From Sphingomonas sp. CROZ-RG-20F-R02-07 (GTDB lineage Bacteria; Pseudomonadota; Alphaproteobacteria; Sphingomonadales; Sphingomonadaceae): a stretch of 64,000 bases of DNA. The stretch covers positions 186,001-250,000 of the forward strand of contig NZ_JAKNQJ010000004.1 of NCBI RefSeq assembly GCF_022662335.1. The letters are read 5' to 3'. Positions 1 through 64,000 of this stretch are shown in pieces. Numbering within the stretch: position 1 is the stretch's first letter; each line of letters starts with the position of its first letter. A model generated the notes under the pieces. It saw nothing but the letters and a program-made list of their open reading frames with translations, ran no database searches and was not told where the DNA came from. The position numbers and the translations under genes are program-made.

Positions 1-135
1 GTTCTGCCGGCGCAGCGCGTCGAGCGTCGCCGGGCTGATGCCTTCCTTCGGCAGGACTTCGGCCATGCCCTTCATCGAACCCCAGCCGCCAGCCGGTGCC
101 GTGTATTCCTTGATGACGATCTTCTCGTCGGCCAT
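1..135 (-). CDS. FdhF/YdeP-like oxidoreductase, N-terminal fragment (gene continues off the left edge)
   Basis: Only the first 45 codons lie in the window, starting at ATG 135 and reading MADEKIVIKEYTAPAGGWGS. An N-terminus of this kind, with the YTAPAGGWGS stretch, is what I recall from molybdopterin-dependent oxidoreductases of the FdhF/YdeP type, which are formate-dehydrogenase-like proteins of about 750 residues. None of the cofactor-binding domains are visible, so the family call rests on the N-terminus alone. The gene is divergent from trxB; the 121-bp gap between them must hold both promoters. Confidence 0.5.
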   Translation of the reverse strand, partial: MADEKIVIKEYTAPAGGWGSMKGMAEVLPKEGISPATLDALRRQN

Positions 136-256
136 GGTGATTCCCTCAAACGCGCTTCGATGCCCAACGAAGCATCGCGCCATCGGATGCAGAGCGCCAT
201 TCAAATCGGCGATGCAATTGCCTAGATCAGCGCCACGCCATGTCAGGAACCGAACG

Positions 257-1225
257 ATGACCACCCACACCACGCGCATGCTCATCCTGGGCTCGGGCCC
301 TGCCGGCCTTTCCGCCGCCATTTACGGCGCGCGCGCGGGGATGGCGCCGATCGTGGTGCAGGGCATCCAGCCCGGCGGCCAGCTCACGACGACGACTGAC
401 GTGGAAAATTATCCGGGCTTCAAGGACGTGATTCAGGGCCCCTGGCTGATGGAGCAGATGCAGGCGCAGGCGGAACATGTCGGCACGCGGATGATGTGGG
501 ACACGATCGTGTCGGTCGACCTGACGAAGCGGCCCTTCCGCCTCGTGGGCGACGGCGGCGACATCTATGAGGGCGAGGTGCTCGTGATCGCGACCGGCGC
601 GCAGGCCAAATGGCTGGGGCTCGACAGCGAGGAGGCCATGAAGGGCAAGGGCGTCTCCGCCTGCGCCACCTGCGACGGGTTCTTCTATCGCGGCAAGAAG
701 GTCGCGGTGATCGGCGGCGGCAACACGGCGGTGGAAGAGGCGCTCTACCTCACCAACCATTCGCCCGACGTGACGCTGATCCACCGCCGCGATTCGCTGC
801 GCGCCGAGCGGATCCTCCAGGAGCGGCTTTTCGCGCACAAGGGCGTGAGCGTGCTGTGGAACAAGGAGGTTCGCGGCTTCGTGGACGGGGGCGGCAATGC
901 CGGGCTCGTCGCGCTGGAGCTGGAGGATACGGTCACCGGCGAGCATAGCCGCCTCGATGTCGATGGCGGGTTCGTCGCGATCGGGCATCATCCGGCCACC
1001 GAACTCTTCCGCGGCCATCTCGCGCTCGATCCGGATGGCTATATCGCGGTCGAGACCGGCAGTACGCGGACGAGCGTCGAAGGCGTGTTCGCGTGCGGAG
1101 ACGTGGCCGACAAGGTCTATCGCCAGGCGGTGACGGCGGCCGGAACGGGCTGCATGGCGGCGCTGGATGCCGAGCGGTTCCTCGCCGCGGCGGAATTCGC
1201 CGAAATGGCCGAGGCGGCGGAATAG
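257..1225 (+). CDS. trxB: Thioredoxin-disulfide reductase
   Basis: A 322-residue cytoplasmic flavoprotein that passes electrons from NADPH to thioredoxin. The FAD-binding glycine motif GSGPAG lies near residues 12-17. The redox-active pair CATC is at 136-139, followed by the NADPH-binding GGGNTAVEEA segment and the C-terminal FAD motif FACGDVADKVYRQ. Length and domain order are those of the low-molecular-weight bacterial enzyme. An in-frame ATG exists far upstream at 38, but the family N-terminus fits ATG 257 (MTTHTTRMLILGSGPAG). The gene ends 10 bp from the converging hydrolase 1 gene. Confidence 0.95.
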   Translation: MTTHTTRMLILGSGPAGLSAAIYGARAGMAPIVVQGIQPGGQLTTTTDVENYPGFKDVIQGPWLMEQMQAQAEHVGTRMMWDTIVSVDLTKRPFRLVGDGGDIYEGEVLVIATGAQAKWLGLDSEEAMKGKGVSACATCDGFFYRGKKVAVIGGGNTAVEEALYLTNHSPDVTLIHRRDSLRAERILQERLFAHKGVSVLWNKEVRGFVDGGGNAGLVALELEDTVTGEHSRLDVDGGFVAIGHHPATELFRGHLALDPDGYIAVETGSTRTSVEGVFACGDVADKVYRQAVTAAGTGCMAALDAERFLAAAEFAEMAEAAE

Positions 1226-1235
1226 CCTCGCGCGA

Positions 1236-2015
1236 TCACGCCCCGTCCAGATGGCGGCGGATCGCGGTTTCCAGCGCTGCGCCCGCATCGCCGGCAAAGC
1301 TGTGCGATGCGGTATCGATCACGTCGATCGCCAGGCCGAGTCCCCGCGTCGCATCGGCAAAGGCGATCGCGGTTGCGTCGCCCGTGGCGAGCAGGATCTG
1401 CGCATCGTCGCCCCATGCCGTGATGGCGGCCAGGACTCGCGCGGCCAGATCGTCGGGTTCGCGTACCGACAATTTGCGCAGGCCGAGCAGCAGTTTGCGG
1501 GCATCTACCCCGCCGCGCAGCATCTGCCACCAGGCGCGCGGATCGCGCAGGCGCTGGGCATAGCGGGCGCGGATCGCGGCGGCAGGGGGCAGGGCGTCCC
1601 CGCTCTCCACCACCCAGGGATTGGCAAGCACGATCCGGTCGATTCCCGTCGCCCGTCCGAACAGGGCAAGCGCGCTGGCCGCATCGCAATTGCCGAAGCC
1701 CACCAGCCGCCGAAGATGCGGTGCGGTCGCGCGGAAGCACGCCGCCGCCGCCGCCATGTCGTCGGCCGAATCCGCATAGCCGCCGTTCGCGCCACTCGAG
1801 TCGCCCGTGCCCCGGCGATCGTAGCGAAACACCGGGACGCCGGTGGCGGCGAGGCGATGGGCGAGCATCGCCATGCCGCGATGCGCCCCGGCGCGCACCT
1901 CGTTGCCGCCCGAGACGATCAGCAGTCCGGTGGTGCCTGTGGCCTCGTCGAGCGTTCCGACGAGCGTCTCGCCAGCGCACGGAAAGCGGATCAGCCGGCG
2001 CACGCGGCGATCCAA
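1236..2015 (-). CDS. Exosortase A system-associated hydrolase 1 (alpha/beta fold)
   Basis: A 259-residue alpha/beta hydrolase. It has the serine-hydrolase layout: GGNEVRAGAHRG near the N-terminus, a FRYDRRGTGDSSG loop, and a nucleophile-elbow-like VGFGNCDAASAL in which the usual GxSxG serine is a cysteine (GNCDA). Late Asp and His residues, including the His of DTASHSF, are available for a triad. This matches the hydrolase 1 family that accompanies XrtA polysaccharide loci. Its start overlaps the end of hydrolase 2 by 25 bases, so the two are translated together after the acyl carrier protein. The substrate is unknown; an acyl or activated intermediate of the exopolysaccharide pathway is an inference. 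Confidence 0.85.
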   Translation of the reverse strand: MDRRVRRLIRFPCAGETLVGTLDEATGTTGLLIVSGGNEVRAGAHRGMAMLAHRLAATGVPVFRYDRRGTGDSSGANGGYADSADDMAAAAACFRATAPHLRRLVGFGNCDAASALALFGRATGIDRIVLANPWVVESGDALPPAAAIRARYAQRLRDPRAWWQMLRGGVDARKLLLGLRKLSVREPDDLAARVLAAITAWGDDAQILLATGDATAIAFADATRGLGLAIDVIDTASHSFAGDAGAALETAIRRHLDGA

Positions 2016-2725
2016 CCGGCGATATCCTCGGCGAGCCGCTCCGCCAGCGCGGGATCGTTGGCGGGCTCTGCCCGTCGCCAGAGCGGCGTACCGGGAAGCT
2101 TCATGGTGGCGTCGCGCGGATCGGTCTCCAGGCGGATCGTGCGGACCGGCGCCCGGGGCGCGGGGTCGGACGGTCTGGCGACGGCCAGCTCCGCCAGCAT
2201 CGCGCGCGATAGCCGGTTGCCGGCATAATCGGCATCGCCGTCGATCATTGTATCGCGATCGTGCCGTGCGTCGGACGAAAGACCCGCCTGCCGGACGCGG
2301 CGAAGATCGCGCAAGACCGCCTCACCCGTCATCGGCGATAGATACCATCGTGCCTTTGGGGCCGCGTGGCTGTCGAGCAAGACGCCGCTGCGGATGCCGA
2401 TCGCATGGATCGGGCGGTCACGGCCGAGCCGTTCGGCCAGCGCTTCATAGGCGCTGCGCATCATCGCGATCTCGGCGTCGCAGATCGCCGTCAGGCTCTC
2501 GCCCGTGCCCGGGAAATCCGGCAACACGCTGCCGATCCCGCGCCGGGCGAGTTCGCGCAGGATCGTGGTCGTGAACTGCCGCGTTCGGTTCGCTTCCTCG
2601 AACAGCGGCAGCGCAGCGATGACGAGCGGGCCGGTATCGGGGCCGAAGCGGAGCATGGCCTCGTAGCCGCCCGGCCAGACATAGCCATCGATGCCGGGAT
2701 CGTTCGAAGGCGCGCCTTCCGTCAG
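1991..2725 (-). CDS. Exosortase A system-associated hydrolase 2; probable CTG start
   Basis: About 244 residues. The N-terminal block GGYEAMLRFG, followed by LFEEANRTRQF and VLPDFPGTGESL, is typical of the hydrolase 2 family of XrtA loci. No ATG, GTG or TTG lies in frame between the end of the acyl carrier protein gene and this conserved block. The best start is CTG at 2725, whose last two bases begin the TGA of the ACP gene (CTGA), with a GAGAAGG ribosome site 7 bases upstream. ATG 2656 would remove part of the conserved N-terminus. It follows the ACP gene and overlaps hydrolase 1, so the three form one operon. Confidence 0.75.
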   Translation of the reverse strand: MTEGAPSNDPGIDGYVWPGGYEAMLRFGPDTGPLVIAALPLFEEANRTRQFTTTILRELARRGIGSVLPDFPGTGESLTAICDAEIAMMRSAYEALAERLGRDRPIHAIGIRSGVLLDSHAAPKARWYLSPMTGEAVLRDLRRVRQAGLSSDARHDRDTMIDGDADYAGNRLSRAMLAELAVARPSDPAPRAPVRTIRLETDPRDATMKLPGTPLWRRAEPANDPALAERLAEDIAGWIAACAG

Positions 2726-2994
2726 ATCAGCGCCTTCTCGCCGGCAAACGCGACGAGCGCGCCGAACGTCTCCAGCATCTCGCCATCCACCTCGTCGTCC
2801 TCGATCAGGATACCCAGCCGATCCTCGAGTTCGGTGAGTACGCCTGCCACCGCCATCGAGTCGAGCTCGGGCAACGCGCCGAACAGCGGCGTTTCGGGGC
2901 GGAACGCGGCGACGCGTTCGGGCGAGAGGCCGAGGATGTCGGCGAGCACGCCGCGGATGGTCGCATCGACCTGGGAAGTGCCTTCGGGGATCAC
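2722..2994 (-). CDS. Acyl carrier protein of the exosortase A locus
   Basis: A 90-residue acyl carrier protein. The phosphopantetheine attachment site is the DSM motif in PELDSMAVAGVLTELEDR near the middle, and the acidic helix around ILIEDDEVDGE is typical of carrier proteins. The start is GTG 2994, with a GAGG ribosome site 7 bases upstream. It is the first gene of the minus-strand ACP-hydrolase 2-hydrolase 1 operon and is divergent from the acyl-CoA ligase, with about 85 bp for both promoters. The ligase opposite is the likely enzyme that activates the acid loaded on this carrier (inference from context). Confidence 0.85.
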   Translation of the reverse strand: MIPEGTSQVDATIRGVLADILGLSPERVAAFRPETPLFGALPELDSMAVAGVLTELEDRLGILIEDDEVDGEMLETFGALVAFAGEKALI

Positions 2995-3079
2995 GCGCGG
3001 CCTCGCGGAGGGTTGCAGATGGCAACGCGTTAAAGCGCGGGGGTGAATTCGGCAACGGCTTGGCGCTATGAGGAATCCG

Positions 3080-4582
3080 ATGATCGCGCTCGACCCAGTC
3101 CCGCAACGGATCGATCGGCTGCCTTCGTGCGGCCGTGCGGACGATATCGCGTTGCTCGACAAGGCAGGGGCGATGACGTTCGCCGAGCTCGAAGTGGCAG
3201 TGGCATCCGCTGCGGCGTGGCTCGCGGGGCAGGGTTTCGCACCGGGCGACCGGGTGGCGACATGGCTGCCCAAGACTCGGTTGGCATGTACCATGCCGCT
3301 GGCGGTCGCCCGCGCGGGGCTGGTGCACGTGCCTATCAACCCGGCACTCCGGCGCGCGCAGGTGGCGCATATCCTGGCCGATAGCGGTGCGTCCCTGTTG
3401 GTGAGCCAGTCGTCGCGAGCCGCGACGCTCGAGACCGGGGATGTGCCGCCCGGGTGTCGGCTGATCGATGAATCGAACGTGCCTCTTGCCGGATATTCCT
3501 ATCCCGGCGACGATGGGGATGCCGGCGCGCTCGCTGCGATCCTCTATACCTCGGGGTCGACGGGATTGCCCAAGGGCGTGATGCTGAGCCATGTCAATCT
3601 CTGGCTGGGTGCGGTGGCGGTGGCGGATTATCTGCGGCTCACGCCAAAGGACCGCGTGCTCGCGGTGCTGCCGCTCAGCTTCGATTACGGTCAGAACCAG
3701 CTCTTCTCGACCTGGCGCGCCGGCGCGTGCGTCGCGCCGCTCGACTATCTCGCCGCGCGCGACGTGGTTAAGGCGGTGGAGCGGACCGGGGCGACGACGC
3801 TGGCGGGCGTGCCGCCGCTCTGGGTGCAGTTGCTCGAAGCGGACTGGCCACCAGAGATCGCGGGACGGATGAAGCGGCTCACCAATTCGGGCGGCGCGTT
3901 GACACCGCGCCTCGTCCAAGCGTTGCGCGCGCGGTTTCCGGCGGCAGACCTGTACGCGATGTACGGGCTGACCGAGGCGTTCCGCTCCACCTATCTCGCG
4001 CCGGCCTTGATCGATACGCATCCCGACGCGATGGGCACGGCCATACCCTTTGCCGAGGTGATGGCTGTCCGCGCCGATGGCGCCCGCGCGGCTCCAGGCG
4101 AGCCGGGCGAACTCGTGCATGCCGGGCCGTTGGTCGCGCAAGGCTATTGGCGCGATCCCGAACGCAGCGCCGCGCGCTTTCGCCCGGCGCCGGATTTTGC
4201 CGCATCGGGCGGCATGGCGGTATGGTCGGGCGATACTGTAATCGAAGGCGCCGACGGCCTGTTCCGGTTCGTCGGCCGCGAGGACGAGATGATGAAATCG
4301 GCGGGCAACCGGATCAGCCCCGCCGAGATCGAGGCCGCGGTGCTGGCCGGCGAGGAAGCGCGCGAGGCGGTGGCGGTCGGCGTGCCCGATCCGCGCTTGG
4401 GGCAGGCGATCGTCGTCGTGCTGGCGGGTGACCCGGCGCGCGAGCCGGAACTGCGCGCGCGGCTTCGCACCGAGCTGCCGAGCTTCATGCAGCCGCAACG
4501 CTATGACTGGCGGCCCGCGCTGCCCCGCAATGCGAACGGCAAACTCGATCGTGCGGCGATCCGGGCCGAGGTGACCGCGTGA
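3080..4582 (+). CDS. Acyl-CoA ligase (AMP-forming), exosortase A system-associated
   Basis: About 500 residues of the adenylate-forming superfamily. Visible motifs are the P-loop-like YTSGSTGLPKGV, the YGLTEAF substrate/AMP motif, the VWSGDTVIEGADGLFRFVGR hinge and the C-terminal catalytic lysine in NANGKLDRAAI. It activates a carboxylic acid as acyl-AMP and passes it to CoA or to the adjacent carrier protein. ATG 3080 has an AGGA five bases upstream; ATG 3068, twelve bases earlier in frame, is also possible. Its stop overlaps the GTG of the decarboxylase (GTGA), so the two genes are translationally coupled. It is specific to XrtA loci. Confidence 0.9.
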   Translation: MIALDPVPQRIDRLPSCGRADDIALLDKAGAMTFAELEVAVASAAAWLAGQGFAPGDRVATWLPKTRLACTMPLAVARAGLVHVPINPALRRAQVAHILADSGASLLVSQSSRAATLETGDVPPGCRLIDESNVPLAGYSYPGDDGDAGALAAILYTSGSTGLPKGVMLSHVNLWLGAVAVADYLRLTPKDRVLAVLPLSFDYGQNQLFSTWRAGACVAPLDYLAARDVVKAVERTGATTLAGVPPLWVQLLEADWPPEIAGRMKRLTNSGGALTPRLVQALRARFPAADLYAMYGLTEAFRSTYLAPALIDTHPDAMGTAIPFAEVMAVRADGARAAPGEPGELVHAGPLVAQGYWRDPERSAARFRPAPDFAASGGMAVWSGDTVIEGADGLFRFVGREDEMMKSAGNRISPAEIEAAVLAGEEAREAVAVGVPDPRLGQAIVVVLAGDPAREPELRARLRTELPSFMQPQRYDWRPALPRNANGKLDRAAIRAEVTA

Positions 4583-5808
4583 AGCCGACCGGGCCGCTCC
4601 CACCCGAATTCGCGCATCAGACCGGCGTCTTGCACATCGCCGGTCGCAGCGCGGAAGACTGGGTGACGGAGGCGGGCGACACGCCGCTGTTCGTCTATGA
4701 CCTGGCGATCGTTGAAGCGCGGATCGCGCGGTTTCGTGCCGCGATGCCCGCGATCGATCTCCATTACGCGATCAAGGCCAATCCGCATCCCGGTCTGCTC
4801 GGCGCGATCGGCGGGTTGGTGGATGGGCTGGACGTCGCATCGGCAGGCGAGTTGCGCGCCGCGATCGGCGTGAAGCCGGCGGCGGCGATCAGCTTTGCGG
4901 GCCCGGGCAAGCGCGACGACGAACTGGCGCTTGCGATCGGTGCCGGCGCGACGCTCAACGTCGAATCCGAAGGCGAGGCGGCGCGGGCGCTCGCGATCGG
5001 CGAACGGCTCGAGATCGTGCCGCGGCTCGCGATCCGCGTGAACCCGGACGTCGAACTGCGCGGATCGGGAATGAAGATGGGCGGCCGCCCGTCGCCGTTC
5101 GGCGTGGATGCGGTGCGCGCCGCGGCGCTGGTGCGGACCGTGCGCGCGGGCGGCGCGGATTGGCGTGGGTTTCACATCTATGCCGGTTCGCAGGCGCTGG
5201 ATGCGGGGGCGATCGTCGAGACGCAGGCCGCGACCCTGGCGCTTGCCGCCCGACTGGCGGACGAGGCGGGCGCCGTGCCGCCGCTGGTCAATCTGGGCGG
5301 CGGGTTCGGCGTGCCGTATTTCGCGGGCGATCGGCCGCTCGCGGTCGAGGCTGTGGGTGCGGCGCTCGGCGAGGCGCTGGCGCAGCGGCCCGAGGTGCTG
5401 GCGGGCAGCCGCTTCGCCATCGAACTCGGCCGCTGGCTGGTCGCGGAGGCGGGTGTGTATCTCACCCGGATCGTCGATCGCAAGGAAAGCCAGGGCGAGA
5501 CGTTTCTCGTGGTGGATGGCGGCCTCAACCACCAACTCGCCGCCAGCGGCAATTTCGGGACGGTGGTCAGGCGCAATTACCCGCTCGCACTCGCGAGCCG
5601 GATGGGCGCCGGGGCGGACGAGACGGTGTCGGTCGTCGGCCCCCTGTGCACCCCGCTCGACCGGCTGGGCGACCGGGTCGCGCTGCCGCACGCGGCGGCC
5701 GGCGATCTCGTTGCGATCTTTCTCGCCGGCGCTTATGGAGCGAGCGCCAGCCCGGCGGCGTTCCTCGGGCATCCGCCCGCGGCCGAGCTGCTGGCCGACC
5801 ATTGCTAA
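4579..5808 (+). CDS. Pyridoxal-dependent decarboxylase, exosortase A system-associated
   Basis: A 409-residue enzyme of the alanine-racemase-fold type III PLP family, related to diaminopimelate and ornithine decarboxylases (LysA-like). The PLP-binding lysine sits in LHYAIKANPHP near residue 60. The glycine-rich phosphate loop is LVNLGGGFGVPYF, and the C-terminal active-site cysteine region reads VVGPLCTPLDRLG. The GTG start overlaps the ligase stop. An amino acid is its likely substrate, and the product could feed the ligase or the carrier protein, but the exact chemistry in XrtA loci is not established. Confidence 0.9.
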   Translation: MKPTGPLPPEFAHQTGVLHIAGRSAEDWVTEAGDTPLFVYDLAIVEARIARFRAAMPAIDLHYAIKANPHPGLLGAIGGLVDGLDVASAGELRAAIGVKPAAAISFAGPGKRDDELALAIGAGATLNVESEGEAARALAIGERLEIVPRLAIRVNPDVELRGSGMKMGGRPSPFGVDAVRAAALVRTVRAGGADWRGFHIYAGSQALDAGAIVETQAATLALAARLADEAGAVPPLVNLGGGFGVPYFAGDRPLAVEAVGAALGEALAQRPEVLAGSRFAIELGRWLVAEAGVYLTRIVDRKESQGETFLVVDGGLNHQLAASGNFGTVVRRNYPLALASRMGAGADETVSVVGPLCTPLDRLGDRVALPHAAAGDLVAIFLAGAYGASASPAAFLGHPPAAELLADHC

Positions 5809-5894
5809 ACGCTATATTCACCTCTCCCGCTGCATAGCCGATCCCGATCATGCGTGCCGCCTCGGCGGGGCATGAAATCAGGAGAATCAAGGCC

Positions 5895-6542
5895 ATGCGC
5901 TTGTCCATGCTGTCCCGTACCCCGCTGATCGCCAGCCTGGCCGCGTCGGCCCTGACCGGTTGCGTCGACGGCAACAACGCCCGGCCCGAGCTGCCGCCGG
6001 CGTCCTATGTGGCCAGCAAGGAACAGGCGGGCGAGGAATATGTCATCGGCCCGCTCGACCAGCTCAACATCTTCGTCTGGCGCAATCCGGAGCTATCGGC
6101 CAAGGTGCAGGTGCGTCCCGACGGCCGCATCACCACGCCGCTCATCAACGACATGCCCGCGGTCGGCAAGACGCCCGCGATGCTCGCCGACGACATGAAG
6201 GCGGCGCTGGGGCAATATGTGAAGGACCCGATCGTCTCGGTGATCGTGGAGAATTTCTCCGGCACCTACAGCCAGCAGATCCGCGTCGTGGGTGCGACCG
6301 AAAAGCCCGCCTCGATCCCGTATCGCGCGAACATGACCTTGCTCGATGCGATGATCGCGGTGGGCGGCCTCAGCCAATATGCGGCGGGCAACAAGGCCCG
6401 GCTCGTCCGCTACAACCGCGCGACCGGCAAGCAGACCGAATATCAGCTCCAGATCTCCCGCCTGCTGAAGCGCGGGGATTCCTCGGCCAATGTCCGGCTG
6501 GAGCCCGGCGACGTCATCATCATCCCCGAATCGATGTTCTGA
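5895..6542 (+). CDS. Exopolysaccharide export lipoprotein (Wza/EpsE-like) of the XrtA system
   Basis: A 215-residue outer-membrane polysaccharide export protein. The N-terminus MRLSMLSRTPLIASLAASAL is a lipoprotein signal ending in the lipobox LTGC, with the lipidated Cys near residue 23. A poly-export domain follows (YVIGPLDQLNIFVWRNPELS, VRPDGRITTPLI), then SLBB-type repeats ending in LEPGDVIIIPESMF. ATG 5895 is chosen because of its AGGAG ribosome site and the signal peptide; an in-frame start at 5850 would put extra residues before the signal. An 86-bp gap separates it from the decarboxylase, so an internal promoter is possible here. Confidence 0.9.
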   Translation: MRLSMLSRTPLIASLAASALTGCVDGNNARPELPPASYVASKEQAGEEYVIGPLDQLNIFVWRNPELSAKVQVRPDGRITTPLINDMPAVGKTPAMLADDMKAALGQYVKDPIVSVIVENFSGTYSQQIRVVGATEKPASIPYRANMTLLDAMIAVGGLSQYAAGNKARLVRYNRATGKQTEYQLQISRLLKRGDSSANVRLEPGDVIIIPESMF

Positions 6543-6552
6543 GGCCGATCGG

Positions 6553-8064
6553 ATGGGTGGAATCTATGACGAGATGCGGCTCGCGCTGCATGCGATCTGG
6601 ACGCGGCGCTGGCTCGCGCTCGGCGTCGCGTGGGGCGTGTGCCTGGTCGGCTGGCTGGTGGTGTCGCAAATCCCCAGCCGTTACGATTCGCACGCCCGGG
6701 TCATGGTGCAGATGCAGTCGGTGCTGCCCGCCTCGGTCGACAATCCCGCACCCAGCCAGCAGAACAGCGTCGACACGATCCGCCAGACGCTCGTCTCGGC
6801 GGTAAATCTCGAAAAGGTCGTTCGCGGCACCGATCTCGCCAACACGGTCGCGAGCGACCGCGACGTCGCCGACCGGGTCGCGAGCCTCGCCCAGAACATC
6901 AAGGTGACCGCGCAGCAGGACAATCTGTTCGAGATCACCACCACTGCGTCCAGCCCCAAGCTGGCGCGCACGATCACGCAGAAGCTGATCGATATCTTCA
7001 TCGAGCAGAATCTTGCCGGCGACCGATCCAGCAACGGCCAGTCGCTCGCTTTCCTCGACAAGCAATTGGCGCAGCTTCAGGACAAGCTGCAGGACGCCGA
7101 GACGAAGCGCGCCGATTTCCAGAACCGGTATCTGGGATCGATGCCGGGCACCGGCTCCGTCGCGGACCGGATCGGCGCGGCACGCACGCAGATGGCGCAG
7201 ATCGACGCCGATCTGGGTGCCGCGCAATCCGGCGTCGCCGCGGTCGCGGGGCAGATGGCGGGCGTGGCGCCGACGCTGCCCGGCACCGCCGGCGGTGCCG
7301 CCGGCCCGGCCCGGGCGCGGGTCATCGCGATCCAGGGCCAGCTCGCCGATGCGCGGGCGCGTGGCTATACCGATGCGCATCCGGACGTGATCGCGCTGAA
7401 AAGCCAGTTGGCGGCGGCGACCGCAGCGGCACGCGGCGAGCCGGTTTCGGGCGGCGCCGCGGGCACGCCCAATCCGTTCTACCAGTCGCTTCAGTCGATG
7501 CAGGCGGAAAAGCAGAGCCAGGTCGCGGCGCTGCGTATCCGCAAGAGCCAGCTCCAGTCGGATCTCGATCAGCTCAATTCCAAGCTCGCGGGCGATCCGC
7601 AGGTTGCCGCCGAACAGGGCGATATCGATCGCCAATATCAGGTGACGAAGGACGCGTATGCGCAGTTGCTCGCCCAGCGTCAGCAGATCGCCCTGCGCGG
7701 CCAGGCCCAGTCGCAGACCGACCAGGTGAAGTTCAGCGTGATCGATCCCCCCACCACGCCGCACACGCCGACCGCGCCCAACCGCATGCTGCTGCTGTCG
7801 GGCGTGCTGGTGGCGGGCATCGCCGGCGGGATCGGCGCGGCGTTTGCGCTCGGCCAGTTGCGGCAGACCTTCGCCACCACCACGCGACTGGAACGCGCGA
7901 CCGGCATGCCGGTGATCGGCGCAATCGGTGAGGTGGTGACGCGCGCCCAGTCCGAGAAGCGCGCGCGGGGAATGAAGATGTTCGCTGGCGGCCTTGCCGC
8001 GCTGGGAGCCGCCTATGTGCTGCTGCTCGGTGTCGAAGTGCTTCAGCGGGGAATGGCGGCATGA
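6553..8064 (+). CDS. XrtA system polysaccharide chain-length determinant (Wzz/GNVR type)
   Basis: A 503-residue inner-membrane copolymerase-like protein. The first membrane segment is about residues 17-37 (WLALGVAWGVCLVGWLVV). A periplasmic Wzz domain follows, then long coiled-coil helices rich in Gln and Ala, with the GNVR-type block QGDIDRQYQVTKDAYAQLLAQRQQ. The second membrane segment is MLLLSGVLVAGIAGGIGAAF, and a further hydrophobic stretch lies near the C-terminus. It controls polymer length together with the BY-kinase, whose start overlaps this stop (ATGA). ATG 6553 fits the family N-terminus and lies 11 bp after the export gene. Confidence 0.9.
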   Translation: MGGIYDEMRLALHAIWTRRWLALGVAWGVCLVGWLVVSQIPSRYDSHARVMVQMQSVLPASVDNPAPSQQNSVDTIRQTLVSAVNLEKVVRGTDLANTVASDRDVADRVASLAQNIKVTAQQDNLFEITTTASSPKLARTITQKLIDIFIEQNLAGDRSSNGQSLAFLDKQLAQLQDKLQDAETKRADFQNRYLGSMPGTGSVADRIGAARTQMAQIDADLGAAQSGVAAVAGQMAGVAPTLPGTAGGAAGPARARVIAIQGQLADARARGYTDAHPDVIALKSQLAAATAAARGEPVSGGAAGTPNPFYQSLQSMQAEKQSQVAALRIRKSQLQSDLDQLNSKLAGDPQVAAEQGDIDRQYQVTKDAYAQLLAQRQQIALRGQAQSQTDQVKFSVIDPPTTPHTPTAPNRMLLLSGVLVAGIAGGIGAAFALGQLRQTFATTTRLERATGMPVIGAIGEVVTRAQSEKRARGMKMFAGGLAALGAAYVLLLGVEVLQRGMAA

Positions 8065-8999
8065 CGAAGATCCATCCGAAACGCGCGCCTTCGCTGCTCG
8101 AGCGCGCCGCCCAGGTCTATGACTTCAGCGAGCATCTGCGGCGGCAGGACGACGCGCCGATGCCGCCGATAACACCGGCTTTGGTGCCTCCCGGTCCGCC
8201 GGTCGAGCCGGTCTTTGCCGCCGACGTTCCGGAGGAATTTCGCGCTCCGCTGGCGCGCGGCGAAGTGGCGGCGATCGACCGGATGATGCTCGCGCAGAAC
8301 GGCATGATCGTGCCCGGCGCGCCGGTCGGGCCGCTCGCCGAGGAGTTTCGGCTGGTCAAGCGCCAGTTGAACCTCGTGCGCCAGCGGATCGCCGAAAGCG
8401 ACGCACCCGCCAAGGCGCGGACGATCCTCGTCTGCTCGGCGCGTCCGCGTGACGGCAAGACCTTCACCGCGATCAACCTCGCGCTGTCGCTCGCCGCCGA
8501 GCGCGATACCGAAGTGCTGCTGGTCGATGCCGATTTCGCCAAGCCCGACATCATGGCGCAGCTCGGCGTCGACGAGGGATCCGGGCTGCTCGATGCGCTC
8601 GCCGATTCGCACCTCGATGTCGAGACGCTGATCGTGCCCACCGATGTGCCCAATCTGTCGCTGCTCCCCGCTGGCACCAAGACCTCGACCGACACCGAAT
8701 TGCTGGCCAGCGCCCGCACCCGGGCGGTGCTCGCGCGGCTCTTGTCGGCCAATCCCAACCGGTTGGTAATCTTCGATTCGCCACCCGCTCTCGCGGCATC
8801 GCCCGCCTCGGTGCTGGCGATGCTGGTGGGGCAGGTGATGCTCGTGGTCCGCGCCGATCTCACGCCCGAAAGCGAGCTGCGCGCCGCCGTGCAGTTGCTC
8901 GACGGGTGCGAGCATATCCAGCTCGTCCTCAACGCGGTGTCCTTCGTGCCGGGCGGCGCCCGGTTCGGCAGCTATTACGACCAGGAGTCGTCCCAGTGA
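8061..8999 (+). CDS. XrtA-associated tyrosine autokinase (BY-kinase)
   Basis: A 312-residue cytoplasmic bacterial tyrosine kinase, the partner of the chain-length protein. The Walker A region is SARPRDGKTFTAINLALSLA around residues 122-141, Walker A' is LLVDADFAKPDI, and Walker B is VIFDSPPAL. A short YY pair with acidic residues near the C-terminus (GSYYDQESS) could be the autophosphorylated cluster, though it is much smaller than in Wzc. It overlaps both neighbours by four bases. It regulates polymer assembly by cycling between phosphorylated and unphosphorylated states (family knowledge). Confidence 0.9.
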   Translation: MTKIHPKRAPSLLERAAQVYDFSEHLRRQDDAPMPPITPALVPPGPPVEPVFAADVPEEFRAPLARGEVAAIDRMMLAQNGMIVPGAPVGPLAEEFRLVKRQLNLVRQRIAESDAPAKARTILVCSARPRDGKTFTAINLALSLAAERDTEVLLVDADFAKPDIMAQLGVDEGSGLLDALADSHLDVETLIVPTDVPNLSLLPAGTKTSTDTELLASARTRAVLARLLSANPNRLVIFDSPPALAASPASVLAMLVGQVMLVVRADLTPESELRAAVQLLDGCEHIQLVLNAVSFVPGGARFGSYYDQESSQ

Positions 9000-10597
9000 T
9001 CCGTCCCGTCCTTCTCGCCACCGCCGCGATGCTCGCGCTGCCGTCCGTCGCCAACGCGCAGGACCGGCCGCGGACCAGCGTCACGCCCTATATCGAAGTG
9101 AGCCAGACGCTCGACGCCGATCTCAAGGGCGGCGACACCGTCACCTACACGAGCGTCGCTGCGGGCGTGGACGCGGCGGTGACGACCGCGCGTATCAACG
9201 GCCAGATCAGCTATCGTTACGAGCACCGCTTCGGCGAGGGCCATGATCTGGGCGACGACGATATCCACACCGGCCTCGCGCGCGTCGACGCCAAACTGAC
9301 GCCGGCGCTGACGTTCGAGGCAGGCGGCATCGCCACGCGCGCGCGTTCCGACATCCGCGGGGCGGCGCCGGGCGTACTTGTCGGCAATGTCGACAATGTC
9401 AGCCAGCTCTACGGCGTCTATGCCGGCCCGACGCTTGCCACCCAGTTGGGCGTGGTGAACGTGGGGGCTGCCTATCAGATCGGCTATACCAAGGTCGAGA
9501 CGCCCACCTATGCCGGGCCGATCGATGGCCAGCGCCTCGATTATTACGATCATTCGCTCGGCCAGCTCGCGACCGCCACCGTCGGCATCGCGCCGGGAAC
9601 GGTGCTGCCTGTCGGCGTGACGCTCAGCGGCCTGTACGAGCGCGAGGATGGCGCGCAGCTCGGCCAGCGCTTTGAGGGGTATCACGGGCGCGGCGACGTG
9701 CTGCTACCAGTCTCGCCCAACGTCGCGCTGACCGCCGGTGTCGGCTATGAGCGGATCGAGGCCAGCCAGCGCGATCCGCTGTTGACGGCCGGCGGCACGC
9801 CCGTGCTGGATGGCAATGGTCGATTCGAGACGGATCCCAATTCGCCGCGCCGGATCGCCTACCGCACCGATGGCGTCTATTATGATGCGGGCGTGGTTTG
9901 GCGACCCGACCGCCGCACGTCGGTGGAGGCGCATGTCGGCCGCCGCTACGGATCGCTCAGCTATACCGGCACGGCGACGTACCAGGCGTCCAAGACGGTC
10001 GGCTTCGCCGTGAATGTCTATGACAGCGTCCAGACCTTCGGCCAGCAATTGCGGCAGGGCGTCGCGGCGTTGCCGACGAGCTTCGTTTCCAATCAGGATC
10101 CCTTCTCGCAACAGTTCAACGGCTGCGTCTTCGGCACGAGCGGCGGAGCGCCCGGCGGTTGCCTCGATTCGGTGTTCCAGTCGATCACCACCGCCAGCTA
10201 TCGTGCGCGCGGCGTCGATGCGGTGGGAACGATCACCCGCGGGCTCTCCACCTTCGGCGTGGGTATCGGCTACGCCAACCGGCGCCTCTATGCGCCGACC
10301 GGCGGCTCCGGCATCGTGGTCTATGGTGACGAGGACGAGAGCTATTACGGTCAGCTCTTCTGGGCGCGCAGCCTTTCGCGCAACTCGGGGCTCGATGTGA
10401 ACGCGTTCGTGGATTATTACACCACGCAGCTTTCGGGCGGGGAGGGCACCTGGTCCTATGGGGCGACGGGCAGCTATTATCGCAATTTCGGCCGCCTGAG
10501 CACCACGGCTTCGGTGGGGCTCTACAGCTTCAAGGTGGGCGACCTCTCCAGCGACGTGTCGCTGCAGGCGCTTCTCGGCGCGCGGTATCACTTCTAG
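8996..10597 (+). CDS. XrtA/PEP-CTERM system-associated outer-membrane beta-barrel protein
   Basis: About 533 residues. The start is GTG 8996, overlapping the kinase stop, and gives the signal peptide MIRPVLLATAAMLALPSVANAQ. The rest alternates aromatic and polar residues in many short strands and ends in LLGARYHF, with a terminal Phe as expected of an outer-membrane barrel. It matches the large outer-membrane protein usually found between the kinase and the ATPase in XrtA loci; a role as a secretion or anchoring component is inferred from that position. An in-frame start at 8906 would lie inside the kinase gene and lacks the signal peptide position. Confidence 0.85.
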   Translation: MIRPVLLATAAMLALPSVANAQDRPRTSVTPYIEVSQTLDADLKGGDTVTYTSVAAGVDAAVTTARINGQISYRYEHRFGEGHDLGDDDIHTGLARVDAKLTPALTFEAGGIATRARSDIRGAAPGVLVGNVDNVSQLYGVYAGPTLATQLGVVNVGAAYQIGYTKVETPTYAGPIDGQRLDYYDHSLGQLATATVGIAPGTVLPVGVTLSGLYEREDGAQLGQRFEGYHGRGDVLLPVSPNVALTAGVGYERIEASQRDPLLTAGGTPVLDGNGRFETDPNSPRRIAYRTDGVYYDAGVVWRPDRRTSVEAHVGRRYGSLSYTGTATYQASKTVGFAVNVYDSVQTFGQQLRQGVAALPTSFVSNQDPFSQQFNGCVFGTSGGAPGGCLDSVFQSITTASYRARGVDAVGTITRGLSTFGVGIGYANRRLYAPTGGSGIVVYGDEDESYYGQLFWARSLSRNSGLDVNAFVDYYTTQLSGGEGTWSYGATGSYYRNFGRLSTTASVGLYSFKVGDLSSDVSLQALLGARYHF

Positions 10598-10608
10598 GAA
10601 CGGCAGCG

Positions 10609-11910
10609 ATGTACGACGATCATTTCGGATTGACCGGCCGGCCCTTCCAGCTGACCCCCGACCCGCGTTTCTGGTTCGAGACCGACACCCACCGGAAGGC
10701 GATGGCCTATCTCGGCTATGGCCTCGCGCAGGGCGAAGGCTTCATCGTCATCACCGGCGATATCGGTGCGGGCAAGACGACGCTGGTCGGCCATCTGATG
10801 GATACGCTCGATCAGCAGCGCCTGAACCCGATCAAGATCGTCTCCACCGCGATCGAGGCATCCGATCTGCTGCGCATCGTGGCGACCGCGCTCGGGGTGC
10901 AGACGAAGGGCATGGAGAAGGCCGATCTGCTGATCGCGATCGAGCGCGGACTTCACGCGGTCGCGCGGGGCGGCAAGCGCACGCTGCTGATCGTCGACGA
11001 GGCGCAGGCGCTGCCGGTCGCCAGCCTCGAAGAATTGCGCATGCTGTCGAACTTCCAGGCCGGCGGCCATGCGATGCTGCAGATCGTGTTGCTCGGCCAG
11101 CCCGAGTTCCGCGACCGGCTGCACGGCGAGGATCGCCTCGAACAGATGCGCCAGCGCGTGATCGCGATCCACCATCTCGATCCGATGGAGGCGCATGAAG
11201 TCTCCGATTACATCGCGCACCGGCTCGCGGTGGTCGGCTGGACCGGGCGGCCCGATTTCACCGAGGATGCGTTCGATGCCTTTTATCGCGGATCGGGCGG
11301 GGTGCCGCGCCGGCTGAACCTGCTCGCCGGCCGGACGATGTTGCACGCGGCGATCGGCGGCATCAACCTGATCGACGGCGCGACCGTGGACGCGGTGATC
11401 CGCGATCTCCATGCGGATCTGCCGATGCCGATGCCGATCGGGGCACCGCTTGCGGATGCGCCCGCGCCGATGAAGCCCGAACCCGTCGAGCGCCTCCCCG
11501 CTCCGGCAGCGGCGGCGCCCGTCATCGTCACGCCGATGCCGGCACCCGCGTCGGCAACGCCCGTCCGCGAGGCGCCGGCTCCGACGGAAGAAGTGAAGCG
11601 ACCGTCCTGGTTCGAATCGGCCACCGCGCCCGTCGCGCGTCCGGCGCCCCGCGTTGTGTTGACGCCCGAGCCCGAGCCCGAGCCGATCGTCGTCCCACCC
11701 GAGGCCGAGGCAGACTGCGCGCCCGAGCCGGAGGCCGAGCCGGCGGTGGTTTCACCCGATCCGACGCTCATCGCGCGGATCGCGGCGCTCGAGGCGCAGG
11801 TCGAGCAGCAGGAGGTGGCGTTGCGCCGCGTGCTGACGCTGCTGGTGGATTGGGTGGAGACCGACGCGCAGCGGCCGCCTTATGCGCCGATCCGCAACTT
11901 CGCGGCCTGA
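10609..11910 (+). CDS. XrtA-associated ATPase (ExeA-like AAA)
   Basis: A 433-residue ATPase. Residues 1-275 form an ExeA/GspA-like AAA domain, with Walker A ITGDIGAGKTTL near 43-54, Walker B TLLIVDEAQAL near 125-135, and the helical sensor region YRGSGGVPRRLN. Residues 280-400 are a Pro/Ala/Glu-rich linker with repeated PEPEPE stretches, probably disordered. The last 45 residues form a short coiled coil (RIAALEAQVEQQEVALRRVL). It follows the barrel gene by 11 bp and precedes the deacetylase by 4 bp. The family is specific to XrtA loci and may power assembly of the export complex. Confidence 0.9.
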   Translation: MYDDHFGLTGRPFQLTPDPRFWFETDTHRKAMAYLGYGLAQGEGFIVITGDIGAGKTTLVGHLMDTLDQQRLNPIKIVSTAIEASDLLRIVATALGVQTKGMEKADLLIAIERGLHAVARGGKRTLLIVDEAQALPVASLEELRMLSNFQAGGHAMLQIVLLGQPEFRDRLHGEDRLEQMRQRVIAIHHLDPMEAHEVSDYIAHRLAVVGWTGRPDFTEDAFDAFYRGSGGVPRRLNLLAGRTMLHAAIGGINLIDGATVDAVIRDLHADLPMPMPIGAPLADAPAPMKPEPVERLPAPAAAAPVIVTPMPAPASATPVREAPAPTEEVKRPSWFESATAPVARPAPRVVLTPEPEPEPIVVPPEAEADCAPEPEAEPAVVSPDPTLIARIAALEAQVEQQEVALRRVLTLLVDWVETDAQRPPYAPIRNFAA

Positions 11911-11914
11911 CGCC

Positions 11915-12742
11915 ATGCTCAACGGCATGTCGGTCGATGTGGAGGATTGGTTCCAGGTCGGTGCCTTCGAACGGGTGATCGACAAGGCGGATTGGGATGC
12001 GCTCGCGCCGCGCGTTGAGCGCAACACCGATGCGGTGCTCGCGCTGTTCGAGGATGCGGGCGTCAAGGCCACCTTCTTCACGCTCGGCTGGGTCGCGCAT
12101 CGCTATCCGGCGCTCGTCCGCCGGATCGTGGATGCGGGCCATGAGATCGCCAGCCATGGCTGGGATCATGCGCGCGTCTTCACGATGGATGCGGCCGCCT
12201 TTCGCGCCGACCTTGCCAAGGCGCGCAGCGCGATCGAACAGGCGGGCGGCGCGGCCGTCACCGGCTATCGCGCGCCGAGCTTTTCGATCGATCCGCGCAC
12301 GCCCTGGGCGCATGCGGTGCTAGCGGAGGCCGGCTATCGCTATTCGTCCAGCGTCGCTCCGGTGCGCCACGACCATTATGGATGGCGCGAGGCGCCCCGC
12401 TACGCCTTTCGACCACTGCCCGACTCCGCGCTGATCGAGGTGCCGGTGACCGTGGCGGAGTTCGCAGGGCGGCGGCTTGCGACCGGTGGCGGCTTTTTCC
12501 GCATGTTGCCCGCAGCGATCACGGATTATGCGGTCCGGCAGGTGAACGCCGAGGCGCAACCGGCGATGTTCTATTTCCATCCCTGGGAGATCGATCCCGG
12601 CCAGCCGCGCGTGGCGAATGCGCCGTTGAAATCGCGCATCCGCCATTATGCGCGGCTGCGCGCGATGGCGGGCAAGTTGCGCGGACTGATGGCGCGGCAC
12701 GATTGGGGACGGGTGGACGCGGCCATCGGCGCCGCCGCGTGA
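11915..12742 (+). CDS. XrtA system polysaccharide deacetylase
   Basis: A 275-residue NodB-fold carbohydrate esterase 4 protein. The metal and catalytic Asp pair is in MSVDVEDWFQ, the metal His pair in GHEIASHGWDH, and the arginine motif is GYRAPSFSID. These are the residues needed for N- or O-deacetylation of the polymer. ATG 11915 begins MLNGMSVDVEDW; ATG 11930 would also keep the whole domain. No clear signal peptide is visible, as is usual for this family. It overlaps the FemAB-like gene by four bases (GTGA). Confidence 0.9.
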   Translation: MLNGMSVDVEDWFQVGAFERVIDKADWDALAPRVERNTDAVLALFEDAGVKATFFTLGWVAHRYPALVRRIVDAGHEIASHGWDHARVFTMDAAAFRADLAKARSAIEQAGGAAVTGYRAPSFSIDPRTPWAHAVLAEAGYRYSSSVAPVRHDHYGWREAPRYAFRPLPDSALIEVPVTVAEFAGRRLATGGGFFRMLPAAITDYAVRQVNAEAQPAMFYFHPWEIDPGQPRVANAPLKSRIRHYARLRAMAGKLRGLMARHDWGRVDAAIGAAA

Positions 12743-13767
12743 CTGAGTCGATCGGCGTTCGCGCGGCGGATCTGCGCCACGACGCCGACCGGATTGCTGC
12801 TTTCGTCACCGAAACGCCCGGCGCTACGCCGTTTCACCTGCCGGCGTGGAGCATGGCGGTCGAGGTGGGATGCGGCCAGCGCGCGCGCTATCTGGTCGCC
12901 GAACGGGGCAATGGTGCGATTGCCGGCGTGCTGCCGTTGACCGAAATGCGCTCGCCCCTGTTCGGGCGCGCGCTCGTGTCGACCGGTTTCGGCGTCGATG
13001 GCGGCATCTTGGGGGAGGGCGTTGCGCCATTGGCGGCGGCGGCCTGGACGCTGGCGCAGCGGATCGGCTGCCCCGGCGTCGAGCTTCGCGGCGGCGCGCT
13101 GCCTGAGGAATGGGATGTCGATGCCGACAGCTATCTCGGCTTCGCACGCGACCTTGCCGGCGATGACGCGGCCGAACTGCTCGCCATTCCCCGCAAGCAA
13201 CGCGCCGAAGTGCGCCGCGCGCTGGGCATCGACCTGGAGGTCGTGACGGGCGAAACGCCGGCGCTGCTGCGCGAACATCACCGCATCTATGCCGAATCGG
13301 TCCGCAACCTGGGGACGCCGGTGTTTCCGGCCCGCTTGTTCCGCGAAGTCGCCGGACGACTCGATGCCGATGTGCTCACCGTCCGCCACGAAGGACGGCC
13401 GGTCGCGAGCGTGCTCAGCCTGTATTTCGACGGGACCGTTTATCCTTATTGGGGTGGTGGCGGTGCGGCGGCGCGAGCCCTGCGCGCCAACGACCGGATG
13501 TATTTCGCGCTGATGGCGCATGCGCGTGCCCGTGGGGCGACGCGGTTCGATTTCGGCCGATCGAAGACCGGAACCGGTGCGGCGGCGTTCAAGAAGAATT
13601 GGGGGTTTGCGCCCATGCCCCGCCATTACGCCACGCGAAGCGCGGGGCCGCGCCGCGAGGTGAACCCGCTCAACCCCAAATATGTGGCGATGGTCGCGGC
13701 GTGGAAGCGCCTGCCGTTGCCGATCGCCAACCGCCTCGGCCCCTGGATCGCGCGGGGGCTGGGGTGA
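12739..13767 (+). CDS. FemAB-like XrtA/PEP-CTERM system-associated protein
   Basis: A 342-residue GNAT-fold protein related to FemAB peptidyltransferases. The N-terminal half has ATPFHLPAWSMAVEVGCG, and the C-terminal GNAT domain includes PVASVLSLYFDGTVYPYWGGGG and FDFGRSKTGTGAAAFKKNWGF. FemAB proteins add amino acids from charged tRNA; here the acceptor may be the polysaccharide or its lipid carrier, which is inference. The GTG start overlaps the deacetylase stop, and its own stop overlaps the glycosyltransferase GTG. Confidence 0.9.
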   Translation: MTESIGVRAADLRHDADRIAAFVTETPGATPFHLPAWSMAVEVGCGQRARYLVAERGNGAIAGVLPLTEMRSPLFGRALVSTGFGVDGGILGEGVAPLAAAAWTLAQRIGCPGVELRGGALPEEWDVDADSYLGFARDLAGDDAAELLAIPRKQRAEVRRALGIDLEVVTGETPALLREHHRIYAESVRNLGTPVFPARLFREVAGRLDADVLTVRHEGRPVASVLSLYFDGTVYPYWGGGGAAARALRANDRMYFALMAHARARGATRFDFGRSKTGTGAAAFKKNWGFAPMPRHYATRSAGPRREVNPLNPKYVAMVAAWKRLPLPIANRLGPWIARGLG

Positions 13768-14939
13768 GCGACATCCTCTTCCTCGCGCACCGTGTGCCGT
13801 TTCCGCCCGACCGCGGCGACAAGATCCGCAGCTATCACGTGCTCCGTCATCTGGCGGCGCGTGCGCGCGTGCATCTGGTGGCGTTCGCCGACGAATTGGC
13901 GGATCGCGACCCGCCGCCCGAGTTCCGCGCGATGCTGGCAAGCTGCACCATCCTGCCCCGCCGCAAGGCACGGGGCCGTGCGGCGATCGAAGCCCTGGTG
14001 AGCCGACGCCCGGCATCGCTCGCCGCCTTCGCCGACAAGGCCATGGCCGCCGCCGTGGCGGATGTGCTGGCGAACCACGACATCGCGCGGATCTATGCCT
14101 TTTCCGGGCAGATGGCGCAGTATCTCCCGATGGCGCGCATGCCCGTCGTCATGGACTTCGTCGATGTCGATTCCGCCAAGTTCGCCGGCTTCGCGGCCCG
14201 GGCGCGGGGCACGATGCGCTGGCTGATGGCACGCGAGGCGCGGCTGCTCGGTGCCTATGAACGCGCCGTCTCGCAGCGCGTAGCGGCCAGCCTGTTCGTC
14301 AGCGAGTCGGAGGCCGCGCTGTTCCGCTCGGGCGGCGCGATCGGAACGGTGAAGGTCGTCGAAAACGGGATCGACACCGCGCATTTCGATCCGGACGGTC
14401 GCTTCGATCGGATGGCGGAGGATCGCCCCTTGATCGTCTTCACCGGGCAGATGGATTATGCGCCGAATATCGAGGCGGTGACGGGCTTTGCGCGTGACGT
14501 GATGCCGCTGGTCCGCCGGCGCCACCCGCAGGCGCTGTTCGCGGTCGTCGGGCGAGCCCCGACGGCAGCGGTGCGCGCGCTGGCCGGCGAGGACGTGATC
14601 GTGACGGGCACCGTACCGGATACGCGCGGTTGGCTGGCCGCGGCCGATCTGTGCGTGGCGCCGCTGGCGCTCGCGCGTGGCATCCAGAACAAGGTGCTGG
14701 AGGCGATGGCGATGGCGCGTCCGGTGATCGCTTCCTCCGCCGCGGCGCAAGGCATCGATCATGCCGGTACGATCCGCATCGCCGATGATCCCGCGGATCT
14801 GGCCGATAGCGTCTGCGCCGTGCTCGACGGCCCCTGGGCCGCGGCGACCCTGGGGCAGGCGGCGCGGCATCAAGTGATCGCGCGCTACGCCTGGGATGCG
14901 CGGCTCGCGCCGCTCGATGCGCTGATGGGCTTCCCGTGA
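13764..14939 (+). CDS. XrtA/PEP-CTERM system glycosyltransferase (family 4-like)
   Basis: A 391-residue GT-B glycosyltransferase. The N-terminus ILFLAHRVPFPPDRGDKIRSYH is characteristic of the PEP-CTERM/XrtA-associated family. The C-terminal nucleotide-sugar domain holds VVENGIDTAHFDPD, VFTGQMDYAPNIEAV and the EAMAMARPVIAS motif of retaining GT4-like enzymes. It adds one sugar during repeat-unit assembly on the cytoplasmic face. The GTG start overlaps the FemAB stop and its stop overlaps the exosortase GTG. Confidence 0.9.
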   Translation: MSDILFLAHRVPFPPDRGDKIRSYHVLRHLAARARVHLVAFADELADRDPPPEFRAMLASCTILPRRKARGRAAIEALVSRRPASLAAFADKAMAAAVADVLANHDIARIYAFSGQMAQYLPMARMPVVMDFVDVDSAKFAGFAARARGTMRWLMAREARLLGAYERAVSQRVAASLFVSESEAALFRSGGAIGTVKVVENGIDTAHFDPDGRFDRMAEDRPLIVFTGQMDYAPNIEAVTGFARDVMPLVRRRHPQALFAVVGRAPTAAVRALAGEDVIVTGTVPDTRGWLAAADLCVAPLALARGIQNKVLEAMAMARPVIASSAAAQGIDHAGTIRIADDPADLADSVCAVLDGPWAAATLGQAARHQVIARYAWDARLAPLDALMGFP

Positions 14940-16471
14940 CGCTGGCGCTGACCGCGTCGAAGGGGCGTTCGATCGGCGCATGGCCGGGCCATGGTGGCGC
15001 GCTCCTGTTGGTCGCCGCGTTGATCGTATCGCTGTTCTACCGCGATGCGCATGCGCTCGTCCGCATCTGGTGGACCAGCACGACGTTCGGCCACTGCCTC
15101 TTCATCGGCCCCGTCATCGCCTGGCTGGTGTGGCAGCGCCGGGCCCAACTCGCCCGCCTCACCCCCGCCGCATGGTGGCCGGGCCTCGCGCTCGTCGCGG
15201 TGGGCGGGGCGGGGTGGTTGATGGGAGAGGCGGCGACGGTGTCGTTCGCGCGCCAGTTGGGCCTGATCGTCATGCTGCAGGGCGCGGTGGTCACGCTGCT
15301 CGGGCCCCAGGTGGCGCGCGGGCTGCTCTTCCCGCTGGCCTATGCGCTGTTCCTCGTGCCGATGGGCGAGGGGCTGGAGACGCCGTTGCAGAACGTGACG
15401 GTGGCCATGGTGATGCCGATGCTGCGCGCGGTCGGCGTGCCCGCCAGCGTGGATGGCGTGCTGATCCATGCCGGACGCTATTATTTCGAAGTGGCCGAGG
15501 CCTGTTCGGGCGCCAAATTCGTCATCGCGATGATCGCGTTCGGCGTGCTGGTCGCGAATGTGTGTTTCGTCTCCTGGCGGCGGCGGGCGATGTTCCTGGC
15601 CGTCAGCCTGATCGTGCCCGTGCTGGCGAACGGCGTGCGGGCGTTCGCCACGATCTGGGCGGCGCAGCTCACCTCGCTGGAGGCGGCGACCGGGTTCGAT
15701 CACATCGTTTACGGCTGGGTGTTCTTCGGGCTCGTGATGGCGGCGGTGCTGGGGATCGCTTGGCGGTGGTTCGATCGTGCGCCCGATGCGCCCGCCTTCG
15801 ATCCGGTCGCGCTCGATCGGCCGGTCGGGCACCGCATCGATCTCGGCCTTGCCGCGCTGCTGGTGCTCGCCACCGCCGTGATCTTTCCCGCCTGGAGCGG
15901 TGCCGTCGCGGCCCGTGCGCAGGCGTTGCCCAACCATATCGATCTGCCCGACGTCCCGGGCTGGCATCGCGCGTTCCTCAGCACGCGCGCGCCCTGGGAG
16001 CCGTTCCATCCGGGGGCGGACCATCATCTCTTCGGCCGCTATGCCGACGATCGTGGCGATGCGGTAGACGTGGCGATCGCGGTCTATGGCGCGCAGGCAC
16101 AAGGGCGCGAACTGGTCGGCTTCGGTACGGGCGTGCTGCGCGAGGAGGATCGCTGGGTGCGGATCGCGGACCTGCCGCCGATCGACGGCGGCTCGGTGAT
16201 GCGGATCACCGCGCCGGGCCCGGGCCGGCAGGCGGTGGAGCGGATCGTCGCGACATGGTATCGCGTCGGCGATGTCACGACGCACGACGAGAGGCTGGTG
16301 AAGGTGGCGACGATGCGCGCGCGGCTGTTCGGTGGCCCGCAACGGGCCGTCGCGGTGCATCTGTCGGCCGAGGTGCTGCCCGGCCATGATCCGGTCGTCG
16401 CGATCCGGGCGTTTCGCGCGGCGCTCGGCCCGATCGACGCGCTGGCAGACCGTTCCGCGGGCATGCGCTGA
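14936..16471 (+). CDS. xrtA: Exosortase A fused to an EpsI domain
   Basis: A 511-residue membrane protein. Residues 1-285 are the exosortase: about eight membrane helices carrying the transpeptidase-like triad Cys190 (EACSG), Arg235 (NGVRA) and His256 (DHIVYGW). After one more membrane helix (LGLAALLVLATAVIFPAWS), residues about 320-505 form a periplasmic EpsI domain. Exosortase A cuts PEP-CTERM sorting signals and transfers the protein onto a carrier linked to the polysaccharide; EpsI is found in the same systems. The two are often separate genes, here one chain. The GTG start overlaps the glycosyltransferase stop. Confidence 0.93.
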   Translation: MTLALTASKGRSIGAWPGHGGALLLVAALIVSLFYRDAHALVRIWWTSTTFGHCLFIGPVIAWLVWQRRAQLARLTPAAWWPGLALVAVGGAGWLMGEAATVSFARQLGLIVMLQGAVVTLLGPQVARGLLFPLAYALFLVPMGEGLETPLQNVTVAMVMPMLRAVGVPASVDGVLIHAGRYYFEVAEACSGAKFVIAMIAFGVLVANVCFVSWRRRAMFLAVSLIVPVLANGVRAFATIWAAQLTSLEAATGFDHIVYGWVFFGLVMAAVLGIAWRWFDRAPDAPAFDPVALDRPVGHRIDLGLAALLVLATAVIFPAWSGAVAARAQALPNHIDLPDVPGWHRAFLSTRAPWEPFHPGADHHLFGRYADDRGDAVDVAIAVYGAQAQGRELVGFGTGVLREEDRWVRIADLPPIDGGSVMRITAPGPGRQAVERIVATWYRVGDVTTHDERLVKVATMRARLFGGPQRAVAVHLSAEVLPGHDPVVAIRAFRAALGPIDALADRSAGMR

Positions 16472-16472
16472 G

Positions 16473-18359
16473 ATGTGCGGCATCGCCGGGATCTTCCATC
16501 CCGGAATCCCCAAGCCGGTCGATCCGCAGCGCATCGGGCGGATGATCGACGCGCTGGCGCATCGCGGGCCCGATGGGGACGGGGTGTGGACCGCGCCGGG
16601 TGTGGGGCTGGGTCATCGGCGTCTGTCGATCATCGATCTGGCCGGCTCGCCCCAGCCGATGCGCGACGATGCGCTGACCGTCACCTATAATGGCGAGATC
16701 TACAATTTCGCCGAGCTGCGCGCCGAGCTCGAAGAGCGGGGCGCGCGTTTCCGGACGGCGGGCGATACCGAGGTGCTGCTGCACGGCTGGCGCGCCTGGG
16801 GGCCGGGGCTGCTCGACCGGCTGAACGGCATGTTCGCCTTCGCGATCCACGATGCCGATGCGCAGGCGCTGTTCCTCGCGCGCGACCGGCTGGGGGTGAA
16901 GCCGCTCCATTGGGTGGAACTGTCCGACGGCTCGGTCGCCTTCGCCTCCGAACTGAAGGGGCTGCTCGCCCACCCGTTGCTCCGCCGCACGCCCGATCTG
17001 CGCGCGGTCGAGGATTATCTGGCGTTCGGCTATGTCCCCGACGATGCCTGCCTCGTCGCGGGAGTGCACAAGCTGGCGGCCGGGCATTTCCTGCTGATCG
17101 CGCGCGGCAGACCGGTGCCCGCGCCCCGCCGATGGTGGGATCTGGATTTCTCGAACCGCGCACGCGGCTCGGCCGCGGCGCTGGGCGACGAACTCGTGGC
17201 GCGGATGCGCGACGGGGTGCGCTCGCGGATGGTCGCGGACGTGCCGCTCGGGGCGTTCCTGTCGGGCGGCGTGGACAGTTCGGCGGTGGTCGCGCTGATG
17301 GCGGAGGCATCGCGCGATGCGATCACCACCTGCACGATCGGTTTCGACGAAGCGGGGCATGACGAGCGTGCGCATGCCGACGCCGTCGCGGCGCGCTTTG
17401 CGACCGACCACCATGCGCGGGTGGTGCGGTCGGACGATGCCGGGCTGATCGACACGCTGGTCGCTGCGTTCGACGAACCCTTCGCCGATGCCTCGGCGCT
17501 TGCCACCTATCAAGTATGTGCGCTCGCGCGCGAGCGGGTTACGGTCGCGCTGTCGGGCGACGGCGCGGACGAGGCGCTGGCCGGGTATCGCCGCTACCGG
17601 TTCCAGGCTGCCGAAGAGCGGGTCCGTGCGCTGATGCCCGCCGGCCTGCGCCGCGATGCGTTCGGCGCACTGGGGCGCTGGTATCCCAAGGCGGATTGGG
17701 CGCCGCGCCCGTTGCGCGCGAAATCCACCTTGCTCGCGCTCGCGGCCGATGGCGACGCGGCCTATGCGCGAGCGGTGGGCGTGACCACGCCCGAATGGCG
17801 GGCGCGCCTGTTCTCGGCGGAGGCCCGTCGCGCGCTCGGCGGCTATCGTGCCGAGGACCGCTATGTGGCGACGATGCGGGCGGCGCCGGCGCGCGATGCG
17901 CTCGACCGTGCGCAATATGCCGACATCAAGCATTGGCTGCCGGGCGATATCCTCACCAAGGTCGACCGCACCAGCATGGCGGTCGGGCTGGAGGCGCGCG
18001 AGCCGCTGCTCGACCACCGGCTGATCGAATTCGCGGCCACGCTGCCGGTGTCGATGCGGCTGCGCCACGGCCAGGGCAAGTGGCTGATGAAGCGCGCGAT
18101 GCGGCCCTATCTGCCGCGCGAGATCCTCTATCGGCCCAAGATGGGGTTCGTCACGCCGATCGGTGCCTGGTTCCGGGGGGCGCTCGCCGACGAAGCCGCG
18201 GCGCTGGCGCGATCGCGGACCTTGAACGACACGGGATGGTTCGACATGGCCGCCATCGGCGCGATGGCGGCCGAACATCGCAGCGGGCGCGGCGAGCATG
18301 GGCGGACGCTCTGGCAGTTCCTCATGCTGGAACGGAGCATGGCGCGGCTGTTCGGTTGA
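16473..18359 (+). CDS. XrtA/PEP-CTERM system amidotransferase (asparagine synthase-like)
   Basis: A 628-residue class II glutamine amidotransferase. Cys2 of MCGIAGIF is the N-terminal nucleophile. The glutaminase domain continues through HRRLSIIDL and TYNGEIYNF, and the synthase domain has the ATP-pyrophosphatase loop LSGGVDSSAVVALM near residues 260-273. It amidates a carboxyl group, probably on a sugar acid of the exopolysaccharide (inference). The gene starts one base after the exosortase stop and is the last of the plus-strand XrtA run; it converges on engB with a 7-bp gap. Confidence 0.9.
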   Translation: MCGIAGIFHPGIPKPVDPQRIGRMIDALAHRGPDGDGVWTAPGVGLGHRRLSIIDLAGSPQPMRDDALTVTYNGEIYNFAELRAELEERGARFRTAGDTEVLLHGWRAWGPGLLDRLNGMFAFAIHDADAQALFLARDRLGVKPLHWVELSDGSVAFASELKGLLAHPLLRRTPDLRAVEDYLAFGYVPDDACLVAGVHKLAAGHFLLIARGRPVPAPRRWWDLDFSNRARGSAAALGDELVARMRDGVRSRMVADVPLGAFLSGGVDSSAVVALMAEASRDAITTCTIGFDEAGHDERAHADAVAARFATDHHARVVRSDDAGLIDTLVAAFDEPFADASALATYQVCALARERVTVALSGDGADEALAGYRRYRFQAAEERVRALMPAGLRRDAFGALGRWYPKADWAPRPLRAKSTLLALAADGDAAYARAVGVTTPEWRARLFSAEARRALGGYRAEDRYVATMRAAPARDALDRAQYADIKHWLPGDILTKVDRTSMAVGLEAREPLLDHRLIEFAATLPVSMRLRHGQGKWLMKRAMRPYLPREILYRPKMGFVTPIGAWFRGALADEAAALARSRTLNDTGWFDMAAIGAMAAEHRSGRGEHGRTLWQFLMLERSMARLFG

Positions 18360-18366
18360 GCGGCGC

Positions 18367-19002
18367 TCAGCCCACCGCCTCGATCACCGCCGCGCGCAGT
18401 TCGGGGATGCCATAGCCGGTTTCGCTCGAGGTCTGCAGGATGTCCGGATGCGCGGCGGGACGCTTGCGCACCTCGTCCGCCATCGCCGCCAGCGTGACGG
18501 ACAATTCGGTCGGCTTCACCTTGTCGGTCTTGGTCAGGACCATGCGATAGCTGACTGCGGCCTTGTCGAGCATCTCCATGATCTCGCGATCGACGTCCTT
18601 GAGCCCGTGACGCGAATCGACCAGCACCAGCGTGCGCTTCAGCACGTCGCGACCGCGCAGGAAGTCGTTCACGAGGAACCGCCACTTCTTGACCATGTCC
18701 TTGGGCGCCTTGGCAAAGCCATAGCCCGGCATGTCGACCAAGCGAAACGCGAGCGGATCGCCCACGTCGAAGAAGTTCAATTCCTGCGTGCGCCCCGGCG
18801 TGTTGGACGTGCGCGCGAGCGCGTTGCGGCCGGCCAGCGCGTTCAGCAGCGACGATTTGCCGACATTGGAACGCCCCGCGAACGCCACCTCGGGTACGTC
18901 GGGCGCGGGGATATATTCCAGCGTCGGCGCCGATTTCAGAAACGCGATCGGCCCCGCGAAGAGCTTGCGCGCCGTCTCGATCTGCTCGGGTTCGAAGCTC
19001 AT
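18367..19002 (-). CDS. engB: Ribosome biogenesis GTP-binding protein YihA/YsxC
   Basis: A 211-residue TRAFAC GTPase needed for assembly of the large ribosomal subunit. G1 is GRSNVGKSSLLNAL near residues 42-55, G3 is DMPGYG and G4 is TKTDK; G5 falls in the TSSETGYG block. Its ATG at 19002 overlaps the end of yidC by four bases, so it is the last gene of the rpmH-rnpA-yidD-yidC-engB operon. That order is widespread in alphaproteobacteria. Confidence 0.95.
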   Translation of the reverse strand: MSFEPEQIETARKLFAGPIAFLKSAPTLEYIPAPDVPEVAFAGRSNVGKSSLLNALAGRNALARTSNTPGRTQELNFFDVGDPLAFRLVDMPGYGFAKAPKDMVKKWRFLVNDFLRGRDVLKRTLVLVDSRHGLKDVDREIMEMLDKAAVSYRMVLTKTDKVKPTELSVTLAAMADEVRKRPAAHPDILQTSSETGYGIPELRAAVIEAVG

Positions 19003-20699
19003 TTCGCCACCGGCGTCTTCAGCTGCGGATGACGTGCATAGAGCAGCTTCTGTTGCAGGATCGAGATGCAGTTGGTGGTGATCCAATAGACCTGCAGCCC
19101 GACCGCGAACGGCGCCATCACGAACATCAGCACCCAGGGCATGAACGCGAAGACCTGCTTTTGCGTATCGTCCATCGGCGTCGGGTTCAGGCGGAACTGG
19201 AAGAACATCGAGATGCCGAGCAGGATCGGCACGACACCGATTGCGATCATGTGCGGCGGCGTGAAGGGCAGGAGGCCGAACAGGTTCACCGGCGTCAGCG
19301 GATCGGGCGACGACAGATCCTTGATCCACAGGACGAAGGGCTGGTGCCGCATCTCGATCGTGATCATCAGCACTTTGTAGAGCGCGTAGAAGATCGGCAC
19401 CTGGATCAGCGTCGGCAGGCAGCCGGCGAGCGGATTGACCTTCTCCTGCTTGTAGAGCGCCATGATCTCCTGCTGCTGGCGCGGCTTGTCGTCCTTGTAG
19501 CGTTCCTGGAGCGCCTTCATCTTCGGCTGGATGGCGCGCATCGCCGCCATCGAGGCGAACTGGCGCTGCGCGATCGGGAACATCACCGCGCGGATCGTCA
19601 GCGTCAGCAGGATGATGGCGAGGCCGAAATTGCCGACGATGTGGAACAGCCAGTCGAGATAGGTGAAGATCGGCTTTTCGACGATTTCGAAGTAACCCCA
19701 GTCGATCGCCTTGTCGAATTTCGGGATACCCGCGGCTTCGTAGCGCTGGAGCGTCTTCACTTCCTTGGCGCCCGCGAAGAAGCGCGTCGTCTGGGTGACG
19801 GCTTTGCCCGGCGCGAGCAGCTTGGGGCTGAGCGTGTAATCGCCCTGATAGGTGGTGTTCGCACCGGCGCGGAACTGGCCGTCGAACGTCGCGCCCTGAT
19901 CGGGCACCAGCGCGGTCAGCCAATATTTGTCCGCAAAGCCGAGCCAGCCGCCCTGCGTCGAGAAATGCTGCGGCGCGCTGTCGAGATCCTTGAACTTGTA
20001 CCCGTAATCCGCGCTGCCCTCGTGCACCGAGGTGGGGCCGGTATGATTCTGCCAGGTGGAGGCATCCTTCGAGACGCCCGACCGGTTGACGAAGCCGTAC
20101 GGCGCAACCGGCACGGGTGCGGCGCCGGCGTTCAGCACCGTTTGCTGCACCGTGAACATATAGTCGGAATCGACCGACAGCGTGATGCGGAAGCGCTGGC
20201 CGGTGGCGTTCGCCGCGTCGAGCGTCACGGGATGGCCGGGCGACAGCAGCGTTCCGGTCGCCTTCCACACCGTGTCGGCGGACGGCGGCTTCAGCCCCTC
20301 GTCACGCCAGCCGAATCCGGCGAAATAGGCTTCGGGCGCGCCGGCCGGGGAAAGGAGGCGGATCGGCGCGGAGTTCTTCGCGATCGTTTCCTTGTAATCC
20401 ACCAGAACGAGATCGTCGATCCGCGCGCCCTTCAGGTTGAGCGAGCCCCGGATCTTGGGCGTCTCGATCCGGACGCGGGGCGTCTCGCCCAGCACGACCG
20501 CGCGGTCGCGCATCGCGGCGGGGCCGTCGGCGGTGGGATCGGCGTTCGGGTTGGCGACGATCTTCGTCTTGCCGTCCGCGATCTTGGTCACGGGCGGATT
20601 GGCGGTCGGGAAGAATTTGCCCTGGATCAGCGGCCAGCCGAACAGGATCAGCGCCGCGATCACCGCGAACACCACGAAGTTCTGACGATCGTCTTTCAC
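18999..20699 (-). CDS. yidC: Membrane protein insertase YidC
   Basis: A 566-residue Gram-negative YidC/Oxa1 protein. An N-terminal membrane anchor (NFVVFAVIAALILFGWPLI) is followed by the large periplasmic P1 domain (about residues 60-340). The conserved insertase core begins at FGLAIILLTLTIRAVMFPIA, with cytoplasmic coiled coil QPKMKALQERYKDDKPRQQQEIMALYK and later membrane helices up to the C-terminus. The positively charged groove residue is the Arg of LTIRAV. The start is GTG 20699. It lies 16 bp after yidD and overlaps engB. Confidence 0.95.
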   Translation of the reverse strand: MKDDRQNFVVFAVIAALILFGWPLIQGKFFPTANPPVTKIADGKTKIVANPNADPTADGPAAMRDRAVVLGETPRVRIETPKIRGSLNLKGARIDDLVLVDYKETIAKNSAPIRLLSPAGAPEAYFAGFGWRDEGLKPPSADTVWKATGTLLSPGHPVTLDAANATGQRFRITLSVDSDYMFTVQQTVLNAGAAPVPVAPYGFVNRSGVSKDASTWQNHTGPTSVHEGSADYGYKFKDLDSAPQHFSTQGGWLGFADKYWLTALVPDQGATFDGQFRAGANTTYQGDYTLSPKLLAPGKAVTQTTRFFAGAKEVKTLQRYEAAGIPKFDKAIDWGYFEIVEKPIFTYLDWLFHIVGNFGLAIILLTLTIRAVMFPIAQRQFASMAAMRAIQPKMKALQERYKDDKPRQQQEIMALYKQEKVNPLAGCLPTLIQVPIFYALYKVLMITIEMRHQPFVLWIKDLSSPDPLTPVNLFGLLPFTPPHMIAIGVVPILLGISMFFQFRLNPTPMDDTQKQVFAFMPWVLMFVMAPFAVGLQVYWITTNCISILQQKLLYARHPQLKTPVAK

Positions 20700-20715
20700 G
20701 GCTAGGCCCCAATCT

Positions 20716-20928
20716 TCATGGAACGGGATCGGGTCCGTACCCGCCCCATGGATGACAGCGCGCGATGCGCTTTGCCGCCAGCCAGCTCCCTCTGGCCGCG
20801 CCATAGCGGCGAAGCGCGGTGATTGCATAGGCCGAACAGGAGGGCTGGAACCGGCATGAGGATGGCAGGATCAACGACGGCCCGAGCTGCCAACCCCGCG
20901 CGAGGAGGATCAGCAGGCGCGCGATCAC
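20716..20928 (-). CDS. yidD: Membrane protein insertion efficiency factor YidD
   Basis: A 70-residue YidD protein with the family signature CRFQPSCSAYAITALRRYG and RIARCHPWGGYGPDPVP; the three conserved cysteines are present. It assists YidC in inserting membrane proteins. Its ATG overlaps the rnpA stop by four bases, which fits the conserved rnpA-yidD-yidC order. Confidence 0.93.
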   Translation of the reverse strand: MIARLLILLARGWQLGPSLILPSSCRFQPSCSAYAITALRRYGAARGSWLAAKRIARCHPWGGYGPDPVP

Positions 20929-21251
20929 CGGCGCACCTTGCCGAGCGCCTTGGCCAGTTCCCGCCGCAGGTCGCCATAATCGCGCTCGATCCCGCCGTTG
21001 CGGCCGATCAGAACGTGATCCGCGCCCGCGATGCCGTTTTCCGGCAGCAGCTCGCGCGCCAGCGATCGCAGCCGCCGCTTCATGCGGTTGCGCACCACGG
21101 CGTTGCCGACTTTCTTGGTGACGGTGAAGCCGACGCGCATCGTGTCGTCACCGTCCTTGCGCGCGCGCACCAGCAGGACGAATCCCGGCATCGGCGCCCG
21201 CTTTCCCCCGTTGGCCGCCAGGAAATCCCGGCGGCGCGTGAGGATGTTCAG
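20925..21251 (-). CDS. rnpA: Ribonuclease P protein component; start codon non-canonical or inside/upstream of rpmH
   Basis: The RnpA core begins [21 protein letters not shown] and includes [23 protein letters not shown], the RNA-binding RNR motif that helps the P RNA process tRNA precursors. No ATG, GTG or TTG lies in frame close to this core. Either translation starts at CTG 21251, whose last two bases begin the rpmH TGA, giving 108 residues with a weak AAGAAG eight bases upstream, or it starts at ATG 21389, seven bases before the rpmH ATG. The second choice would give a 154-residue RnpA with rpmH wholly inside it in another frame. I list the short form because its length is normal for the family. 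Confidence 0.88.
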
Positions 21252-21382
21252 GCCGACAGCTTCTTGCGGCCGCGGTTGCGGCGGGCGCGAATCACGCTCC
21301 GTCCGCCGACCGTCGCCATCCGTGCGCGAAAGCCGTGACGGCGGGTGCGCACCAGGTTGCTCGGCTGAAAGGTCCGCTTCAT
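21248..21382 (-). CDS. rpmH: 50S ribosomal protein L34
   Basis: A 44-residue L34, reading [20 protein letters not shown] and ending [10 protein letters not shown], which is textbook for this protein. The AGGA ribosome site lies eight bases before the ATG. It is the first gene of the rnpA-yidD-yidC-engB operon. The gene is short and easily missed between its neighbours. The rnpA frame runs through it in the +1 register. Confidence 0.95.
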
Positions 21383-21446
21383 CGTTCATGTCCTGATCGT
21401 ACGAATGAAAAGGGCCGCCACGCGGGACGGCCTTTGTTGGCGGCAG

Positions 21447-21475
21447 CGCATAGGCAAGACGGGGCGCCAAGTCAA
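21447..21475 (-). promoter_or_regulatory. Probable sigma-70-type promoter of the rpmH operon
   Basis: On the minus strand TTGACT (21475-21470) and TATGCG (21452-21447) are separated by 17 bases, a good match to a housekeeping promoter, about 65 bp before the rpmH ATG. The -35 box contains the TGA stop of the PGPGW-type gene. Between promoter and ATG a GGCCG/CGGCC hairpin could form in the leader. Confidence 0.6.
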
Positions 21476-21771
21476 TTCGCTCCGGGCGGTCCGATGTCGC
21501 GGGTGCGGGCATGCCGCCGCCGCGCACTCGGCCGGCGCATGGCGCGATCGACCAGGTTCCCCGTCCGCGGCCAGCGCCGCTTCAGCCGGGCCCAGCGCAC
21601 CTTGGCGCGGTAGGAGTTGCGCAGGATCAGGATCAGTCCGCCCGCGAACAGGAATATCCCGCCCGGCCCGGGCAGCGGCCCCACCACCCCTGCGCCCACG
21701 ATCAGGACGCCGCCGAGGACGAGCTGGGCGATCCGCATCGCGGGGTGACGGGGTGGGCGCATCGCCGCCAT
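21472..21771 (-). CDS. Small PGPGW-type transmembrane protein
   Basis: A 99-residue protein with a hydrophobic hairpin (IAQLVLGGVLIVGAGVVGPLPGPGGIFLFAGGLILIL) split by the VGPLPGPGG turn that gives the PGPGW family its name, here with the last Trp missing. A strongly basic tail follows (YRAKVRWARLKRRWPR). ATG 21771 begins MAAMRPPRHPAMRIAQ; the second in-frame ATG eleven codons later is also possible. Function is unknown; it probably sits in the inner membrane. It shares the strand of the rpmH operon and ends in that operon's -35 box. Confidence 0.7.
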   Translation of the reverse strand: MAAMRPPRHPAMRIAQLVLGGVLIVGAGVVGPLPGPGGIFLFAGGLILILRNSYRAKVRWARLKRRWPRTGNLVDRAMRRPSARRRHARTRDIGPPGAN

Positions 21772-21864
21772 GTGGCTCCGGTGTGTTGCGGCGGCAAGAC
21801 GGCGCCGGTGGCGCGCCCTGCAAAACCGCTTATGAACGGCGGCTGACGATGGGCATTCGGGGGT

Positions 21865-22712
21865 GTGCGCGTGGCGACGATCGTATCGACGGTGGCGTAT
21901 CTGGGGCTGGAGGCGCGCGCCGTCGAGGTGCAGGTGCAGCTCATCCCGGGGCTTCCCGCCTTCAACGTCGTCGGTCTGGGCGACAAGGCGGTGGGGGAAA
22001 GCCGCGAGCGGGTGCGTGGCGCGATCGCCGCGATGGGCCTCGCGCTGCCGCCCAAGCGGATCGCGGTAAACCTTTCGCCCGCCGATCTGCCCAAGGAGGG
22101 ATCGCATTTCGACCTGCCGATCGCGCTCGCGCTGCTCGGCGCGATGGGCATCGTCGATGTCGAGACGCTGGCGGACTATGTCGTGGTGGGCGAACTGGGG
22201 CTCGACGCACGGATCGCACCGTCGCCGGGCGTGCTGCTCGCCGCGCTCCACGCATCGGCAGAAGGGAAGGGGCTGGTCTGCCCTGCGGCGCAGGGATCGG
22301 AAGCGGCCTGGGCCGGATCGATCGAGGTGGTCGCCGCGCCCGATCTCCTCGGCCTCATCAACCATTTCAAGGGTCACGGGCTGCTTCGCCCACCGGAACC
22401 GGGCGAAGCGGACGATGTCGTGCACGGGCCGGACCTGCGCCAGGTGAAGGGGCAGGAGACCGCCAAGCGGGCGCTCGAGATCGCAGCGGCCGGCGGCCAC
22501 AACCTGTTGATGTGCGGGCCGCCGGGCGCGGGAAAGTCGCTGATGGCGGCGTGTCTGCCGGGAATATTGCCGCCGCTCGATGCGGCCGAGGCGCTGGAGG
22601 TGTCGATGGTGCAGTCGGTGGCGGGGACGCTCGCGAACGGACGCCTGACCCGCAATCGCCCGTTTCGCAGCCCGCATCATTCGGCCTCCATGGCGGCGCT
22701 GACGGGCGGCGG
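21865..22712 (+). pseudogene. comM: comM (yifB), 5' part, interrupted by the transposon
   Basis: This is the first 282 codons of a YifB/ComM-family Mg-chelatase-like AAA ATPase. It reads TIVSTVAYLGLEARAVEVQV, then RIAVNLSPADLPKEGSHFDLP, Walker A MCGPPGAGKSLMAA, and PFRSPHHSASMAALTGGG, where it is cut. ComM is a hexameric helicase that extends branch migration during transformation-related recombination. Without the insert and one copy of the 5-bp duplication the two parts join in frame to a 504-residue protein. GTG 21865 or GTG 21871 is the start. As it stands the frame runs 71 codons into the element and stops at 22926. Confidence 0.93.
22708..22712. repeat. Target-site duplication, left copy (GGCGG)
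   Basis: GGCGG directly before the element's TGTGGA end is repeated directly after its other end at 50787-50791. Removing one copy and the element restores an unbroken comM frame (LTGGG-LKVKPGEV). A 5-bp duplication is the hallmark of Tn7/Tn5053/Mu-type DDE transposition. Confidence 0.93.
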
Positions 22713-22800
22713 TGTGGACGCCCCACCTTACTCTGCATCAGCCCACCTTACTCTGCATCAGTCTACCTTACTTTGCAGCAGGGGCCCTTCCTTGCAGCGT
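22713..22800 (+). repeat. Left transposon end: terminal inverted repeat and three 20-bp tandem repeats
   Basis: After the terminal TGTGGACG (22713-22720), three repeats follow in an exact 20-bp period: 22721-22740, 22741-22760 and 22761-22780. They share the core CCACCTTACTCTGCATCA, with changes in the third. A decayed fourth copy sits at 22781-22800. The core resembles right-end repeats of the form CCCATGTTACATTGCACC. These are the expected TniA (TnsB-like) binding sites. Confidence 0.85.
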
Positions 22801-22931
22801 GGGGACGGCTGTGAACATCCATGTTCTCGCCGCGCCCGCCGAAGAACGATTGCACTCGATGGACCTCCGTTGCACCGAGATATTTTAAGATGGCCAGTTG
22901 CGTTGCTCATGACGATGCTTTGTTAGTATCG

Positions 22932-24221
22932 ATGGAACGAAAGCGGGGAACAGTCTCTGGCGGCCCTGATGATCCTGCGCGCCCTTGGCCGATGAGAGTT
23001 GATCCGGCCGAAGGAGAGGCGCTCTCGTCATGGTTAAGCCGCATCGCTTTGTTATACAAAGTCGCCTACCCAGATCTGTTAGAACGATATCTTGGCGTTA
23101 GTAAAAATGACGGTGATATCAATCTTACAGAAGACCTAAACCTCATCAATCGGATCGCCCAGTTGTCCCGGGTCCCATTCGATAAAGTCAGAGCGATGAC
23201 TTTCCGAGGGATGGTGCCGTTATCCTTTGGAAAGGGACTTGGCAGTTTCGCTGATTACGTTTTAGAGCAGACGGTGTTGCTTAGAAGCTGGGGGCGTTGG
23301 GAAGGGATAGACGGCCAAACTTCCGACTGGCAGCCGTGGATATCTCATGGTCTGGTGCGTGCATGTCGGAAATGCGCCGCTTCAGATCAGGTCATCTTTG
23401 CGAGGTTGGAATGGTTACTGCCGATCATGCTGTCGTGTCCTAAACACGGATGCTATCTGGACGAGTGTTTTATCACCCCCGGCCGCTTCATCTCCTGGAA
23501 GGTGGCTCTACCGGGCAAGCCTAGTGCAGCAACACGGTTGCTCTACAAAACTACGTATCAAGCCATCGTTAGTGGCGTCACAACCGACTATACAGGGGCA
23601 AAGCCAGCGGCACTTTGGTTTAGAAAATTACGAACAGTCATCGAGGAGCTTGCTGCTCCAGCCTATGTTCATGGGGACGACCGAAAGATCATAAAGGCGC
23701 TTTGGTCTAATATCGGCGAGGACGCTCCATACGCAGTCCGCAAAACCTTTGAAAATATGAAATGGCAGGACCAGCTTAAAATATTACAAGTTGCAGCTTT
23801 CTCCATGAAGTACATGGGCGAAATGCTAATTTACCAGAAGAAGACTCTGCGTAAACAAGAGGCGGTCCGACGCGCTAAAGATATCAATATATATTTGGCT
23901 GGCGCAACGTCGTCGTATAGCTGGCAAAAGAATCTAGGCTACGGAGGCTATAAACGGGCAGTAGTCGATCCGATCTACGCCTCGTTATTACGATCAACCC
24001 TTTACTGGTATGATGATGTAAGTATCGAGCGTGCTTGCAAAGTGGAAGAATATCTAACGGCAAGGGGTGTGACGAGATATGCTATCCGGGAGATCAGGCT
24101 TGTTGAGCAGAAAGGCAATCATGAATCCTCCATCATCTACTTCGGCCTGCCAGAAGATGGCTCTTGGAGCGATGTGAGGAGCGGAATCGCTAACAATCGC
24201 ATCCTGCGAGGGATGGACTAA
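22932..24221 (+). CDS. tniQ: TniQ/TnsD-family transposition protein, left-end copy
   Basis: About 429 residues. The TniQ domain starts PAEGEALSSWLSRIALLYKV, and zinc-binding pairs follow (ACRKC, near residue 145, and SCPKHGCYL). The C-terminal part beyond the domain is about 100 residues longer than the right-end TniQ. TniQ proteins recruit the TniA/TniB machinery to a target; the longer TnsD type reads a specific attachment site. Because the element lies in comM, this copy is a reasonable candidate target selector (inference). ATG 22932 is preferred; in-frame ATGs at 22890 and 22821 would reach into the end repeats. The gene is AT-rich compared with everything downstream. Confidence 0.75.
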   Translation: MERKRGTVSGGPDDPARPWPMRVDPAEGEALSSWLSRIALLYKVAYPDLLERYLGVSKNDGDINLTEDLNLINRIAQLSRVPFDKVRAMTFRGMVPLSFGKGLGSFADYVLEQTVLLRSWGRWEGIDGQTSDWQPWISHGLVRACRKCAASDQVIFARLEWLLPIMLSCPKHGCYLDECFITPGRFISWKVALPGKPSAATRLLYKTTYQAIVSGVTTDYTGAKPAALWFRKLRTVIEELAAPAYVHGDDRKIIKALWSNIGEDAPYAVRKTFENMKWQDQLKILQVAAFSMKYMGEMLIYQKKTLRKQEAVRRAKDINIYLAGATSSYSWQKNLGYGGYKRAVVDPIYASLLRSTLYWYDDVSIERACKVEEYLTARGVTRYAIREIRLVEQKGNHESSIIYFGLPEDGSWSDVRSGIANNRILRGMD

Positions 24222-24288
24222 CTTCAAAACCGTCCGCAAGTGCAAATCGCCTCCGTCCTTTAAGGTATACCCTTCATGGATGGATCGA

Positions 24289-24321
24289 TGCGACACAAAA
24301 TCGCGTCTCAAAACGGTCGCA
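24289..24321 (+). promoter_or_regulatory. Candidate resolution (res) subsite upstream of the resolvase gene
   Basis: The 172 bases between tniQ and the resolvase gene contain an inverted pair TGCGAC (24289-24294) and GTCGCA (24316-24321) around an AT-rich centre. A further TGCGAC lies near 24365. Resolvases of this family bind paired inverted sites just upstream of their own gene and act on such a res region. The same stretch must carry the promoter of the resolvase gene, and probably of the methyltransferase that overlaps it. Confidence 0.4.
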
Positions 24322-24393
24322 AAATGAATTGTGGAGCATATCGCGCGGATGGTCTAGAGCGTTCTGCGACACTTCACGCGGCCAGGATCGATC

Positions 24394-24966
24394 ATGGGCG
24401 AACTTTACGGATATGCGAGGGTTTCGACCGCCGGCCAGGACCTCACATTGCAGCGTTCTGCCTTGAAGGCCGCTGGTTGCGCGGTGATCCGGGAAGAAAA
24501 AGCGAGTGGGACTTCGCGGCAAGGGCGGCAAGAACTAGGCATCCTGTTAGAATTCCTGCGACCAGGGGATACGCTCGTGGTCACCCGCATCGACCGGCTG
24601 GCCCGGTCGATGCGGGATCTCCAAGACATCGTTCACTCGTTGAAGGATCGAGGGGTCTCGCTCCGCGCGACAGAGCAGCCGATCGATACATCGTCCGCTG
24701 CGGGGAAGGCGTTCTTGGACATGCTTGGCGTGTTCGCGGAGTTCGAGACTAACTTGCGACGCGAAAGACAGATGGAGGGGATCGCCGATGCCAAGGCGAG
24801 GGGGGTGTACGCCGGCAAAGGCCGTAAGCCGACCGTGGACGGCACGGAGGTTCGTAGGCTGAGGGCCGACGGCGAAAAGCCGTCGGCTATAGCACGCCAG
24901 CTCAATATTTCCCGAGCCTCGGTCTATCGGCACCTTGAAGGTCTTGCACAAGGCGCAAGCGCATGA
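24394..24966 (+). CDS. tniR: Serine resolvase (TniR-like)
   Basis: A 190-residue small serine recombinase. Catalytic Ser11 lies in YARVSTAGQD, the active-site arginines in VVTRIDRLARSM, and the conserved block in FAEFETNLRRERQMEGI. A C-terminal helix-turn-helix reads SAIARQLNISRASVYRHL. It resolves the cointegrates made by replicative transposition. Its last codons overlap the methyltransferase start (ATGA at 24963), so the resolvase and the cargo operon are probably co-transcribed and translationally coupled. Confidence 0.93.
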   Translation: MGELYGYARVSTAGQDLTLQRSALKAAGCAVIREEKASGTSRQGRQELGILLEFLRPGDTLVVTRIDRLARSMRDLQDIVHSLKDRGVSLRATEQPIDTSSAAGKAFLDMLGVFAEFETNLRRERQMEGIADAKARGVYAGKGRKPTVDGTEVRRLRADGEKPSAIARQLNISRASVYRHLEGLAQGASA

Positions 24967-26288
24967 AGTATAGCTTTGCCGACTTGTTTGCTGGTTGCGG
25001 CGGCCTCTCGTTGGGCTTGTCGCAGGCTGGACTTCAAGGGAAGTTCGCGATCGAGCGCGATCCAATGGCGTTCGAGACGTTTGCTACCAATTTTATCGAC
25101 CGTCGTACGCCGGGTATATCTTTCGACTGGCCAGCATGGCTCGAGCCGGAGGCATGGGACATCGAGCATCTGCTCGCCCAGCATAAGACTGACCTAATCG
25201 GATTACGCGGAACAATTGACGTTCTAGCCGGTGGACCACCATGCCAGGGGTTTAGTTTTGCGGGTCGGCGCGTCGAGGGTGATCCGCGTAACCTGCTCTT
25301 TGAAAAGTACGTAAACGTCGTCGAAGCCCTCCAGCCGCAGGCCCTCATCCTGGAGAACGTCCCCGGCATGCGAGTGGCCCATGCGCGCAGGAACGTCATT
25401 ACGCTCCCGATCGCGGGCGAGCAGGCTGAGAAGCCCAAGTCCTTCTATGACAAGCTCATCGATAGCCTCGACGTAGCTGGTTATAAGATGGAGGCCATGC
25501 TGGTCGACTCTTCGCGGTTCGGAGTACCACAGCGCCGCTCCCGTCTTATCGCCGTAGGCATCCGGAAGGACCTGTGCGAGTGGCTCGATGGCGGGATTGC
25601 CCGCATGTTCGTGCTGCTAGAAGAGGCTCGTGTAAATCAGCTCCGCGAGTTGGGCCTTCCCGAGGTCGTCAGTGCATCCAGCGCATTGTCGGATCTCGAA
25701 ACCAATGGCCGGGAGATGATCGATTGCGTTGACCCGGAATCCTCTAGGGGCTTCCGCGAGATCAAGTACGGCGCACCGACGACGCCCTACCAACGGCTCA
25801 TGCAGGCTGGGCTCGAGGGCGGCATGAATAGCATGCGACTAGCCCGGCATCGTGACGATGTCCGGGAGCGGTTCGGTCGCATCCTTGCAGAATGTCGCAA
25901 GGGCGTCCGCATGAATGACGAAAGTCGCAAGACGTACGGACTAAAAAAGCACCGCATCTATCCGATGGCTAGCGGGGAGCCCGCACCCACGGTCACGACC
26001 TTGCCGGACGACATCCTCCACTATTCCGAGCCGCGCATCCTGACCGTACGCGAAACCGCTCGATTGCAGTCTTTTCCAGATTGGTTCGAGTTCAAGGGAA
26101 AGTTCACGACAGGGGGTGACCGCCGGACCAAGGAGTGCCCGCGGTACACGCAGGTTGGAAATGCGGTCCCGCCGTATCTGGCCAGGGCGATTGGCGTTGC
26201 GGTGCGCACCCTTCTGGAGGAAGTCGCACTTACGAAGTCTGTGTTCGGCGACGATGCAGGGGATTTACCGGTCGCAGCGACGGCCTAG
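24963..26288 (+). CDS. DNA (cytosine-5-)-methyltransferase
   Basis: A 441-residue C5-cytosine methyltransferase. Motif I is ADLFAGCGGLSLG (residues 6-18), motif IV is GGPPCQGFSFAGRR with catalytic Cys94, motif VI is ENVPGM (131-136), motif VIII is SRFGVPQRRSRLI, and motif X ends RYTQVGNAVPPYLA. All motifs for transfer of a methyl group from S-adenosylmethionine to cytosine C5 are present. Its recognition sequence cannot be read from the protein. It is the first gene of a tightly packed run ending in vsr, and its start overlaps the resolvase stop. Confidence 0.93.
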   Translation: MKYSFADLFAGCGGLSLGLSQAGLQGKFAIERDPMAFETFATNFIDRRTPGISFDWPAWLEPEAWDIEHLLAQHKTDLIGLRGTIDVLAGGPPCQGFSFAGRRVEGDPRNLLFEKYVNVVEALQPQALILENVPGMRVAHARRNVITLPIAGEQAEKPKSFYDKLIDSLDVAGYKMEAMLVDSSRFGVPQRRSRLIAVGIRKDLCEWLDGGIARMFVLLEEARVNQLRELGLPEVVSASSALSDLETNGREMIDCVDPESSRGFREIKYGAPTTPYQRLMQAGLEGGMNSMRLARHRDDVRERFGRILAECRKGVRMNDESRKTYGLKKHRIYPMASGEPAPTVTTLPDDILHYSEPRILTVRETARLQSFPDWFEFKGKFTTGGDRRTKECPRYTQVGNAVPPYLARAIGVAVRTLLEEVALTKSVFGDDAGDLPVAATA

Positions 26289-26296
26289 GGGGGATA

Positions 26297-28408
26297 ATGA
26301 CGGGGGAAGTCATCGTAACGCCGTTCCCGGCGGAGCTCGTTAACTGGGCGGGCAACCGCTCCGGTGGAGTGCGGCGCCTGTTTGATGCCGAGAGCGGCCG
26401 GCCAGGCAAGGCAGTCTTTGAAACGAACTTATTGCACCGGCTGGAAGCATGGGCCGGATCGATCGCCACGTCGCCTGGCAGTGTCCCGCGCATATTGTTG
26501 CTTGTTGGCGGACCTGGGAACGGCAAGACCGAGGCGATCGAGTCTACGGTAGGTTGGCTCGACGCTGCGCTTGCCGCCAACGGCAAGCTCGCCGAAGAAC
26601 TCAGGAAATCCTTCTTTCCGCCAGAAGGGACCGCCGTCCCGCGCCTTGTCAGGGTCGATACGCGGGAGCTGGGGCTGGGGTCGCGCGGCCTCGGCCTGTC
26701 GATCGTCCAAGACGCGTCGGCCGTAGTTGGCGCAACGGGAAAGCAAGCTGCTCAGCTCCTGCTGGATGAGCTCGACGCGGTGCAGGCGGCGGGTCAGGAT
26801 GAGGCGTACCTGTGCTGCGTGAACCGTGGCGTGCTGGACGATGCCCTCATCGACGCGATCGATCACGAAAGGGAGGGTCCACGACGTCTGCTGGAGGCAG
26901 TAACTCGCGCTGTCAGCCTCGCACCCGACGCCCCCTCGTGCTGGCCGCTCGCGGGGTTTGCCGACGTTGCGGTGTGGCCCATGGACGCTGAATCGCTGCT
27001 GCTATCTCCGGTTGCTGGCGGGGAAGAGCCTGCACGCAGCTTGCTGCGCACCGCCTTGGAAGAATCGATGTGGCCAGCTTCGGGATCGTGTGCAGGCGGT
27101 GCCTCCTGTCCGTTCTGTGGAAGCCGCGAGCGGCTTGCTCGCGAACGCGAAGAAGCATCCCTCATGCAGATTCTTCGATGGTTCGAGGTCGCGAGTGGAA
27201 AACGCTGGAGCTTTCGCGACCTTTTCTCGCTTGCATCCTACTTGCTTGCGGGTCATCGGGTTTCCCCCCGCGAAGCGAGCCTCGAACCATGCGAGTGGGC
27301 TGGAAAGCTGGCCGGGCTTGACGAGATCGCTCGTCGGGGTGGGAAGCCGGCCAAAGAGCAATCGACGGCAATCTTCCAGTTGGTATCGGCACAGTACCAA
27401 CATGCACTCTTCCACCGCTGGGAGCGCGACGCTGGTCCTGCACTATTGCGCGAGATCAAGGAGCTCAAGCTCGACGACGACAACACCGCAATGGGCCTTC
27501 AATGGTTCCTGTCATCGCGGCGGACGGCATACCTACCCGCGATGATCAGCAGCGCCCTCGAAGGTGTTGCCGAACTTCTCGACCCAGCCCTTACCGATCC
27601 GAACACCGAAGTGCAGGCTACTAGGAATACGCGCTTCGCACTTCGCGAGCTGGATGTCAGGTTCAGCCGATCCGTGCTGGAAGGGCTCGACTTCATTCGA
27701 AAACTGCACGTGCTTTCCAGGCTCGAAGTGGACCTGCTTGAACGTCTGGCCAAGCTGGACTCCGAGCTTTCGGTCGGCGGTGTCCGTCGAAGACGGCCGG
27801 CATCTGCCACGAACGTCCAGCGTTTCATCCGGGATTTCGCGTGCCGCCTTACGCGTCGTGCGCTTGGTACCCGGGCTGCCGCAGTTCTGGACGCGCCGAT
27901 ACTTTCCGATTTTCAGCGGGTCTTGGAAGACACCGCTGGCGACGACTTGTTCGATGTCGCCCAGGAAGTCGAGCTGCTCCTTAACCGAAACCAGGATTTC
28001 GAGATCTCGCTGACAACGACCTTTGGCCAGCCCTTGCCGCCGATGATCCGGCGCGCAACCCTCGTCGTACCTTCCCGATCGGTGCAACCACTCGATGCGG
28101 AAAAGGCAGGCAGGCCCGCGTCTCCCATTTGCTTCCTGAAGGTGGGTGACGGTCGATCGGGTCAGCCCATTGCCCTGACATATGATCTCTTTAAGGCCGT
28201 CAAGGAATTGGAAAAGGGCATGTCGGTCGCATCGCTCCCTCGTGCTGTGCTTGCGTTGCTAGACACGACCCGGGCACGCCTGTCTGGCCCCATCGTCAGG
28301 GACAAGCTGGTTCTAGACCGCGCGCGCATCCGCATCGGGTCTAGCGGAACATCTGTCGTGCAAAGGCGATCCGGCTTTGCTGTTCGCAAGGACGGGGGCA
28401 GCCGATGA
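26297..28408 (+). CDS. P-loop ATPase with zinc-knuckle-like Cys cluster (DptF-like position), methyltransferase-linked operon
   Basis: A 703-residue protein starting at ATG 26297 with a GGGGGG ribosome site; an open frame begins further upstream but would lie inside the methyltransferase gene. The Walker A loop is GGPGNGKT at residues 71-78, with LLLDELDAV and YLCCVNRGVL as Walker B/sensor-like blocks. A cysteine cluster CAGGASCPFC near residue 270 may bind zinc. The remaining 400 residues are mostly helical, with no family I recognise. It overlaps the next gene by four bases. By position and size it could play the part of DndF/DptF, the ATPase of phosphorothioate-dependent restriction; this is analogy, not shown homology. 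Confidence 0.7.
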   Translation: MTGEVIVTPFPAELVNWAGNRSGGVRRLFDAESGRPGKAVFETNLLHRLEAWAGSIATSPGSVPRILLLVGGPGNGKTEAIESTVGWLDAALAANGKLAEELRKSFFPPEGTAVPRLVRVDTRELGLGSRGLGLSIVQDASAVVGATGKQAAQLLLDELDAVQAAGQDEAYLCCVNRGVLDDALIDAIDHEREGPRRLLEAVTRAVSLAPDAPSCWPLAGFADVAVWPMDAESLLLSPVAGGEEPARSLLRTALEESMWPASGSCAGGASCPFCGSRERLAREREEASLMQILRWFEVASGKRWSFRDLFSLASYLLAGHRVSPREASLEPCEWAGKLAGLDEIARRGGKPAKEQSTAIFQLVSAQYQHALFHRWERDAGPALLREIKELKLDDDNTAMGLQWFLSSRRTAYLPAMISSALEGVAELLDPALTDPNTEVQATRNTRFALRELDVRFSRSVLEGLDFIRKLHVLSRLEVDLLERLAKLDSELSVGGVRRRRPASATNVQRFIRDFACRLTRRALGTRAAAVLDAPILSDFQRVLEDTAGDDLFDVAQEVELLLNRNQDFEISLTTTFGQPLPPMIRRATLVVPSRSVQPLDAEKAGRPASPICFLKVGDGRSGQPIALTYDLFKAVKELEKGMSVASLPRAVLALLDTTRARLSGPIVRDKLVLDRARIRIGSSGTSVVQRRSGFAVRKDGGSR

Positions 28409-29916
28409 CGCTCGCAAAATTCCGCGAAGAGCCTTGGCGCACGTCCCATCGCGCCTACCAGGACTCGGCGCTCGCCATGTCACCGGCGCCGGAATATGCC
28501 AGCTCGGAGGTAATCCTGTCCTCCTTGTACCGTCATGCCGGCTTGGATGGCGCGAGCGAACGCACCGTTCCGCAGCGGGGCAGGGACCTCGACAAGGAAG
28601 TTCAGTGGTACCGGGATAGGTCGCGCAAGCCAGAAGCAGCCGCGCTGGATGCAGACACCTTCCACACGCTGCTCCACTCCGTGCTCGAGAGCCCAAAACT
28701 TCCGAACCAATCCTCCAAGCGGTTCGTGCAGGTTACGCCGCTTGTACCACAGGCCGCCGTATTTTCGGGATCGGCGCGCCTAAGCAGCAATTCCTGGCCT
28801 GCAGGTGCATTGGTCAGGCGGATGGTCTGGCTCGGATCATCGGACGCGACGGCAGCAGCAGAGACCTGGCGGTCCTTGTTCGAAGCCCTGTCGGTTGCCG
28901 ACAACGACGACATCTTCGCCCGCTTCCTCCAAGCCGAGATCGAGGCCTGGTCCCCGGAACCGGCTTGGGGGGCCGTCGAGCCGGACGAACAATCAACGCT
29001 GGATCCAGAAGACCGGGAGGGGCTCGACTACCCAGCGCGGCGATTTGTGCGCGACCTTGGCTCCATCATCGATGCCAAGAATACGATGACGCGCCGGCAG
29101 TGGACGAGCCTGCTCGAAGCGATCGTCAGGCTCGCTGCCGTGGCGCACGTCACCTGGCTTTGCGACGTCCACGCTAAGTCGTGGGAGTGCATCAGGGCAG
29201 CTCTCGACGGCAGTGGACCAAGCGACGCGGCGGCTGCGCGCGCGACGATGTACCCGAGGGCGTTCCAGTTCCTTTCGTACGGTGATCGAGCGCTTCCGGG
29301 CATCAAGGATCGTGCCTCGGCTTTCCTGCAGGCGAGGCTCGGTCTCAACGCAGCACTATGGGCGCTGGAAGCCGCAGGCGTGGAAGGCGCGTCGCTTTCT
29401 TCGGCCGCAGGAGTGGCGGACGTTTGCATCCGCCTTCGCGAACACGCCAGCAAGGTGGAGTCGACCGGAGTACGCAACGTCCTCGCCGATGTTTCCGAGC
29501 GCGAAACGCGAACGCTGCTATGCAAGAAGGGGATCGGCTCGAATATCATGGAGTTCGCGCGCCACGTCCTTGGCCAGCGCCAAGCCGCGAATCCCGTCCT
29601 GCGTGGGTACGATCAGGGCTTCTCCCTTCGCAAGCGCGGCACCAGCAATTCGAGCCCGTGGGTTGTTGGGCTGGGACCCGTCAGCGTGCTTGCGCTCGTG
29701 CACTGCTCGTTGGCTGGGACGACCGGCCCGCGTTCGGTACGGCGCCTTTCCCAGCACCTCGCTGGATATGGGGCGATCGTCGACTATCGCGACATAGCAA
29801 CGAACGATCTGGGTCATCAGCTTCGAATGCTCGGCTTGGTGCTTGATAGCCCCGACGCAGAAAGCGGCATGCTGCTCGTGCCTCCCTTTCCCACCCGCCA
29901 AGAAGAACCTGCATGA
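28405..29916 (+). CDS. Protein of unknown family in the methyltransferase-HerA-Vsr operon
   Basis: A 503-residue protein that I do not recognise. It has no signal peptide, membrane segment or nucleotide-binding loop. The C-terminal third has a conserved look: GYDQGFSLRKRGTSNSSPWVVGLGP, then VLALVHCSL, and the end GMLLVPPFP. It overlaps the ATPase gene before it and the HerA-like gene after it (ATGA at both joins), so it is almost certainly a stoichiometric partner of those proteins. Position and size invite comparison with DndG/DptG, but I see no motif that proves it. Confidence 0.75.
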   Translation: MTLAKFREEPWRTSHRAYQDSALAMSPAPEYASSEVILSSLYRHAGLDGASERTVPQRGRDLDKEVQWYRDRSRKPEAAALDADTFHTLLHSVLESPKLPNQSSKRFVQVTPLVPQAAVFSGSARLSSNSWPAGALVRRMVWLGSSDATAAAETWRSLFEALSVADNDDIFARFLQAEIEAWSPEPAWGAVEPDEQSTLDPEDREGLDYPARRFVRDLGSIIDAKNTMTRRQWTSLLEAIVRLAAVAHVTWLCDVHAKSWECIRAALDGSGPSDAAAARATMYPRAFQFLSYGDRALPGIKDRASAFLQARLGLNAALWALEAAGVEGASLSSAAGVADVCIRLREHASKVESTGVRNVLADVSERETRTLLCKKGIGSNIMEFARHVLGQRQAANPVLRGYDQGFSLRKRGTSNSSPWVVGLGPVSVLALVHCSLAGTTGPRSVRRLSQHLAGYGAIVDYRDIATNDLGHQLRMLGLVLDSPDAESGMLLVPPFPTRQEEPA

Positions 29917-32900
29917 ACCGCCTAGCATCTGTCATCGCGGATCTGATCCGCGACAAGCTCACCCAATCGCCGGGCGGCGATGAAGGCGAGGTGCGGTTGA
30001 TCTTCCACGGTCCACAGAAGGAGATACTTGGCGAAGTCTTCGAGCTTTTGACCACGGCGACTGACGTCGGTCCTCGGGTTCCCATACTGCTCCAGCTGCC
30101 AAGCCTACCAGCAGGCGAAGAGAACCCGCCCGTCGGCGTTTCTGGGCGTTGCGACGATACCCATCTGCTGAACCTCCGCAACTCGCCTTCCCAGCCAACA
30201 TTCCTGGCGCTAGTTCCTCCCGGCCAGCACAGCATGCGCTCCGTAACGTCCACTACGGACGAGTTTGGCGTTGCCGCCGCGAACAACGGTGGGAACGTAC
30301 CGTTCGAGGATTGGTGGGCGGACGAATTCATCCAGGATTTGGTCCGCGTTGGCGTCGGTCAGGCCGGCGTCCAGGATCAGCAGCAGCGCGACGACGCACG
30401 TACCCTGATCGGCAAGGCCGCTTCGGCAGCCGACGAGATGGATCCAGAGCGGACGCAGCGTGCTGCTGCCTGGAAGGTACTCTCGCGGCTTTTCGCCGCG
30501 GTGCCGGGGCTCCCCGGCTTCACTTCAGGCCAGCAAGTCAGCCTTGCGTGCGGCATGCCACCGATGCGCGACGGCTTACTATCTTCTCGCGAGCAGGTGG
30601 CGGTCTTGGAAAAGATTGCCGACGCAATGTCCGACGGCTTCGGTCCCGGCATCCGTCGAGCACAAGAAAACGCTCCCGTCGATGACATCCGCCACCTTGA
30701 TGCGTTTCTCGCCCACCTGCGCGAGGCATGCGATCTCCCGACTGCGTTCGAAAGGGCGACGGCCGCTTATTACGCGCCTGGTAGCGGGCTGGACATGCCC
30801 GTGGCACCAGATTGGTGGCGGGTCCTGACGACTGAGAAGTGGTCCGAATTGCTCACCGAGGATGCTACCGCGCAAGGCGATATCCGCATGGGCTGTTCGA
30901 ATGCCCTCATCCCGCTTGGAAAGGGCATGCCGATCCTTGTCGAGGGCAATGTCGCCCTCACGTTCGAGACGGTTGGGCCGGATGCCTCGGGCACCGTGGT
31001 CTCGATCGAGCGAGGCAAGGGCAACAAGCTCGGGGAAGTCAAAGTTGGCGACGAGGAAGCGGTATTCCTCGACGAGTCACCACCCGGCCATAAGGCCCCG
31101 ATTCGATACGCGGCATCTGCCGATGGCTTCAAGCCCGGCGCGATCAAGGTAGTCTCACTTGCAACATGGCAGCCGGGTATCTTTGTTGCGTCGCGGCTTG
31201 CTCGCAAGCTGACCCCGCCCCGTAAGCCAACTCGGCGCGTCAAGGGCGCCCCTGAGTACGAGACGAGCCTCGTCGTGCCCGGTGGCGGGCGCTATGAATT
31301 GTTGGTGTTTACCTCGCCGGGCATCGTGTTGGATGCCGCCGCCAAGGGCACTGCAGACGACGCTCAAGACCGCGTCGACGCAGTCCAGCAACTCGTCGTC
31401 CGTCCAGTGCGAGATGGCTTCCACCAAATTGAGGTCGAGGCCGAAACAAATTACCAGGTCGACATCGGCTTCAGTCGGCCGGTTACCGACGGCTCGACGT
31501 CGCACGAAGCCTGCCGGGTCTTCCTCGTGGTCGAGGATGTTGTCGAGCAGGGCTGTCGGAGCGAGTTCGAGCGACTGATCCGGGCCAATCGACGCGCGAT
31601 CGAGCCATCCGAAGCCAAGCCGGTCGTCCAGTTGAACCGGAGCGCACGCTCGTCGAGCTTGCAGGATTGGATGCTGTCCGAGGATTCTGCCGGGCGTTCC
31701 TATCTTCCGATCGTACTCGCCGACGACTACGTCGATGCCTGGGTCCAACCTGTATGGGGCACAGGCACCGGCCCAATTTTTTCAAATGGACGCTTTCTCC
31801 AGGATCCGCGTCCGGATGCCGCTGAGTTTCAGCCGCCATCGGGCTTCGTCGAAGCTAGGCAGAAATTGGCTGCGCGCATCCGCGGCACCGGCGACCAAAC
31901 CGGATTGATGGAATCTGCCGAGTTGGGGAAGTGGCTCGCTACCGACGAGGAATTCCGCGCCGTCGTCGAACGGTACCTTGATGCGTACCAGGCTTGGCTA
32001 GCCGCCGAACCGGACGTGGCCTGCTGGGTCGACGTAGGCGTCATCACGTCGCTGGAGGATGATCGCAGGACGATTTCCCGCGTCCCTGACGCCATAATCC
32101 TGTCCCCGCTTCATCCGCTACGCCTCGCTTGGCATGCAGTTGCCCAGAGGGTGCTTCTTGAAGCCGAGGCGGGCGGAAACCCGTGCCCCGCGGTGAGCGT
32201 CCTTGACCCAGATTGCGTGCCGGACCTCCTGACGCTGTCGCTTCGATCGCCAGGCGGAATCGAGAAGGTCGACTTTCTCGCTGTAGAGAATGGAACGGAT
32301 TATTGGTCGGTTTTGTGGAACGGGGAGAGGCTCGGCCGTCTTCCTAGCCGATCAAGGATCGCCCCGTTTGGCGACGGGTTCGGCATATCGGTTGGCGGCA
32401 TCTCCGTCGGTTTCAGCGCGGCTCAGGTGGGGCGCGCCTTGGAGGACGTGTCCGGGCTCCTATCGGCCAAGCCCACGATTGGCGTCGTGGTAGCAAGTGC
32501 CGGCGGCACGACGGACGCCTGCAACGAGGGTCTCATCAACTGGTGTGCGGACCGATATCGCGACGGAGATACCCGCGCCCCGCGTCAAGCTGCCGGCCCG
32601 CGTCTCGTCGAGATCTACGACCACCGTGACGGTGACTCTCGGCCCGACGATGCCACGATCGCGAATTTGTCCGAAGATACCCGCAATAGCGTTCGATGGT
32701 TCGAGGGCCAGCCAGCCTCCGCCCGGCCGGACCTAGGGATCATCGCGCAGCTCGACATGTCCGAGCCAAGCGCCGCGCCGGTTGCTGGGCGGTCGCCGCT
32801 TGGCCATGGCGGCCTGCTCCGCCACAGGGTCCGGCGCCAACTCCCGGGAGCGTTCCTCAGCGAGACGCGCCAGTCGCTGGCTGGGTCGGCCTCTGGCGAT

Positions 32901-35384
32901 GTCCTGGCCGACAAGGTCGCGGCCTGCGTCGGAACGATGGAAAGCCTCGGCGACCGACGCACTGGTATGCGGTTCGCACCGAACGTGAACGCCGTCCGCG
33001 ACATGCTCGAGACGCGCCGGACCGACTTCGTCGCGGTATCGTCCTCGGCAATCGATCCTGCCTGCTTCCTGGGTGGATGGCTGGAGGATGCATACCTCTG
33101 GGACTACGACATGCCCTCCTATTCGCACCGGGCGGGCGACACCAACGGCTACTACCTCTTGTCGCGGGTCAAGCAGGCGGACCGCGAGGCGTTGTCAAAG
33201 GCGCTCAGTCGCCTGCCGGGGTGTGCGGCGATCGAGCACGAACAAGTCCAGGATGTCCTGCTAGAGATCGCGCGGCGCGGTATCCCCACGATCCGGGGCT
33301 TGGCCGGTGACAATGCCGGTGCCACCGGTGATCTCGGCCTCTTCGTGGCCGTTCGACTGCTCCAAGATCGTTTTCGCCTCTCGAACATCGGCGAGAGTCT
33401 CGTCCCTGTCATCGACGGTACAGGCGATGAAGTTACGGTCTGCGTCATCGTACCGGTCGACCCGTTCCGCGGGTATTTTTCCGACCTGGCCAAATCCCTT
33501 GGCAAGGATCGGAAGGATGCTTCCCTTTCCCGCCCTGACCTTCTGGTGGTCGGCGTGAAGCTCGGTGCGGAAGGCGTGCGGATCCACCTCACGCCCGTCG
33601 AGGTGAAATGCCGCCCCGGCACGGTATTCCCGCCTTCGGAGGTCAACGACGCTCTCGAACAAGCGCGTACCTTCTCACGTCTTCTTGCGAACATGCTCCC
33701 ACACGACGACCAGCCCGTGGCGTGGGCGCTCGGGTTCCAGCACCTGCTCCTCTCGATCATCGGCTTCGGCATGCGGGTCTATAGCCAGCATCCTGATGTG
33801 GTAGGACGCGAAGCTCAGTGGTCATCGCTTCACGAGCGGATTGCGTCCGCCATACTAGATCCGCGACCCTGCGTGTCAGTCGACCAGCGCGGCCGGCTCA
33901 TCATCGTGGACGACAGCCCCCGCAGTGGCGTGCGGGACCGGGACGAAGATGGCTTTGACGAAACCCTTACAATCGGGAGCGGCGATGCTGGCCAGATCGT
34001 CTCAGGGGACCCGCTTGCCTTCTATGACAGCGTTCGAGCTCGGGTCGGACAATGGGATCTCTTCCCGGCAAACGAAGCGTTCACGACGGGTCTCGTGCAG
34101 CCGCACGCCGATCTCGAAATTGAGGACGTAACGGATGAGTCGTTACTCGTGGCAGGGACTGAAGACAACGAGCCGGATGCCACGCCAAAGGTGCCACCTT
34201 CGGTGAATACCCCAGGACCGGCCGATATTGACCCTACCGTTGGGTCTACCGGGATCATCCTGTCCATCGGTACCACGGTAGACAGTTTCCGACCCGGCGA
34301 AGTGCAGCTGAACATATCCGATACTCGATTAAACCAGCTAAACATGGGCGTCGTTGGCGATCTCGGCACGGGTAAGACACAGCTACTGAAGTCGCTAATC
34401 ATGCAGATTTCAGACGCTTCCGAAGCAAATCGTGGCATTCGACCGCGATTCCTGATTTTTGACTACAAGCGAGATTACAGCAGCCCAGATTTCGTCAAGG
34501 CAACCGGCGCGCGTGTCGTTAAGCCCTATCGATTACCGCTAAACCTGTTCGACACGAGCGCCATCAGCGATGCGGCCGCACCGTGGCTCGATCGATTTCG
34601 CTTCTTCGCGGACGTGCTCGACAAGATCTATACCGGGATCGGCCCCGTCCAGCGCGACAAGCTAAAGAAAGCGGTGCGCGCCGCCTATGAAGCTTGCCTG
34701 CCAGACCAGCAGCCCACACTTTATGATGTCCACTCGGCGTACGCCGAGCTTCTAGATGGCAAGTCAGACTCGCCGATGGCAATCATCGACGATCTGGTCG
34801 ACATGGAGGTTTTCGCCTCGAAGACCAGCGAAACCCAATCGTTTGACACCTTTCTCGATGGTGTCGTGGTAATCTCACTTGACGCTTTGGGCCAGGACGA
34901 TCGCAGCAAGAACATGCTCGTCGCCGTCATGTTGAACATGTTCTACGAAAACATGCTGCGCACGCAAAAGCAGCCGTTCATCGGCAGCGATCCGCAATTG
35001 CGCGCGGTCGACTCTTACCTGCTAGTCGACGAAGCTGATAATATTATGCGCTACGAGTTCGATGTATTGCGCAAGTTGTTGTTGCAGGGGCGCGAGTTTG
35101 GGACGGGGGTAATCCTCGCGTCTCAATACCTACGGCACTTTAAGGTCAATGCGACCGACTACCGCGAACCACTCTTGAGCTGGTTCGTACATAAAGTCCC
35201 GAACGTCACGCCCGCCGAGCTTTCAGCTCTTGGGCTTACGGGCGGTGCCGCGGAAATGGCGGAGCGGGTCAAGTCGCTCCAAGTCCACCAGTGCCTCTAC
35301 AAGTCATTTGACGTGCCGGGCGAGGTGGTCCGGGGCCTACCGTTCTTCGAGCTGGAGGCGCGCCGCGAGAGATCGGAAAAGTAG
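29913..35384 (+). CDS. 1823-residue PD-(D/E)XK nuclease-HerA/FtsK-type ATPase
   Basis: A very large protein with at least two readable modules. A PD-(D/E)XK nuclease site lies near residues 1208-1232: Pro1208-Asp1209 in RPDLLVVGVK, then Glu1230-x-Lys1232 in PVEVKCRPG. At the C-terminus is a HerA/FtsK-like ATPase with Walker A GDLGTGKT (1482-1489), the strand FLIFDYKRDYSS, and Walker B YLLVDEAD (Asp1706, Glu1707). A further block, ILSPLHPLRLAWHA, lies near residue 730. The first 700 residues are of unknown type. The architecture suggests an ATP-driven DNA translocase carrying its own nuclease, like DndH/DptH in size and module. It overlaps the gene before it by four bases and ends five bases before vsr. 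Confidence 0.8.
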   Translation: MNRLASVIADLIRDKLTQSPGGDEGEVRLIFHGPQKEILGEVFELLTTATDVGPRVPILLQLPSLPAGEENPPVGVSGRCDDTHLLNLRNSPSQPTFLALVPPGQHSMRSVTSTTDEFGVAAANNGGNVPFEDWWADEFIQDLVRVGVGQAGVQDQQQRDDARTLIGKAASAADEMDPERTQRAAAWKVLSRLFAAVPGLPGFTSGQQVSLACGMPPMRDGLLSSREQVAVLEKIADAMSDGFGPGIRRAQENAPVDDIRHLDAFLAHLREACDLPTAFERATAAYYAPGSGLDMPVAPDWWRVLTTEKWSELLTEDATAQGDIRMGCSNALIPLGKGMPILVEGNVALTFETVGPDASGTVVSIERGKGNKLGEVKVGDEEAVFLDESPPGHKAPIRYAASADGFKPGAIKVVSLATWQPGIFVASRLARKLTPPRKPTRRVKGAPEYETSLVVPGGGRYELLVFTSPGIVLDAAAKGTADDAQDRVDAVQQLVVRPVRDGFHQIEVEAETNYQVDIGFSRPVTDGSTSHEACRVFLVVEDVVEQGCRSEFERLIRANRRAIEPSEAKPVVQLNRSARSSSLQDWMLSEDSAGRSYLPIVLADDYVDAWVQPVWGTGTGPIFSNGRFLQDPRPDAAEFQPPSGFVEARQKLAARIRGTGDQTGLMESAELGKWLATDEEFRAVVERYLDAYQAWLAAEPDVACWVDVGVITSLEDDRRTISRVPDAIILSPLHPLRLAWHAVAQRVLLEAEAGGNPCPAVSVLDPDCVPDLLTLSLRSPGGIEKVDFLAVENGTDYWSVLWNGERLGRLPSRSRIAPFGDGFGISVGGISVGFSAAQVGRALEDVSGLLSAKPTIGVVVASAGGTTDACNEGLINWCADRYRDGDTRAPRQAAGPRLVEIYDHRDGDSRPDDATIANLSEDTRNSVRWFEGQPASARPDLGIIAQLDMSEPSAAPVAGRSPLGHGGLLRHRVRRQLPGAFLSETRQSLAGSASGDVLADKVAACVGTMESLGDRRTGMRFAPNVNAVRDMLETRRTDFVAVSSSAIDPACFLGGWLEDAYLWDYDMPSYSHRAGDTNGYYLLSRVKQADREALSKALSRLPGCAAIEHEQVQDVLLEIARRGIPTIRGLAGDNAGATGDLGLFVAVRLLQDRFRLSNIGESLVPVIDGTGDEVTVCVIVPVDPFRGYFSDLAKSLGKDRKDASLSRPDLLVVGVKLGAEGVRIHLTPVEVKCRPGTVFPPSEVNDALEQARTFSRLLANMLPHDDQPVAWALGFQHLLLSIIGFGMRVYSQHPDVVGREAQWSSLHERIASAILDPRPCVSVDQRGRLIIVDDSPRSGVRDRDEDGFDETLTIGSGDAGQIVSGDPLAFYDSVRARVGQWDLFPANEAFTTGLVQPHADLEIEDVTDESLLVAGTEDNEPDATPKVPPSVNTPGPADIDPTVGSTGIILSIGTTVDSFRPGEVQLNISDTRLNQLNMGVVGDLGTGKTQLLKSLIMQISDASEANRGIRPRFLIFDYKRDYSSPDFVKATGARVVKPYRLPLNLFDTSAISDAAAPWLDRFRFFADVLDKIYTGIGPVQRDKLKKAVRAAYEACLPDQQPTLYDVHSAYAELLDGKSDSPMAIIDDLVDMEVFASKTSETQSFDTFLDGVVVISLDALGQDDRSKNMLVAVMLNMFYENMLRTQKQPFIGSDPQLRAVDSYLLVDEADNIMRYEFDVLRKLLLQGREFGTGVILASQYLRHFKVNATDYREPLLSWFVHKVPNVTPAELSALGLTGGAAEMAERVKSLQVHQCLYKSFDVPGEVVRGLPFFELEARRERSEK

Positions 35385-35389
35385 TCGAG

Positions 35390-35821
35390 ATGGTGGATAC
35401 CCTCACGCCAGCACAACGATCGGAACGCATGTCGCGCATCCGATCGACGAACACGAAACCTGAAGTCGCCTTGCGAAAGGCACTCCACCGCTTGGGATTT
35501 CGCTTCCGACTGCATGGGCGCCGGCTTCCAGGGAAACCGGATATTGTCCTGCCTAAGTATCGCACGGCCATCTTCGTACACGGTTGTTTTTGGCACCGAC
35601 ATGCGGGGTGCAGCATCGCGACCACTCCCAAGTCGAACACCGAATTCTGGGTAGATAAGTTCGATCGCAACACGGCACGGGACGCAATTAAGCGAGCCCA
35701 GCTCGAGGCCGATGGATGGAACGTTATAGTCGTCTGGGAATGTGACCTGAAGACCGTTGAGAAAGCTCGAGCGGCGGCCTCTATAATCAGCGACGAGGTC
35801 CGGTCAGCATCAAGCGGCTAG
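35390..35821 (+). CDS. vsr: Very short patch repair endonuclease Vsr
   Basis: A 143-residue Vsr. Glu25, Asp51, His64, Trp68 and His69 fall at the same numbers as the catalytic and mismatch-binding residues of E. coli Vsr. Cys66 and His71 would be zinc ligands, and the fold signature PDIVLPKYRTAIFVHGCFWH is intact. Vsr nicks next to T in T:G mismatches that arise when 5-methylcytosine deaminates, so it protects the genome against mutation caused by the methyltransferase at the head of the operon. It begins five bases after the HerA-like gene and closes the five-gene run. Confidence 0.93.
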   Translation: MVDTLTPAQRSERMSRIRSTNTKPEVALRKALHRLGFRFRLHGRRLPGKPDIVLPKYRTAIFVHGCFWHRHAGCSIATTPKSNTEFWVDKFDRNTARDAIKRAQLEADGWNVIVVWECDLKTVEKARAAASIISDEVRSASSG

Positions 35822-35881
35822 GATTGGGACGAATAGCCGAAGTATGGCTACCCGCCGAGTTACCCTGACCGGTCGAACATC

Positions 35882-36175
35882 TCATCGTGACCAGATGAGA
35901 TTGAAGCTGCCATCGTCGCCTTCGACAAGGTTGGCGTAGATCGGGGCGGGGAAGATTGGATCATCGAGCTTTACCGCCATGTAGGATCGATCCTCGCGTG
36001 AAACCTTCGACCAAGCGGCGCCGAGCTCGGTGGTGCCCGCGTATACCCTGGCATCCGGAGCCCTCTCGCTGTCCTTCTGGACGCGGACGATCTTAACCTC
36101 CGTCTTGATGGTGAGCGTTGCGAGCGTGCCGGTGAACCCGCCGTCGGTCGCCGTGAAGTTGCCGATGGTAGCCAT
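35882..36175 (-). CDS. DUF736 family protein
   Basis: A 97-residue protein reading MATIGNFTATDGGFTGTLAT with the central AWSKVSREDRSYMAVKLDDP, the usual pattern of DUF736. Members are abundant on plasmids and integrative elements of alphaproteobacteria, often near conjugation genes; their function is unknown. It faces the vsr gene with a 60-bp gap. No conjugation genes are nearby, so it looks like a captured fragment of another mobile element. Confidence 0.85.
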   Translation of the reverse strand: MATIGNFTATDGGFTGTLATLTIKTEVKIVRVQKDSERAPDARVYAGTTELGAAWSKVSREDRSYMAVKLDDPIFPAPIYANLVEGDDGSFNLIWSR

Positions 36176-36560
36176 GTCTGATCTCCTTGCTTCGATCCGC
36201 GCCCGTCGCGGCCTCGATGGCGATCACGTGCCGGGGGCGATCGGTGATGCACCGCTTGCGGCCGAAGCAACGCGGAGGACGGCAGGAGGGGGCTTTTTTG
36301 CTTCGCGGTGCAAAGCCGCAGGCGGCGGAAAAAAGGTCCCGCTTGTCGTTGCAGCTAGGCGATAGAGGCGCAGCCGCCTCCCGGTTAGATCAAGCCAGAC
36401 AGAGGCTGTGCGGGGCGGTGAGTGGCAATGGCAGACAGAAATTGGATCAATTCGCGATCCCGATCATCGCGGTTCTGCATGCTTCCACGGCGAAAAGCAG
36501 CGGGAGCGTTCAAAGAATCATCAGGAGCGGCCGCAAGTTGGGAACACGGTCTTCGAACGG

Positions 36561-36683
36561 TCACCTTGGCCGGGTCGTAGGGCGCTGCAGCGCCATCACG
36601 TCATCGTAGGACCCGAGTAGTCGCTCGCGCCGAAGCCGGGGTTTGCGCCAATAATCATCAGGCGTGGGTTCAGCAGGGGAGGG
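36561..36683 (-). pseudogene. Possible 3' remnant of a decayed gene
   Basis: Forty codons without a start, opening after a TAG at 36684-36686 and ending in TGA at 36561. They read PSPAEPTPDDYWRKPRLRRE, then RLLGSYDDVMALQRPTTRPR. The charged, low-bias composition looks like the tail of a real protein, but I cannot name the family. It adjoins another short fragment in a different frame. Confidence 0.3.
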
Positions 36684-36690
36684 CTACTGA

Positions 36691-36795
36691 TTAGGCTGAA
36701 GCCACAGGCGCCATGGAAAGCTTCAGTGCCGCATTCCTGCCAAACGCATTAATCCGGTTGTACATGCCTAAAGCATTTTCATCTGGAGAAATCAT
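36691..36795 (-). CDS. Short open reading frame with a good ribosome site; possibly a truncated gene
   Basis: ATG 36795 has an AAGGAG about ten bases upstream. The frame gives 34 residues, MISPDENALGMYNRINAFGR and on to a TAA. The well-formed ribosome site suggests it was, or is, translated. It may be the 5' end of a larger gene lost by deletion; the family is not identifiable from so few residues. Confidence 0.3.
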   Translation of the reverse strand: MISPDENALGMYNRINAFGRNAALKLSMAPVASA

Positions 36796-36921
36796 TCGAA
36801 CGAGTCTCCTTGCATGGCAGCCTTAGATACATCATGAACGAACGACAGAAGTTGGGTAGCCGATAAGGTGCGCCGGATGTACGGAAGTGGGTCGGTAATT
36901 CGGCTAAGCATGACTGAAGGG

Positions 36922-38043
36922 TCAGTCCAAACCGCTCCGGTCAGATCCGTCGGGAGTAGTGCTGCTCGTCTCCTCTCCCTCCGTTAGCGGGTTGATCGAA
37001 TGATTGCTTGGCGCGCTGGATCTAATATTGCGACGGTTAATCCTGAAAGACTGCTCTACCCTGATCTGATTAGCCTTCTCATCGGACGCGATCTGCTTAA
37101 AGAACGGCTTTACGGTCTCACCGGTCCCCGCGAGGACATAGGTAACACGGAGGCCAACGACGGCGAGCCACACAAGGGTATCAGACAGAGCGACAGCGCC
37201 GACCAACATGCGCGCTTCGTTGCGCATGATCGCGAGCGCCGCATTCGAAAGGCAGCGGACCGTTACGATGTGCAGTTGCTGGGCTGACACAGTCAGCGGC
37301 GCTGATCCGATGGTGTAGGTGGGAGCAATCACTTGCGGATAAAGGGCTTCCAGCTTCTGGACAATGTGGCGCGCCGAACTCTCTAAAATTGCGAATGTCT
37401 GTTCGAGGTAATCGTCGTCAACGGGAATTTTCTGATCTTCGCGCGCGGTGCTGCCGGGGTACTTCCGAATATAGAATGCGTCGGGATACCCCATCCGATG
37501 AACGTAGAGGTTCCGGCGATCATGAACCTCCTCAAGATCCTGGTAGGCCGTATCTGATGCCGCTAATTCTACGTTGAACTTAGTTTTATAAAACTTAAGC
37601 TTGTCAGACAGGCTTCCACGCGTAAGCCCGTTCATAAGTTTGTCTAGAATGTAGGCCTCAATACCTTGGTTCCAGACAATCGTTAGCAGTTCGGCATGCG
37701 ACATCTCCAAGCGTTTGTCGTCTTTGAGCCAGTCCTTACTTCGTGTCGCCATTTCCGCAACGATCGCGACGATAAAAACTTCGTAGATCGATATCGCCTG
37801 CACTAAGATGACTGAGCGCAATGTCTTCGGATAGATATCGCGCGCGTGGAAGGTGACGCTCTTCCATGGTCGCTTGATTGTCTTCGCTCCCACCTTGAAT
37901 ACGACACTTGCCGGGTGGCCCGGCTGCTGCATGATCGCTTTTCCGGTTTGATGCAGCGTCTCGTAGGCTTGCGTCGAGGCTTCGTAGAGCACGCGCAAAC
38001 GAGTGAGATCGCGACGGAACTCCTTAAAAGCCTCAAATTTCAT
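36922..38043 (-). CDS. HEPN-like protein
   Basis: A 373-residue, largely helical protein. The motif RNLYVH, Arg177-x4-His182 inside EEVHDRRNLYVHRMG, matches the R-x4-6-H signature of HEPN domains, many of which are RNases in toxin-antitoxin and abortive-infection systems. The preceding helix SVILVQAISIYEVFIVAIVAEM also fits that fold. A hydrophobic stretch near residues 265-300 could be a membrane segment or buried helix. The C-terminal 40 residues are polar and probably disordered. It stands alone on the minus strand and its composition is poorer in GC than the methyltransferase operon. A defence role is inferred from motif and neighbourhood. Confidence 0.6.
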   Translation of the reverse strand: MKFEAFKEFRRDLTRLRVLYEASTQAYETLHQTGKAIMQQPGHPASVVFKVGAKTIKRPWKSVTFHARDIYPKTLRSVILVQAISIYEVFIVAIVAEMATRSKDWLKDDKRLEMSHAELLTIVWNQGIEAYILDKLMNGLTRGSLSDKLKFYKTKFNVELAASDTAYQDLEEVHDRRNLYVHRMGYPDAFYIRKYPGSTAREDQKIPVDDDYLEQTFAILESSARHIVQKLEALYPQVIAPTYTIGSAPLTVSAQQLHIVTVRCLSNAALAIMRNEARMLVGAVALSDTLVWLAVVGLRVTYVLAGTGETVKPFFKQIASDEKANQIRVEQSFRINRRNIRSSAPSNHSINPLTEGEETSSTTPDGSDRSGLD

Positions 38044-38369
38044 TGTTGCGATTCCAATTCGTGCTGATGTTCGATCGCTTTTGGGGCGGCCTCGCTTTTA
38101 AAGCCATCAGAACACCGCGCGCATCGGTTGGCGCCCGAATAGCTCCAGAACTTACTGCGCGGTGGCGACCATACAGTGGGCGCGTGCCGTCGCAACCGTG
38201 TCCGACCAAGCCGGCATTTACATCCTGACCGAGCGTCCGGAGTCGCGGAGCGCTGGGAAAGCGCTAGATGGCCGTTTCGGGGTCGACACGCGGAGGGTGG
38301 GGCTACGTTGGTGCGCAGCCTGTTGACGTGCGCTGATAGACGGAGCCTTCTCTTCTTGGCTCGGCATCA
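38044..38369. other. Intergenic region between divergent HEPN-like and nuclease genes
   Basis: This 326-bp stretch separates two diverging genes and should contain both promoters. I see no clear -35/-10 pair, repeat or RNA structure. Open frames through it are short and have no ribosome site. Confidence 0.4.
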
Positions 38370-39644
38370 TTGCGCGTCGCGGAGCTTGCGGTAGCCGATA
38401 TCAAGCGTAAGCTCGCGCCGATGGGGCCCATCGCTCTCCTCGGTGAGATATCCGACATCCAGACGGTTAACCGGCGCAGGCGTGTCGAAAGCGCAAGCAG
38501 GACCGCGCCGAACTTCACGCCGCTCGAATTCCTCGACACACGGGAAAGGGGATTGTCTCGAATTTTGGCATGGCTCCTCAACCCGCGTGGGTCGCACGAG
38601 CAGGGGTCCGCCTTCCTCGAGGAGTTCACGCGCTGGCTCGAGCTTGACGATGAATGGCGCCGCGACCTCGACGACGCGTGGGTGATCCTCGAGGCGCCGA
38701 CGATCGCGATCACGAAGATCGGCTACCTCGACGTGCTCGTGCGGCTTAAGGGCCGCATGCTCGCGATCGAGAACAAGCCGACGGCGACCGATCAACCAGA
38801 GCAGGTCCGCCGCTACCTCGCCGACCTCTCATCGCGGCGTCTCGACGCGCACTGTCTCGTCTACCTCTCCGGCACGGGAAGCGCGCCCTCGGACGAGAGC
38901 GTCGGCGCGGACGAGTTCGGAGCGGCGGTAGCCGCCGGGACGCTCCGCGTGCGCGGCTACGCGGCGATCGCCGACTGGATGGACGCCTGCGCTCCGCGAT
39001 GCGTCGCTCCGACCGTGTCGGCGATGCTGGCCGGCATCAAGAGTCACGTACTGAAGGAGTTCTCGGGAGTGACGGACCTAGGCGAGGTGGAGGAGATCGG
39101 GGACGCGGTGCTGTCCTCGCGGGACCGGCTGGAGGCTGGTTTGGCGCTTCTGGAGGCTGAGGCCTCTATCAAGGAGAGGCTGCTCGCGACGCTCGTGACG
39201 GAGGTGGAGGAACTCGTCCGTGGAAGGCGGGGATGGCGGGTCCGACGGTCGGACATCGGGTTATCAAACAACAGCGGCGTAGTCATCGGCCTGACGCCCA
39301 ACGCCGCCGTCGGGTTCGGAATCCAGTTCGACAAGTCCGGGCACCGGGTGCTGTTCTACGGCGTGAACAGCATGGACGACCGACCGCTGCCCCGGGGAAC
39401 GAAGAGGGTCATGCAGGAACTCATCGGCGTGAAGACCGGGACGGTAGCCTGGCCGGTTTGGAAGCAGGTCGGGCCCAACGACAAGTTCTTTGCGATGCCG
39501 AAGGCTACGGGACGGGAGTTCTGGCTAGGCCTGAGCGACGGGTCGGTCGCGCGCATGCTCTTCGGCTACGTCGAGGAGGTCGAGCGGACGCTCAGGCGCG
39601 AGAAGCTGCTCGTGACGGTTAAGGAGCGCGTCCTCGCCGAGTGA
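38370..39644 (+). CDS. PD-(D/E)XK nuclease superfamily protein
   Basis: Up to 424 residues. The nuclease core is GYLDVLVRLKGRMLAIENKP, with Asp121 and Glu134-x-Lys136, followed by the conserved QVRRYL helix. Upstream, the block RERGLSRILAWLLNPRGSHEQG is typical of the PD-(D/E)XK nuclease family found in defence islands. TTG 38370 is the first possible start; ATG 38421 is a reasonable alternative that removes 17 residues and keeps the whole domain. No modification or partner gene lies beside it, so it may act with another cargo gene or alone. Confidence 0.75.
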   Translation: MRVAELAVADIKRKLAPMGPIALLGEISDIQTVNRRRRVESASRTAPNFTPLEFLDTRERGLSRILAWLLNPRGSHEQGSAFLEEFTRWLELDDEWRRDLDDAWVILEAPTIAITKIGYLDVLVRLKGRMLAIENKPTATDQPEQVRRYLADLSSRRLDAHCLVYLSGTGSAPSDESVGADEFGAAVAAGTLRVRGYAAIADWMDACAPRCVAPTVSAMLAGIKSHVLKEFSGVTDLGEVEEIGDAVLSSRDRLEAGLALLEAEASIKERLLATLVTEVEELVRGRRGWRVRRSDIGLSNNSGVVIGLTPNAAVGFGIQFDKSGHRVLFYGVNSMDDRPLPRGTKRVMQELIGVKTGTVAWPVWKQVGPNDKFFAMPKATGREFWLGLSDGSVARMLFGYVEEVERTLRREKLLVTVKERVLAE

Positions 39645-40046
39645 AAATGGGCCCGCCGCGATCATCACTGTGTCCAGCAAGCGGTCATCGCCTACCTGTC
39701 ATTGGCGACGACGACGTAGACCGCTCGGTAGCGTTCAAAGTGGCGCGCCTCGTGACCGAGATTGCCTGCTGCTCGCGCTTGGCGACGAGGGGACCGAGGG
39801 GCGCTATCACGTTCCCTCCCCATAGCGGCGTCACCTGCGTGGAGCGGGTCTGTCGGCATCTTCAGCGGAATGGACGATCATGGAAGAGCTGGAATTAGGT
39901 TTTTGCTCAACAACGGACGCTATCGGGAGTGCAGATGCTTGCACGAAATTCCGCAATTGGGTCAAGCTGCTGAGCTAACCGTGCCGTTGATCGCGACTCA
40001 CCCGCCATCTAAGCTCGACGTCGATGAGCATCAATGAGAGCCTTTC
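39645..40046. other. 402-bp intergenic stretch, nothing recognised
   Basis: The region lies between the nuclease gene and the AddB-like gene on the same strand. Small open frames exist in both directions, but none has a ribosome site or a recognisable product. It probably holds a terminator for the nuclease gene and the promoter of the AddAB-like pair, neither of which I can point to with confidence. Confidence 0.4.
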
Positions 40047-42695
40047 ATGAAGCGGCAGACTTACATAGCGCACGGCCGCCTCGCGTCTCGTGAGATCCGG
40101 CTCGATGCCGCTCGCAACCAGCGCCACGGCATTCAGGTCATGGCGTTCGAGCAACTTGCCGCGCGCCTCGCTGGCGGTTTCGCGCAAACGATTGACGCAG
40201 AAACGCTGCGCGATGCGATCCAAAAGGCTCTGCCCGAGAACGACCTCGGCGAACTTAATGCGATCAAACTTCTTCCGGGTATGACGGGGGCCGCAGCCGA
40301 CACCCTGCACAAAGTCTGGCGTACCGACATCGATCTTTCAGCAAGGGCCGGCGATCATCCCCGGCTCGATGCTTTGGCAACGCTCGAACAGGCAGTTCTC
40401 GAACGTCTGCCCTCGTCGATGTTGCGTCCGGTCGATCTGGCGTTCCAAGCCATCGCGCGGCTCGGCCATGCGCCCGCACTGTTCGACGAGATCGAGATTG
40501 TCGGCATCAGCGAACTATCGCCCTGTTGGCGCGACCTGCTGGTAAAGCTCGCAGGCACTTTGCCGGTGCGGTGGAACGCCGGGCCACGCTCCGTTCCCGA
40601 ATGGCTTGAAGGCTCGGCCGTCGAGATCATCCGCTCTAAACCCGCCACGCCGAAGGTCGAGGCGATGAGCACTGCCAGCGGTTATCATGAGGCGATCGAG
40701 GCGTTGCGCTGGGCGCGAGAGCTGATCGCCAACGGGATCGCGAAGCCGTCGGAGATCGCGATCGCGGCTGCCGCCCCGGCAGCGTATGACGACGAGTTCA
40801 TGGCGCTTCGTGCGGACGCCAATATCGACCTTCACTTCGTCCACAGCATCCGGGTGGTGACCACCCGGGATGGTCAAACTGCCGCGGCGCTCGCCGACCT
40901 ATTGGTGCGCGGGATCTCGCAGGGCCGCCTTCGCCGCCTCACCACGCTGCTGTCTGGCTCAGGGCCGTTTCAGGCATTGCCAGATGGCTGGCAGCGCGTG
41001 CTGCCGCCCGATGCTCCATTATCGTCCGCCAACGCCTGGGAGCGGCTTCTGAGCGGTCTCACCGCCGATCGGTGGCCCGACGGCATCGATCATACGGCCA
41101 AGCTGCGCACGATCGTCGAAAAGCTCAGCGGTGGGCCCGGTGATGCCGAGGAGATCGGCCGCGCCTTCCTGTCGGGTAGTTCGCTGCGCATCTGGAGAAA
41201 GGCTTTGCTCGCGGGTAGTGCGGCGGCGATCGACGTGACCATCGACGGTTTGCGCCAGGAGGATGCTTGTGAAGCGTGCGTGTCGGTCGCGTGGATGCCG
41301 GCTTCGGCGCTGGCCGCCTCGCCCCGCAAATTCGTGCGCCTGCTCGGTTTGACTTCGACGGGATGGCCGCGACGGATCTCCGAGGATCGTCTGCTGTCCG
41401 ACCACATCGTGCCGGTCGCGGAGCTCGATCCGTTGCCCGTCACTGCAGCCGATCGCCGCGACTTCGAGACGATTCTCTGCACGACGACAGAGCAAGTCGT
41501 GCTGTCACGCGCGCGGCGTGACAACGAAGGGCGGCTGCTCGGCAAAAGCCCGCTGCTGCGCGGGCATCCCGAACCTCGCTATGTCCGCCGAAACCGGCGG
41601 CCGGCGCATGCGATGAGCGAGACCGATCGCCTGCTGGCCCGGCCCACCGACTTTGGCGCCAACGATCAGGCGCGCTCGGCTGTCGCCTGCTGGAGCAACT
41701 GGCAGCGGTCCGCGGTAACGCCTCATGACGGTATGGTTCGTGCCGATCATCCCGCGCTCTTGGCGGCTTTGGAGCGCGTGCAGTCTGCGAGTTCGCTCAC
41801 CAAGCTGCTGCGCAACCCGCTCGGTTTCACCTGGAGTTACGCCCTCGGCATCGGGGCACCGGGAAGCGCCGAAGAGGCGTTGGTACTAGATGCGCGCCAG
41901 AGTGGCATCCTGCTCCACGAGACGCTGGATCATGCCGTGCGGCTGCTTGAAGGCCAAGGGAGCCTCGCCGGTGCCCGATCAGATCAGGTCATCGCCGCAA
42001 TCGAGCAGGCATCCGCGATCGTCGCAGAGCAGTGGCAGGCCGAGCAGGCGGTACCACCTTTGGTCGTCTGGCGACGCACGATCGAGGAGGCTCGCCTAAC
42101 CGCGCTGAACGCGCTCCAGCATCCCGAGCCGGCTTTCGACGGTCAGAAATGCTACACCGAGGTGCCGTTCGGCGGACAGGAAGCCAAGTCCGACGGAGCC
42201 TTGCCCTGGGACCCAGCGATGGCGGTGGAAATCGCCGACACCGGCTTCAAGATCTGGGGTTACATCGATCGGCTCGACCTTTCCGGAGATGGCGCACAGG
42301 CCAGGGTGCTGGACTACAAGGGAGGCAGGCTTCCCCCGAAGCCGGTGACCCTGCAGGGTGGGAAAGAGCTGCAGCGCTGCCTTTACGCTTATGCCGTAAA
42401 GGCGCTGCTCGGCGATGGCGTCGAGATCGACGCGGCGCTTCTCTACCCGCGCGATACTGAGGCTCGCCACCTCGAAGAGCCGGGCGTGGTGTTGGAAGAG
42501 CTGGCTGGACATTTGAGCGCAGCGCGCGCGAGCCTGCTCGCTGGTCGCGCTGTGATCGGCCCCGACAATGGCGGCGACTATGACGATCTGAGCTTTGCGC
42601 TGCCGGCCAATGCCGCCAATGGCTATTGTCCCCGCAAGCTGGAGCCCGCTCGAGAGGCGCTGGGCGACGCAGCGCTCGTCTGGGAGGCGATCTGA
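40047..42695 (+). CDS. AddB-like PD-(D/E)XK nuclease/helicase-fold subunit
   Basis: An 882-residue protein paired with a UvrD-like helicase. The C-terminal nuclease has GYIDRLDLSGDGAQARVLDYKGG, with the Asp and D-Y-K core of RecB-family nucleases, and the helix GGKELQRCLYAYAVKALLG. No Walker A motif is visible at its N-terminus, as in AddB subunits that no longer hydrolyse ATP. The cysteines that hold an iron-sulphur cluster in Bacillus AddB are absent at the expected place (KLLRNPLGFTWSYALG). Its stop overlaps the start of the helicase gene (TGATG). The pair would resect DNA ends; whether it serves repair or defence is open. Confidence 0.75.
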   Translation: MKRQTYIAHGRLASREIRLDAARNQRHGIQVMAFEQLAARLAGGFAQTIDAETLRDAIQKALPENDLGELNAIKLLPGMTGAAADTLHKVWRTDIDLSARAGDHPRLDALATLEQAVLERLPSSMLRPVDLAFQAIARLGHAPALFDEIEIVGISELSPCWRDLLVKLAGTLPVRWNAGPRSVPEWLEGSAVEIIRSKPATPKVEAMSTASGYHEAIEALRWARELIANGIAKPSEIAIAAAAPAAYDDEFMALRADANIDLHFVHSIRVVTTRDGQTAAALADLLVRGISQGRLRRLTTLLSGSGPFQALPDGWQRVLPPDAPLSSANAWERLLSGLTADRWPDGIDHTAKLRTIVEKLSGGPGDAEEIGRAFLSGSSLRIWRKALLAGSAAAIDVTIDGLRQEDACEACVSVAWMPASALAASPRKFVRLLGLTSTGWPRRISEDRLLSDHIVPVAELDPLPVTAADRRDFETILCTTTEQVVLSRARRDNEGRLLGKSPLLRGHPEPRYVRRNRRPAHAMSETDRLLARPTDFGANDQARSAVACWSNWQRSAVTPHDGMVRADHPALLAALERVQSASSLTKLLRNPLGFTWSYALGIGAPGSAEEALVLDARQSGILLHETLDHAVRLLEGQGSLAGARSDQVIAAIEQASAIVAEQWQAEQAVPPLVVWRRTIEEARLTALNALQHPEPAFDGQKCYTEVPFGGQEAKSDGALPWDPAMAVEIADTGFKIWGYIDRLDLSGDGAQARVLDYKGGRLPPKPVTLQGGKELQRCLYAYAVKALLGDGVEIDAALLYPRDTEARHLEEPGVVLEELAGHLSAARASLLAGRAVIGPDNGGDYDDLSFALPANAANGYCPRKLEPAREALGDAALVWEAI

Positions 42696-45600
42696 TGAAC
42701 ATCGCGACCCCAATCCTTCGCGATGAAGCGGCTCGCCTGGTCGCAATGACCGCGCACGATCGCTCTGTCCTGGTCGAAGCCGGCGCTGGCTCAGGCAAGA
42801 CCGCTGTCATGGCAGGGCGGCTCGCGCTGCTGCTCGCCGGCGGCGCAGCACCCAAGGCGATCGCAGCAGTCACCTTCACCGAGCTGGCCGCAAGCGAGCT
42901 CCTGGCGCGCGTCCGCGACTTCGTCGACGAGCTGCTCGACGGGCATGTTCCACGCGAGCTTGCGATCGCGCTGCCCGACGGCCTCTCGGACGCGCAGCGA
43001 GCGAACCTCGACCAAGCCGCCTCCGCGATCGACGAGATCACCTGCTCAACGATCCACGGCTTTTGTCAGCGGCTTATCAAGCCCTATCCGGTCGAGGCCG
43101 ACATCGATCCCGGCGCTTCACTGATGGATCCCGCGCAAGCGGACCTCGTGTTTGGCGATGTCATCGATGGCTGGCTACGCGACATTCTCAACTCCGGCGA
43201 AGAGAGCCTCGTGTCCGAGCTCGTCTTCGTCAGCCCGACCAAGGCGAGCGAGCTGATCGCAACCGCGGCTGGCGCGCTGCGCGACAATCGTGTGCTGGTG
43301 GCGCCTGTGGCCGGCGCGCTTGGGGCCTTAGTGATAGCCTATCGCGCAGCGGCCGATGCTTATCGTGCCTTCGTCGTCGGGACGGCAGCGCAGGAGCCTG
43401 AGAGCATCGCTGGCGCGTCTGCCTTTGTGGAAATGGGCGAAGCGGTCGCGGTTGCGTCTGCGAACGATAGCCCGGCGACACTCGTCCGCCTGCTTTCCTC
43501 GGTGCCGCACCCGTCGCTTTGCACCGCCAAGGGCACGTTCAGCGTCTACAAGAAGAAGGGCAAATGGGAGGCGGCGGCAAAGGCTGCCGGCCTCTCCAAA
43601 GCAGACGGGGGCCTGCTCAACGGCCAAGCCGAAGAACTCCATCTCGCCTGTTGCCAGGGCTGGACCGCTCTGCTCCAGGCTGTGGCTGGGCGTGTGCTGG
43701 CCGACCTGATGAGCGCGATCCAACCGATCGTCGACAACTTCCGCGATTATAAGCGCTCGGCAGCGCTGCTCGATTTTGATGACCTGATCTTCGCGGCGCG
43801 CGATCTGCTGCGCGATCATCCAGCGGTGCGGGGAGCGCTGGCAAAGCGCTACGCGCATGTCTTGGTGGACGAATTTCAGGACACAGATCCACTCCAAACC
43901 GAGATCTTTTGGCGGCTCTGCGGCGACCCGGTCGATGGCGCCGATCCGAAGAATTGGGCGAATTATCGGATCAGGCCGGGAGCGCTCTTTCTCGTCGGCG
44001 ACCCGAAACAGGCGATCTACCGCTTCCGTGGTGCCGACGTTGCCGCCTACATCCGCGCTCGCGAAGCGATTCGGGCGCAGAGCCCCAACGACCTGCTGTC
44101 GATCTCGACCAACTTCCGCTCTTGCGCCGCGATCCTTGCATATGTGAACGAGCGCTTTGCACCGCACATGTCGGTCGAGCTGGGGCAGCCGGGGTTCACG
44201 GCGCTCGATAGCTTCCACCCCGATCATGGCGAGGGGCTGTGCGTTGCAGCACTTGCCGTTCCTTGCGCGGGCGAGGACGGCAAGGCCAAGGCGGGTGCGC
44301 AGCGCGATTGCGAAGCGGAGGCAGTCGCTGAGATGTGCTGCCGGCTGATCGGCAGCCAGATCATTGTCGATCGCAAGACCGACACGCGTCGGCCCTGCCG
44401 GCCAGGCGACATTGCCCTGCTGGCACCGGGCGGCACGGAGTTGTGGCGCTACGAGGAGGCACTTGAGAAGCGCGGCGTACCGGTCGCGACGCAGGCGGGA
44501 AAAGGCTTTTATCGTCGCCAGGAGGTACAGGACCTTATCGCGATCACGCGCGTGCTGGCTGACAGTCGCGACACCCTCGCTCTGATCGCGCTGCTACGCG
44601 GACCGCTGGTCGGGCTGACCGAGGAGCAACTGCTCGACCTCGTCTGGAGCCAGCCTCGCGATCCTGCGCGACCGGATGCTCGGCGGCGGCTCACCATGCA
44701 ACTCGATCCGGAAGCGATCGAAAATAGCCACGCTCGCGATATCGTCGAAAAGCTCCAGGTGCTTCGGCGAGGGATCAATGGGACCACGCCGCATCAGATG
44801 CTTGCAGAGGCGATCGACCTGTTGCGCGTCCGGCCCATTCTCCTCCAGCGCCATGGCGGGCAGGCGGAGCGTCCGCTGGCGAACGTCGATCTCTATCTGA
44901 GCCTCGCCCAACCTTATGGCGTACGCGGGCTGAGGGCGTTTGCAGATGCAATGACCGCAGCGTGGGAGGGCAAGACGCGATCGGCGGAAGGGCGCCCCGA
45001 TGCTCAGGAGGAAGCGGTGTCGCTGGTGACCATGCACGCCTCCAAGGGACTTGAATGGCCTATCGTCGTACCAATCAACACGATGACAGCTGGCAACGAC
45101 GTGCGGGACCCGATCATCGACAGCGACACGAAGACGATCTTCCTTCCTGTCCTCGGCGTTGCGCCTGCGGGCTACGAGGATGCCAAGGCAGCAGAAGTCG
45201 CCGAGCGTGAGCGTGAGCGGCTGCGGCTCTGGTATGTCGCGGCTACCCGCGCGCGCGAATTACTCGTGCTGCCAAAGCTCGACGTGCCGGCCTCAAAGAG
45301 CAGCTGGAATGCATTGATGGACTTCGATCTTGATGGCCTTCCCCTGATCGACATCGAGCAGCATCCGGCGGGGTTCGAAACGATCGACGGCGATCCGGAG
45401 AATGGGCAAACACGCGATGTCTTCGCGAGCGAGGCGGCAGCGGTTGTAGCGGCAACCATCAGGCTCCGCTGGGTCGCTCCAAGCAGGGACGAGGATCCGT
45501 CAGGCCCGCTGGACGTCGTATCCGTACCGCAGATCGTCATTGCCGGCGAAGACGACGAACCGCCAGCGGACGAAGCAGTCGTCATCCAAGGTGGCCGTGA

Positions 45601-46105
45601 GCGGGGTCTCGTCATCCACAAGCTGTTCGAGGAGGTTCTTACCGGCGAGACCGCCGACGATGTGGCTGCACTCGTCGGACGAGCTGTAGACCTGATCCGG
45701 GAAATGGGGCGCGAGCCCGGGGCTGACGCAGCCAACGGCCTGTCGGCCGATGAGATGGGCGAGACTGTTGCGAAGACGCTAGCTTTGCCCGAAATCGCCG
45801 CAATCCGGGCGAGGCTTCTGCCCGAGCTGTCAGTCTACGGGTTGAGCGAGGAAGATGGCGTCGAACTTGCCACATTTGGCATCGTCGATGCGCTTTGCAT
45901 CGGTGAAGATGGCAAGCCTGAGCTGGTGATCGACTGGAAAAGTGATGTGGATCCCAGCCCGGCGGCATCGGATCACTACCGCTTGCAGGTTCGACGATAT
46001 CTTGAAGTGGCCAATGTTTCTCATGGGATGGTTGTGTTCGTAACCAGCGGAATCGTGCTGCATGTCAGCCAAGTTCCGCCGCTCGCCTCGAGCGTGAGAA
46101 GCTAG
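42695..46105 (+). CDS. AddA-like UvrD/RecB-family helicase-nuclease
   Basis: A 1136-residue superfamily 1A helicase. Walker A is VEAGAGSGKTAV near residues 30-40, motif II is VDEFQDTDPLQ, motif III FLVGDPKQAIYRFRGAD, motif V VTMHASKGLEWP, and motif VI WYVAATRARELL. The C-terminal RecB-type nuclease core is ELVIDWKSDVDP. The ribosome site GGGAGG precedes ATG 42695. With the gene before it this forms an AddAB-like end-processing complex. A host AddAB or RecBCD is normally encoded elsewhere, so this copy is accessory. Its last four bases overlap the convergent antitoxin-like gene. Confidence 0.85.
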   Translation: MNIATPILRDEAARLVAMTAHDRSVLVEAGAGSGKTAVMAGRLALLLAGGAAPKAIAAVTFTELAASELLARVRDFVDELLDGHVPRELAIALPDGLSDAQRANLDQAASAIDEITCSTIHGFCQRLIKPYPVEADIDPGASLMDPAQADLVFGDVIDGWLRDILNSGEESLVSELVFVSPTKASELIATAAGALRDNRVLVAPVAGALGALVIAYRAAADAYRAFVVGTAAQEPESIAGASAFVEMGEAVAVASANDSPATLVRLLSSVPHPSLCTAKGTFSVYKKKGKWEAAAKAAGLSKADGGLLNGQAEELHLACCQGWTALLQAVAGRVLADLMSAIQPIVDNFRDYKRSAALLDFDDLIFAARDLLRDHPAVRGALAKRYAHVLVDEFQDTDPLQTEIFWRLCGDPVDGADPKNWANYRIRPGALFLVGDPKQAIYRFRGADVAAYIRAREAIRAQSPNDLLSISTNFRSCAAILAYVNERFAPHMSVELGQPGFTALDSFHPDHGEGLCVAALAVPCAGEDGKAKAGAQRDCEAEAVAEMCCRLIGSQIIVDRKTDTRRPCRPGDIALLAPGGTELWRYEEALEKRGVPVATQAGKGFYRRQEVQDLIAITRVLADSRDTLALIALLRGPLVGLTEEQLLDLVWSQPRDPARPDARRRLTMQLDPEAIENSHARDIVEKLQVLRRGINGTTPHQMLAEAIDLLRVRPILLQRHGGQAERPLANVDLYLSLAQPYGVRGLRAFADAMTAAWEGKTRSAEGRPDAQEEAVSLVTMHASKGLEWPIVVPINTMTAGNDVRDPIIDSDTKTIFLPVLGVAPAGYEDAKAAEVAERERERLRLWYVAATRARELLVLPKLDVPASKSSWNALMDFDLDGLPLIDIEQHPAGFETIDGDPENGQTRDVFASEAAAVVAATIRLRWVAPSRDEDPSGPLDVVSVPQIVIAGEDDEPPADEAVVIQGGRERGLVIHKLFEEVLTGETADDVAALVGRAVDLIREMGREPGADAANGLSADEMGETVAKTLALPEIAAIRARLLPELSVYGLSEEDGVELATFGIVDALCIGEDGKPELVIDWKSDVDPSPAASDHYRLQVRRYLEVANVSHGMVVFVTSGIVLHVSQVPPLASSVRS

Positions 46106-46314
46106 GGCGTGCATGCAAGAATGGCGGCGGTGAGGTCTTCGCTTCCAATCTCCCCAGCAATGTAGCGGGCGTTAAGCTTTTCAACCCCGTCAGGAAGGAC
46201 GCCCCCTTCATAGCGCACGTTCCCCCGCGCGAAATCAACCTCAGCCTGCCGACGGGACCGCTCAGCGTTGCTGATGGTTTGTGCCGGTGCGGAGATGGGG
46301 TTGTCGGACGGCAA
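46102..46314 (-). CDS. VbhA-like antitoxin, apparently without its Fic toxin
   Basis: A 70-residue protein with the VbhA pattern AERSRRQAEVDFARGNVRYEG followed by VEKLNARYIAGEIGSEDLTAAIL. VbhA-type antitoxins inhibit Fic-domain AMP-transferases encoded next to them. TTG 46314 is used as the start because GGAAGGA lies 8 bases upstream and no ATG fits. Downstream on its strand is the helicase gene in the opposite orientation, and no Fic motif (HPFxxGNGR) occurs in the neighbourhood, so the antitoxin appears orphaned. Confidence 0.7.
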   Translation of the reverse strand: MPSDNPISAPAQTISNAERSRRQAEVDFARGNVRYEGGVLPDGVEKLNARYIAGEIGSEDLTAAILACTP

Positions 46315-46377
46315 TGATCGATCCTTCCGGTAGATGGTGTATCAGCATCTTGTGGCACCGCCAATCGATGAAGCGGC

Positions 46378-46429
46378 GTCCATCTTATTGTGAGCCTAGC
46401 ACAACCTATGGCGTTCGCGGATTGGGGCG
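46378..46429 (+). pseudogene. Decayed fragment of an AddA-like helicase gene
   Basis: About 50 bases here match 44885-44938 inside the AddA-like gene, the stretch encoding VDLYLSLAQPYGVRGL, with scattered substitutions and single-base indels that break the frame. It is too diverged for a recent duplication. The simplest reading is the remains of a related helicase gene lost by deletion next to the surviving copy. Confidence 0.5.
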
Positions 46430-46643
46430 GAAGCCGACCGGACTGTCAGGCTTCGATCAGGCAACGTGTCACTCGTTGAGCAGACGATTCACAGCCTCGG
46501 TAAGCTTGGTTTTCAGGCTCCGATCGACTTGTTCAACGCTTTTCAAGGCAACGGCGAGCGTGGCCTCCGCTTGATTCTAGAGCTTGCCGGGCCGTCTGAA
46601 GTCTGCAATCCCGCATTCACGGCGCGGTCAATCCCGCCCGTGG

Positions 46644-46777
46644 GGCGTGGAAACCCCGACAGTCACGTGGTCCGGTCAAGCTTTTGGCCGGGCGGCTGTC
46701 GCGCATGTCCAAGGCTTGCCCAAAGGCGGCAGCGCCTTGACCACGTGCAGGGTTTCCAACGCCCGGCTTCGGCCGGG
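46644..46777. ncRNA. Strongly structured inverted-repeat region, possible RNA leader or small RNA
   Basis: A long imperfect stem pairs 46644-46672 (GGCGTGGAAACCC...CACGTGGTC) with 46739-46763 (GACCACGTG.GGGTTTCCAACGCC). The 66-base loop between the arms contains a CCGG...CCGG hairpin and AAGGCG/CGCCTT. Directly after it comes a perfect CCCGGC-TTCG-GCCGGG hairpin at 46762-46777. This is followed 12 bases later by GGAGG and the start of a 75-codon frame. Such structure could be a regulatory leader, a small RNA ending in the UUCG hairpin, or a DNA cruciform site. I do not recognise a named RNA family, and the strand is not certain. Confidence 0.45.
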
Positions 46778-46803
46778 ACGCCTCTCAACGATCGGAGGCC
46801 CTG

Positions 46804-47031
46804 ATGTCTGTGTCGTCATCACCTGATTGCGGCGCGTCGCGCCGTCATATTCTGCAAGATGCTCCGGAGTTGTTGAAAAACATGTGCCACGACTACAATG
46901 CATCATTAAACCAGGTGATGGTTGCCTTTATGTGCGCCGCGCAATTCCAAGGTGGCGACAGAGCGGCACGCTTCATGCACACCGTAAGTTTGTACATGGT
47001 AGGTGAGTTAGTCTGCCAACCTGGTGAATAA
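46804..47031 (+). CDS. Hypothetical 75-residue protein
   Basis: ATG 46804 has a GGAGG ribosome site six bases upstream. The product has a helical middle (LLKNMCHDYNASLNQVMVAF) and no recognisable domain. It converges on tniQ, whose stop is the next base. The frame could be real because of the ribosome site and the structured region just before it, but nothing else supports it. Confidence 0.4.
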   Translation: MSVSSSPDCGASRRHILQDAPELLKNMCHDYNASLNQVMVAFMCAAQFQGGDRAARFMHTVSLYMVGELVCQPGE

Positions 47032-48009
47032 CTACGTTGGGCCGGCGCCGAGATACCTTTGAACGACTGACGCATATTCGTAGGGGATTGAGTCTTGATG
47101 TCCCCGCATTGCCCATGATCGCCACATGCCCGCCTCTGCAGACAGAGCGGTAAATTTGTAAGGCCATCCATCAAGGAGATGCGCTACCATCGTCATCATT
47201 CGGTGCCGATCGACGCTTGATAACAGCTCTGGAGCGCCGAGCTTCGTTTCGAATAGAGCGGGGCGGGGGTCACCTCCATGGTGTTTGCATACCACATCCC
47301 TCAAGCGCTGTGCTCGTGGATTAGCGGTGACGATGGAGAGGACTTGGCGGACAAGGTTGAAGAACGCGACGGGGTAAAGATGCTTCAAGGTGGCTGGAGG
47401 CCTAGCGCGGCCAGCTATAATCGAGCGAAGGTTATGTTCGAATTGAAGCGTCTCTGACCGCGCGGGGAGGTGCGGATAGAAACGTCGGTCGCTGCCGCAG
47501 ACGTGGCAATTGGGATCATCTCCGCGATGTGGCACTGCGGGCGAGGCGCATTCAATGCAGCGATCTGCAAGCACTAGGCCATGCCGTGAGCAAGTGCTTG
47601 AAATAGCAAGCCTCCAGTTCTTCCGATAGTACGGCTGCGGGTCATGGCGGAGGCATTCTCCGCACCACTGTTGCCCGGCGCGGCGCCTCGTCCGATGATA
47701 GACGCCGAGGGGCAGCACCCATCTTGAGGCATTGTTTACTCTCACGCGTTCGTAAAGCGTGCCCTCAAGTGACGGGAGCGTGGTCCCCCAAGCTTTCGTA
47801 GCGCTGGTCCCTGTGAGGCTGGCGAGAGTCTGGACGATATCGCTAGGTGCCATGGCATCAAGGTCGCGGTTCCATAGATGCCGGTTCGGCCAGACGATGT
47901 GGCAAAAGGTATGGAGTTTGGGCGAGTTGCCGACTGCGACGCGCAAGAGCCAAGATGAGAGTAACTCGTCATCCTTTGGCTTCGGTCTCCAAGGGAGAAG
48001 GTCGCGCAC
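47032..48009 (-). CDS. tniQ: TniQ-family transposition protein, right-end copy
   Basis: A 325-residue TniQ. The N-terminus LLPWRPKPKDDELLSSWLLRVA is the classic start of the domain, and zinc pairs follow: CGECLRHD, STCSRHG, CIECASP and CHVCGSD. It starts with GTG 48009, three bases after the tniB stop, as the last gene of a tniA-tniB-tniQ operon. It links the AAA regulator TniB to the target. Its length is that of Tn5053-type TniQ, shorter than the left-end paralogue. Confidence 0.88.
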   Translation of the reverse strand: MRDLLPWRPKPKDDELLSSWLLRVAVGNSPKLHTFCHIVWPNRHLWNRDLDAMAPSDIVQTLASLTGTSATKAWGTTLPSLEGTLYERVRVNNASRWVLPLGVYHRTRRRAGQQWCGECLRHDPQPYYRKNWRLAISSTCSRHGLVLADRCIECASPAVPHRGDDPNCHVCGSDRRFYPHLPARSETLQFEHNLRSIIAGRARPPATLKHLYPVAFFNLVRQVLSIVTANPRAQRLRDVVCKHHGGDPRPALFETKLGAPELLSSVDRHRMMTMVAHLLDGWPYKFTALSAEAGMWRSWAMRGHQDSIPYEYASVVQRYLGAGPT

Positions 48010-48012
48010 GGG

Positions 48013-48924
48013 CTACTCTCGATATCCAAGGGACAGCTCTGCTGCACGTCGTCGCTCGTCAGGCGGTATCCACCGCAGCCCGTCGATTAAAGGTAAATCG
48101 ACACGTTCGGCCCCGCTTTGAATTGCTTCTGCTGCGGCAGCACTAACTAGCCGAACAATCTCACCGATAGTGCCGCCTGATAAAGCGAGGATTTTTCCCA
48201 TGAGACGCGCGCCAGATAGGTTGGACTCTTGCTTCAGCGGCAGGGTCATCTCGAGCGTGTTTAGCAGCGCACGAGAGCCATTTTCAGATGTCCACTTGGG
48301 AAGTGGCCAGTGTTCAAAACGGTTTGAAAGTTGCTCGTCCGATTGCAAAGCGCGGACCGCCGTTATCAGTCCGCAACCGACCAAGTGTATCTGCCGCTCG
48401 TTCGATATGTATCTCAACAGGTTCAAGAACGCGCGTTGCTGCTCGATGCGTCCACTGTGTATATTGTGCATCTCGTCTATAACGAGAATCTTCAGTCCTA
48501 TGGCTTCAAAGAGCCGAAGAGTTTGACTCTGGAGCTGACTTAAAATCGATGTGCGACGGACCGGGGCATTGAGCCGATCAAGAAGCGACGTATAAAACTG
48601 GCGCGGATCCGGCGTTGGAGGCATTTGCACATACAGGACTTTGGCCGTTATGGCGTCCGCAGTGGGATCGTCGTCAATTGGGTGAAGGTTGATGAAGCGG
48701 TTCACCAGCATAGTCTTGCCGTTGTTTGTAGGTCCTGAAATCAACATGCTGGCGGGACGATGCGATTTGGCGCTGGTAAGAAGCTCCTCCAAACGGGCCG
48801 CAATGCGCTTGGCCGTGGCATACGCGACGAAGGGCTGGGCTTTGAGAGCTTCGAGCCTGATCGAAGCAGGCGCGTCGATGATCGCCTGTGTAGCTGGAGT
48901 GAGGCGGCGCTCGACAGAACTCAT
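48013..48924 (-). CDS. tniB: TniB AAA ATPase, transposition regulator
   Basis: A 303-residue AAA protein of the TniB/TnsC family. Walker A is GPTNNGKT at residues 64-71, Walker B is ILVIDEMHNI near 150, and the sensor block is IHLVGCGLITAV. It forms filaments on target DNA and activates TniA. It overlaps tniA by four bases and is followed by tniQ. Confidence 0.92.
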   Translation of the reverse strand: MSSVERRLTPATQAIIDAPASIRLEALKAQPFVAYATAKRIAARLEELLTSAKSHRPASMLISGPTNNGKTMLVNRFINLHPIDDDPTADAITAKVLYVQMPPTPDPRQFYTSLLDRLNAPVRRTSILSQLQSQTLRLFEAIGLKILVIDEMHNIHSGRIEQQRAFLNLLRYISNERQIHLVGCGLITAVRALQSDEQLSNRFEHWPLPKWTSENGSRALLNTLEMTLPLKQESNLSGARLMGKILALSGGTIGEIVRLVSAAAAEAIQSGAERVDLPLIDGLRWIPPDERRRAAELSLGYRE

Positions 48925-50681
48925 TCATAAACCTCGAAGGTATCGTCATCGTCGGGCGTTAGCGCTTCTGTATACCGCCATGGGGCTTGGGCGAGAGGCG
49001 CTGGCGCCTCGGTCGCCACCGGCTTTGAATCTTCGCCGCCTATTTTATTCCGCGTACGGCGTTCAACAGCTAATCGTGAGCGCCGGGCTTGAGCTTTGTT
49101 CGCTGCGGCAGAGCTTGTGATTTGCCGTTGTGCCTCTACCGCGGCAAACAGCGCGGTCTCGTCGTAGTCGGCACGACCGTCCTTGCGAACTAATCGCCGG
49201 GCAGCCTCTAGTTCCCACAAGGATAGTGACGGGCGGGATATATCCCTCGCGCCGATGCGATAATATCGATTGTCATCAGGGGACAAAAGCCAGATCGACG
49301 AAACGTCGCGGGGGTCCCGGCGAACGATGAAAGTGTCATGCTTCCCGTGCATCAGATAGGAGCGCAGAATGTCGTCCATGTAATGGACTCCGCCCCAACG
49401 AATGCCGCGTTGCGTGAGTTTTCGGCGCTCTAGCGGCAAGAAGTCGATCAGAAGCCTTTGCGGATCTTGTATGTCTGTTGAGATACCGCGACCGGTATTC
49501 TGACCATCGCCAAAGATCCCCCGCATCCATTTAGTGTACGGAGTGATGCCGTGATGCGTGTGGAGAGTGCGATGATACTGCCCCGAAAAGAAAGTAGCAA
49601 ACATCAGCTCAAGTTCGGGAAGAGTCATCGCCGCTTCACGGTCAGGGTTTCTATCGCCGCGTTCGGCGATTGACGCCCCCGTTGCGCCCGGTAGTGTCTT
49701 CACTGAGGCCATAGCAGTGCCCACCATCCGCTCGATAATGCCACCAAAATGGGGCATGCCCCCAGGCCTGAAGTTGATCTTCATGCCCCACGCGTCACAG
49801 CCGCGCTCAACCGCCTCTGAGTGAAAATCCGATCCGTTGTCGACGTAAATTTCATCCGGCCTGCCGTACATGGGCCAAGGAAAGTCGAGGCCGATACGAT
49901 TTGCCCAATTGTCTTTCGGCAGGATAGAATGGACTAAGCACAGGCCGACGGAGGTTGCTGAAGGCGCTTCCAATGACAGGTGGAAGCCTAAAACAGCTCT
50001 CGAAAACTCGTCGATGGCAATAGTGATGAACGGCCTCTGTAGTGGAAGACGATTGATCTCATCTACCACTATGACGTCGACTTTAGTGTGATCAATCTGA
50101 ACCCGCTGGAGCGGGGCGGTAGTGTTGGGAGTCGATCCGCTTACGGGCCTAAACCGTTCGCCGGCCTTCTTTCTCCCTTCCCTTGCTGCAACGATGTCGA
50201 TGTCGGGAATTCGTTTAAGACGCCTCGTGATCGAGCCTCTACTAGGCAGAGCAAGTCCTTCAGCAGCACATCGCCGTCGGATTTCGGTAACGGTTTGAAC
50301 GATGTTCGGACGCATTCTGCTGAGATGAAACTTCTCAAATACGCTCGCGATGATGGCATCGACACGCGGGTCAAGAAAACTATGACCCTGTACGCCTTTC
50401 CCTTTTGTAGGCAGAAGATCGCGAAGTCGGCGGGTCGCTCGATACCGCTTCAAAATTGTCCAGATCGTTCGCGTTGAGCACCCCAACAGAAGCGCAGCCT
50501 CTTCGGCCTCAACGCGCGTGCATTCGGATTTTGCTACCAAGGGTGCCACAATTTCGCGGCGCACAAGGGCAACTTCTAACTCTGCAGGGCTCAGATCTGC
50601 GGCATCCACGCCATCTGCTGGCTGAGGAGAGCCGATTTTAGCTACATTTCTGACTCGGCTATCTGGCACGGGTCCAAGCAT
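48921..50681 (-). CDS. tniA: TniA DDE transposase
   Basis: A 586-residue Mu/TnsB-type transposase. The catalytic residues are Asp197 (QIDHTK), Asp282 (YVDNGSDF) and Glu318 (GGIIERM), giving the D-x35-E spacing of the family. The N-terminal helix-turn-helix regions (LLLGCSTRTIWTILKRYR and LPSRGSITRRLKR) would bind the end repeats. A Mu-type C-terminal beta-barrel follows. It begins about 105 bases inside the right end and is read inward, as is usual. Confidence 0.95.
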   Translation of the reverse strand: MLGPVPDSRVRNVAKIGSPQPADGVDAADLSPAELEVALVRREIVAPLVAKSECTRVEAEEAALLLGCSTRTIWTILKRYRATRRLRDLLPTKGKGVQGHSFLDPRVDAIIASVFEKFHLSRMRPNIVQTVTEIRRRCAAEGLALPSRGSITRRLKRIPDIDIVAAREGRKKAGERFRPVSGSTPNTTAPLQRVQIDHTKVDVIVVDEINRLPLQRPFITIAIDEFSRAVLGFHLSLEAPSATSVGLCLVHSILPKDNWANRIGLDFPWPMYGRPDEIYVDNGSDFHSEAVERGCDAWGMKINFRPGGMPHFGGIIERMVGTAMASVKTLPGATGASIAERGDRNPDREAAMTLPELELMFATFFSGQYHRTLHTHHGITPYTKWMRGIFGDGQNTGRGISTDIQDPQRLLIDFLPLERRKLTQRGIRWGGVHYMDDILRSYLMHGKHDTFIVRRDPRDVSSIWLLSPDDNRYYRIGARDISRPSLSLWELEAARRLVRKDGRADYDETALFAAVEAQRQITSSAAANKAQARRSRLAVERRTRNKIGGEDSKPVATEAPAPLAQAPWRYTEALTPDDDDTFEVYE

Positions 50682-50714
50682 CTAAGGTTTGCTGGTGCAG
50701 TGCAAGGCGGTCCC

Positions 50715-50786
50715 GGGTGCAAAGTGACCCGGGTCATTTAGGCATCAAAAGACCAGTCGGGTGCAATGTAACATGGGTCTTCCACA
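50715..50786 (-). repeat. Right transposon end: terminal inverted repeat and two end repeats
   Basis: Read inward on the minus strand from 50786, the end begins TGTGGAAGACCCAT, matching the left end TGTGGACGCCCCAC. Two repeats of the form GACCC..GT.AC.TTGCACCC lie at 50759-50779 and 50715-50735, separated by about 23 bases. They share CCCAnnTTACnnTGCAnC with the left repeats but are spaced differently, so the ends are asymmetric as in Tn7-like elements. Confidence 0.82.
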
Positions 50787-50791
50787 GGCGG
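50787..50791. repeat. Target-site duplication, right copy (GGCGG)
   Basis: Second copy of the 5-bp duplication, directly after the right end. The next base continues comM (GCTGAAGGTGAAG). Confidence 0.93.
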
Positions 50792-51458
50792 GCTGAAGGT
50801 GAAGCCGGGCGAGGTGAGCCTCGCGCATCTCGGCGTGCTGTTCCTCGACGAACTGCCCGAGTTCCAGCGCGCGGTGCTCGATTCGCTGCGCCAGCCGCTC
50901 GAGACCGGCATCGTGAGCGTCGCGCGCGCCAACGCGCATGTGAATTTTCCGGCACGCGTGCAGTTGATCGCGGCGATGAATCCCTGCCGATGCGGTCATC
51001 TGGGCGATGCGAGCCTCGCCTGCGCCCGTGCACCGCGATGCGCCGCCGATTATCAGGGCAAGATATCGGGCCCGTTGCTCGATCGGATCGATCTGCATGT
51101 CGATGTGGCGGCCGTCACCGCCGCCGATCTCGTCCTGCCGCCGCCCGGCGAAGGTTCCGCCGAAGTCGCAAGCCGCGTCGCCGCCGCGCGGCAGGTTCAG
51201 ACGCGCCGTTACGCGAACGCCGCGGCACGGACCAATGCCGAAGCCGATGGTCCGCTGCTGGATGCGGTCGCGACGCCCGATGATCCGGGGCGCACGCTGC
51301 TGGCGCAGGCGGCCGAGACGATGCGGCTCACCGCACGGGGCTATACGCGGATTCTGCGGGTGGCGCGCACGATCGCGGACCTGGCGGGCGTCGAATCGGT
51401 CGGGCGAACGCATGTTGCGGAGGCTTTGAGCTATCGCCGCCGGCCACCCGTGGCGTAG
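50787..51458 (+). pseudogene. comM: comM (yifB), 3' part, separated by the transposon
   Basis: This is the rest of the ComM ATPase: LKVKPGEVSLAHLGVLFLDELPEFQ, which holds Walker B, then PCRCGHLGDASLACARAPRC, the CRCG zinc-like signature, and the C-terminal domain ending SYRRRPPVA. It shares the reading frame with the 5' part once the element and one duplication copy are removed. Lacking Walker A, it cannot work as an ATPase alone even if translation restarts, for example at GTG 50799. Confidence 0.93.
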
Positions 51459-51465
51459 CGCCAGG

Positions 51466-51493
51466 TTGACGGGGGGCACCGATCTGCTATGGG
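51466..51493 (+). promoter_or_regulatory. Probable promoter of rplJ-rplL
   Basis: TTGACG (51466-51471) and TATGGG (51488-51493) with a 16-base spacer, immediately after comM. The distance to rplJ (about 240 bases) leaves room for the L10 leader. Confidence 0.55.
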
Positions 51494-51733
51494 CGCCCTC
51501 GTCCCGGGGGTTCGTCCGCCGGGTTCCGTCCAAGACAGTGGGTGCCGCGGGTTCGCCGTGGCTTAATTTCCCGCCGAGACGGGGATGAAGGATTTCACCG
51601 CCCGATCGCTTCCACGAAGCGTCGCCGGTCTGCCTCCCATGCCCCATCGAAGGACACCCCGGTGGGGTTCCGCTCCACCGGTCTTGAACCGGGTGATACG
51701 TTCGCGCGTGTCGCCCAGAATGTGGAGAATGGC
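51494..51733 (+). promoter_or_regulatory. Long untranslated leader of rplJ, probable L10 autoregulatory leader
   Basis: About 230 GC-rich bases between the promoter and the rplJ ATG, with several possible stems such as ACCCCGGTGGGGT and ACCGG...CCGGT. In bacteria the L10-(L7/L12) complex binds a structured leader of this operon to repress translation. I infer the same here from position and length and have not folded it. An open frame in phase with rplJ runs through the leader but has no ribosome site. Confidence 0.5.
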
Positions 51734-52255
51734 ATGGATCGCGATCAGAAGACCGCAGCCGTCGCCGAGCTGAACCGCAATTTTGCCGAAGTCGGCGTGG
51801 TGGTCGTCACCCGCAACCTCGGCATGACCGTCGCACAGTCCACTGTGCTGCGGAACAAGATGCGTGACGCCGGCGCGACCTACAGGGTCTCGAAGAACAA
51901 GCTTGCCATCATCGCGCTCGACGGCACGGACTACGGCTCGATCGGCAGCATGCTGACCGGTCCCGTGGCGCTGGCCACCTCGATCGATCCCGTCGCGGCC
52001 GCCAAGGTGGCCGTGGATTTCGCGAAGACGAACGACAAGTTCGAAATCGTGGGCGGGGCGATGGGCGCGACTCCTCTCGACGTAGCCGGCGTGCAGGCGC
52101 TCGCGACGTTGCCCTCGCTGGATGAACTGCGCGCCAAGATCCTCGGCCTCATCGTGGCACCCGCCACGAAGATCGCCACGATCGCGCAGGCTCCCGCGGC
52201 GCAGCTCGCCCGCGTGCTGTCGGCCTATGCCGAGAAGGACAAGGCAGACGCCTGA
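51734..52255 (+). CDS. rplJ: 50S ribosomal protein L10
   Basis: A 173-residue L10, the base of the L12 stalk. It starts MDRDQKTAAVAELNRNFAEV and carries the rRNA-binding segment YRVSKNKLAIIALDGT and the long C-terminal helix LARVLSAYAEKDKA that binds L12 dimers. The GGAGA ribosome site is eight bases before ATG 51734. It precedes rplL by 64 bp. Confidence 0.96.
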   Translation: MDRDQKTAAVAELNRNFAEVGVVVVTRNLGMTVAQSTVLRNKMRDAGATYRVSKNKLAIIALDGTDYGSIGSMLTGPVALATSIDPVAAAKVAVDFAKTNDKFEIVGGAMGATPLDVAGVQALATLPSLDELRAKILGLIVAPATKIATIAQAPAAQLARVLSAYAEKDKADA

Positions 52256-52319
52256 TTTTCGGATCTTCGTTTCGACCGACTGACACTTTGGGGCGATGCG
52301 CCCCGCATGGAGAATGAAC

Positions 52320-52697
52320 ATGGCAGACCTGAACGCGCTGGTTGACAGCCTGAGCGAACTGACCGTCCTCGAGGCGGCCGAGCTTTCCAAGATGCTCGAA
52401 GAGAAGTGGGGCGTTTCGGCGGCCGCAGCGGTTGCCGCACCGGCCGCCGGTGGCGGCGGCGCAGCAGCCCCCGCAGCCGAAGAGCAGACCGAGTTCGACG
52501 TGATCCTCACCGGCGACGGTGGCAAGAAGATCAACGTCATCAAGGAAGTCCGCGCGATCACCTCGCTCGGCCTGACCGAAGCCAAGACGCTGGTCGAGTC
52601 GGCTCCCAAGGCCGTCAAGGAAGGCGTGTCGAAGGACGAGGCCGCCAAGATCAAGGCGCAGCTCGAAGCCGCCGGCGCGACCGTCGAGGTCAAGTAA
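52320..52697 (+). CDS. rplL: 50S ribosomal protein L7/L12
   Basis: A 125-residue L7/L12. It has the N-terminal dimer domain [20 protein letters not shown], an Ala/Gly/Pro hinge (residues about 35-55) and the C-terminal factor-binding domain with [26 protein letters not shown] ribosome site precedes the ATG. It is the last gene of the rplJ-rplL unit; a terminator follows. Confidence 0.96.
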
Positions 52698-52813
52698 GCC
52701 GCAGCGGGCGCGCGCTGGCAACAGCGCGCGAAACCCGCAAGGCCGGCCGGCGGAGCACAGCTCCGTTCGATGTCATGGGATTCAGTCCCATGACGGCTCG
52801 CCGACGAAAAAGA

Positions 52814-52844
52814 AGGGCGGCTCCTTGCGGGGCTGCCCTTTTTC
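52814..52844 (+). terminator. Intrinsic terminator after rplL
   Basis: An AGGGCGGC stem pairs with GCTGCCCT (52832-52839, one G-U/mismatch) and is followed by a T run; an A run precedes it, so it may work in both directions. Confidence 0.8.
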
Positions 52845-52890
52845 GTTGCTCCCGGCTATCCGCTTGCGTTACCCGGAGCGCCACGCCGAT

Positions 52891-52975
52891 GCGGGTGTGG
52901 TGGAATTGGTAGACGCGCCGGACTCAAAATCCGGTTCCGCAAGGAGTGTCGGTTCGAGCCCGACCACCCGCACCA
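52891..52975 (+). tRNA. tRNA-Leu (anticodon CAA)
   Basis: 85 bases. The acceptor stem GCGGGTG pairs with CACCCGC, with discriminator A and an encoded CCA end. The D-loop region is TGGAATTGGTAGACGCG, the anticodon loop ACTCAAAAT gives CAA, a long variable arm (TTCCGCAAGGAGT) marks a class II tRNA, and the T-arm contains GGTTCGAGCCC. It reads UUG codons. Confidence 0.95.
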
Positions 52976-52984
52976 GACGCGCGC

Positions 52985-54229
52985 CTAGAGCGAGGCCGCG
53001 CGATCGTCGAACAGGCCGAACAGCATCGTCGAGGCGTACATGGCGATCGCCTGATCGCGCGGCATGGTGCCCGCCCATTTGCGCATGTCGAACGCGGCGT
53101 TCTGGAGCGCCATCAGTGCCTGCGCCGCGATCAGCGCGTCGACCGGGCGGCATGACCCTTGCGCGATGCCGTCCATGATCGTGCCCGCATAACGCCTGGC
53201 GGTCCGGTTCGATCGATCGAGCATGGCGGCGCGCGCCTCGGGCGGCAGGCCGCTCAGTGCGGTGGTGCGCAGCAGCGGGCCGCGTTCGGCGAACTGCACG
53301 TCGAGCAGGGTAGCGATCACGCTCGACAGCCGGTGCCACTCACTGCCGCCGACGGCGTCCGCGCGGGCCTGCGCGCCGGCGATGGTGTCGAAGCTGCGCC
53401 GGTAACAGGCGATGACGAGGTCGTCCTTGGCGTCGAGATGGTGGTAGAAACTGCCCTTGGTGACGTTCAGCTGCGAGGCGATGCGCTGCACCGACGCGCC
53501 GCGATAGCCCAGTTCGTTGATGAGCCGGGTGGCCGCCAGCAGGAACGCCTCTCGCCCCGGCTCGCGGCCGTCATGCGCCAGTTCCAGCATCGTCGGCGAC
53601 CAGCTCTCGCCGGGCGCGGCGATGCCGTTGGCGAAGACGTCCATCAGCCGCGCCTCCACCCGGCCATATTGATCGGGATCGTAGCGCGACAGCCAGACCG
53701 GGAGCCAGAAGGTGTTTTCGAGCAGCACATGCGCGCGTGCGCCGAACAGATCGGTCTGCGCGCGCGTGGAGGCCGTGCCCCATAATCCCCGCGTGGCGCG
53801 GAAGACGCGCTGCCAACCCGCCATCAGCCGGGCGCGCACCGGATCCTCCGTGGCGCGCAGATCGGACAGGACCGCGAAGGCGGTCTCCTCGCCACGCTCG
53901 ATCCGGGCGAGTCGGTCCATGTTGAGCGAGAGATAGCGCGCGACGCGTTCGCGCGCGCTGGGCGCGGTCATCGCCTCGTCGAGCATCGCCATCAGGCTGG
54001 CGAGCGTGTTTTCGAAGGCGGCGGCGGCAAGGTCTTCCTTGCGCTTGAAATAATAGGTGACGCTGGTCGTGTTGAGCCCGACCCGACGTGCGACATCGGC
54101 GAAGGTCATGCCCTTCGCGCTCTGTTCGTTGATCGCCTCGGCCGCCGCGGCCAGGATCGCATCGCGCTTCGCTCGAAAACGCTTCGTGCCCTGTTCGCCT
54201 TCGGTGGCACGCCCCTCCATCACGCTCAT
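52985..54229 (-). CDS. Tandem TetR-family regulator (two TetR units in one chain)
   Basis: A 414-residue protein with two complete TetR-like units. The first helix-turn-helix is [25 protein letters not shown] (about residues 40-64). The second is [27 protein letters not shown] (about residues 230-256). Each is followed by a helical ligand domain. Normal TetR proteins have about 200 residues and dimerise; this one joins the pair covalently. ATG 54229 gives the natural N-terminus [20 protein letters not shown]. It diverges from the acyl-CoA dehydrogenase operon across 154 bp and probably represses it in response to an acyl-CoA or related ligand (inference). Confidence 0.88.
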
Positions 54230-54383
54230 GCCGCGGACAGTATCAGCTTCGATTCGAAGGAACAGTGTTTTTTGCAGCAGGCGGTGCGCCGCGCCGTATC
54301 GGCGTCGAAAGCCGCGGCACGGCGCTTTACCGAAGATGCGGTACGGTCTAAGCGCGGTGGCGACGAGCGATGGAGAGGGTGCG

Positions 54384-55667
54384 ATGGATTTCACGCTGAG
54401 CGAGCGCGAGACGTTTTTCCGGGACCGGGTCCGCGATTTCATCGCGCGCGAGATCGCGCCGCGCCAGGCGGATTACGACGCGCAGAGCCATGAGGGCGAT
54501 CGGTGGAAGGTGCTGCCGGTGATCGAAGAGGTGAAGGAGAAGGCGAAAGCCGCCGGTCTCTGGAATTTCTTCATGCCGCCGCATTCCGGCCAGACCCATG
54601 TCGACGACAGTTTCGAATTCGAGGGCACGCAGCTCACGAACCTCGAATATGCGCTGTGCGCCGAGGAGATGGGCAAGATCGGCTGGGCCAGCGAATGCTT
54701 CAACTGTTCGGCGCCCGATACCGGCAATATGGAGGTTTTCCATCGCTACGGTACGCTGGAACAGAAGGAGCGGTGGCTGCGACCGCTGATGAACGGCGAG
54801 ATCCGCTCCGCCTTCCTCATGACCGAGCCGGCGGTGGCGTCGTCCGATGCTACCAATATCGAGACCGCGATGATCCGCGACGGCGATCACTACGTCATCA
54901 ACGGCACGAAATGGTGGTCGAGCGGCGTCGGCGACCCGCGCTGTGCCGTTGCCATAGTGATGGGCAAGACCAGCTTTGAGGGTTCGCGCCATAGCCAGCA
55001 AAGCCAGATCCTGGTGCCGATGGACACGCCGGGCGTGACGATCAAGCGGATGCTTTCGGTATATGGGTACGATCACGCGCCGCATGGTCACGGCGAGGTC
55101 GAGCTGAAGGACGTGCGGGTTCCGGTCGAGAACGTCCTGCTCGGTGAAGGGCGCGGCTTCGAGATCGCGCAGGGTCGTCTCGGGCCGGGTCGCATCCATC
55201 ACTGCATGCGCACCATCGGCGTCGCCGAAACCGCGATCGAGGCGATGGCGAAGCGGCTGCTCAGCCGGGTGGCGTTCGGCAAGCGGATCGCGGATCACTC
55301 GGTCTGGGAGCAGCGGATCGCCAAGGCGCGGATCGATATCGAGATGACGCGGCTGCTCTGCCTGAAGGCGGCCGACATGATGGACAAGGCCGGGAACAAG
55401 GCGGCGCAGCTCGAGATTTCGATGATCAAGGTGCAGGCGCCGAACATGGCGCTCCAGATCCTGGACGATGCGATCCAAGCGCATGGCGGCGGCGGGGTCT
55501 CGGGCGATTTCAAGCTGGCGCATGACTGGGCGGCGATGCGCACGCTGCGTTTCGCCGACGGGCCGGACGAGGTGCACAACCGGTCGATCGCGCGCAACGA
55601 GTTCGGCAAATATGGCGCGCGGAACAGCGACCGGGTGTCGAGCGGCGATGTCGGAGCGAGCCGCTGA
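54384..55667 (+). CDS. Acyl-CoA dehydrogenase family protein
   Basis: A 427-residue FAD enzyme. Visible blocks are [35 protein letters not shown] (flavin loop), [12 protein letters not shown], and the C-terminal [15 protein letters not shown]. The C-terminal half is close to ACAD10/11-type dehydrogenases, which handle unusual or branched acyl chains. It is first in an operon with an alcohol dehydrogenase, an aminoglycoside-phosphotransferase-like kinase and two SDR enzymes. The ATG has a GGAGAGGG upstream. Substrate unknown. Confidence 0.9.
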
Positions 55668-56749
55668 TGAAGGCCGCGGTCCTGTTCGAGGCCAAGACGC
55701 CGCTCTCCATCGAGGACGTCGCGGTCTCCAAACCGCTCGCGCACGAGGTGCTGATCCGGACGATGGCGGTGGGCGTCTGCCGGTCGGACCTCCACTTCGT
55801 CGACGGCGCCTACCCGCACGCGATGCCGACCATTCCCGGTCATGAGGCGTGCGGCGTCGTCGAAGCGATCGGCGACGAGGTGAGAAGCGTGAAGGTGGGC
55901 GATCACGTCGTCACCTGCCTCTCGGCCTTTTGCGGTCAGTGCGAGTTCTGCGTCACCGGCCGTATGTCGCTGTGCGTCGATGCGAGCGTGCGGCGGCCCC
56001 GGGGCGCGGCACCGCGGCTGATGATGGGCGAGACGCCGATCGCCCAGATGCTGAACCTCTCCGCCTATGCCGAGATGATGCTGGTGCACGAACATGCGTG
56101 CGTCGCGATCGATCGCGACATGCCGATGGACCGCGCGGCGCTGCTCGGTTGTGCCGTCACGACGGGGGCGGGCGCGGTGTTCAACGCCGCGGCGGTCGTG
56201 CCGGGCGAAACCGTGTGCGTCGTCGGGTGCGGCGGGATCGGCCTTGCCGCGATCAATGCCGCGAAGATCGCCGGCGCCGGCAAGGTGATCGCGCTCGATC
56301 CCGTGGCAGAAAAGCGCGCGCTGGCCGAGAAGCTGGGCGCGACCCACACGATCGATGCGGGGAGCGAAACCGCCGCCGATGAGGTGGTCGCCATCAGCAA
56401 GGGCGGCGTCCATCATGCGATCGAGGCGGTCGGCCGTCCGCAATCCGCCGCCACGGCGGTGAAGGTGCTGCGGCGCGGTGGCACCGCCACGATCCTGGGC
56501 ATGATGCCGCTGGGCGAGAAGGTGGGGCTCTCCGCGCTCGATCTGCTGGCCGACAAGACGCTGCAGGGCGCGCTGATGGGTCGCAACCACTTCCCGGTCG
56601 ACATCCCCCGGCTGGTGGATTTCTACATGCGCGGATTGCTCGATCTCGACACGATCATCGCGGATCGCATGCCGCTCGAACGGATCAACGACGCGTTCGA
56701 CGAATTGCGCAAGGGCGACACCACGCGCAGCGTCATCACCTTCGCATGA
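55667..56749 (+). CDS. Zinc-dependent alcohol dehydrogenase family protein
   Basis: A 360-residue medium-chain dehydrogenase. Catalytic zinc ligands are in VGVCRSDLH and GHEACGVVEAIG; the structural zinc cysteines form CGQCEFCVTGRMSLC. The NAD-binding motif is VVGCGGIGLAAI. It shares one base with the dehydrogenase stop (TGATG) and overlaps the next gene by four. It probably oxidises an alcohol intermediate released in the same catabolic route. Confidence 0.92.
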   Translation: MKAAVLFEAKTPLSIEDVAVSKPLAHEVLIRTMAVGVCRSDLHFVDGAYPHAMPTIPGHEACGVVEAIGDEVRSVKVGDHVVTCLSAFCGQCEFCVTGRMSLCVDASVRRPRGAAPRLMMGETPIAQMLNLSAYAEMMLVHEHACVAIDRDMPMDRAALLGCAVTTGAGAVFNAAAVVPGETVCVVGCGGIGLAAINAAKIAGAGKVIALDPVAEKRALAEKLGATHTIDAGSETAADEVVAISKGGVHHAIEAVGRPQSAATAVKVLRRGGTATILGMMPLGEKVGLSALDLLADKTLQGALMGRNHFPVDIPRLVDFYMRGLLDLDTIIADRMPLERINDAFDELRKGDTTRSVITFA

Positions 56750-57801
56750 CCGACACGCGCTCCGCCACGATCCCCGTGGGCGAGAAGGACCGGCTGGACA
56801 CGGCCCGGCTGACCGCCTGGATGGAGGCGAACGTGGCCGGCTTCGAGGGGCCGCTCACCTATGCCAAGTTCGCCGGCGGCCAGTCGAATCCGACCTACCG
56901 GATCGACAGCCCTTCGGGCGCCTATGTGCTGCGCCGCAAGCCGTTCGGCGAATTGCTGCCGAGCGCGCATGCGGTCGACCGCGAATATCGGCTGATCTCG
57001 GGGCTCCATCCTACCGGCTTCCCGGTCGCCAAGCCTTATGGCCTGTGCACCGACGAGTCGGTGATCGGTGCGATGTTCTACGTCATGGGGCTGGCCGATG
57101 GCCGCAATCTCTGGGACGGAACGCTGCCGGGTTACGCGCCGGCCGAGCGTACTGCGCTGTACGAGGCGATGTGCGATACGCTCGCCGATCTTCACAATGC
57201 GGATTACCAGGCCGCCGGTCTCGGCGATTACGGCAAGCCCGGCAATTATTTCGCCCGCCAGGTCGAACGCTGGACGCGGCAATATCGCGCGAGCGAAACC
57301 GAGACGATGCCCGAAGTCGAGCGGCTGATCGAATGGCTGCCGCGCACCATTCCCGAACAGACGCGCACCTCGATCGTTCATGGCGATTACCGCATCGACA
57401 ACATGATCTTCGCGCCCGACACGCCGCGGGTGATCGCGGTGCTCGATTGGGAGCTGTCGACGCTCGGCGATCCGTTGGCCGATTTCTCCTATTTCCTGAT
57501 GAGCTGGGTGACCGAACCGGAAGGCCGGTCGGGGGTGCTCGGCCATACCGGTCCCGAGACGGGCATCCCGACGATCGCGGCGATGACCGCGCGTTACTGC
57601 GCCCGCACCGGTCGCGACGGCATCCCCGATCTCAACTGGTACTTCGCGTATAATCTGTTCCGCCTGACGGGCATCGTCCAGGGCATCAAAAAACGCATCG
57701 CCGCTGGCACGGCGTCGAGCGCGCAGGCGGAAACATCGGCCGCCGGAGTCTACCGGCTCGCCGCCGCGAGCTGGAAATTCGCGCAGATGGCAGGAGCCTA
57801 G
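56746..57801 (+). CDS. Phosphotransferase family protein (APH/ACAD10-type)
   Basis: A 351-residue kinase-fold protein of the aminoglycoside phosphotransferase family. The N-lobe has FAGGQSNPTYRI and YVLRRKPFG with the ATP lysine, the catalytic loop is IVHGDYRIDNMIF, and the metal Asp is in VLDWELSTLGDPLADF. Proteins of this kind beside an ACAD10/11-like dehydrogenase phosphorylate hydroxyacyl-CoA so that phosphate can be eliminated; that role is inferred from the gene pair. It overlaps the alcohol dehydrogenase by four bases. Confidence 0.9.
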   Translation: MTDTRSATIPVGEKDRLDTARLTAWMEANVAGFEGPLTYAKFAGGQSNPTYRIDSPSGAYVLRRKPFGELLPSAHAVDREYRLISGLHPTGFPVAKPYGLCTDESVIGAMFYVMGLADGRNLWDGTLPGYAPAERTALYEAMCDTLADLHNADYQAAGLGDYGKPGNYFARQVERWTRQYRASETETMPEVERLIEWLPRTIPEQTRTSIVHGDYRIDNMIFAPDTPRVIAVLDWELSTLGDPLADFSYFLMSWVTEPEGRSGVLGHTGPETGIPTIAAMTARYCARTGRDGIPDLNWYFAYNLFRLTGIVQGIKKRIAAGTASSAQAETSAAGVYRLAAASWKFAQMAGA

Positions 57802-57804
57802 GCG

Positions 57805-58575
57805 ATGACGACGACGCTCTTCGATCTGCGCGGCACGGTCGCGGTCATCACCGGTTCGTCGCGCGGGATCGGCAAGGCATCCGCCTTCGCGCTCGCCGAA
57901 CAGGGGGCGAAGGTGGTGATCTCCAGCCGCAAGCAGGACGCGTGCGATGCGGTCGCCGCCGAGATCGACGCGCGCTTCGGCAAGGGCACCGCGCTGGCGG
58001 TCGCCGCGAGCATCTCGGACAAGGCCGCGCTGCAGCATCTGGTGGACGAGACGCGCCGCTGCTTCGGCCGGATCGACGTGCTGGTCTGCAACGCCGCCTC
58101 CAATCCCTATTACGGGCCGCAGGCCGGGATCAGCGACGAGCAGTTCCGCAAGGTGCTCGACAACAACATTCTGTCCAACCATTGGCTGATCGCGATGGTG
58201 GCGCCCGAGATGCGCGCGCGCAAAGCGGGGAGCATCGTCATCGTCTCGTCGATCGGCGGTTTGCGGGGCACCCCGATCATCGGCGCCTATGCGATCTCCA
58301 AGGCCGCGGACATGCAGTTGGCGCGCAACCTGGCGCATGAATTCGGCCCCGATGGGGTGCGCGTGAACTGCATCGCGCCGGGCCTGATCCGCACCGATTT
58401 CGCCAAGGCCTTGTGGGAAGACGAAGCCGCGGTGGCCGAGCGCAACCGCACCACGCCGCTCGGCCGGATCGGCGAGCCGCATGAGATCGCGGGCGCGGTC
58501 GTCTATCTCGCCGCGCCCGCCAGTGGCTTCATGACGGGCCAGGTCATGGTGATCGACGGCGGCGTTACGATCTGA
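57805..58575 (+). CDS. SDR family oxidoreductase
   Basis: A 256-residue short-chain dehydrogenase. The cofactor motif is [13 protein letters not shown], the NAG-type motif reads [10 protein letters not shown], and the catalytic Ser-Tyr-Lys lie in IVSSIGG and YAISKAA. The C-terminus has [19 protein letters not shown]. It starts three bases after the phosphotransferase gene and precedes a second SDR by 11 bp. Confidence 0.92.
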
Positions 58576-58586
58576 GGGAGCGATCC

Positions 58587-59384
58587 ATGCGTTTCGAGAA
58601 CAAGTCGATCGTCGTCACCGGTGCCGGATCCGGAATCGGCCGCGCCACGGCATTGCTGTTCGCGCGCGAAGGCGGTCGCGTCATCGTCGCGGATCGAAGC
58701 GAGGGCGCGCAGGCCACGGTCGACAGGATCGCCGCCGATGGTGGCGATGCGCGCGCGATCCAGATGGACGCCGGCGACGAAGCGGACGTGATCCGCACGA
58801 TCGCACTGGCCTGCGACAGCTTCGGCGGCCTCGACATCCTGTTCGCCAATGCCGGCATTTCCGGCGGCATGGCCAATCTGTTCGACACCGATGTCGCGCT
58901 CATCACCGAGGTGCTGCGCGTCAATCTGATCGGCCCGTTTCTCGCGATCAAACATGCGGCACCCAGGATCGCGGAGCGCGGCGGGGGCGCGATCGTGCTG
59001 ACCGCGAGCGTGGCGGGGCTGCGATCGGGCGCGGGTTCGCCCGCCTATTCGGCGTCCAAGGCCGGTGTCATCAACCTGGCGCAGGTGTCGGCGCAGCAGC
59101 TTTCGGGATCGAACGTCCGCGTCAATGCGGTCTGCCCGGGCCTGACCGAGACCGGCATGACGAAGCCCGTGTTCGACTATGCCCGCGAGGCCGACAAGAT
59201 GGACCGGGTAGGGCGCCTCAATCCGCTTCGCCGTGGCGCCCAGCCCGAAGAGCTGGCCGAGGTCGCGGCGTTCCTCGCGTCGGATGCGGCGAGTTATGTC
59301 AATGGTCAGGCGATCGTGGTGGATGGCGGGCTGTCGTCCAGCCACCCCGTCACCCGGCAGGACTATGGCAAAACCGCCGCCTAG
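58587..59384 (+). CDS. SDR family oxidoreductase
   Basis: A 265-residue short-chain dehydrogenase. It has [15 protein letters not shown] for NAD(P), the acidic Asp in VIVADRSEG that suggests preference for [12 protein letters not shown], and the catalytic YSASK. A GAGGGAG ribosome site precedes the ATG. It is last in the five-gene operon and converges on the BLUF gene, one base apart. Confidence 0.92.
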
Positions 59385-59385
59385 A

Positions 59386-59793
59386 TCAGGCGGCGGTGTG
59401 GAGCTGGGCGAAGCTGGTGAAATAGGCGCGCAGATTGGCGTCGGTGATGGACGCCGTCAGTTGGGAGACGGTGGCGTGAAGGTCGTTCGAGACGGTGGTC
59501 GGGCCGGCGCGGCGATAGCCCATGCTCCACGCTTCGAAGCTGCGCGTCTCGATCCGGTCCTGCGACAGGAGCACGATCGCATGATGGCGTTCGTCCCGTG
59601 CGATGCGCGCATAGACGGTATCGACCGCGGACTCCTCACCTTCGAGCGCCTGAAGGAAACGCCGGCCGCCGGCGACGAGCATGCCCGTCACGCCCACCCG
59701 CGCATTGTTGCGCCGCGACGCCGTCAGGATCGACTCCAGCGTGGTGTCGTCCAGCGGCGTTCGTGTCGTGCTGATATAGAGTAGCCGCTTCAT
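59386..59793 (-). CDS. BLUF-domain blue-light photoreceptor
   Basis: A 135-residue stand-alone BLUF protein that binds FAD. Tyr6, Asn30, Gln48, Trp89 and Met91 have the same spacing as the photocycle residues of AppA (Tyr21, Asn45, Gln63, Trp104, Met106). No output domain is attached, so it must signal by protein contact. ATG 59793 is preferred over an upstream in-frame start at 59862 because the BLUF fold begins at MKRLLYIS. The A-rich gap upstream should hold its promoter. Confidence 0.93.
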   Translation of the reverse strand: MKRLLYISTTRTPLDDTTLESILTASRRNNARVGVTGMLVAGGRRFLQALEGEESAVDTVYARIARDERHHAIVLLSQDRIETRSFEAWSMGYRRAGPTTVSNDLHATVSQLTASITDANLRAYFTSFAQLHTAA

Positions 59794-59868
59794 CCGTGAC
59801 TCCCAAGTGATTGGGATCACCGTAAAATCACTGTTCCAATGAACCGTTAACGACGCCTTCAACCTGGA

Positions 59869-60762
59869 TCAATCGCGCAGCCGGATCAGGCCTTCCTGCG
59901 CCACGCTGGCGACCAGCCGGCCATCGCGCGTGAAGATCTTGCCCCGGTTGAACCCGCGCGCGTGCCCCGCCCATGGACTGTCGGTCGCGTAGAGCAGCCA
60001 GTCATCGGCGCGAAAGTCCTCGTGCAGCCAGAGCGCATGGTCGAGGCTCGCGGTCTGGAGATTGTGCGTCATCCAGTTGACGCCGTGCGGCAAGGTGCAC
60101 GTGCCGAGCAGCGACATGTCGCTGGCATAGGCAAGGATCGCACGGTGCAGGGCCGGATCGTCGCCGATCGGTGCGCACAGGCGAAACCAGCTTGCCTGAT
60201 GCGGTTCGCGAACCTCCGGGCGAAACCAGCTTCGGGGATGCACGGGGCGGATCTCGATCGGCCGGGCGCGCAGCAGGTGACGGCGGTATTTTTCGGGGAT
60301 GTCGTCGATCGCCTCGGCGCGCAACGCGCGTTCCGACTGCAGCGCCTCGGGCGGCGGCACGTCGGGCATCGCGTCCTGGTGATGCAGCCCCTCCTCCGGC
60401 GTCTGGAAGGAGGCCGCCATGTTGAGGATCGGCTGGCCCTTCTGCATCGCGATCACGCGCCGCGTCGCGAAGCTGCGCCCCTCGAAATCCCGCACCACGC
60501 GGAAGAGGATCGGATGATCCTCGCTGCCCGGACGCATGAAATAGGCGTGCAGCGAGTGCGCCGCCTTGGGGCCGTCATTCGATCGCTGCGCGGCTTGCAG
60601 CGCTTGCGCGATCACCTGCCCGCCGAACACGCGACCGATGCCGCCGGGCTGGCGCTTGCCGCGATAGAGGTCGGTATCGATCTCCTCCACCTCGAGCAGA
60701 TCGACCAGCCCGTGCGCCAGGGCATCGCGAGATGCGTCGGCTGGCATGTCGGGCGCCATCAA
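59869..60762 (-). CDS. tesB: Acyl-CoA thioesterase II (TesB family)
   Basis: A 297-residue double hot-dog thioesterase. It reads RVFGGQVIAQALQAAQRS near the N-terminus, HSLHAYFMRPG, and in the second hot dog SLDHALWLHEDFRADDWLLY, with the catalytic Asp/His/Gln environment of TesB. It releases free acids from acyl-CoA. Its start overlaps the stop of the dehydrogenase gene before it by four bases (ATGA), placing it at the end of this operon. Confidence 0.92.
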   Translation of the reverse strand: MMAPDMPADASRDALAHGLVDLLEVEEIDTDLYRGKRQPGGIGRVFGGQVIAQALQAAQRSNDGPKAAHSLHAYFMRPGSEDHPILFRVVRDFEGRSFATRRVIAMQKGQPILNMAASFQTPEEGLHHQDAMPDVPPPEALQSERALRAEAIDDIPEKYRRHLLRARPIEIRPVHPRSWFRPEVREPHQASWFRLCAPIGDDPALHRAILAYASDMSLLGTCTLPHGVNWMTHNLQTASLDHALWLHEDFRADDWLLYATDSPWAGHARGFNRGKIFTRDGRLVASVAQEGLIRLRD

Positions 60763-61886
60763 TAGCCCGCCGCGACCGCCAGCCGGTCCGCGTGAAAATT
60801 GGCATCGCCGAACACTTCGGCCAGCACGCGCGCGCGCTTCATATAGAAGCCGATATCATATTCGTCGGTCATGCCGATGCCGCCATGCATCTGCACGCCC
60901 TCCTGCACGCTCAGCGTGGTCGCGAGTGCGGTCATCGCCTTGGCCACCGATACGGCTTCGTCGGCACGGTCATGGCCGGCGTCGAGCAGTTGCTGCGCCT
61001 TCAGCACCGCCGCGCGTGCGACCTCCATCTCGGAATAGAGATGCGCGGCGCGGTGCTGGAGCGCCTGGAAGCTGCCGATCAGCAGGCCGAACTGCTTGCG
61101 CTCCTTGAGATAGCCGACCGTCCGGTCCATCGCACCGCGGCCCACGCCGAGCAGTTCGGCCGACGCGCCCGTGCGCCCCGCCCGCAGCAGCCGGTCGAGC
61201 GGGTCGCGGCCGGCATCCACCTCGCCGATCACGGCATCGGCATCGACGGTGACGCCGTCGAAGCTGAGGCGCGCGGCGAGGCTGGAATCGGCGAGCCGCT
61301 CGGCATCGGCGGACAGCCCTGCGGCATCCTTGGGCACGGCGAACAGCGTCACACCGGCGGCATCGTCGGGGCTGCCGGCGGTGCGCGCGGCGACGATCAG
61401 CAGGTCGGCGACATGGCCGTGCACGACGAAGCGCTTCGCACCGGACAGGCGAAAGCCGTTGCCCGAACGCTCGGCGGTCATCGCGACCGTGCCGCGGTGC
61501 TTCGCGCCCTCGTCGATCGCGAGTGCCGCCACGGTTTCACCCGCGACGATGCCCGGAAACCAGCGCTCCGCCTGCGCGCTGCCCTTGAGCGCCTCCACGG
61601 CTGCCACCGACGTGGTGAGAAAGGGCGAGGGGGACAGATTGCGGCCGATCTCCTCGAGCACGATCCCGGCCTCGACATGGCCCATGCCGAGGCCGCCCAG
61701 GTCCTCGCCGATCAGGATGCCGGTGAAGCCCATTTCCGCGAACTGCTTCCACAGATCGCGGCTGAAGCCCGTCGCATCCTCCGCATCGCGAAGCGCGCGC
61801 ATATGGCTGACGGGGGCGGCCTCCGCCACGAAGTCGCGGATCGTGTCCTGGAGCGTGGTCTGATCGTCGTCGAGATAGAGAGGCAT
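60759..61886 (-). CDS. Acyl-CoA dehydrogenase family protein
   Basis: A 375-residue dehydrogenase. It has GEDLGGLGMGHVEAGIVLEEIGRN, FRLSGAKRFVVHG, RKQFGLLIGSFQALQHRAA and the C-terminal MHGGIGMTDEYDIGFYMKRA. The flavin loop is less conserved than in classical enzymes, a feature of the small partner in heteromeric acyl-CoA dehydrogenases that act on steroid or branched side chains. The neighbouring dehydrogenase could be its partner. ATG 61886 is preceded by AAGAAG. Confidence 0.9.
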   Translation of the reverse strand: MPLYLDDDQTTLQDTIRDFVAEAAPVSHMRALRDAEDATGFSRDLWKQFAEMGFTGILIGEDLGGLGMGHVEAGIVLEEIGRNLSPSPFLTTSVAAVEALKGSAQAERWFPGIVAGETVAALAIDEGAKHRGTVAMTAERSGNGFRLSGAKRFVVHGHVADLLIVAARTAGSPDDAAGVTLFAVPKDAAGLSADAERLADSSLAARLSFDGVTVDADAVIGEVDAGRDPLDRLLRAGRTGASAELLGVGRGAMDRTVGYLKERKQFGLLIGSFQALQHRAAHLYSEMEVARAAVLKAQQLLDAGHDRADEAVSVAKAMTALATTLSVQEGVQMHGGIGMTDEYDIGFYMKRARVLAEVFGDANFHADRLAVAAGY

Positions 61887-61985
61887 GGTCTTCTTTCTTT
61901 CGTCGTGCCCCGCGACGGGGGCACCTCCGGAGTGTCCGTGCACTGCCACGCCGGCGCATGCGCGGGCGTGGCGGCCGGGGGCGGC

Positions 61986-63170
61986 TCAGGCCCCCGGCAG
62001 TTCCAGGATCCGCTTGGCGATGATGTTCAACTGGATCTCGCTCGTGCCGCCCTCGATCGAGTTGGCCTTGGTGCGAAGCCAGGCGCGGGGCGCGGCGCCG
62101 CCATGGCTGGCTTCGCTGTCCCATTCGAGCGCGTCCGATCCGCCGGCCGCCATGATGAGTTCGTGGCGGCTCTTGTTCAGCTCGGTGCCGTAATATTTCA
62201 TCATGCTCGGCTGGGCCGGGTGGGCACGGCCGGCCTTCAGCTCGTCGATAAACCGTTCGGACATCGCCCCGAACGCCTTGGCACGCACCTCGAACAGCGC
62301 GATCGACGCGCGCAGCAGCGGATCGGCCAGCCGGCCGTCATGACCCAGCCCCACCGTCGCAATCGCGCCGATGACCAACGGGTTCTCGCCCTGGCCGCCG
62401 AGCCCCATGCCCGAGATCATCTCGCGTTCGTGGCCGAGCAGATATTTGGCTACGTCCCAGCCCTTGTTCTCGTCGTGAACGCGGTTGACCTTGGGCACCT
62501 CGACATTGTCGAAAAAGGTCTCGCAAAACGGCGAGTTGCCACTGATGAGCAGGATCGGCTTGGTCGAGACGCCGGGCGAGGCCATGTCGAACAGCACGAA
62601 GCTGATCCCGCCCTGCTTTGATTCCTTCGATGTGCGGACGAGGCAGAAGATCCAGTCCGCCTTGTCGGCATAGCTCGTCCACACCTTCTGGCCGTTGACG
62701 AGATAATGGTCGCCCTTGTCCTCCGCCGACGTGGCGAGGCCGGCGAGATCGGAACCGGCATTGGGTTCGGAATAGCCCTGGCACCAGCGGATCTCGCCGC
62801 GCGCGATCTTGGTCAGGTGGTCGAGCTTCTGCTCCTCGGTGCCGTATTTGAGCAAAGCGGGCCCGAGCATCGAGATGCCGAACGAATTCAGCGGATTGCG
62901 CGCGTGGATCGCGGCCATCTCTTCGCGCAGGATCTTGGTTTCGGCCGGGCTGAGCCCGCCGCCGCCATAGGCCTTGGGCCAATCGGGCACGGCCCAGCCC
63001 TTGGCCGCCATCCGGTCGAGCCAGTCCTTCTGCGCCGGGCTCGATGGCGTGAAGTTGCGGCCGCCCCAGCAGACGTCCTTGTCGGTGCGGACCGGCTCGC
63101 GCATCTCGGGCGGACAGTTCTCCGCCAGCCAGGCGCGGGTTTCGGTGCGGAAGGTGTCGAGATCGCTCAC
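61986..63170 (-). CDS. Acyl-CoA dehydrogenase family protein
   Basis: A 394-residue dehydrogenase with the full flavin loop [35 protein letters not shown], and the C-terminal [22 protein letters not shown] carrying the usual catalytic Glu region. It resembles long-chain or side-chain-degrading dehydrogenases of sphingomonads. It lies 99 bp before the other dehydrogenase and overlaps the multifunctional beta-oxidation gene by four bases. Confidence 0.92.
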
Positions 63171-64000
63171 TTGATGGTTCCGTTCTTCAGGCTCTGCGCG
63201 ACGGTGAAGCCGTGCTTTTCCAATCCCTTGACGACCTTGTCATAGCCTTCGGTCTTGGCCCAGAACATCGGGCCACCACGGTAGATGGGCCAGCCATAGC
63301 CATAGATCCACACGACATCGACATCGCTCGCGCGCTGCGCCTTGCCTTCTTCGAGGATCAGCGCGCCTTCGTTCACCATCGGATAGAGCGTGCGCTCGAC
63401 GATCTCCTCGTCGGTGATCTCGCGGACATTGCTGCCCGATTTGGCGCGGAACTCCTCGATGATCTCGGCGACGCGGGGCGAGGGGGTCGGCTGCCGCTTC
63501 TCGTCATAATCGTAGAAACCGGCCTGTTTCTTCTGCCCCCATCGCCCTTCGGCGGCGAGCGCGTCGCGAATGTTCTCGATGCGGCTCGGATCGCGATGCC
63601 AACCGATGTCCACGCCCGCCAGATCGCTCATTTGGAACGGCCCCATCGGCATGCCGAACGCGACATGGACGCGGTCGATCTGCTCGGGGGTCGCACCCTC
63701 CATCAGCAATTTGTTCGCCTCGACCTGGCGCGGCATCAGCATGCGGTTGCCGATGAAGCCATAGGTGACGCCGGCCACGACCGCGACCTTCTTGATCCTC
63801 TTGGCGAGCGCCATGACCGTCGCCAGCACGTCGTTCGCGGTCTTTTCCCCGCGCACGACCTCCAGCAGCTTCATGACGTTGGCGGGCGAGAAGAAGTGCA
63901 TGCCGACGACGTCCTGCGGACGCCTGGTGCACGCCGCGATCTCGTCGATGTCGAGGTAGGACGTGTTCGAGGCGAGGATCGCGCCGGGTTTGCAGATCGC
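63167..64000 (-). CDS. 3-hydroxyacyl-CoA dehydrogenase/enoyl-CoA hydratase (FadJ/FadB-like), C-terminal part; runs off the right edge
   Basis: At least 277 codons are present. The part visible covers the NAD-domain end [15 protein letters not shown], the conserved [19 protein letters not shown], the [14 protein letters not shown] segment and both C-terminal helical domains to [19 protein letters not shown]. This is the dehydrogenase half of the multifunctional beta-oxidation enzyme; the hydratase half should lie beyond the window. It heads the operon as seen here and overlaps the next gene by four bases. Confidence 0.93.

What the first reader, a model, noticed from the sequence alone, without database searches (positions are those of the whole stretch)
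24963..35821. Five-gene methyltransferase-ATPase-unknown-HerA/nuclease-Vsr operon: candidate undescribed restriction/defence system
Five genes are packed with 4-base overlaps or gaps of 5-8 bases: C5-cytosine methyltransferase, 703-aa P-loop ATPase with a Cys cluster, 503-aa protein of unknown family, 1823-aa PD-(D/E)XK-HerA protein, and Vsr. Seen directly: the motifs and the overlaps. Known: modification plus a translocase-nuclease is the logic of restriction, and DndFGH is a three-protein ATPase/HerA restriction complex guided by phosphorothioation. Inferred: here cytosine methylation takes the place of phosphorothioation as the self mark, and Vsr limits the mutational cost. I cannot match the gene set to a named system.
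Basis: partly seen in the sequence, partly recalled or inferred. Interest (0 to 1): 0.88.

Follow-up and report, generated by a model that had tools for sequence, protein, structure and literature searches.

The report
DndFGH-type restriction marked by cytosine methylation
Three of five adjacent genes encode relatives of the Dnd/Ssp phage-restriction complex, but their neighbours are a cytosine methyltransferase and a Vsr-type mismatch-repair nuclease instead of the usual DNA-sulfur genes, so the cell likely recognises its own DNA by methylation; this pairing recurs in several bacterial phyla.

Summary

In 66 loci of other species, a C5 methyltransferase is present in 63 and Vsr in 41; in 5 Vsr-less loci a MutY/MIG-family glycosylase lies beside H, never both. 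Of 48 carrier genomes searched, 46 have neither phosphorothioation marker over cut-off; 0 of 7 canonical dptFGH loci have a C5 methyltransferase or Vsr.

Best reading: a DndFGH-type restriction complex with 5-methylcytosine as self mark. Homology is well supported for F and H, by fold for G; function is inferred and untested. New variant of a known kind; eight full-text searches found no description, in a library lacking most subscription journals.

The parts
24963..26288 (+). M: C5-cytosine DNA methyltransferase, 441 aa, predicted modification enzyme (PPCQ and ENV motifs present)
   Evidence: PF00145 E 1.4e-53; TIGR00675 above cut-off; motifs in alignment
26297..28408 (+). F: 703-aa P-loop protein, DptF/SspF homologue
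   Evidence: hhalign vs DptF prob 80.6, E 1.3e-5, residues 61-322, plus 610-693 E 0.0012 (prob 11.7, E 0.0025 with the narrower profile); vs sspBCD-linked F prob 95.6, E 1.2e-8, residues 39-653; AF2 pLDDT 89.2
26507..26530 (+). F Walker A (GGPGNGKT, residues 71-78)
   Evidence: invariant in alignments A1 and A5; Walker A pattern in 65 of 66 F rows
26819..26830 (+). F Walker-B-position motif with Asn instead of Asp (VNRG, residues 175-178), a DndF feature per PMC10853773
   Evidence: N176 R177 G178 invariant in 35 rows; NRG in 65 of 66 F rows; aligned to DptF NxG
27089..27118 (+). F Cys cluster (C265, C271, C274), predicted Zn-binding insert
   Evidence: cluster pattern in 60 of 66 F rows
28405..29916 (+). 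G: 503-aa protein with predicted DndG fold, predicted DNA-binding subunit
29662..29889 (+). G C-terminal winged-helix-like region (about residues 420-495)
   Evidence: secondary structure H425-435, H446-454, H468-475, E479-481, E489-491; many short wHTH rows align here
29913..35384 (+). H: 1823-aa DptH-like predicted nuclease-translocase
   Evidence: PADLOC DndH E 4.5e-69, best stretch in the HerA part; hhalign vs DptH collinear segments
33480..33692 (+). H PD-(D/E)XK nuclease region (residues about 1190-1260)
   Evidence: aligned to DptH 1075-1134, 35% identity, E 0.0032; RPDL and P.EVK at 95% or more of 60 rows
34242..35357 (+). H HerA/FtsK-type ATPase domain (residues about 1444-1815)
   Evidence: hhalign vs DptH prob 100, E 6.7e-48 and 1.8e-42; PDB 7es4 DptH E 5.8e-43
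35390..35821 (+). V: Vsr-family mismatch endonuclease, 143 aa
   Evidence: PF03852 E 1.3e-32; TIGR00632 above cut-off; FVHGCFWH and WEC motifs present in the window copy

Best explanation
The operon encodes a C5-cytosine methyltransferase, an F-G-H set related to the DndFGH/SspFGH restriction complexes, and a Vsr-family endonuclease, and it likely works as a restriction-modification system in which 5-methylcytosine, not phosphorothioate, would be the self mark. Inferred steps: M methylates host DNA; F, G and H assemble into a complex that binds DNA through G's winged helices and H's N-terminal part; the HerA domain of H translocates along DNA while its PD-(D/E)XK domain nicks or cuts it; M's mark on host DNA represses the complex, as phosphorothioate is reported to repress DndFGH ATPase and translocation (PMC11662687, passages seen); unmarked phage or plasmid DNA is attacked. 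Deamination of 5-methylcytosine makes T:G mismatches, which Vsr (or, in some other loci, a HhH glycosylase) is predicted to repair. Shown by calls: gene content and order, homology, motif conservation, recurrence, exchange of M and alternation of the repair gene. Not shown: any activity.
For: F is homologous to DptF and to sspBCD-linked F, with DndF features aligned: Walker A, strand-2 acidic residue, Asn at the Walker B position, Arg in the lid region. G's best structural match is DndG. H is collinear with DptH in nuclease and HerA parts. Off-diagonal comparisons, used as controls, give E 0.091 or worse, 0.023 or worse with the narrower profiles. FGH pairwise identities correlate at 0.95-0.98. 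C5 methyltransferase in 63 of 66 loci: 55 directly upstream of F, 7 within 1.5 kb downstream of H, 1 elsewhere; 0 of 7 canonical dptFGH loci have one or a Vsr. Repair gene: Vsr in 41 of 66, HhH glycosylase in 5 others, never both. The one locus with complete FGH and no methyltransferase in view (L051) also lacks both repair genes. DndC over cut-off in 1 of 48 and DUF4007 in 1 other of 48 carrier genomes.
Confidence: 0.75

Rival explanations
1. FGH is a stand-alone anti-invader complex, as proposed for DndFGH, that senses invaders by other cues; M and Vsr are a linked passenger pair (for instance an addiction module) that does not gate it.
For: [quoted passage not shown] M has been exchanged between loci; L051 has FGH without M in view. 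In Caulobacter a Vsr-like protein makes cells depend on a solitary cytosine methyltransferase (PMC12907096, abstract and passages).
Against: A C5 methyltransferase, of one type or another, is present in 63 of 66 loci; exchange that keeps the chemistry suggests it is needed (other methyltransferase classes were not searched for). DndFGH and SspFGH without their modification are reported to harm cells (PMC11662687 and PMC8092258, passages).
Confidence: 0.12
2. A sequence-locked restriction system: H or G reads the unmethylated form of M's own recognition sequence, so M and FGH must share one target site. This concerns how the mark is read and is compatible with the outline of the best explanation.
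For: PMC10853773 describes target-recognition domains in DndH. Methyltransferases of different type keep similar motifs IX-X (54-70% identity), and 59 of 63 have a TTGG insert there (not L061, L063, L064, L067).
Against: Between types the target-recognition part of M is only 15-34% identical (L061 lower), while FGH of L005 and L003 are 91-92% identical with no local burst of change beyond a linker that varies in every pair. The target sites are unknown, so equal specificity is not excluded.
Confidence: 0.3
3. A modification-dependent (type IV-like) system: FGH attacks methylated invader DNA.
For: Several defence nucleases target 5-methylcytosine (recalled).
Against: A co-transcribed C5 methyltransferase would make the host a target; Pfam shows no SRA-like or other known 5mC-reader domain in F, G or H at E 0.1.
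Confidence: 0.03
4. The operon belongs to the Tni-type transposon around it and serves transposition rather than defence.
For: A resolvase gene overlaps the M start by 4 bases and TniQ lies upstream; TniA-TniB-TniQ lie at 47032-50681.
Against: At E 1e-10 none of the 66 relatives has TniA, TniB or TniQ homologues within the fetched flanks (at most 10 kb); one (L011) has a resolvase. The operon also occurs on plasmids.
Confidence: 0.02

Closest known systems
DndFGH (DptFGH), the phosphorothioate-linked restriction complex
   Same: Three-gene F-G-H order; F P-loop with Asn at Walker B; predicted G fold (7exx); H nuclease plus HerA, collinear.
   Different: No dndC in the host genome; C5 methyltransferase and Vsr instead; F below DptF-model detection, about 150-170 aa longer than the proteobacterial DptF proteins used here, with a Cys-rich insert.
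SspFGH (PMC8092258); here, FGH-sized triplets beside sspBCD-like genes
   Same: F is closest here: E 1.2e-8 over 508 columns; same gene order and similar sizes (610-639, 510-574, 1803-1856 aa).
   Different: Sulfur module replaced by M; H's HerA is nearer to DptH (E 1.8e-42) than to the sspBCD-linked H (E 2.8e-6; that profile has 3 rows).
CxC-DndE (Pbe-type) systems with cytosine methylases (PMC10853773)
   Same: Cytosine methylase proposed there to take the place of phosphorothioation.
   Different: Built on an ABC ATPase, DndE and an HKD nuclease-helicase, not on FGH.
C5-methyltransferase-Vsr restriction-modification loci with GHKL/HK-like ATPases (PMC8011034)
   Same: C5 methyltransferase and Vsr near a defence-type ATPase.
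   Different: Different effector; HerA, FtsK and Dnd have 0 occurrences in that text.

Membership tests
DndFGH/SspFGH restriction-complex superfamily | F, G and H genes together | tested here: met
   Window, and 66/65/62 of 66 loci for F/G/H
DndFGH/SspFGH restriction-complex superfamily | F: P-loop with Asn at Walker B, acidic strand-2 end, lid Arg | tested here: met
   hhalign E 1.3e-5 vs DptF (0.0025 with the narrower profile); motifs aligned; E 1.2e-8 vs sspBCD-linked F
DndFGH/SspFGH restriction-complex superfamily | G: DndG fold (triple winged helix) | tested here: met
DndFGH/SspFGH restriction-complex superfamily | H: PD-(D/E)XK nuclease followed by C-terminal HerA/FtsK ATPase with Gln sensor | tested here: met
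   (P.EVK region E 0.0032, HerA prob 100, ASQ at 95% or more); HerA again, where the nuclease segment was not listed separately
DndFGH/SspFGH restriction-complex superfamily | H N-terminal inactive SNF2-like, beta-sandwich, TRD and inactive Dam domains | tested here: inconclusive
   Collinear weak segments 3-92 (E 0.046) and 636-907 (E 0.0011); no structure of H predicted
Dnd phosphorothioation system | DndC (sulfurtransferase) in the genome | tested here: not met
   Absent in own genome; over cut-off in 1 of 48 carrier genomes, three weaker matches at E 1e-3 or better
Ssp phosphorothioation system | DUF4007 gene in the genome (that SspB carries DUF4007 is recalled; DUF4007 also occurs in BREX-related systems) | tested here: not met
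   Absent in own genome; 1 of 48 carrier genomes
Dnd phosphorothioation system | F recognised by TIGR03238 / PADLOC DndF | tested here: not met
BREX / DISARM / MADS | Core proteins of those systems recognised by PADLOC | tested here: not met
   F and G no hits; H hits mad8 only in the HerA domain (E 2.5e-11) against DndH E 4.5e-69; M hits DrmMII below generic type II methyltransferase models
Restriction-modification system | Restriction of unmarked DNA and protection by M | not testable with these tools
   needs experiment

The most novel reading that the evidence does not exclude
A third branch of FGH restriction complexes that reads 5-methylcytosine as a general self mark rather than one fixed sequence, so that quite different C5 methyltransferases can be swapped in while the complex stays unchanged (L003/L005: FGH 91-92% identical, methyltransferase 34%), with a dedicated and itself exchangeable T:G-repair gene (Vsr or HhH glycosylase) as its cost-limiting part. 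It would show that the FGH machine can be re-gated in evolution from a backbone to a base modification.
Probability: 0.4. Interest if true: 0.85.

Novelty: new variant of a known kind. Interest (0 to 1): 0.72.

Why it matters
DndFGH and SspFGH are known as phosphorothioate-gated, and a recent reappraisal treats DndFGH as a stand-alone system without its own modification. An FGH lineage with a built-in C5 methyltransferase, found here with that gene in at least four phyla, would give a third and genetically simple case: one gene sets the mark, so how the complex senses a mark becomes testable by swapping one methyltransferase. The Vsr/HhH alternation would also point to deamination repair as a selected part of a defence operon.

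Tried and rejected

I first read the exchange of methyltransferase type as proof that FGH ignores sequence; the alignments show that most types share similar motifs IX-X with a TTGG insert, so equal specificity is not excluded and this is now a rival. Solved relatives did not reveal M's target.

Transposon ends: a recalled Tn402/Tn5053 end consensus gave 0 matches, and the 25 longest inverted repeats shown suggested no element ends. The idea that the resolvase overlapping M is part of the system was dropped. Viral contigs: 2 loci, not examined further; phage records: one short fragment. Supplementary files could not be read, and the Nature Catalysis DndFGH paper was seen only as a reference entry. 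One search returned nothing. That MIG-type glycosylases act on T:G mismatches is recalled, apart from the PDB title of 1KEA. L053's glycosylase has QQT at the site where L054, L058 and L059 have QRT, so the MIG-like reading of that site does not hold for all.
Full report
Observation. Pfam and NCBIfam recognise the C5 methyltransferase (M), the HerA-like end of H, and Vsr; PADLOC calls H DndH (E 4.5e-69, best stretch 1476-1814, the HerA part) and has nothing for F or G.

What F is. A search of 5.8 billion proteins gave 1058 relatives of F (7995 candidates scored; 120 listed). Its Walker A (GGPGNGKT), a DA at strand 2 and an NRG motif where Walker B should be are invariant in 35 diverse rows; by simple patterns over all 66 F rows, misses included, Walker A is in 65, NRG in 65, the strand-2 motif in 60, the Cys cluster in 60 and the lid motif in 62 (L049 is a broken copy). 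Rakesh et al. (PMC10853773; sections 12, 19-22 and 25 read) describe DndF with a normal Walker A, an acidic residue at strand 2, Asn instead of Asp at Walker B, an enlarged helical lid with a conserved Arg and, in some, a Zn-binding insert in the lid. The same elements line up between F and DptF. Profile comparison: prob 80.6, E 1.3e-5 over residues 61-322, and a second collinear piece 610-693, E 0.0012; the earlier, narrower DptF profile gave prob 11.7, E 0.0025. F against DptG or DptH: E 0.17 or worse.

What H is. DptH-like by three collinear stretches: HerA (prob 100, E 6.7e-48), a PD-(D/E)XK region (35% identity, E 0.0032) and a SPxHPLxLxxH-like segment (E 0.018). With more divergent DptH: HerA E 1.8e-42, residues 636-907 E 0.0011, residues 3-92 E 0.046, and the nuclease segment not listed separately. 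The solved DptH C-terminal domain 7es4 matches at E 5.8e-43. This matters because PMC10853773 warns that HerA-only matches inflated earlier DndH counts. A strict pattern for the EVK motif is in 55 of 62 H rows; four of the seven misses looked at again do carry an EVK, and L047 and L064 are truncated.

Place among known FGH systems. SspFGH is described as sharing no sequence homology with DndFGH but having a Walker A protein and an FtsK-like end (PMC8092258, passages). I looked for DUF4007 (SspB-type, recalled) genes in 398 genomes of the phylum: 10 hits. Reading 20 kb around each and extending four gave FGH-sized triplets beside sspBCD-like genes in three (L109, L110, L112) and a set with a DptH-like H in a fourth (L111). 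The window's F matches the first three in one 508-column alignment (prob 95.6, E 1.2e-8), better than it matches DptF; H matches theirs mainly in the HerA part (E 2.8e-6); G gives E 0.023. The sspBCD-linked F and H also match DptF (E 1.5e-4) and DptH (E 1e-6). So the three sets look like one superfamily and the window's is a third lineage. That the triplets are SspFGH rests on position and size, not on comparison with the published proteins.

Recurrence. Two exact peptide patterns in 84,980 species genomes gave 66 loci, a lower bound: 52 Pseudomonadota, 4 Bacteroidota, 3 Planctomycetota, 2 Verrucomicrobiota, 1 Gemmatimonadota, 1 Lentisphaerota and 3 without a phylum in the title. F, G, H, M and V were found in 66, 65, 62, 63 and 41 of them; several contigs are truncated. 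M lies directly upstream of F in 55, just downstream of H in 7, elsewhere in 1 (L049, whose genes are broken) and is not seen in 3. Of those three, L047 and L066 end inside the operon; L051 is complete and has no C5 methyltransferase, Vsr or HhH gene in its 22 kb. The catalytic GGxPCQ pattern is in 59 of 63 M rows: L013, L032 and L050 are split or truncated, and L046 has GAPPCQ. Four plasmid records carry F; I read two, L071 and L072, and both have an annotated cytosine methyltransferase next to FGH. Control: none of 7 canonical dptFGH loci of 17-33 kb has a C5 methyltransferase or Vsr; 7 further loci of 2-5 kb in that call were too short to count. In the window's order the F gene is in 1 of 196 genomes, the window's own, so it is patchy; the FGH tree mixes host families, which suggests horizontal transfer.

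Sulfur modification. The host genome has no DndC, no TIGR03238 DptF and no DUF4007. Of 48 carrier genomes (48 of 66 relatives searched; some are incomplete metagenome assemblies), DndC is over cut-off in one (G011, L012); G022 (L024) has a 130-bit match under cut-off, and G001 and G036 have matches of about 20 bits; both dnd plasmid controls ring. DUF4007 is in one other (G036, L043).

Exchange of parts. F, G and H pairwise identities correlate at 0.95-0.98; M against F, G or H at 0.55-0.58 (1769 pairs). Grouped at 45% identity by single linkage, 67 methyltransferase ORFs fall into one group of 53 and nine small ones. On the FGH tree of 58 loci the nine labels need 10 changes, where 8 is the least possible and shuffles average 11.0. 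L003 and L005 have FGH 91-92% identical, but the only C5 methyltransferase in view in L005 is a different type (34%), convergent and about 340 bases behind H; L044 has the same type right behind H in the same orientation. FGH of L003 and L005 differ no more in any one region than same-type pairs do, apart from a linker before HerA that varies in all pairs.

Repair. Of 25 loci without Vsr, five (L053, L054, L058, L059, L060) carry a HhH-GPD glycosylase gene next to H, 220-257 aa in the four intact ones (Pfam run on those four); the L060 copy has a stop in the matched stretch. No locus has both; 20 loci show neither, several of them truncated. L053 and L054 match MutY slightly better than or as well as 1KEA, 'Possible G-T mismatches repair enzyme', and are shorter than the full-length MutY chains listed (352-369 aa). 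At one site L054, L058 and L059 have QRT, nearer to 1KEA's RRT, while L053 has MutY-like QQT. T:G-glycosylase activity is therefore inferred.

Mechanism. DndFGH is reported as a 2:2:1 complex with translocation-coupled nicking whose ATPase is repressed by phosphorothioates on self DNA, and unrestrained DndFGH harms cells that lack the mark (PMC11662687, passages); SspFGH is reported to damage unmodified DNA likewise (PMC8092258). A review notes that single dndF, dndG or dndH deletions did not fully remove restriction (PMC12707154, passages). The simplest transfer is that 5-methylcytosine gates this lineage. M's place as first gene and Vsr's as last fits an R-M operon with its repair cost covered. 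A caution on Vsr: in Caulobacter, loss of a cytosine methyltransferase causes Vsr-dependent DNA damage (PMC12907096, abstract and passages), so V may also stabilise M.

Literature. Eight full-text searches and the papers seen in passages or sections show no description of FGH with a C5 methyltransferase and Vsr. PMC10853773 reports cytosine methylases with CxC-DndE systems, not with FGH in the parts I read. Absence from this open-licence library is weak evidence.

Noticed in passing
window 47032-50681 (-) and 22821-24966 (+): TniQ, TniB and TniA genes near tRNA-Leu (52891-52975), and a second TniQ plus a serine resolvase whose end overlaps the M start by 4 bases: the defence genes may be cargo of a Tni-type transposon island; ends not found.
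   Followed up: partly
window 40047-42695 and 42626-46105 (+): PD-(D/E)XK protein and UvrD-type helicase resembling an AddAB pair; the genome has another, 30% identical helicase elsewhere.
   Followed up: partly
window 38370-39644 (+): PD-(D/E)XK protein matching PADLOC candidate PDC-S26 (E 3.1e-29).
   Followed up: no
L078 1-7190: Archaeal plasmid (Natronorubrum aibiense): annotated dptF and dptG and an FtsK-like H gene next to two Dam-family adenine methyltransferases, so FGH may pair with base methylation in another form too.
   Followed up: no
L051 6605-20328: Verrucomicrobial FGH without any C5 methyltransferase in view, with an HNH nuclease after H.
   Followed up: no
L071 7707-20385: Pseudoalteromonas plasmid copy with the C5 methyltransferase behind H, a SAM methyltransferase plus HNH protein before F, and H annotated in two pieces.
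   Followed up: no
L111 820-11848: sspBCD-like genes near a DptH-like FGH set with a 1377-aa F: mixed partnership of modification and restriction modules.
   Followed up: partly
L073 12111-15047 and L074 10183-13194: Vibrio plasmid proteins near mobI whose C-terminal ends match the E. coli DptH HerA domain at 42-46% identity, a possible relative of the captured HerA.
   Followed up: no
L049 8103-19065: A decayed-looking copy in Arenimonas with F, G and H in several pieces beside Vsr and M ORFs.
   Followed up: no
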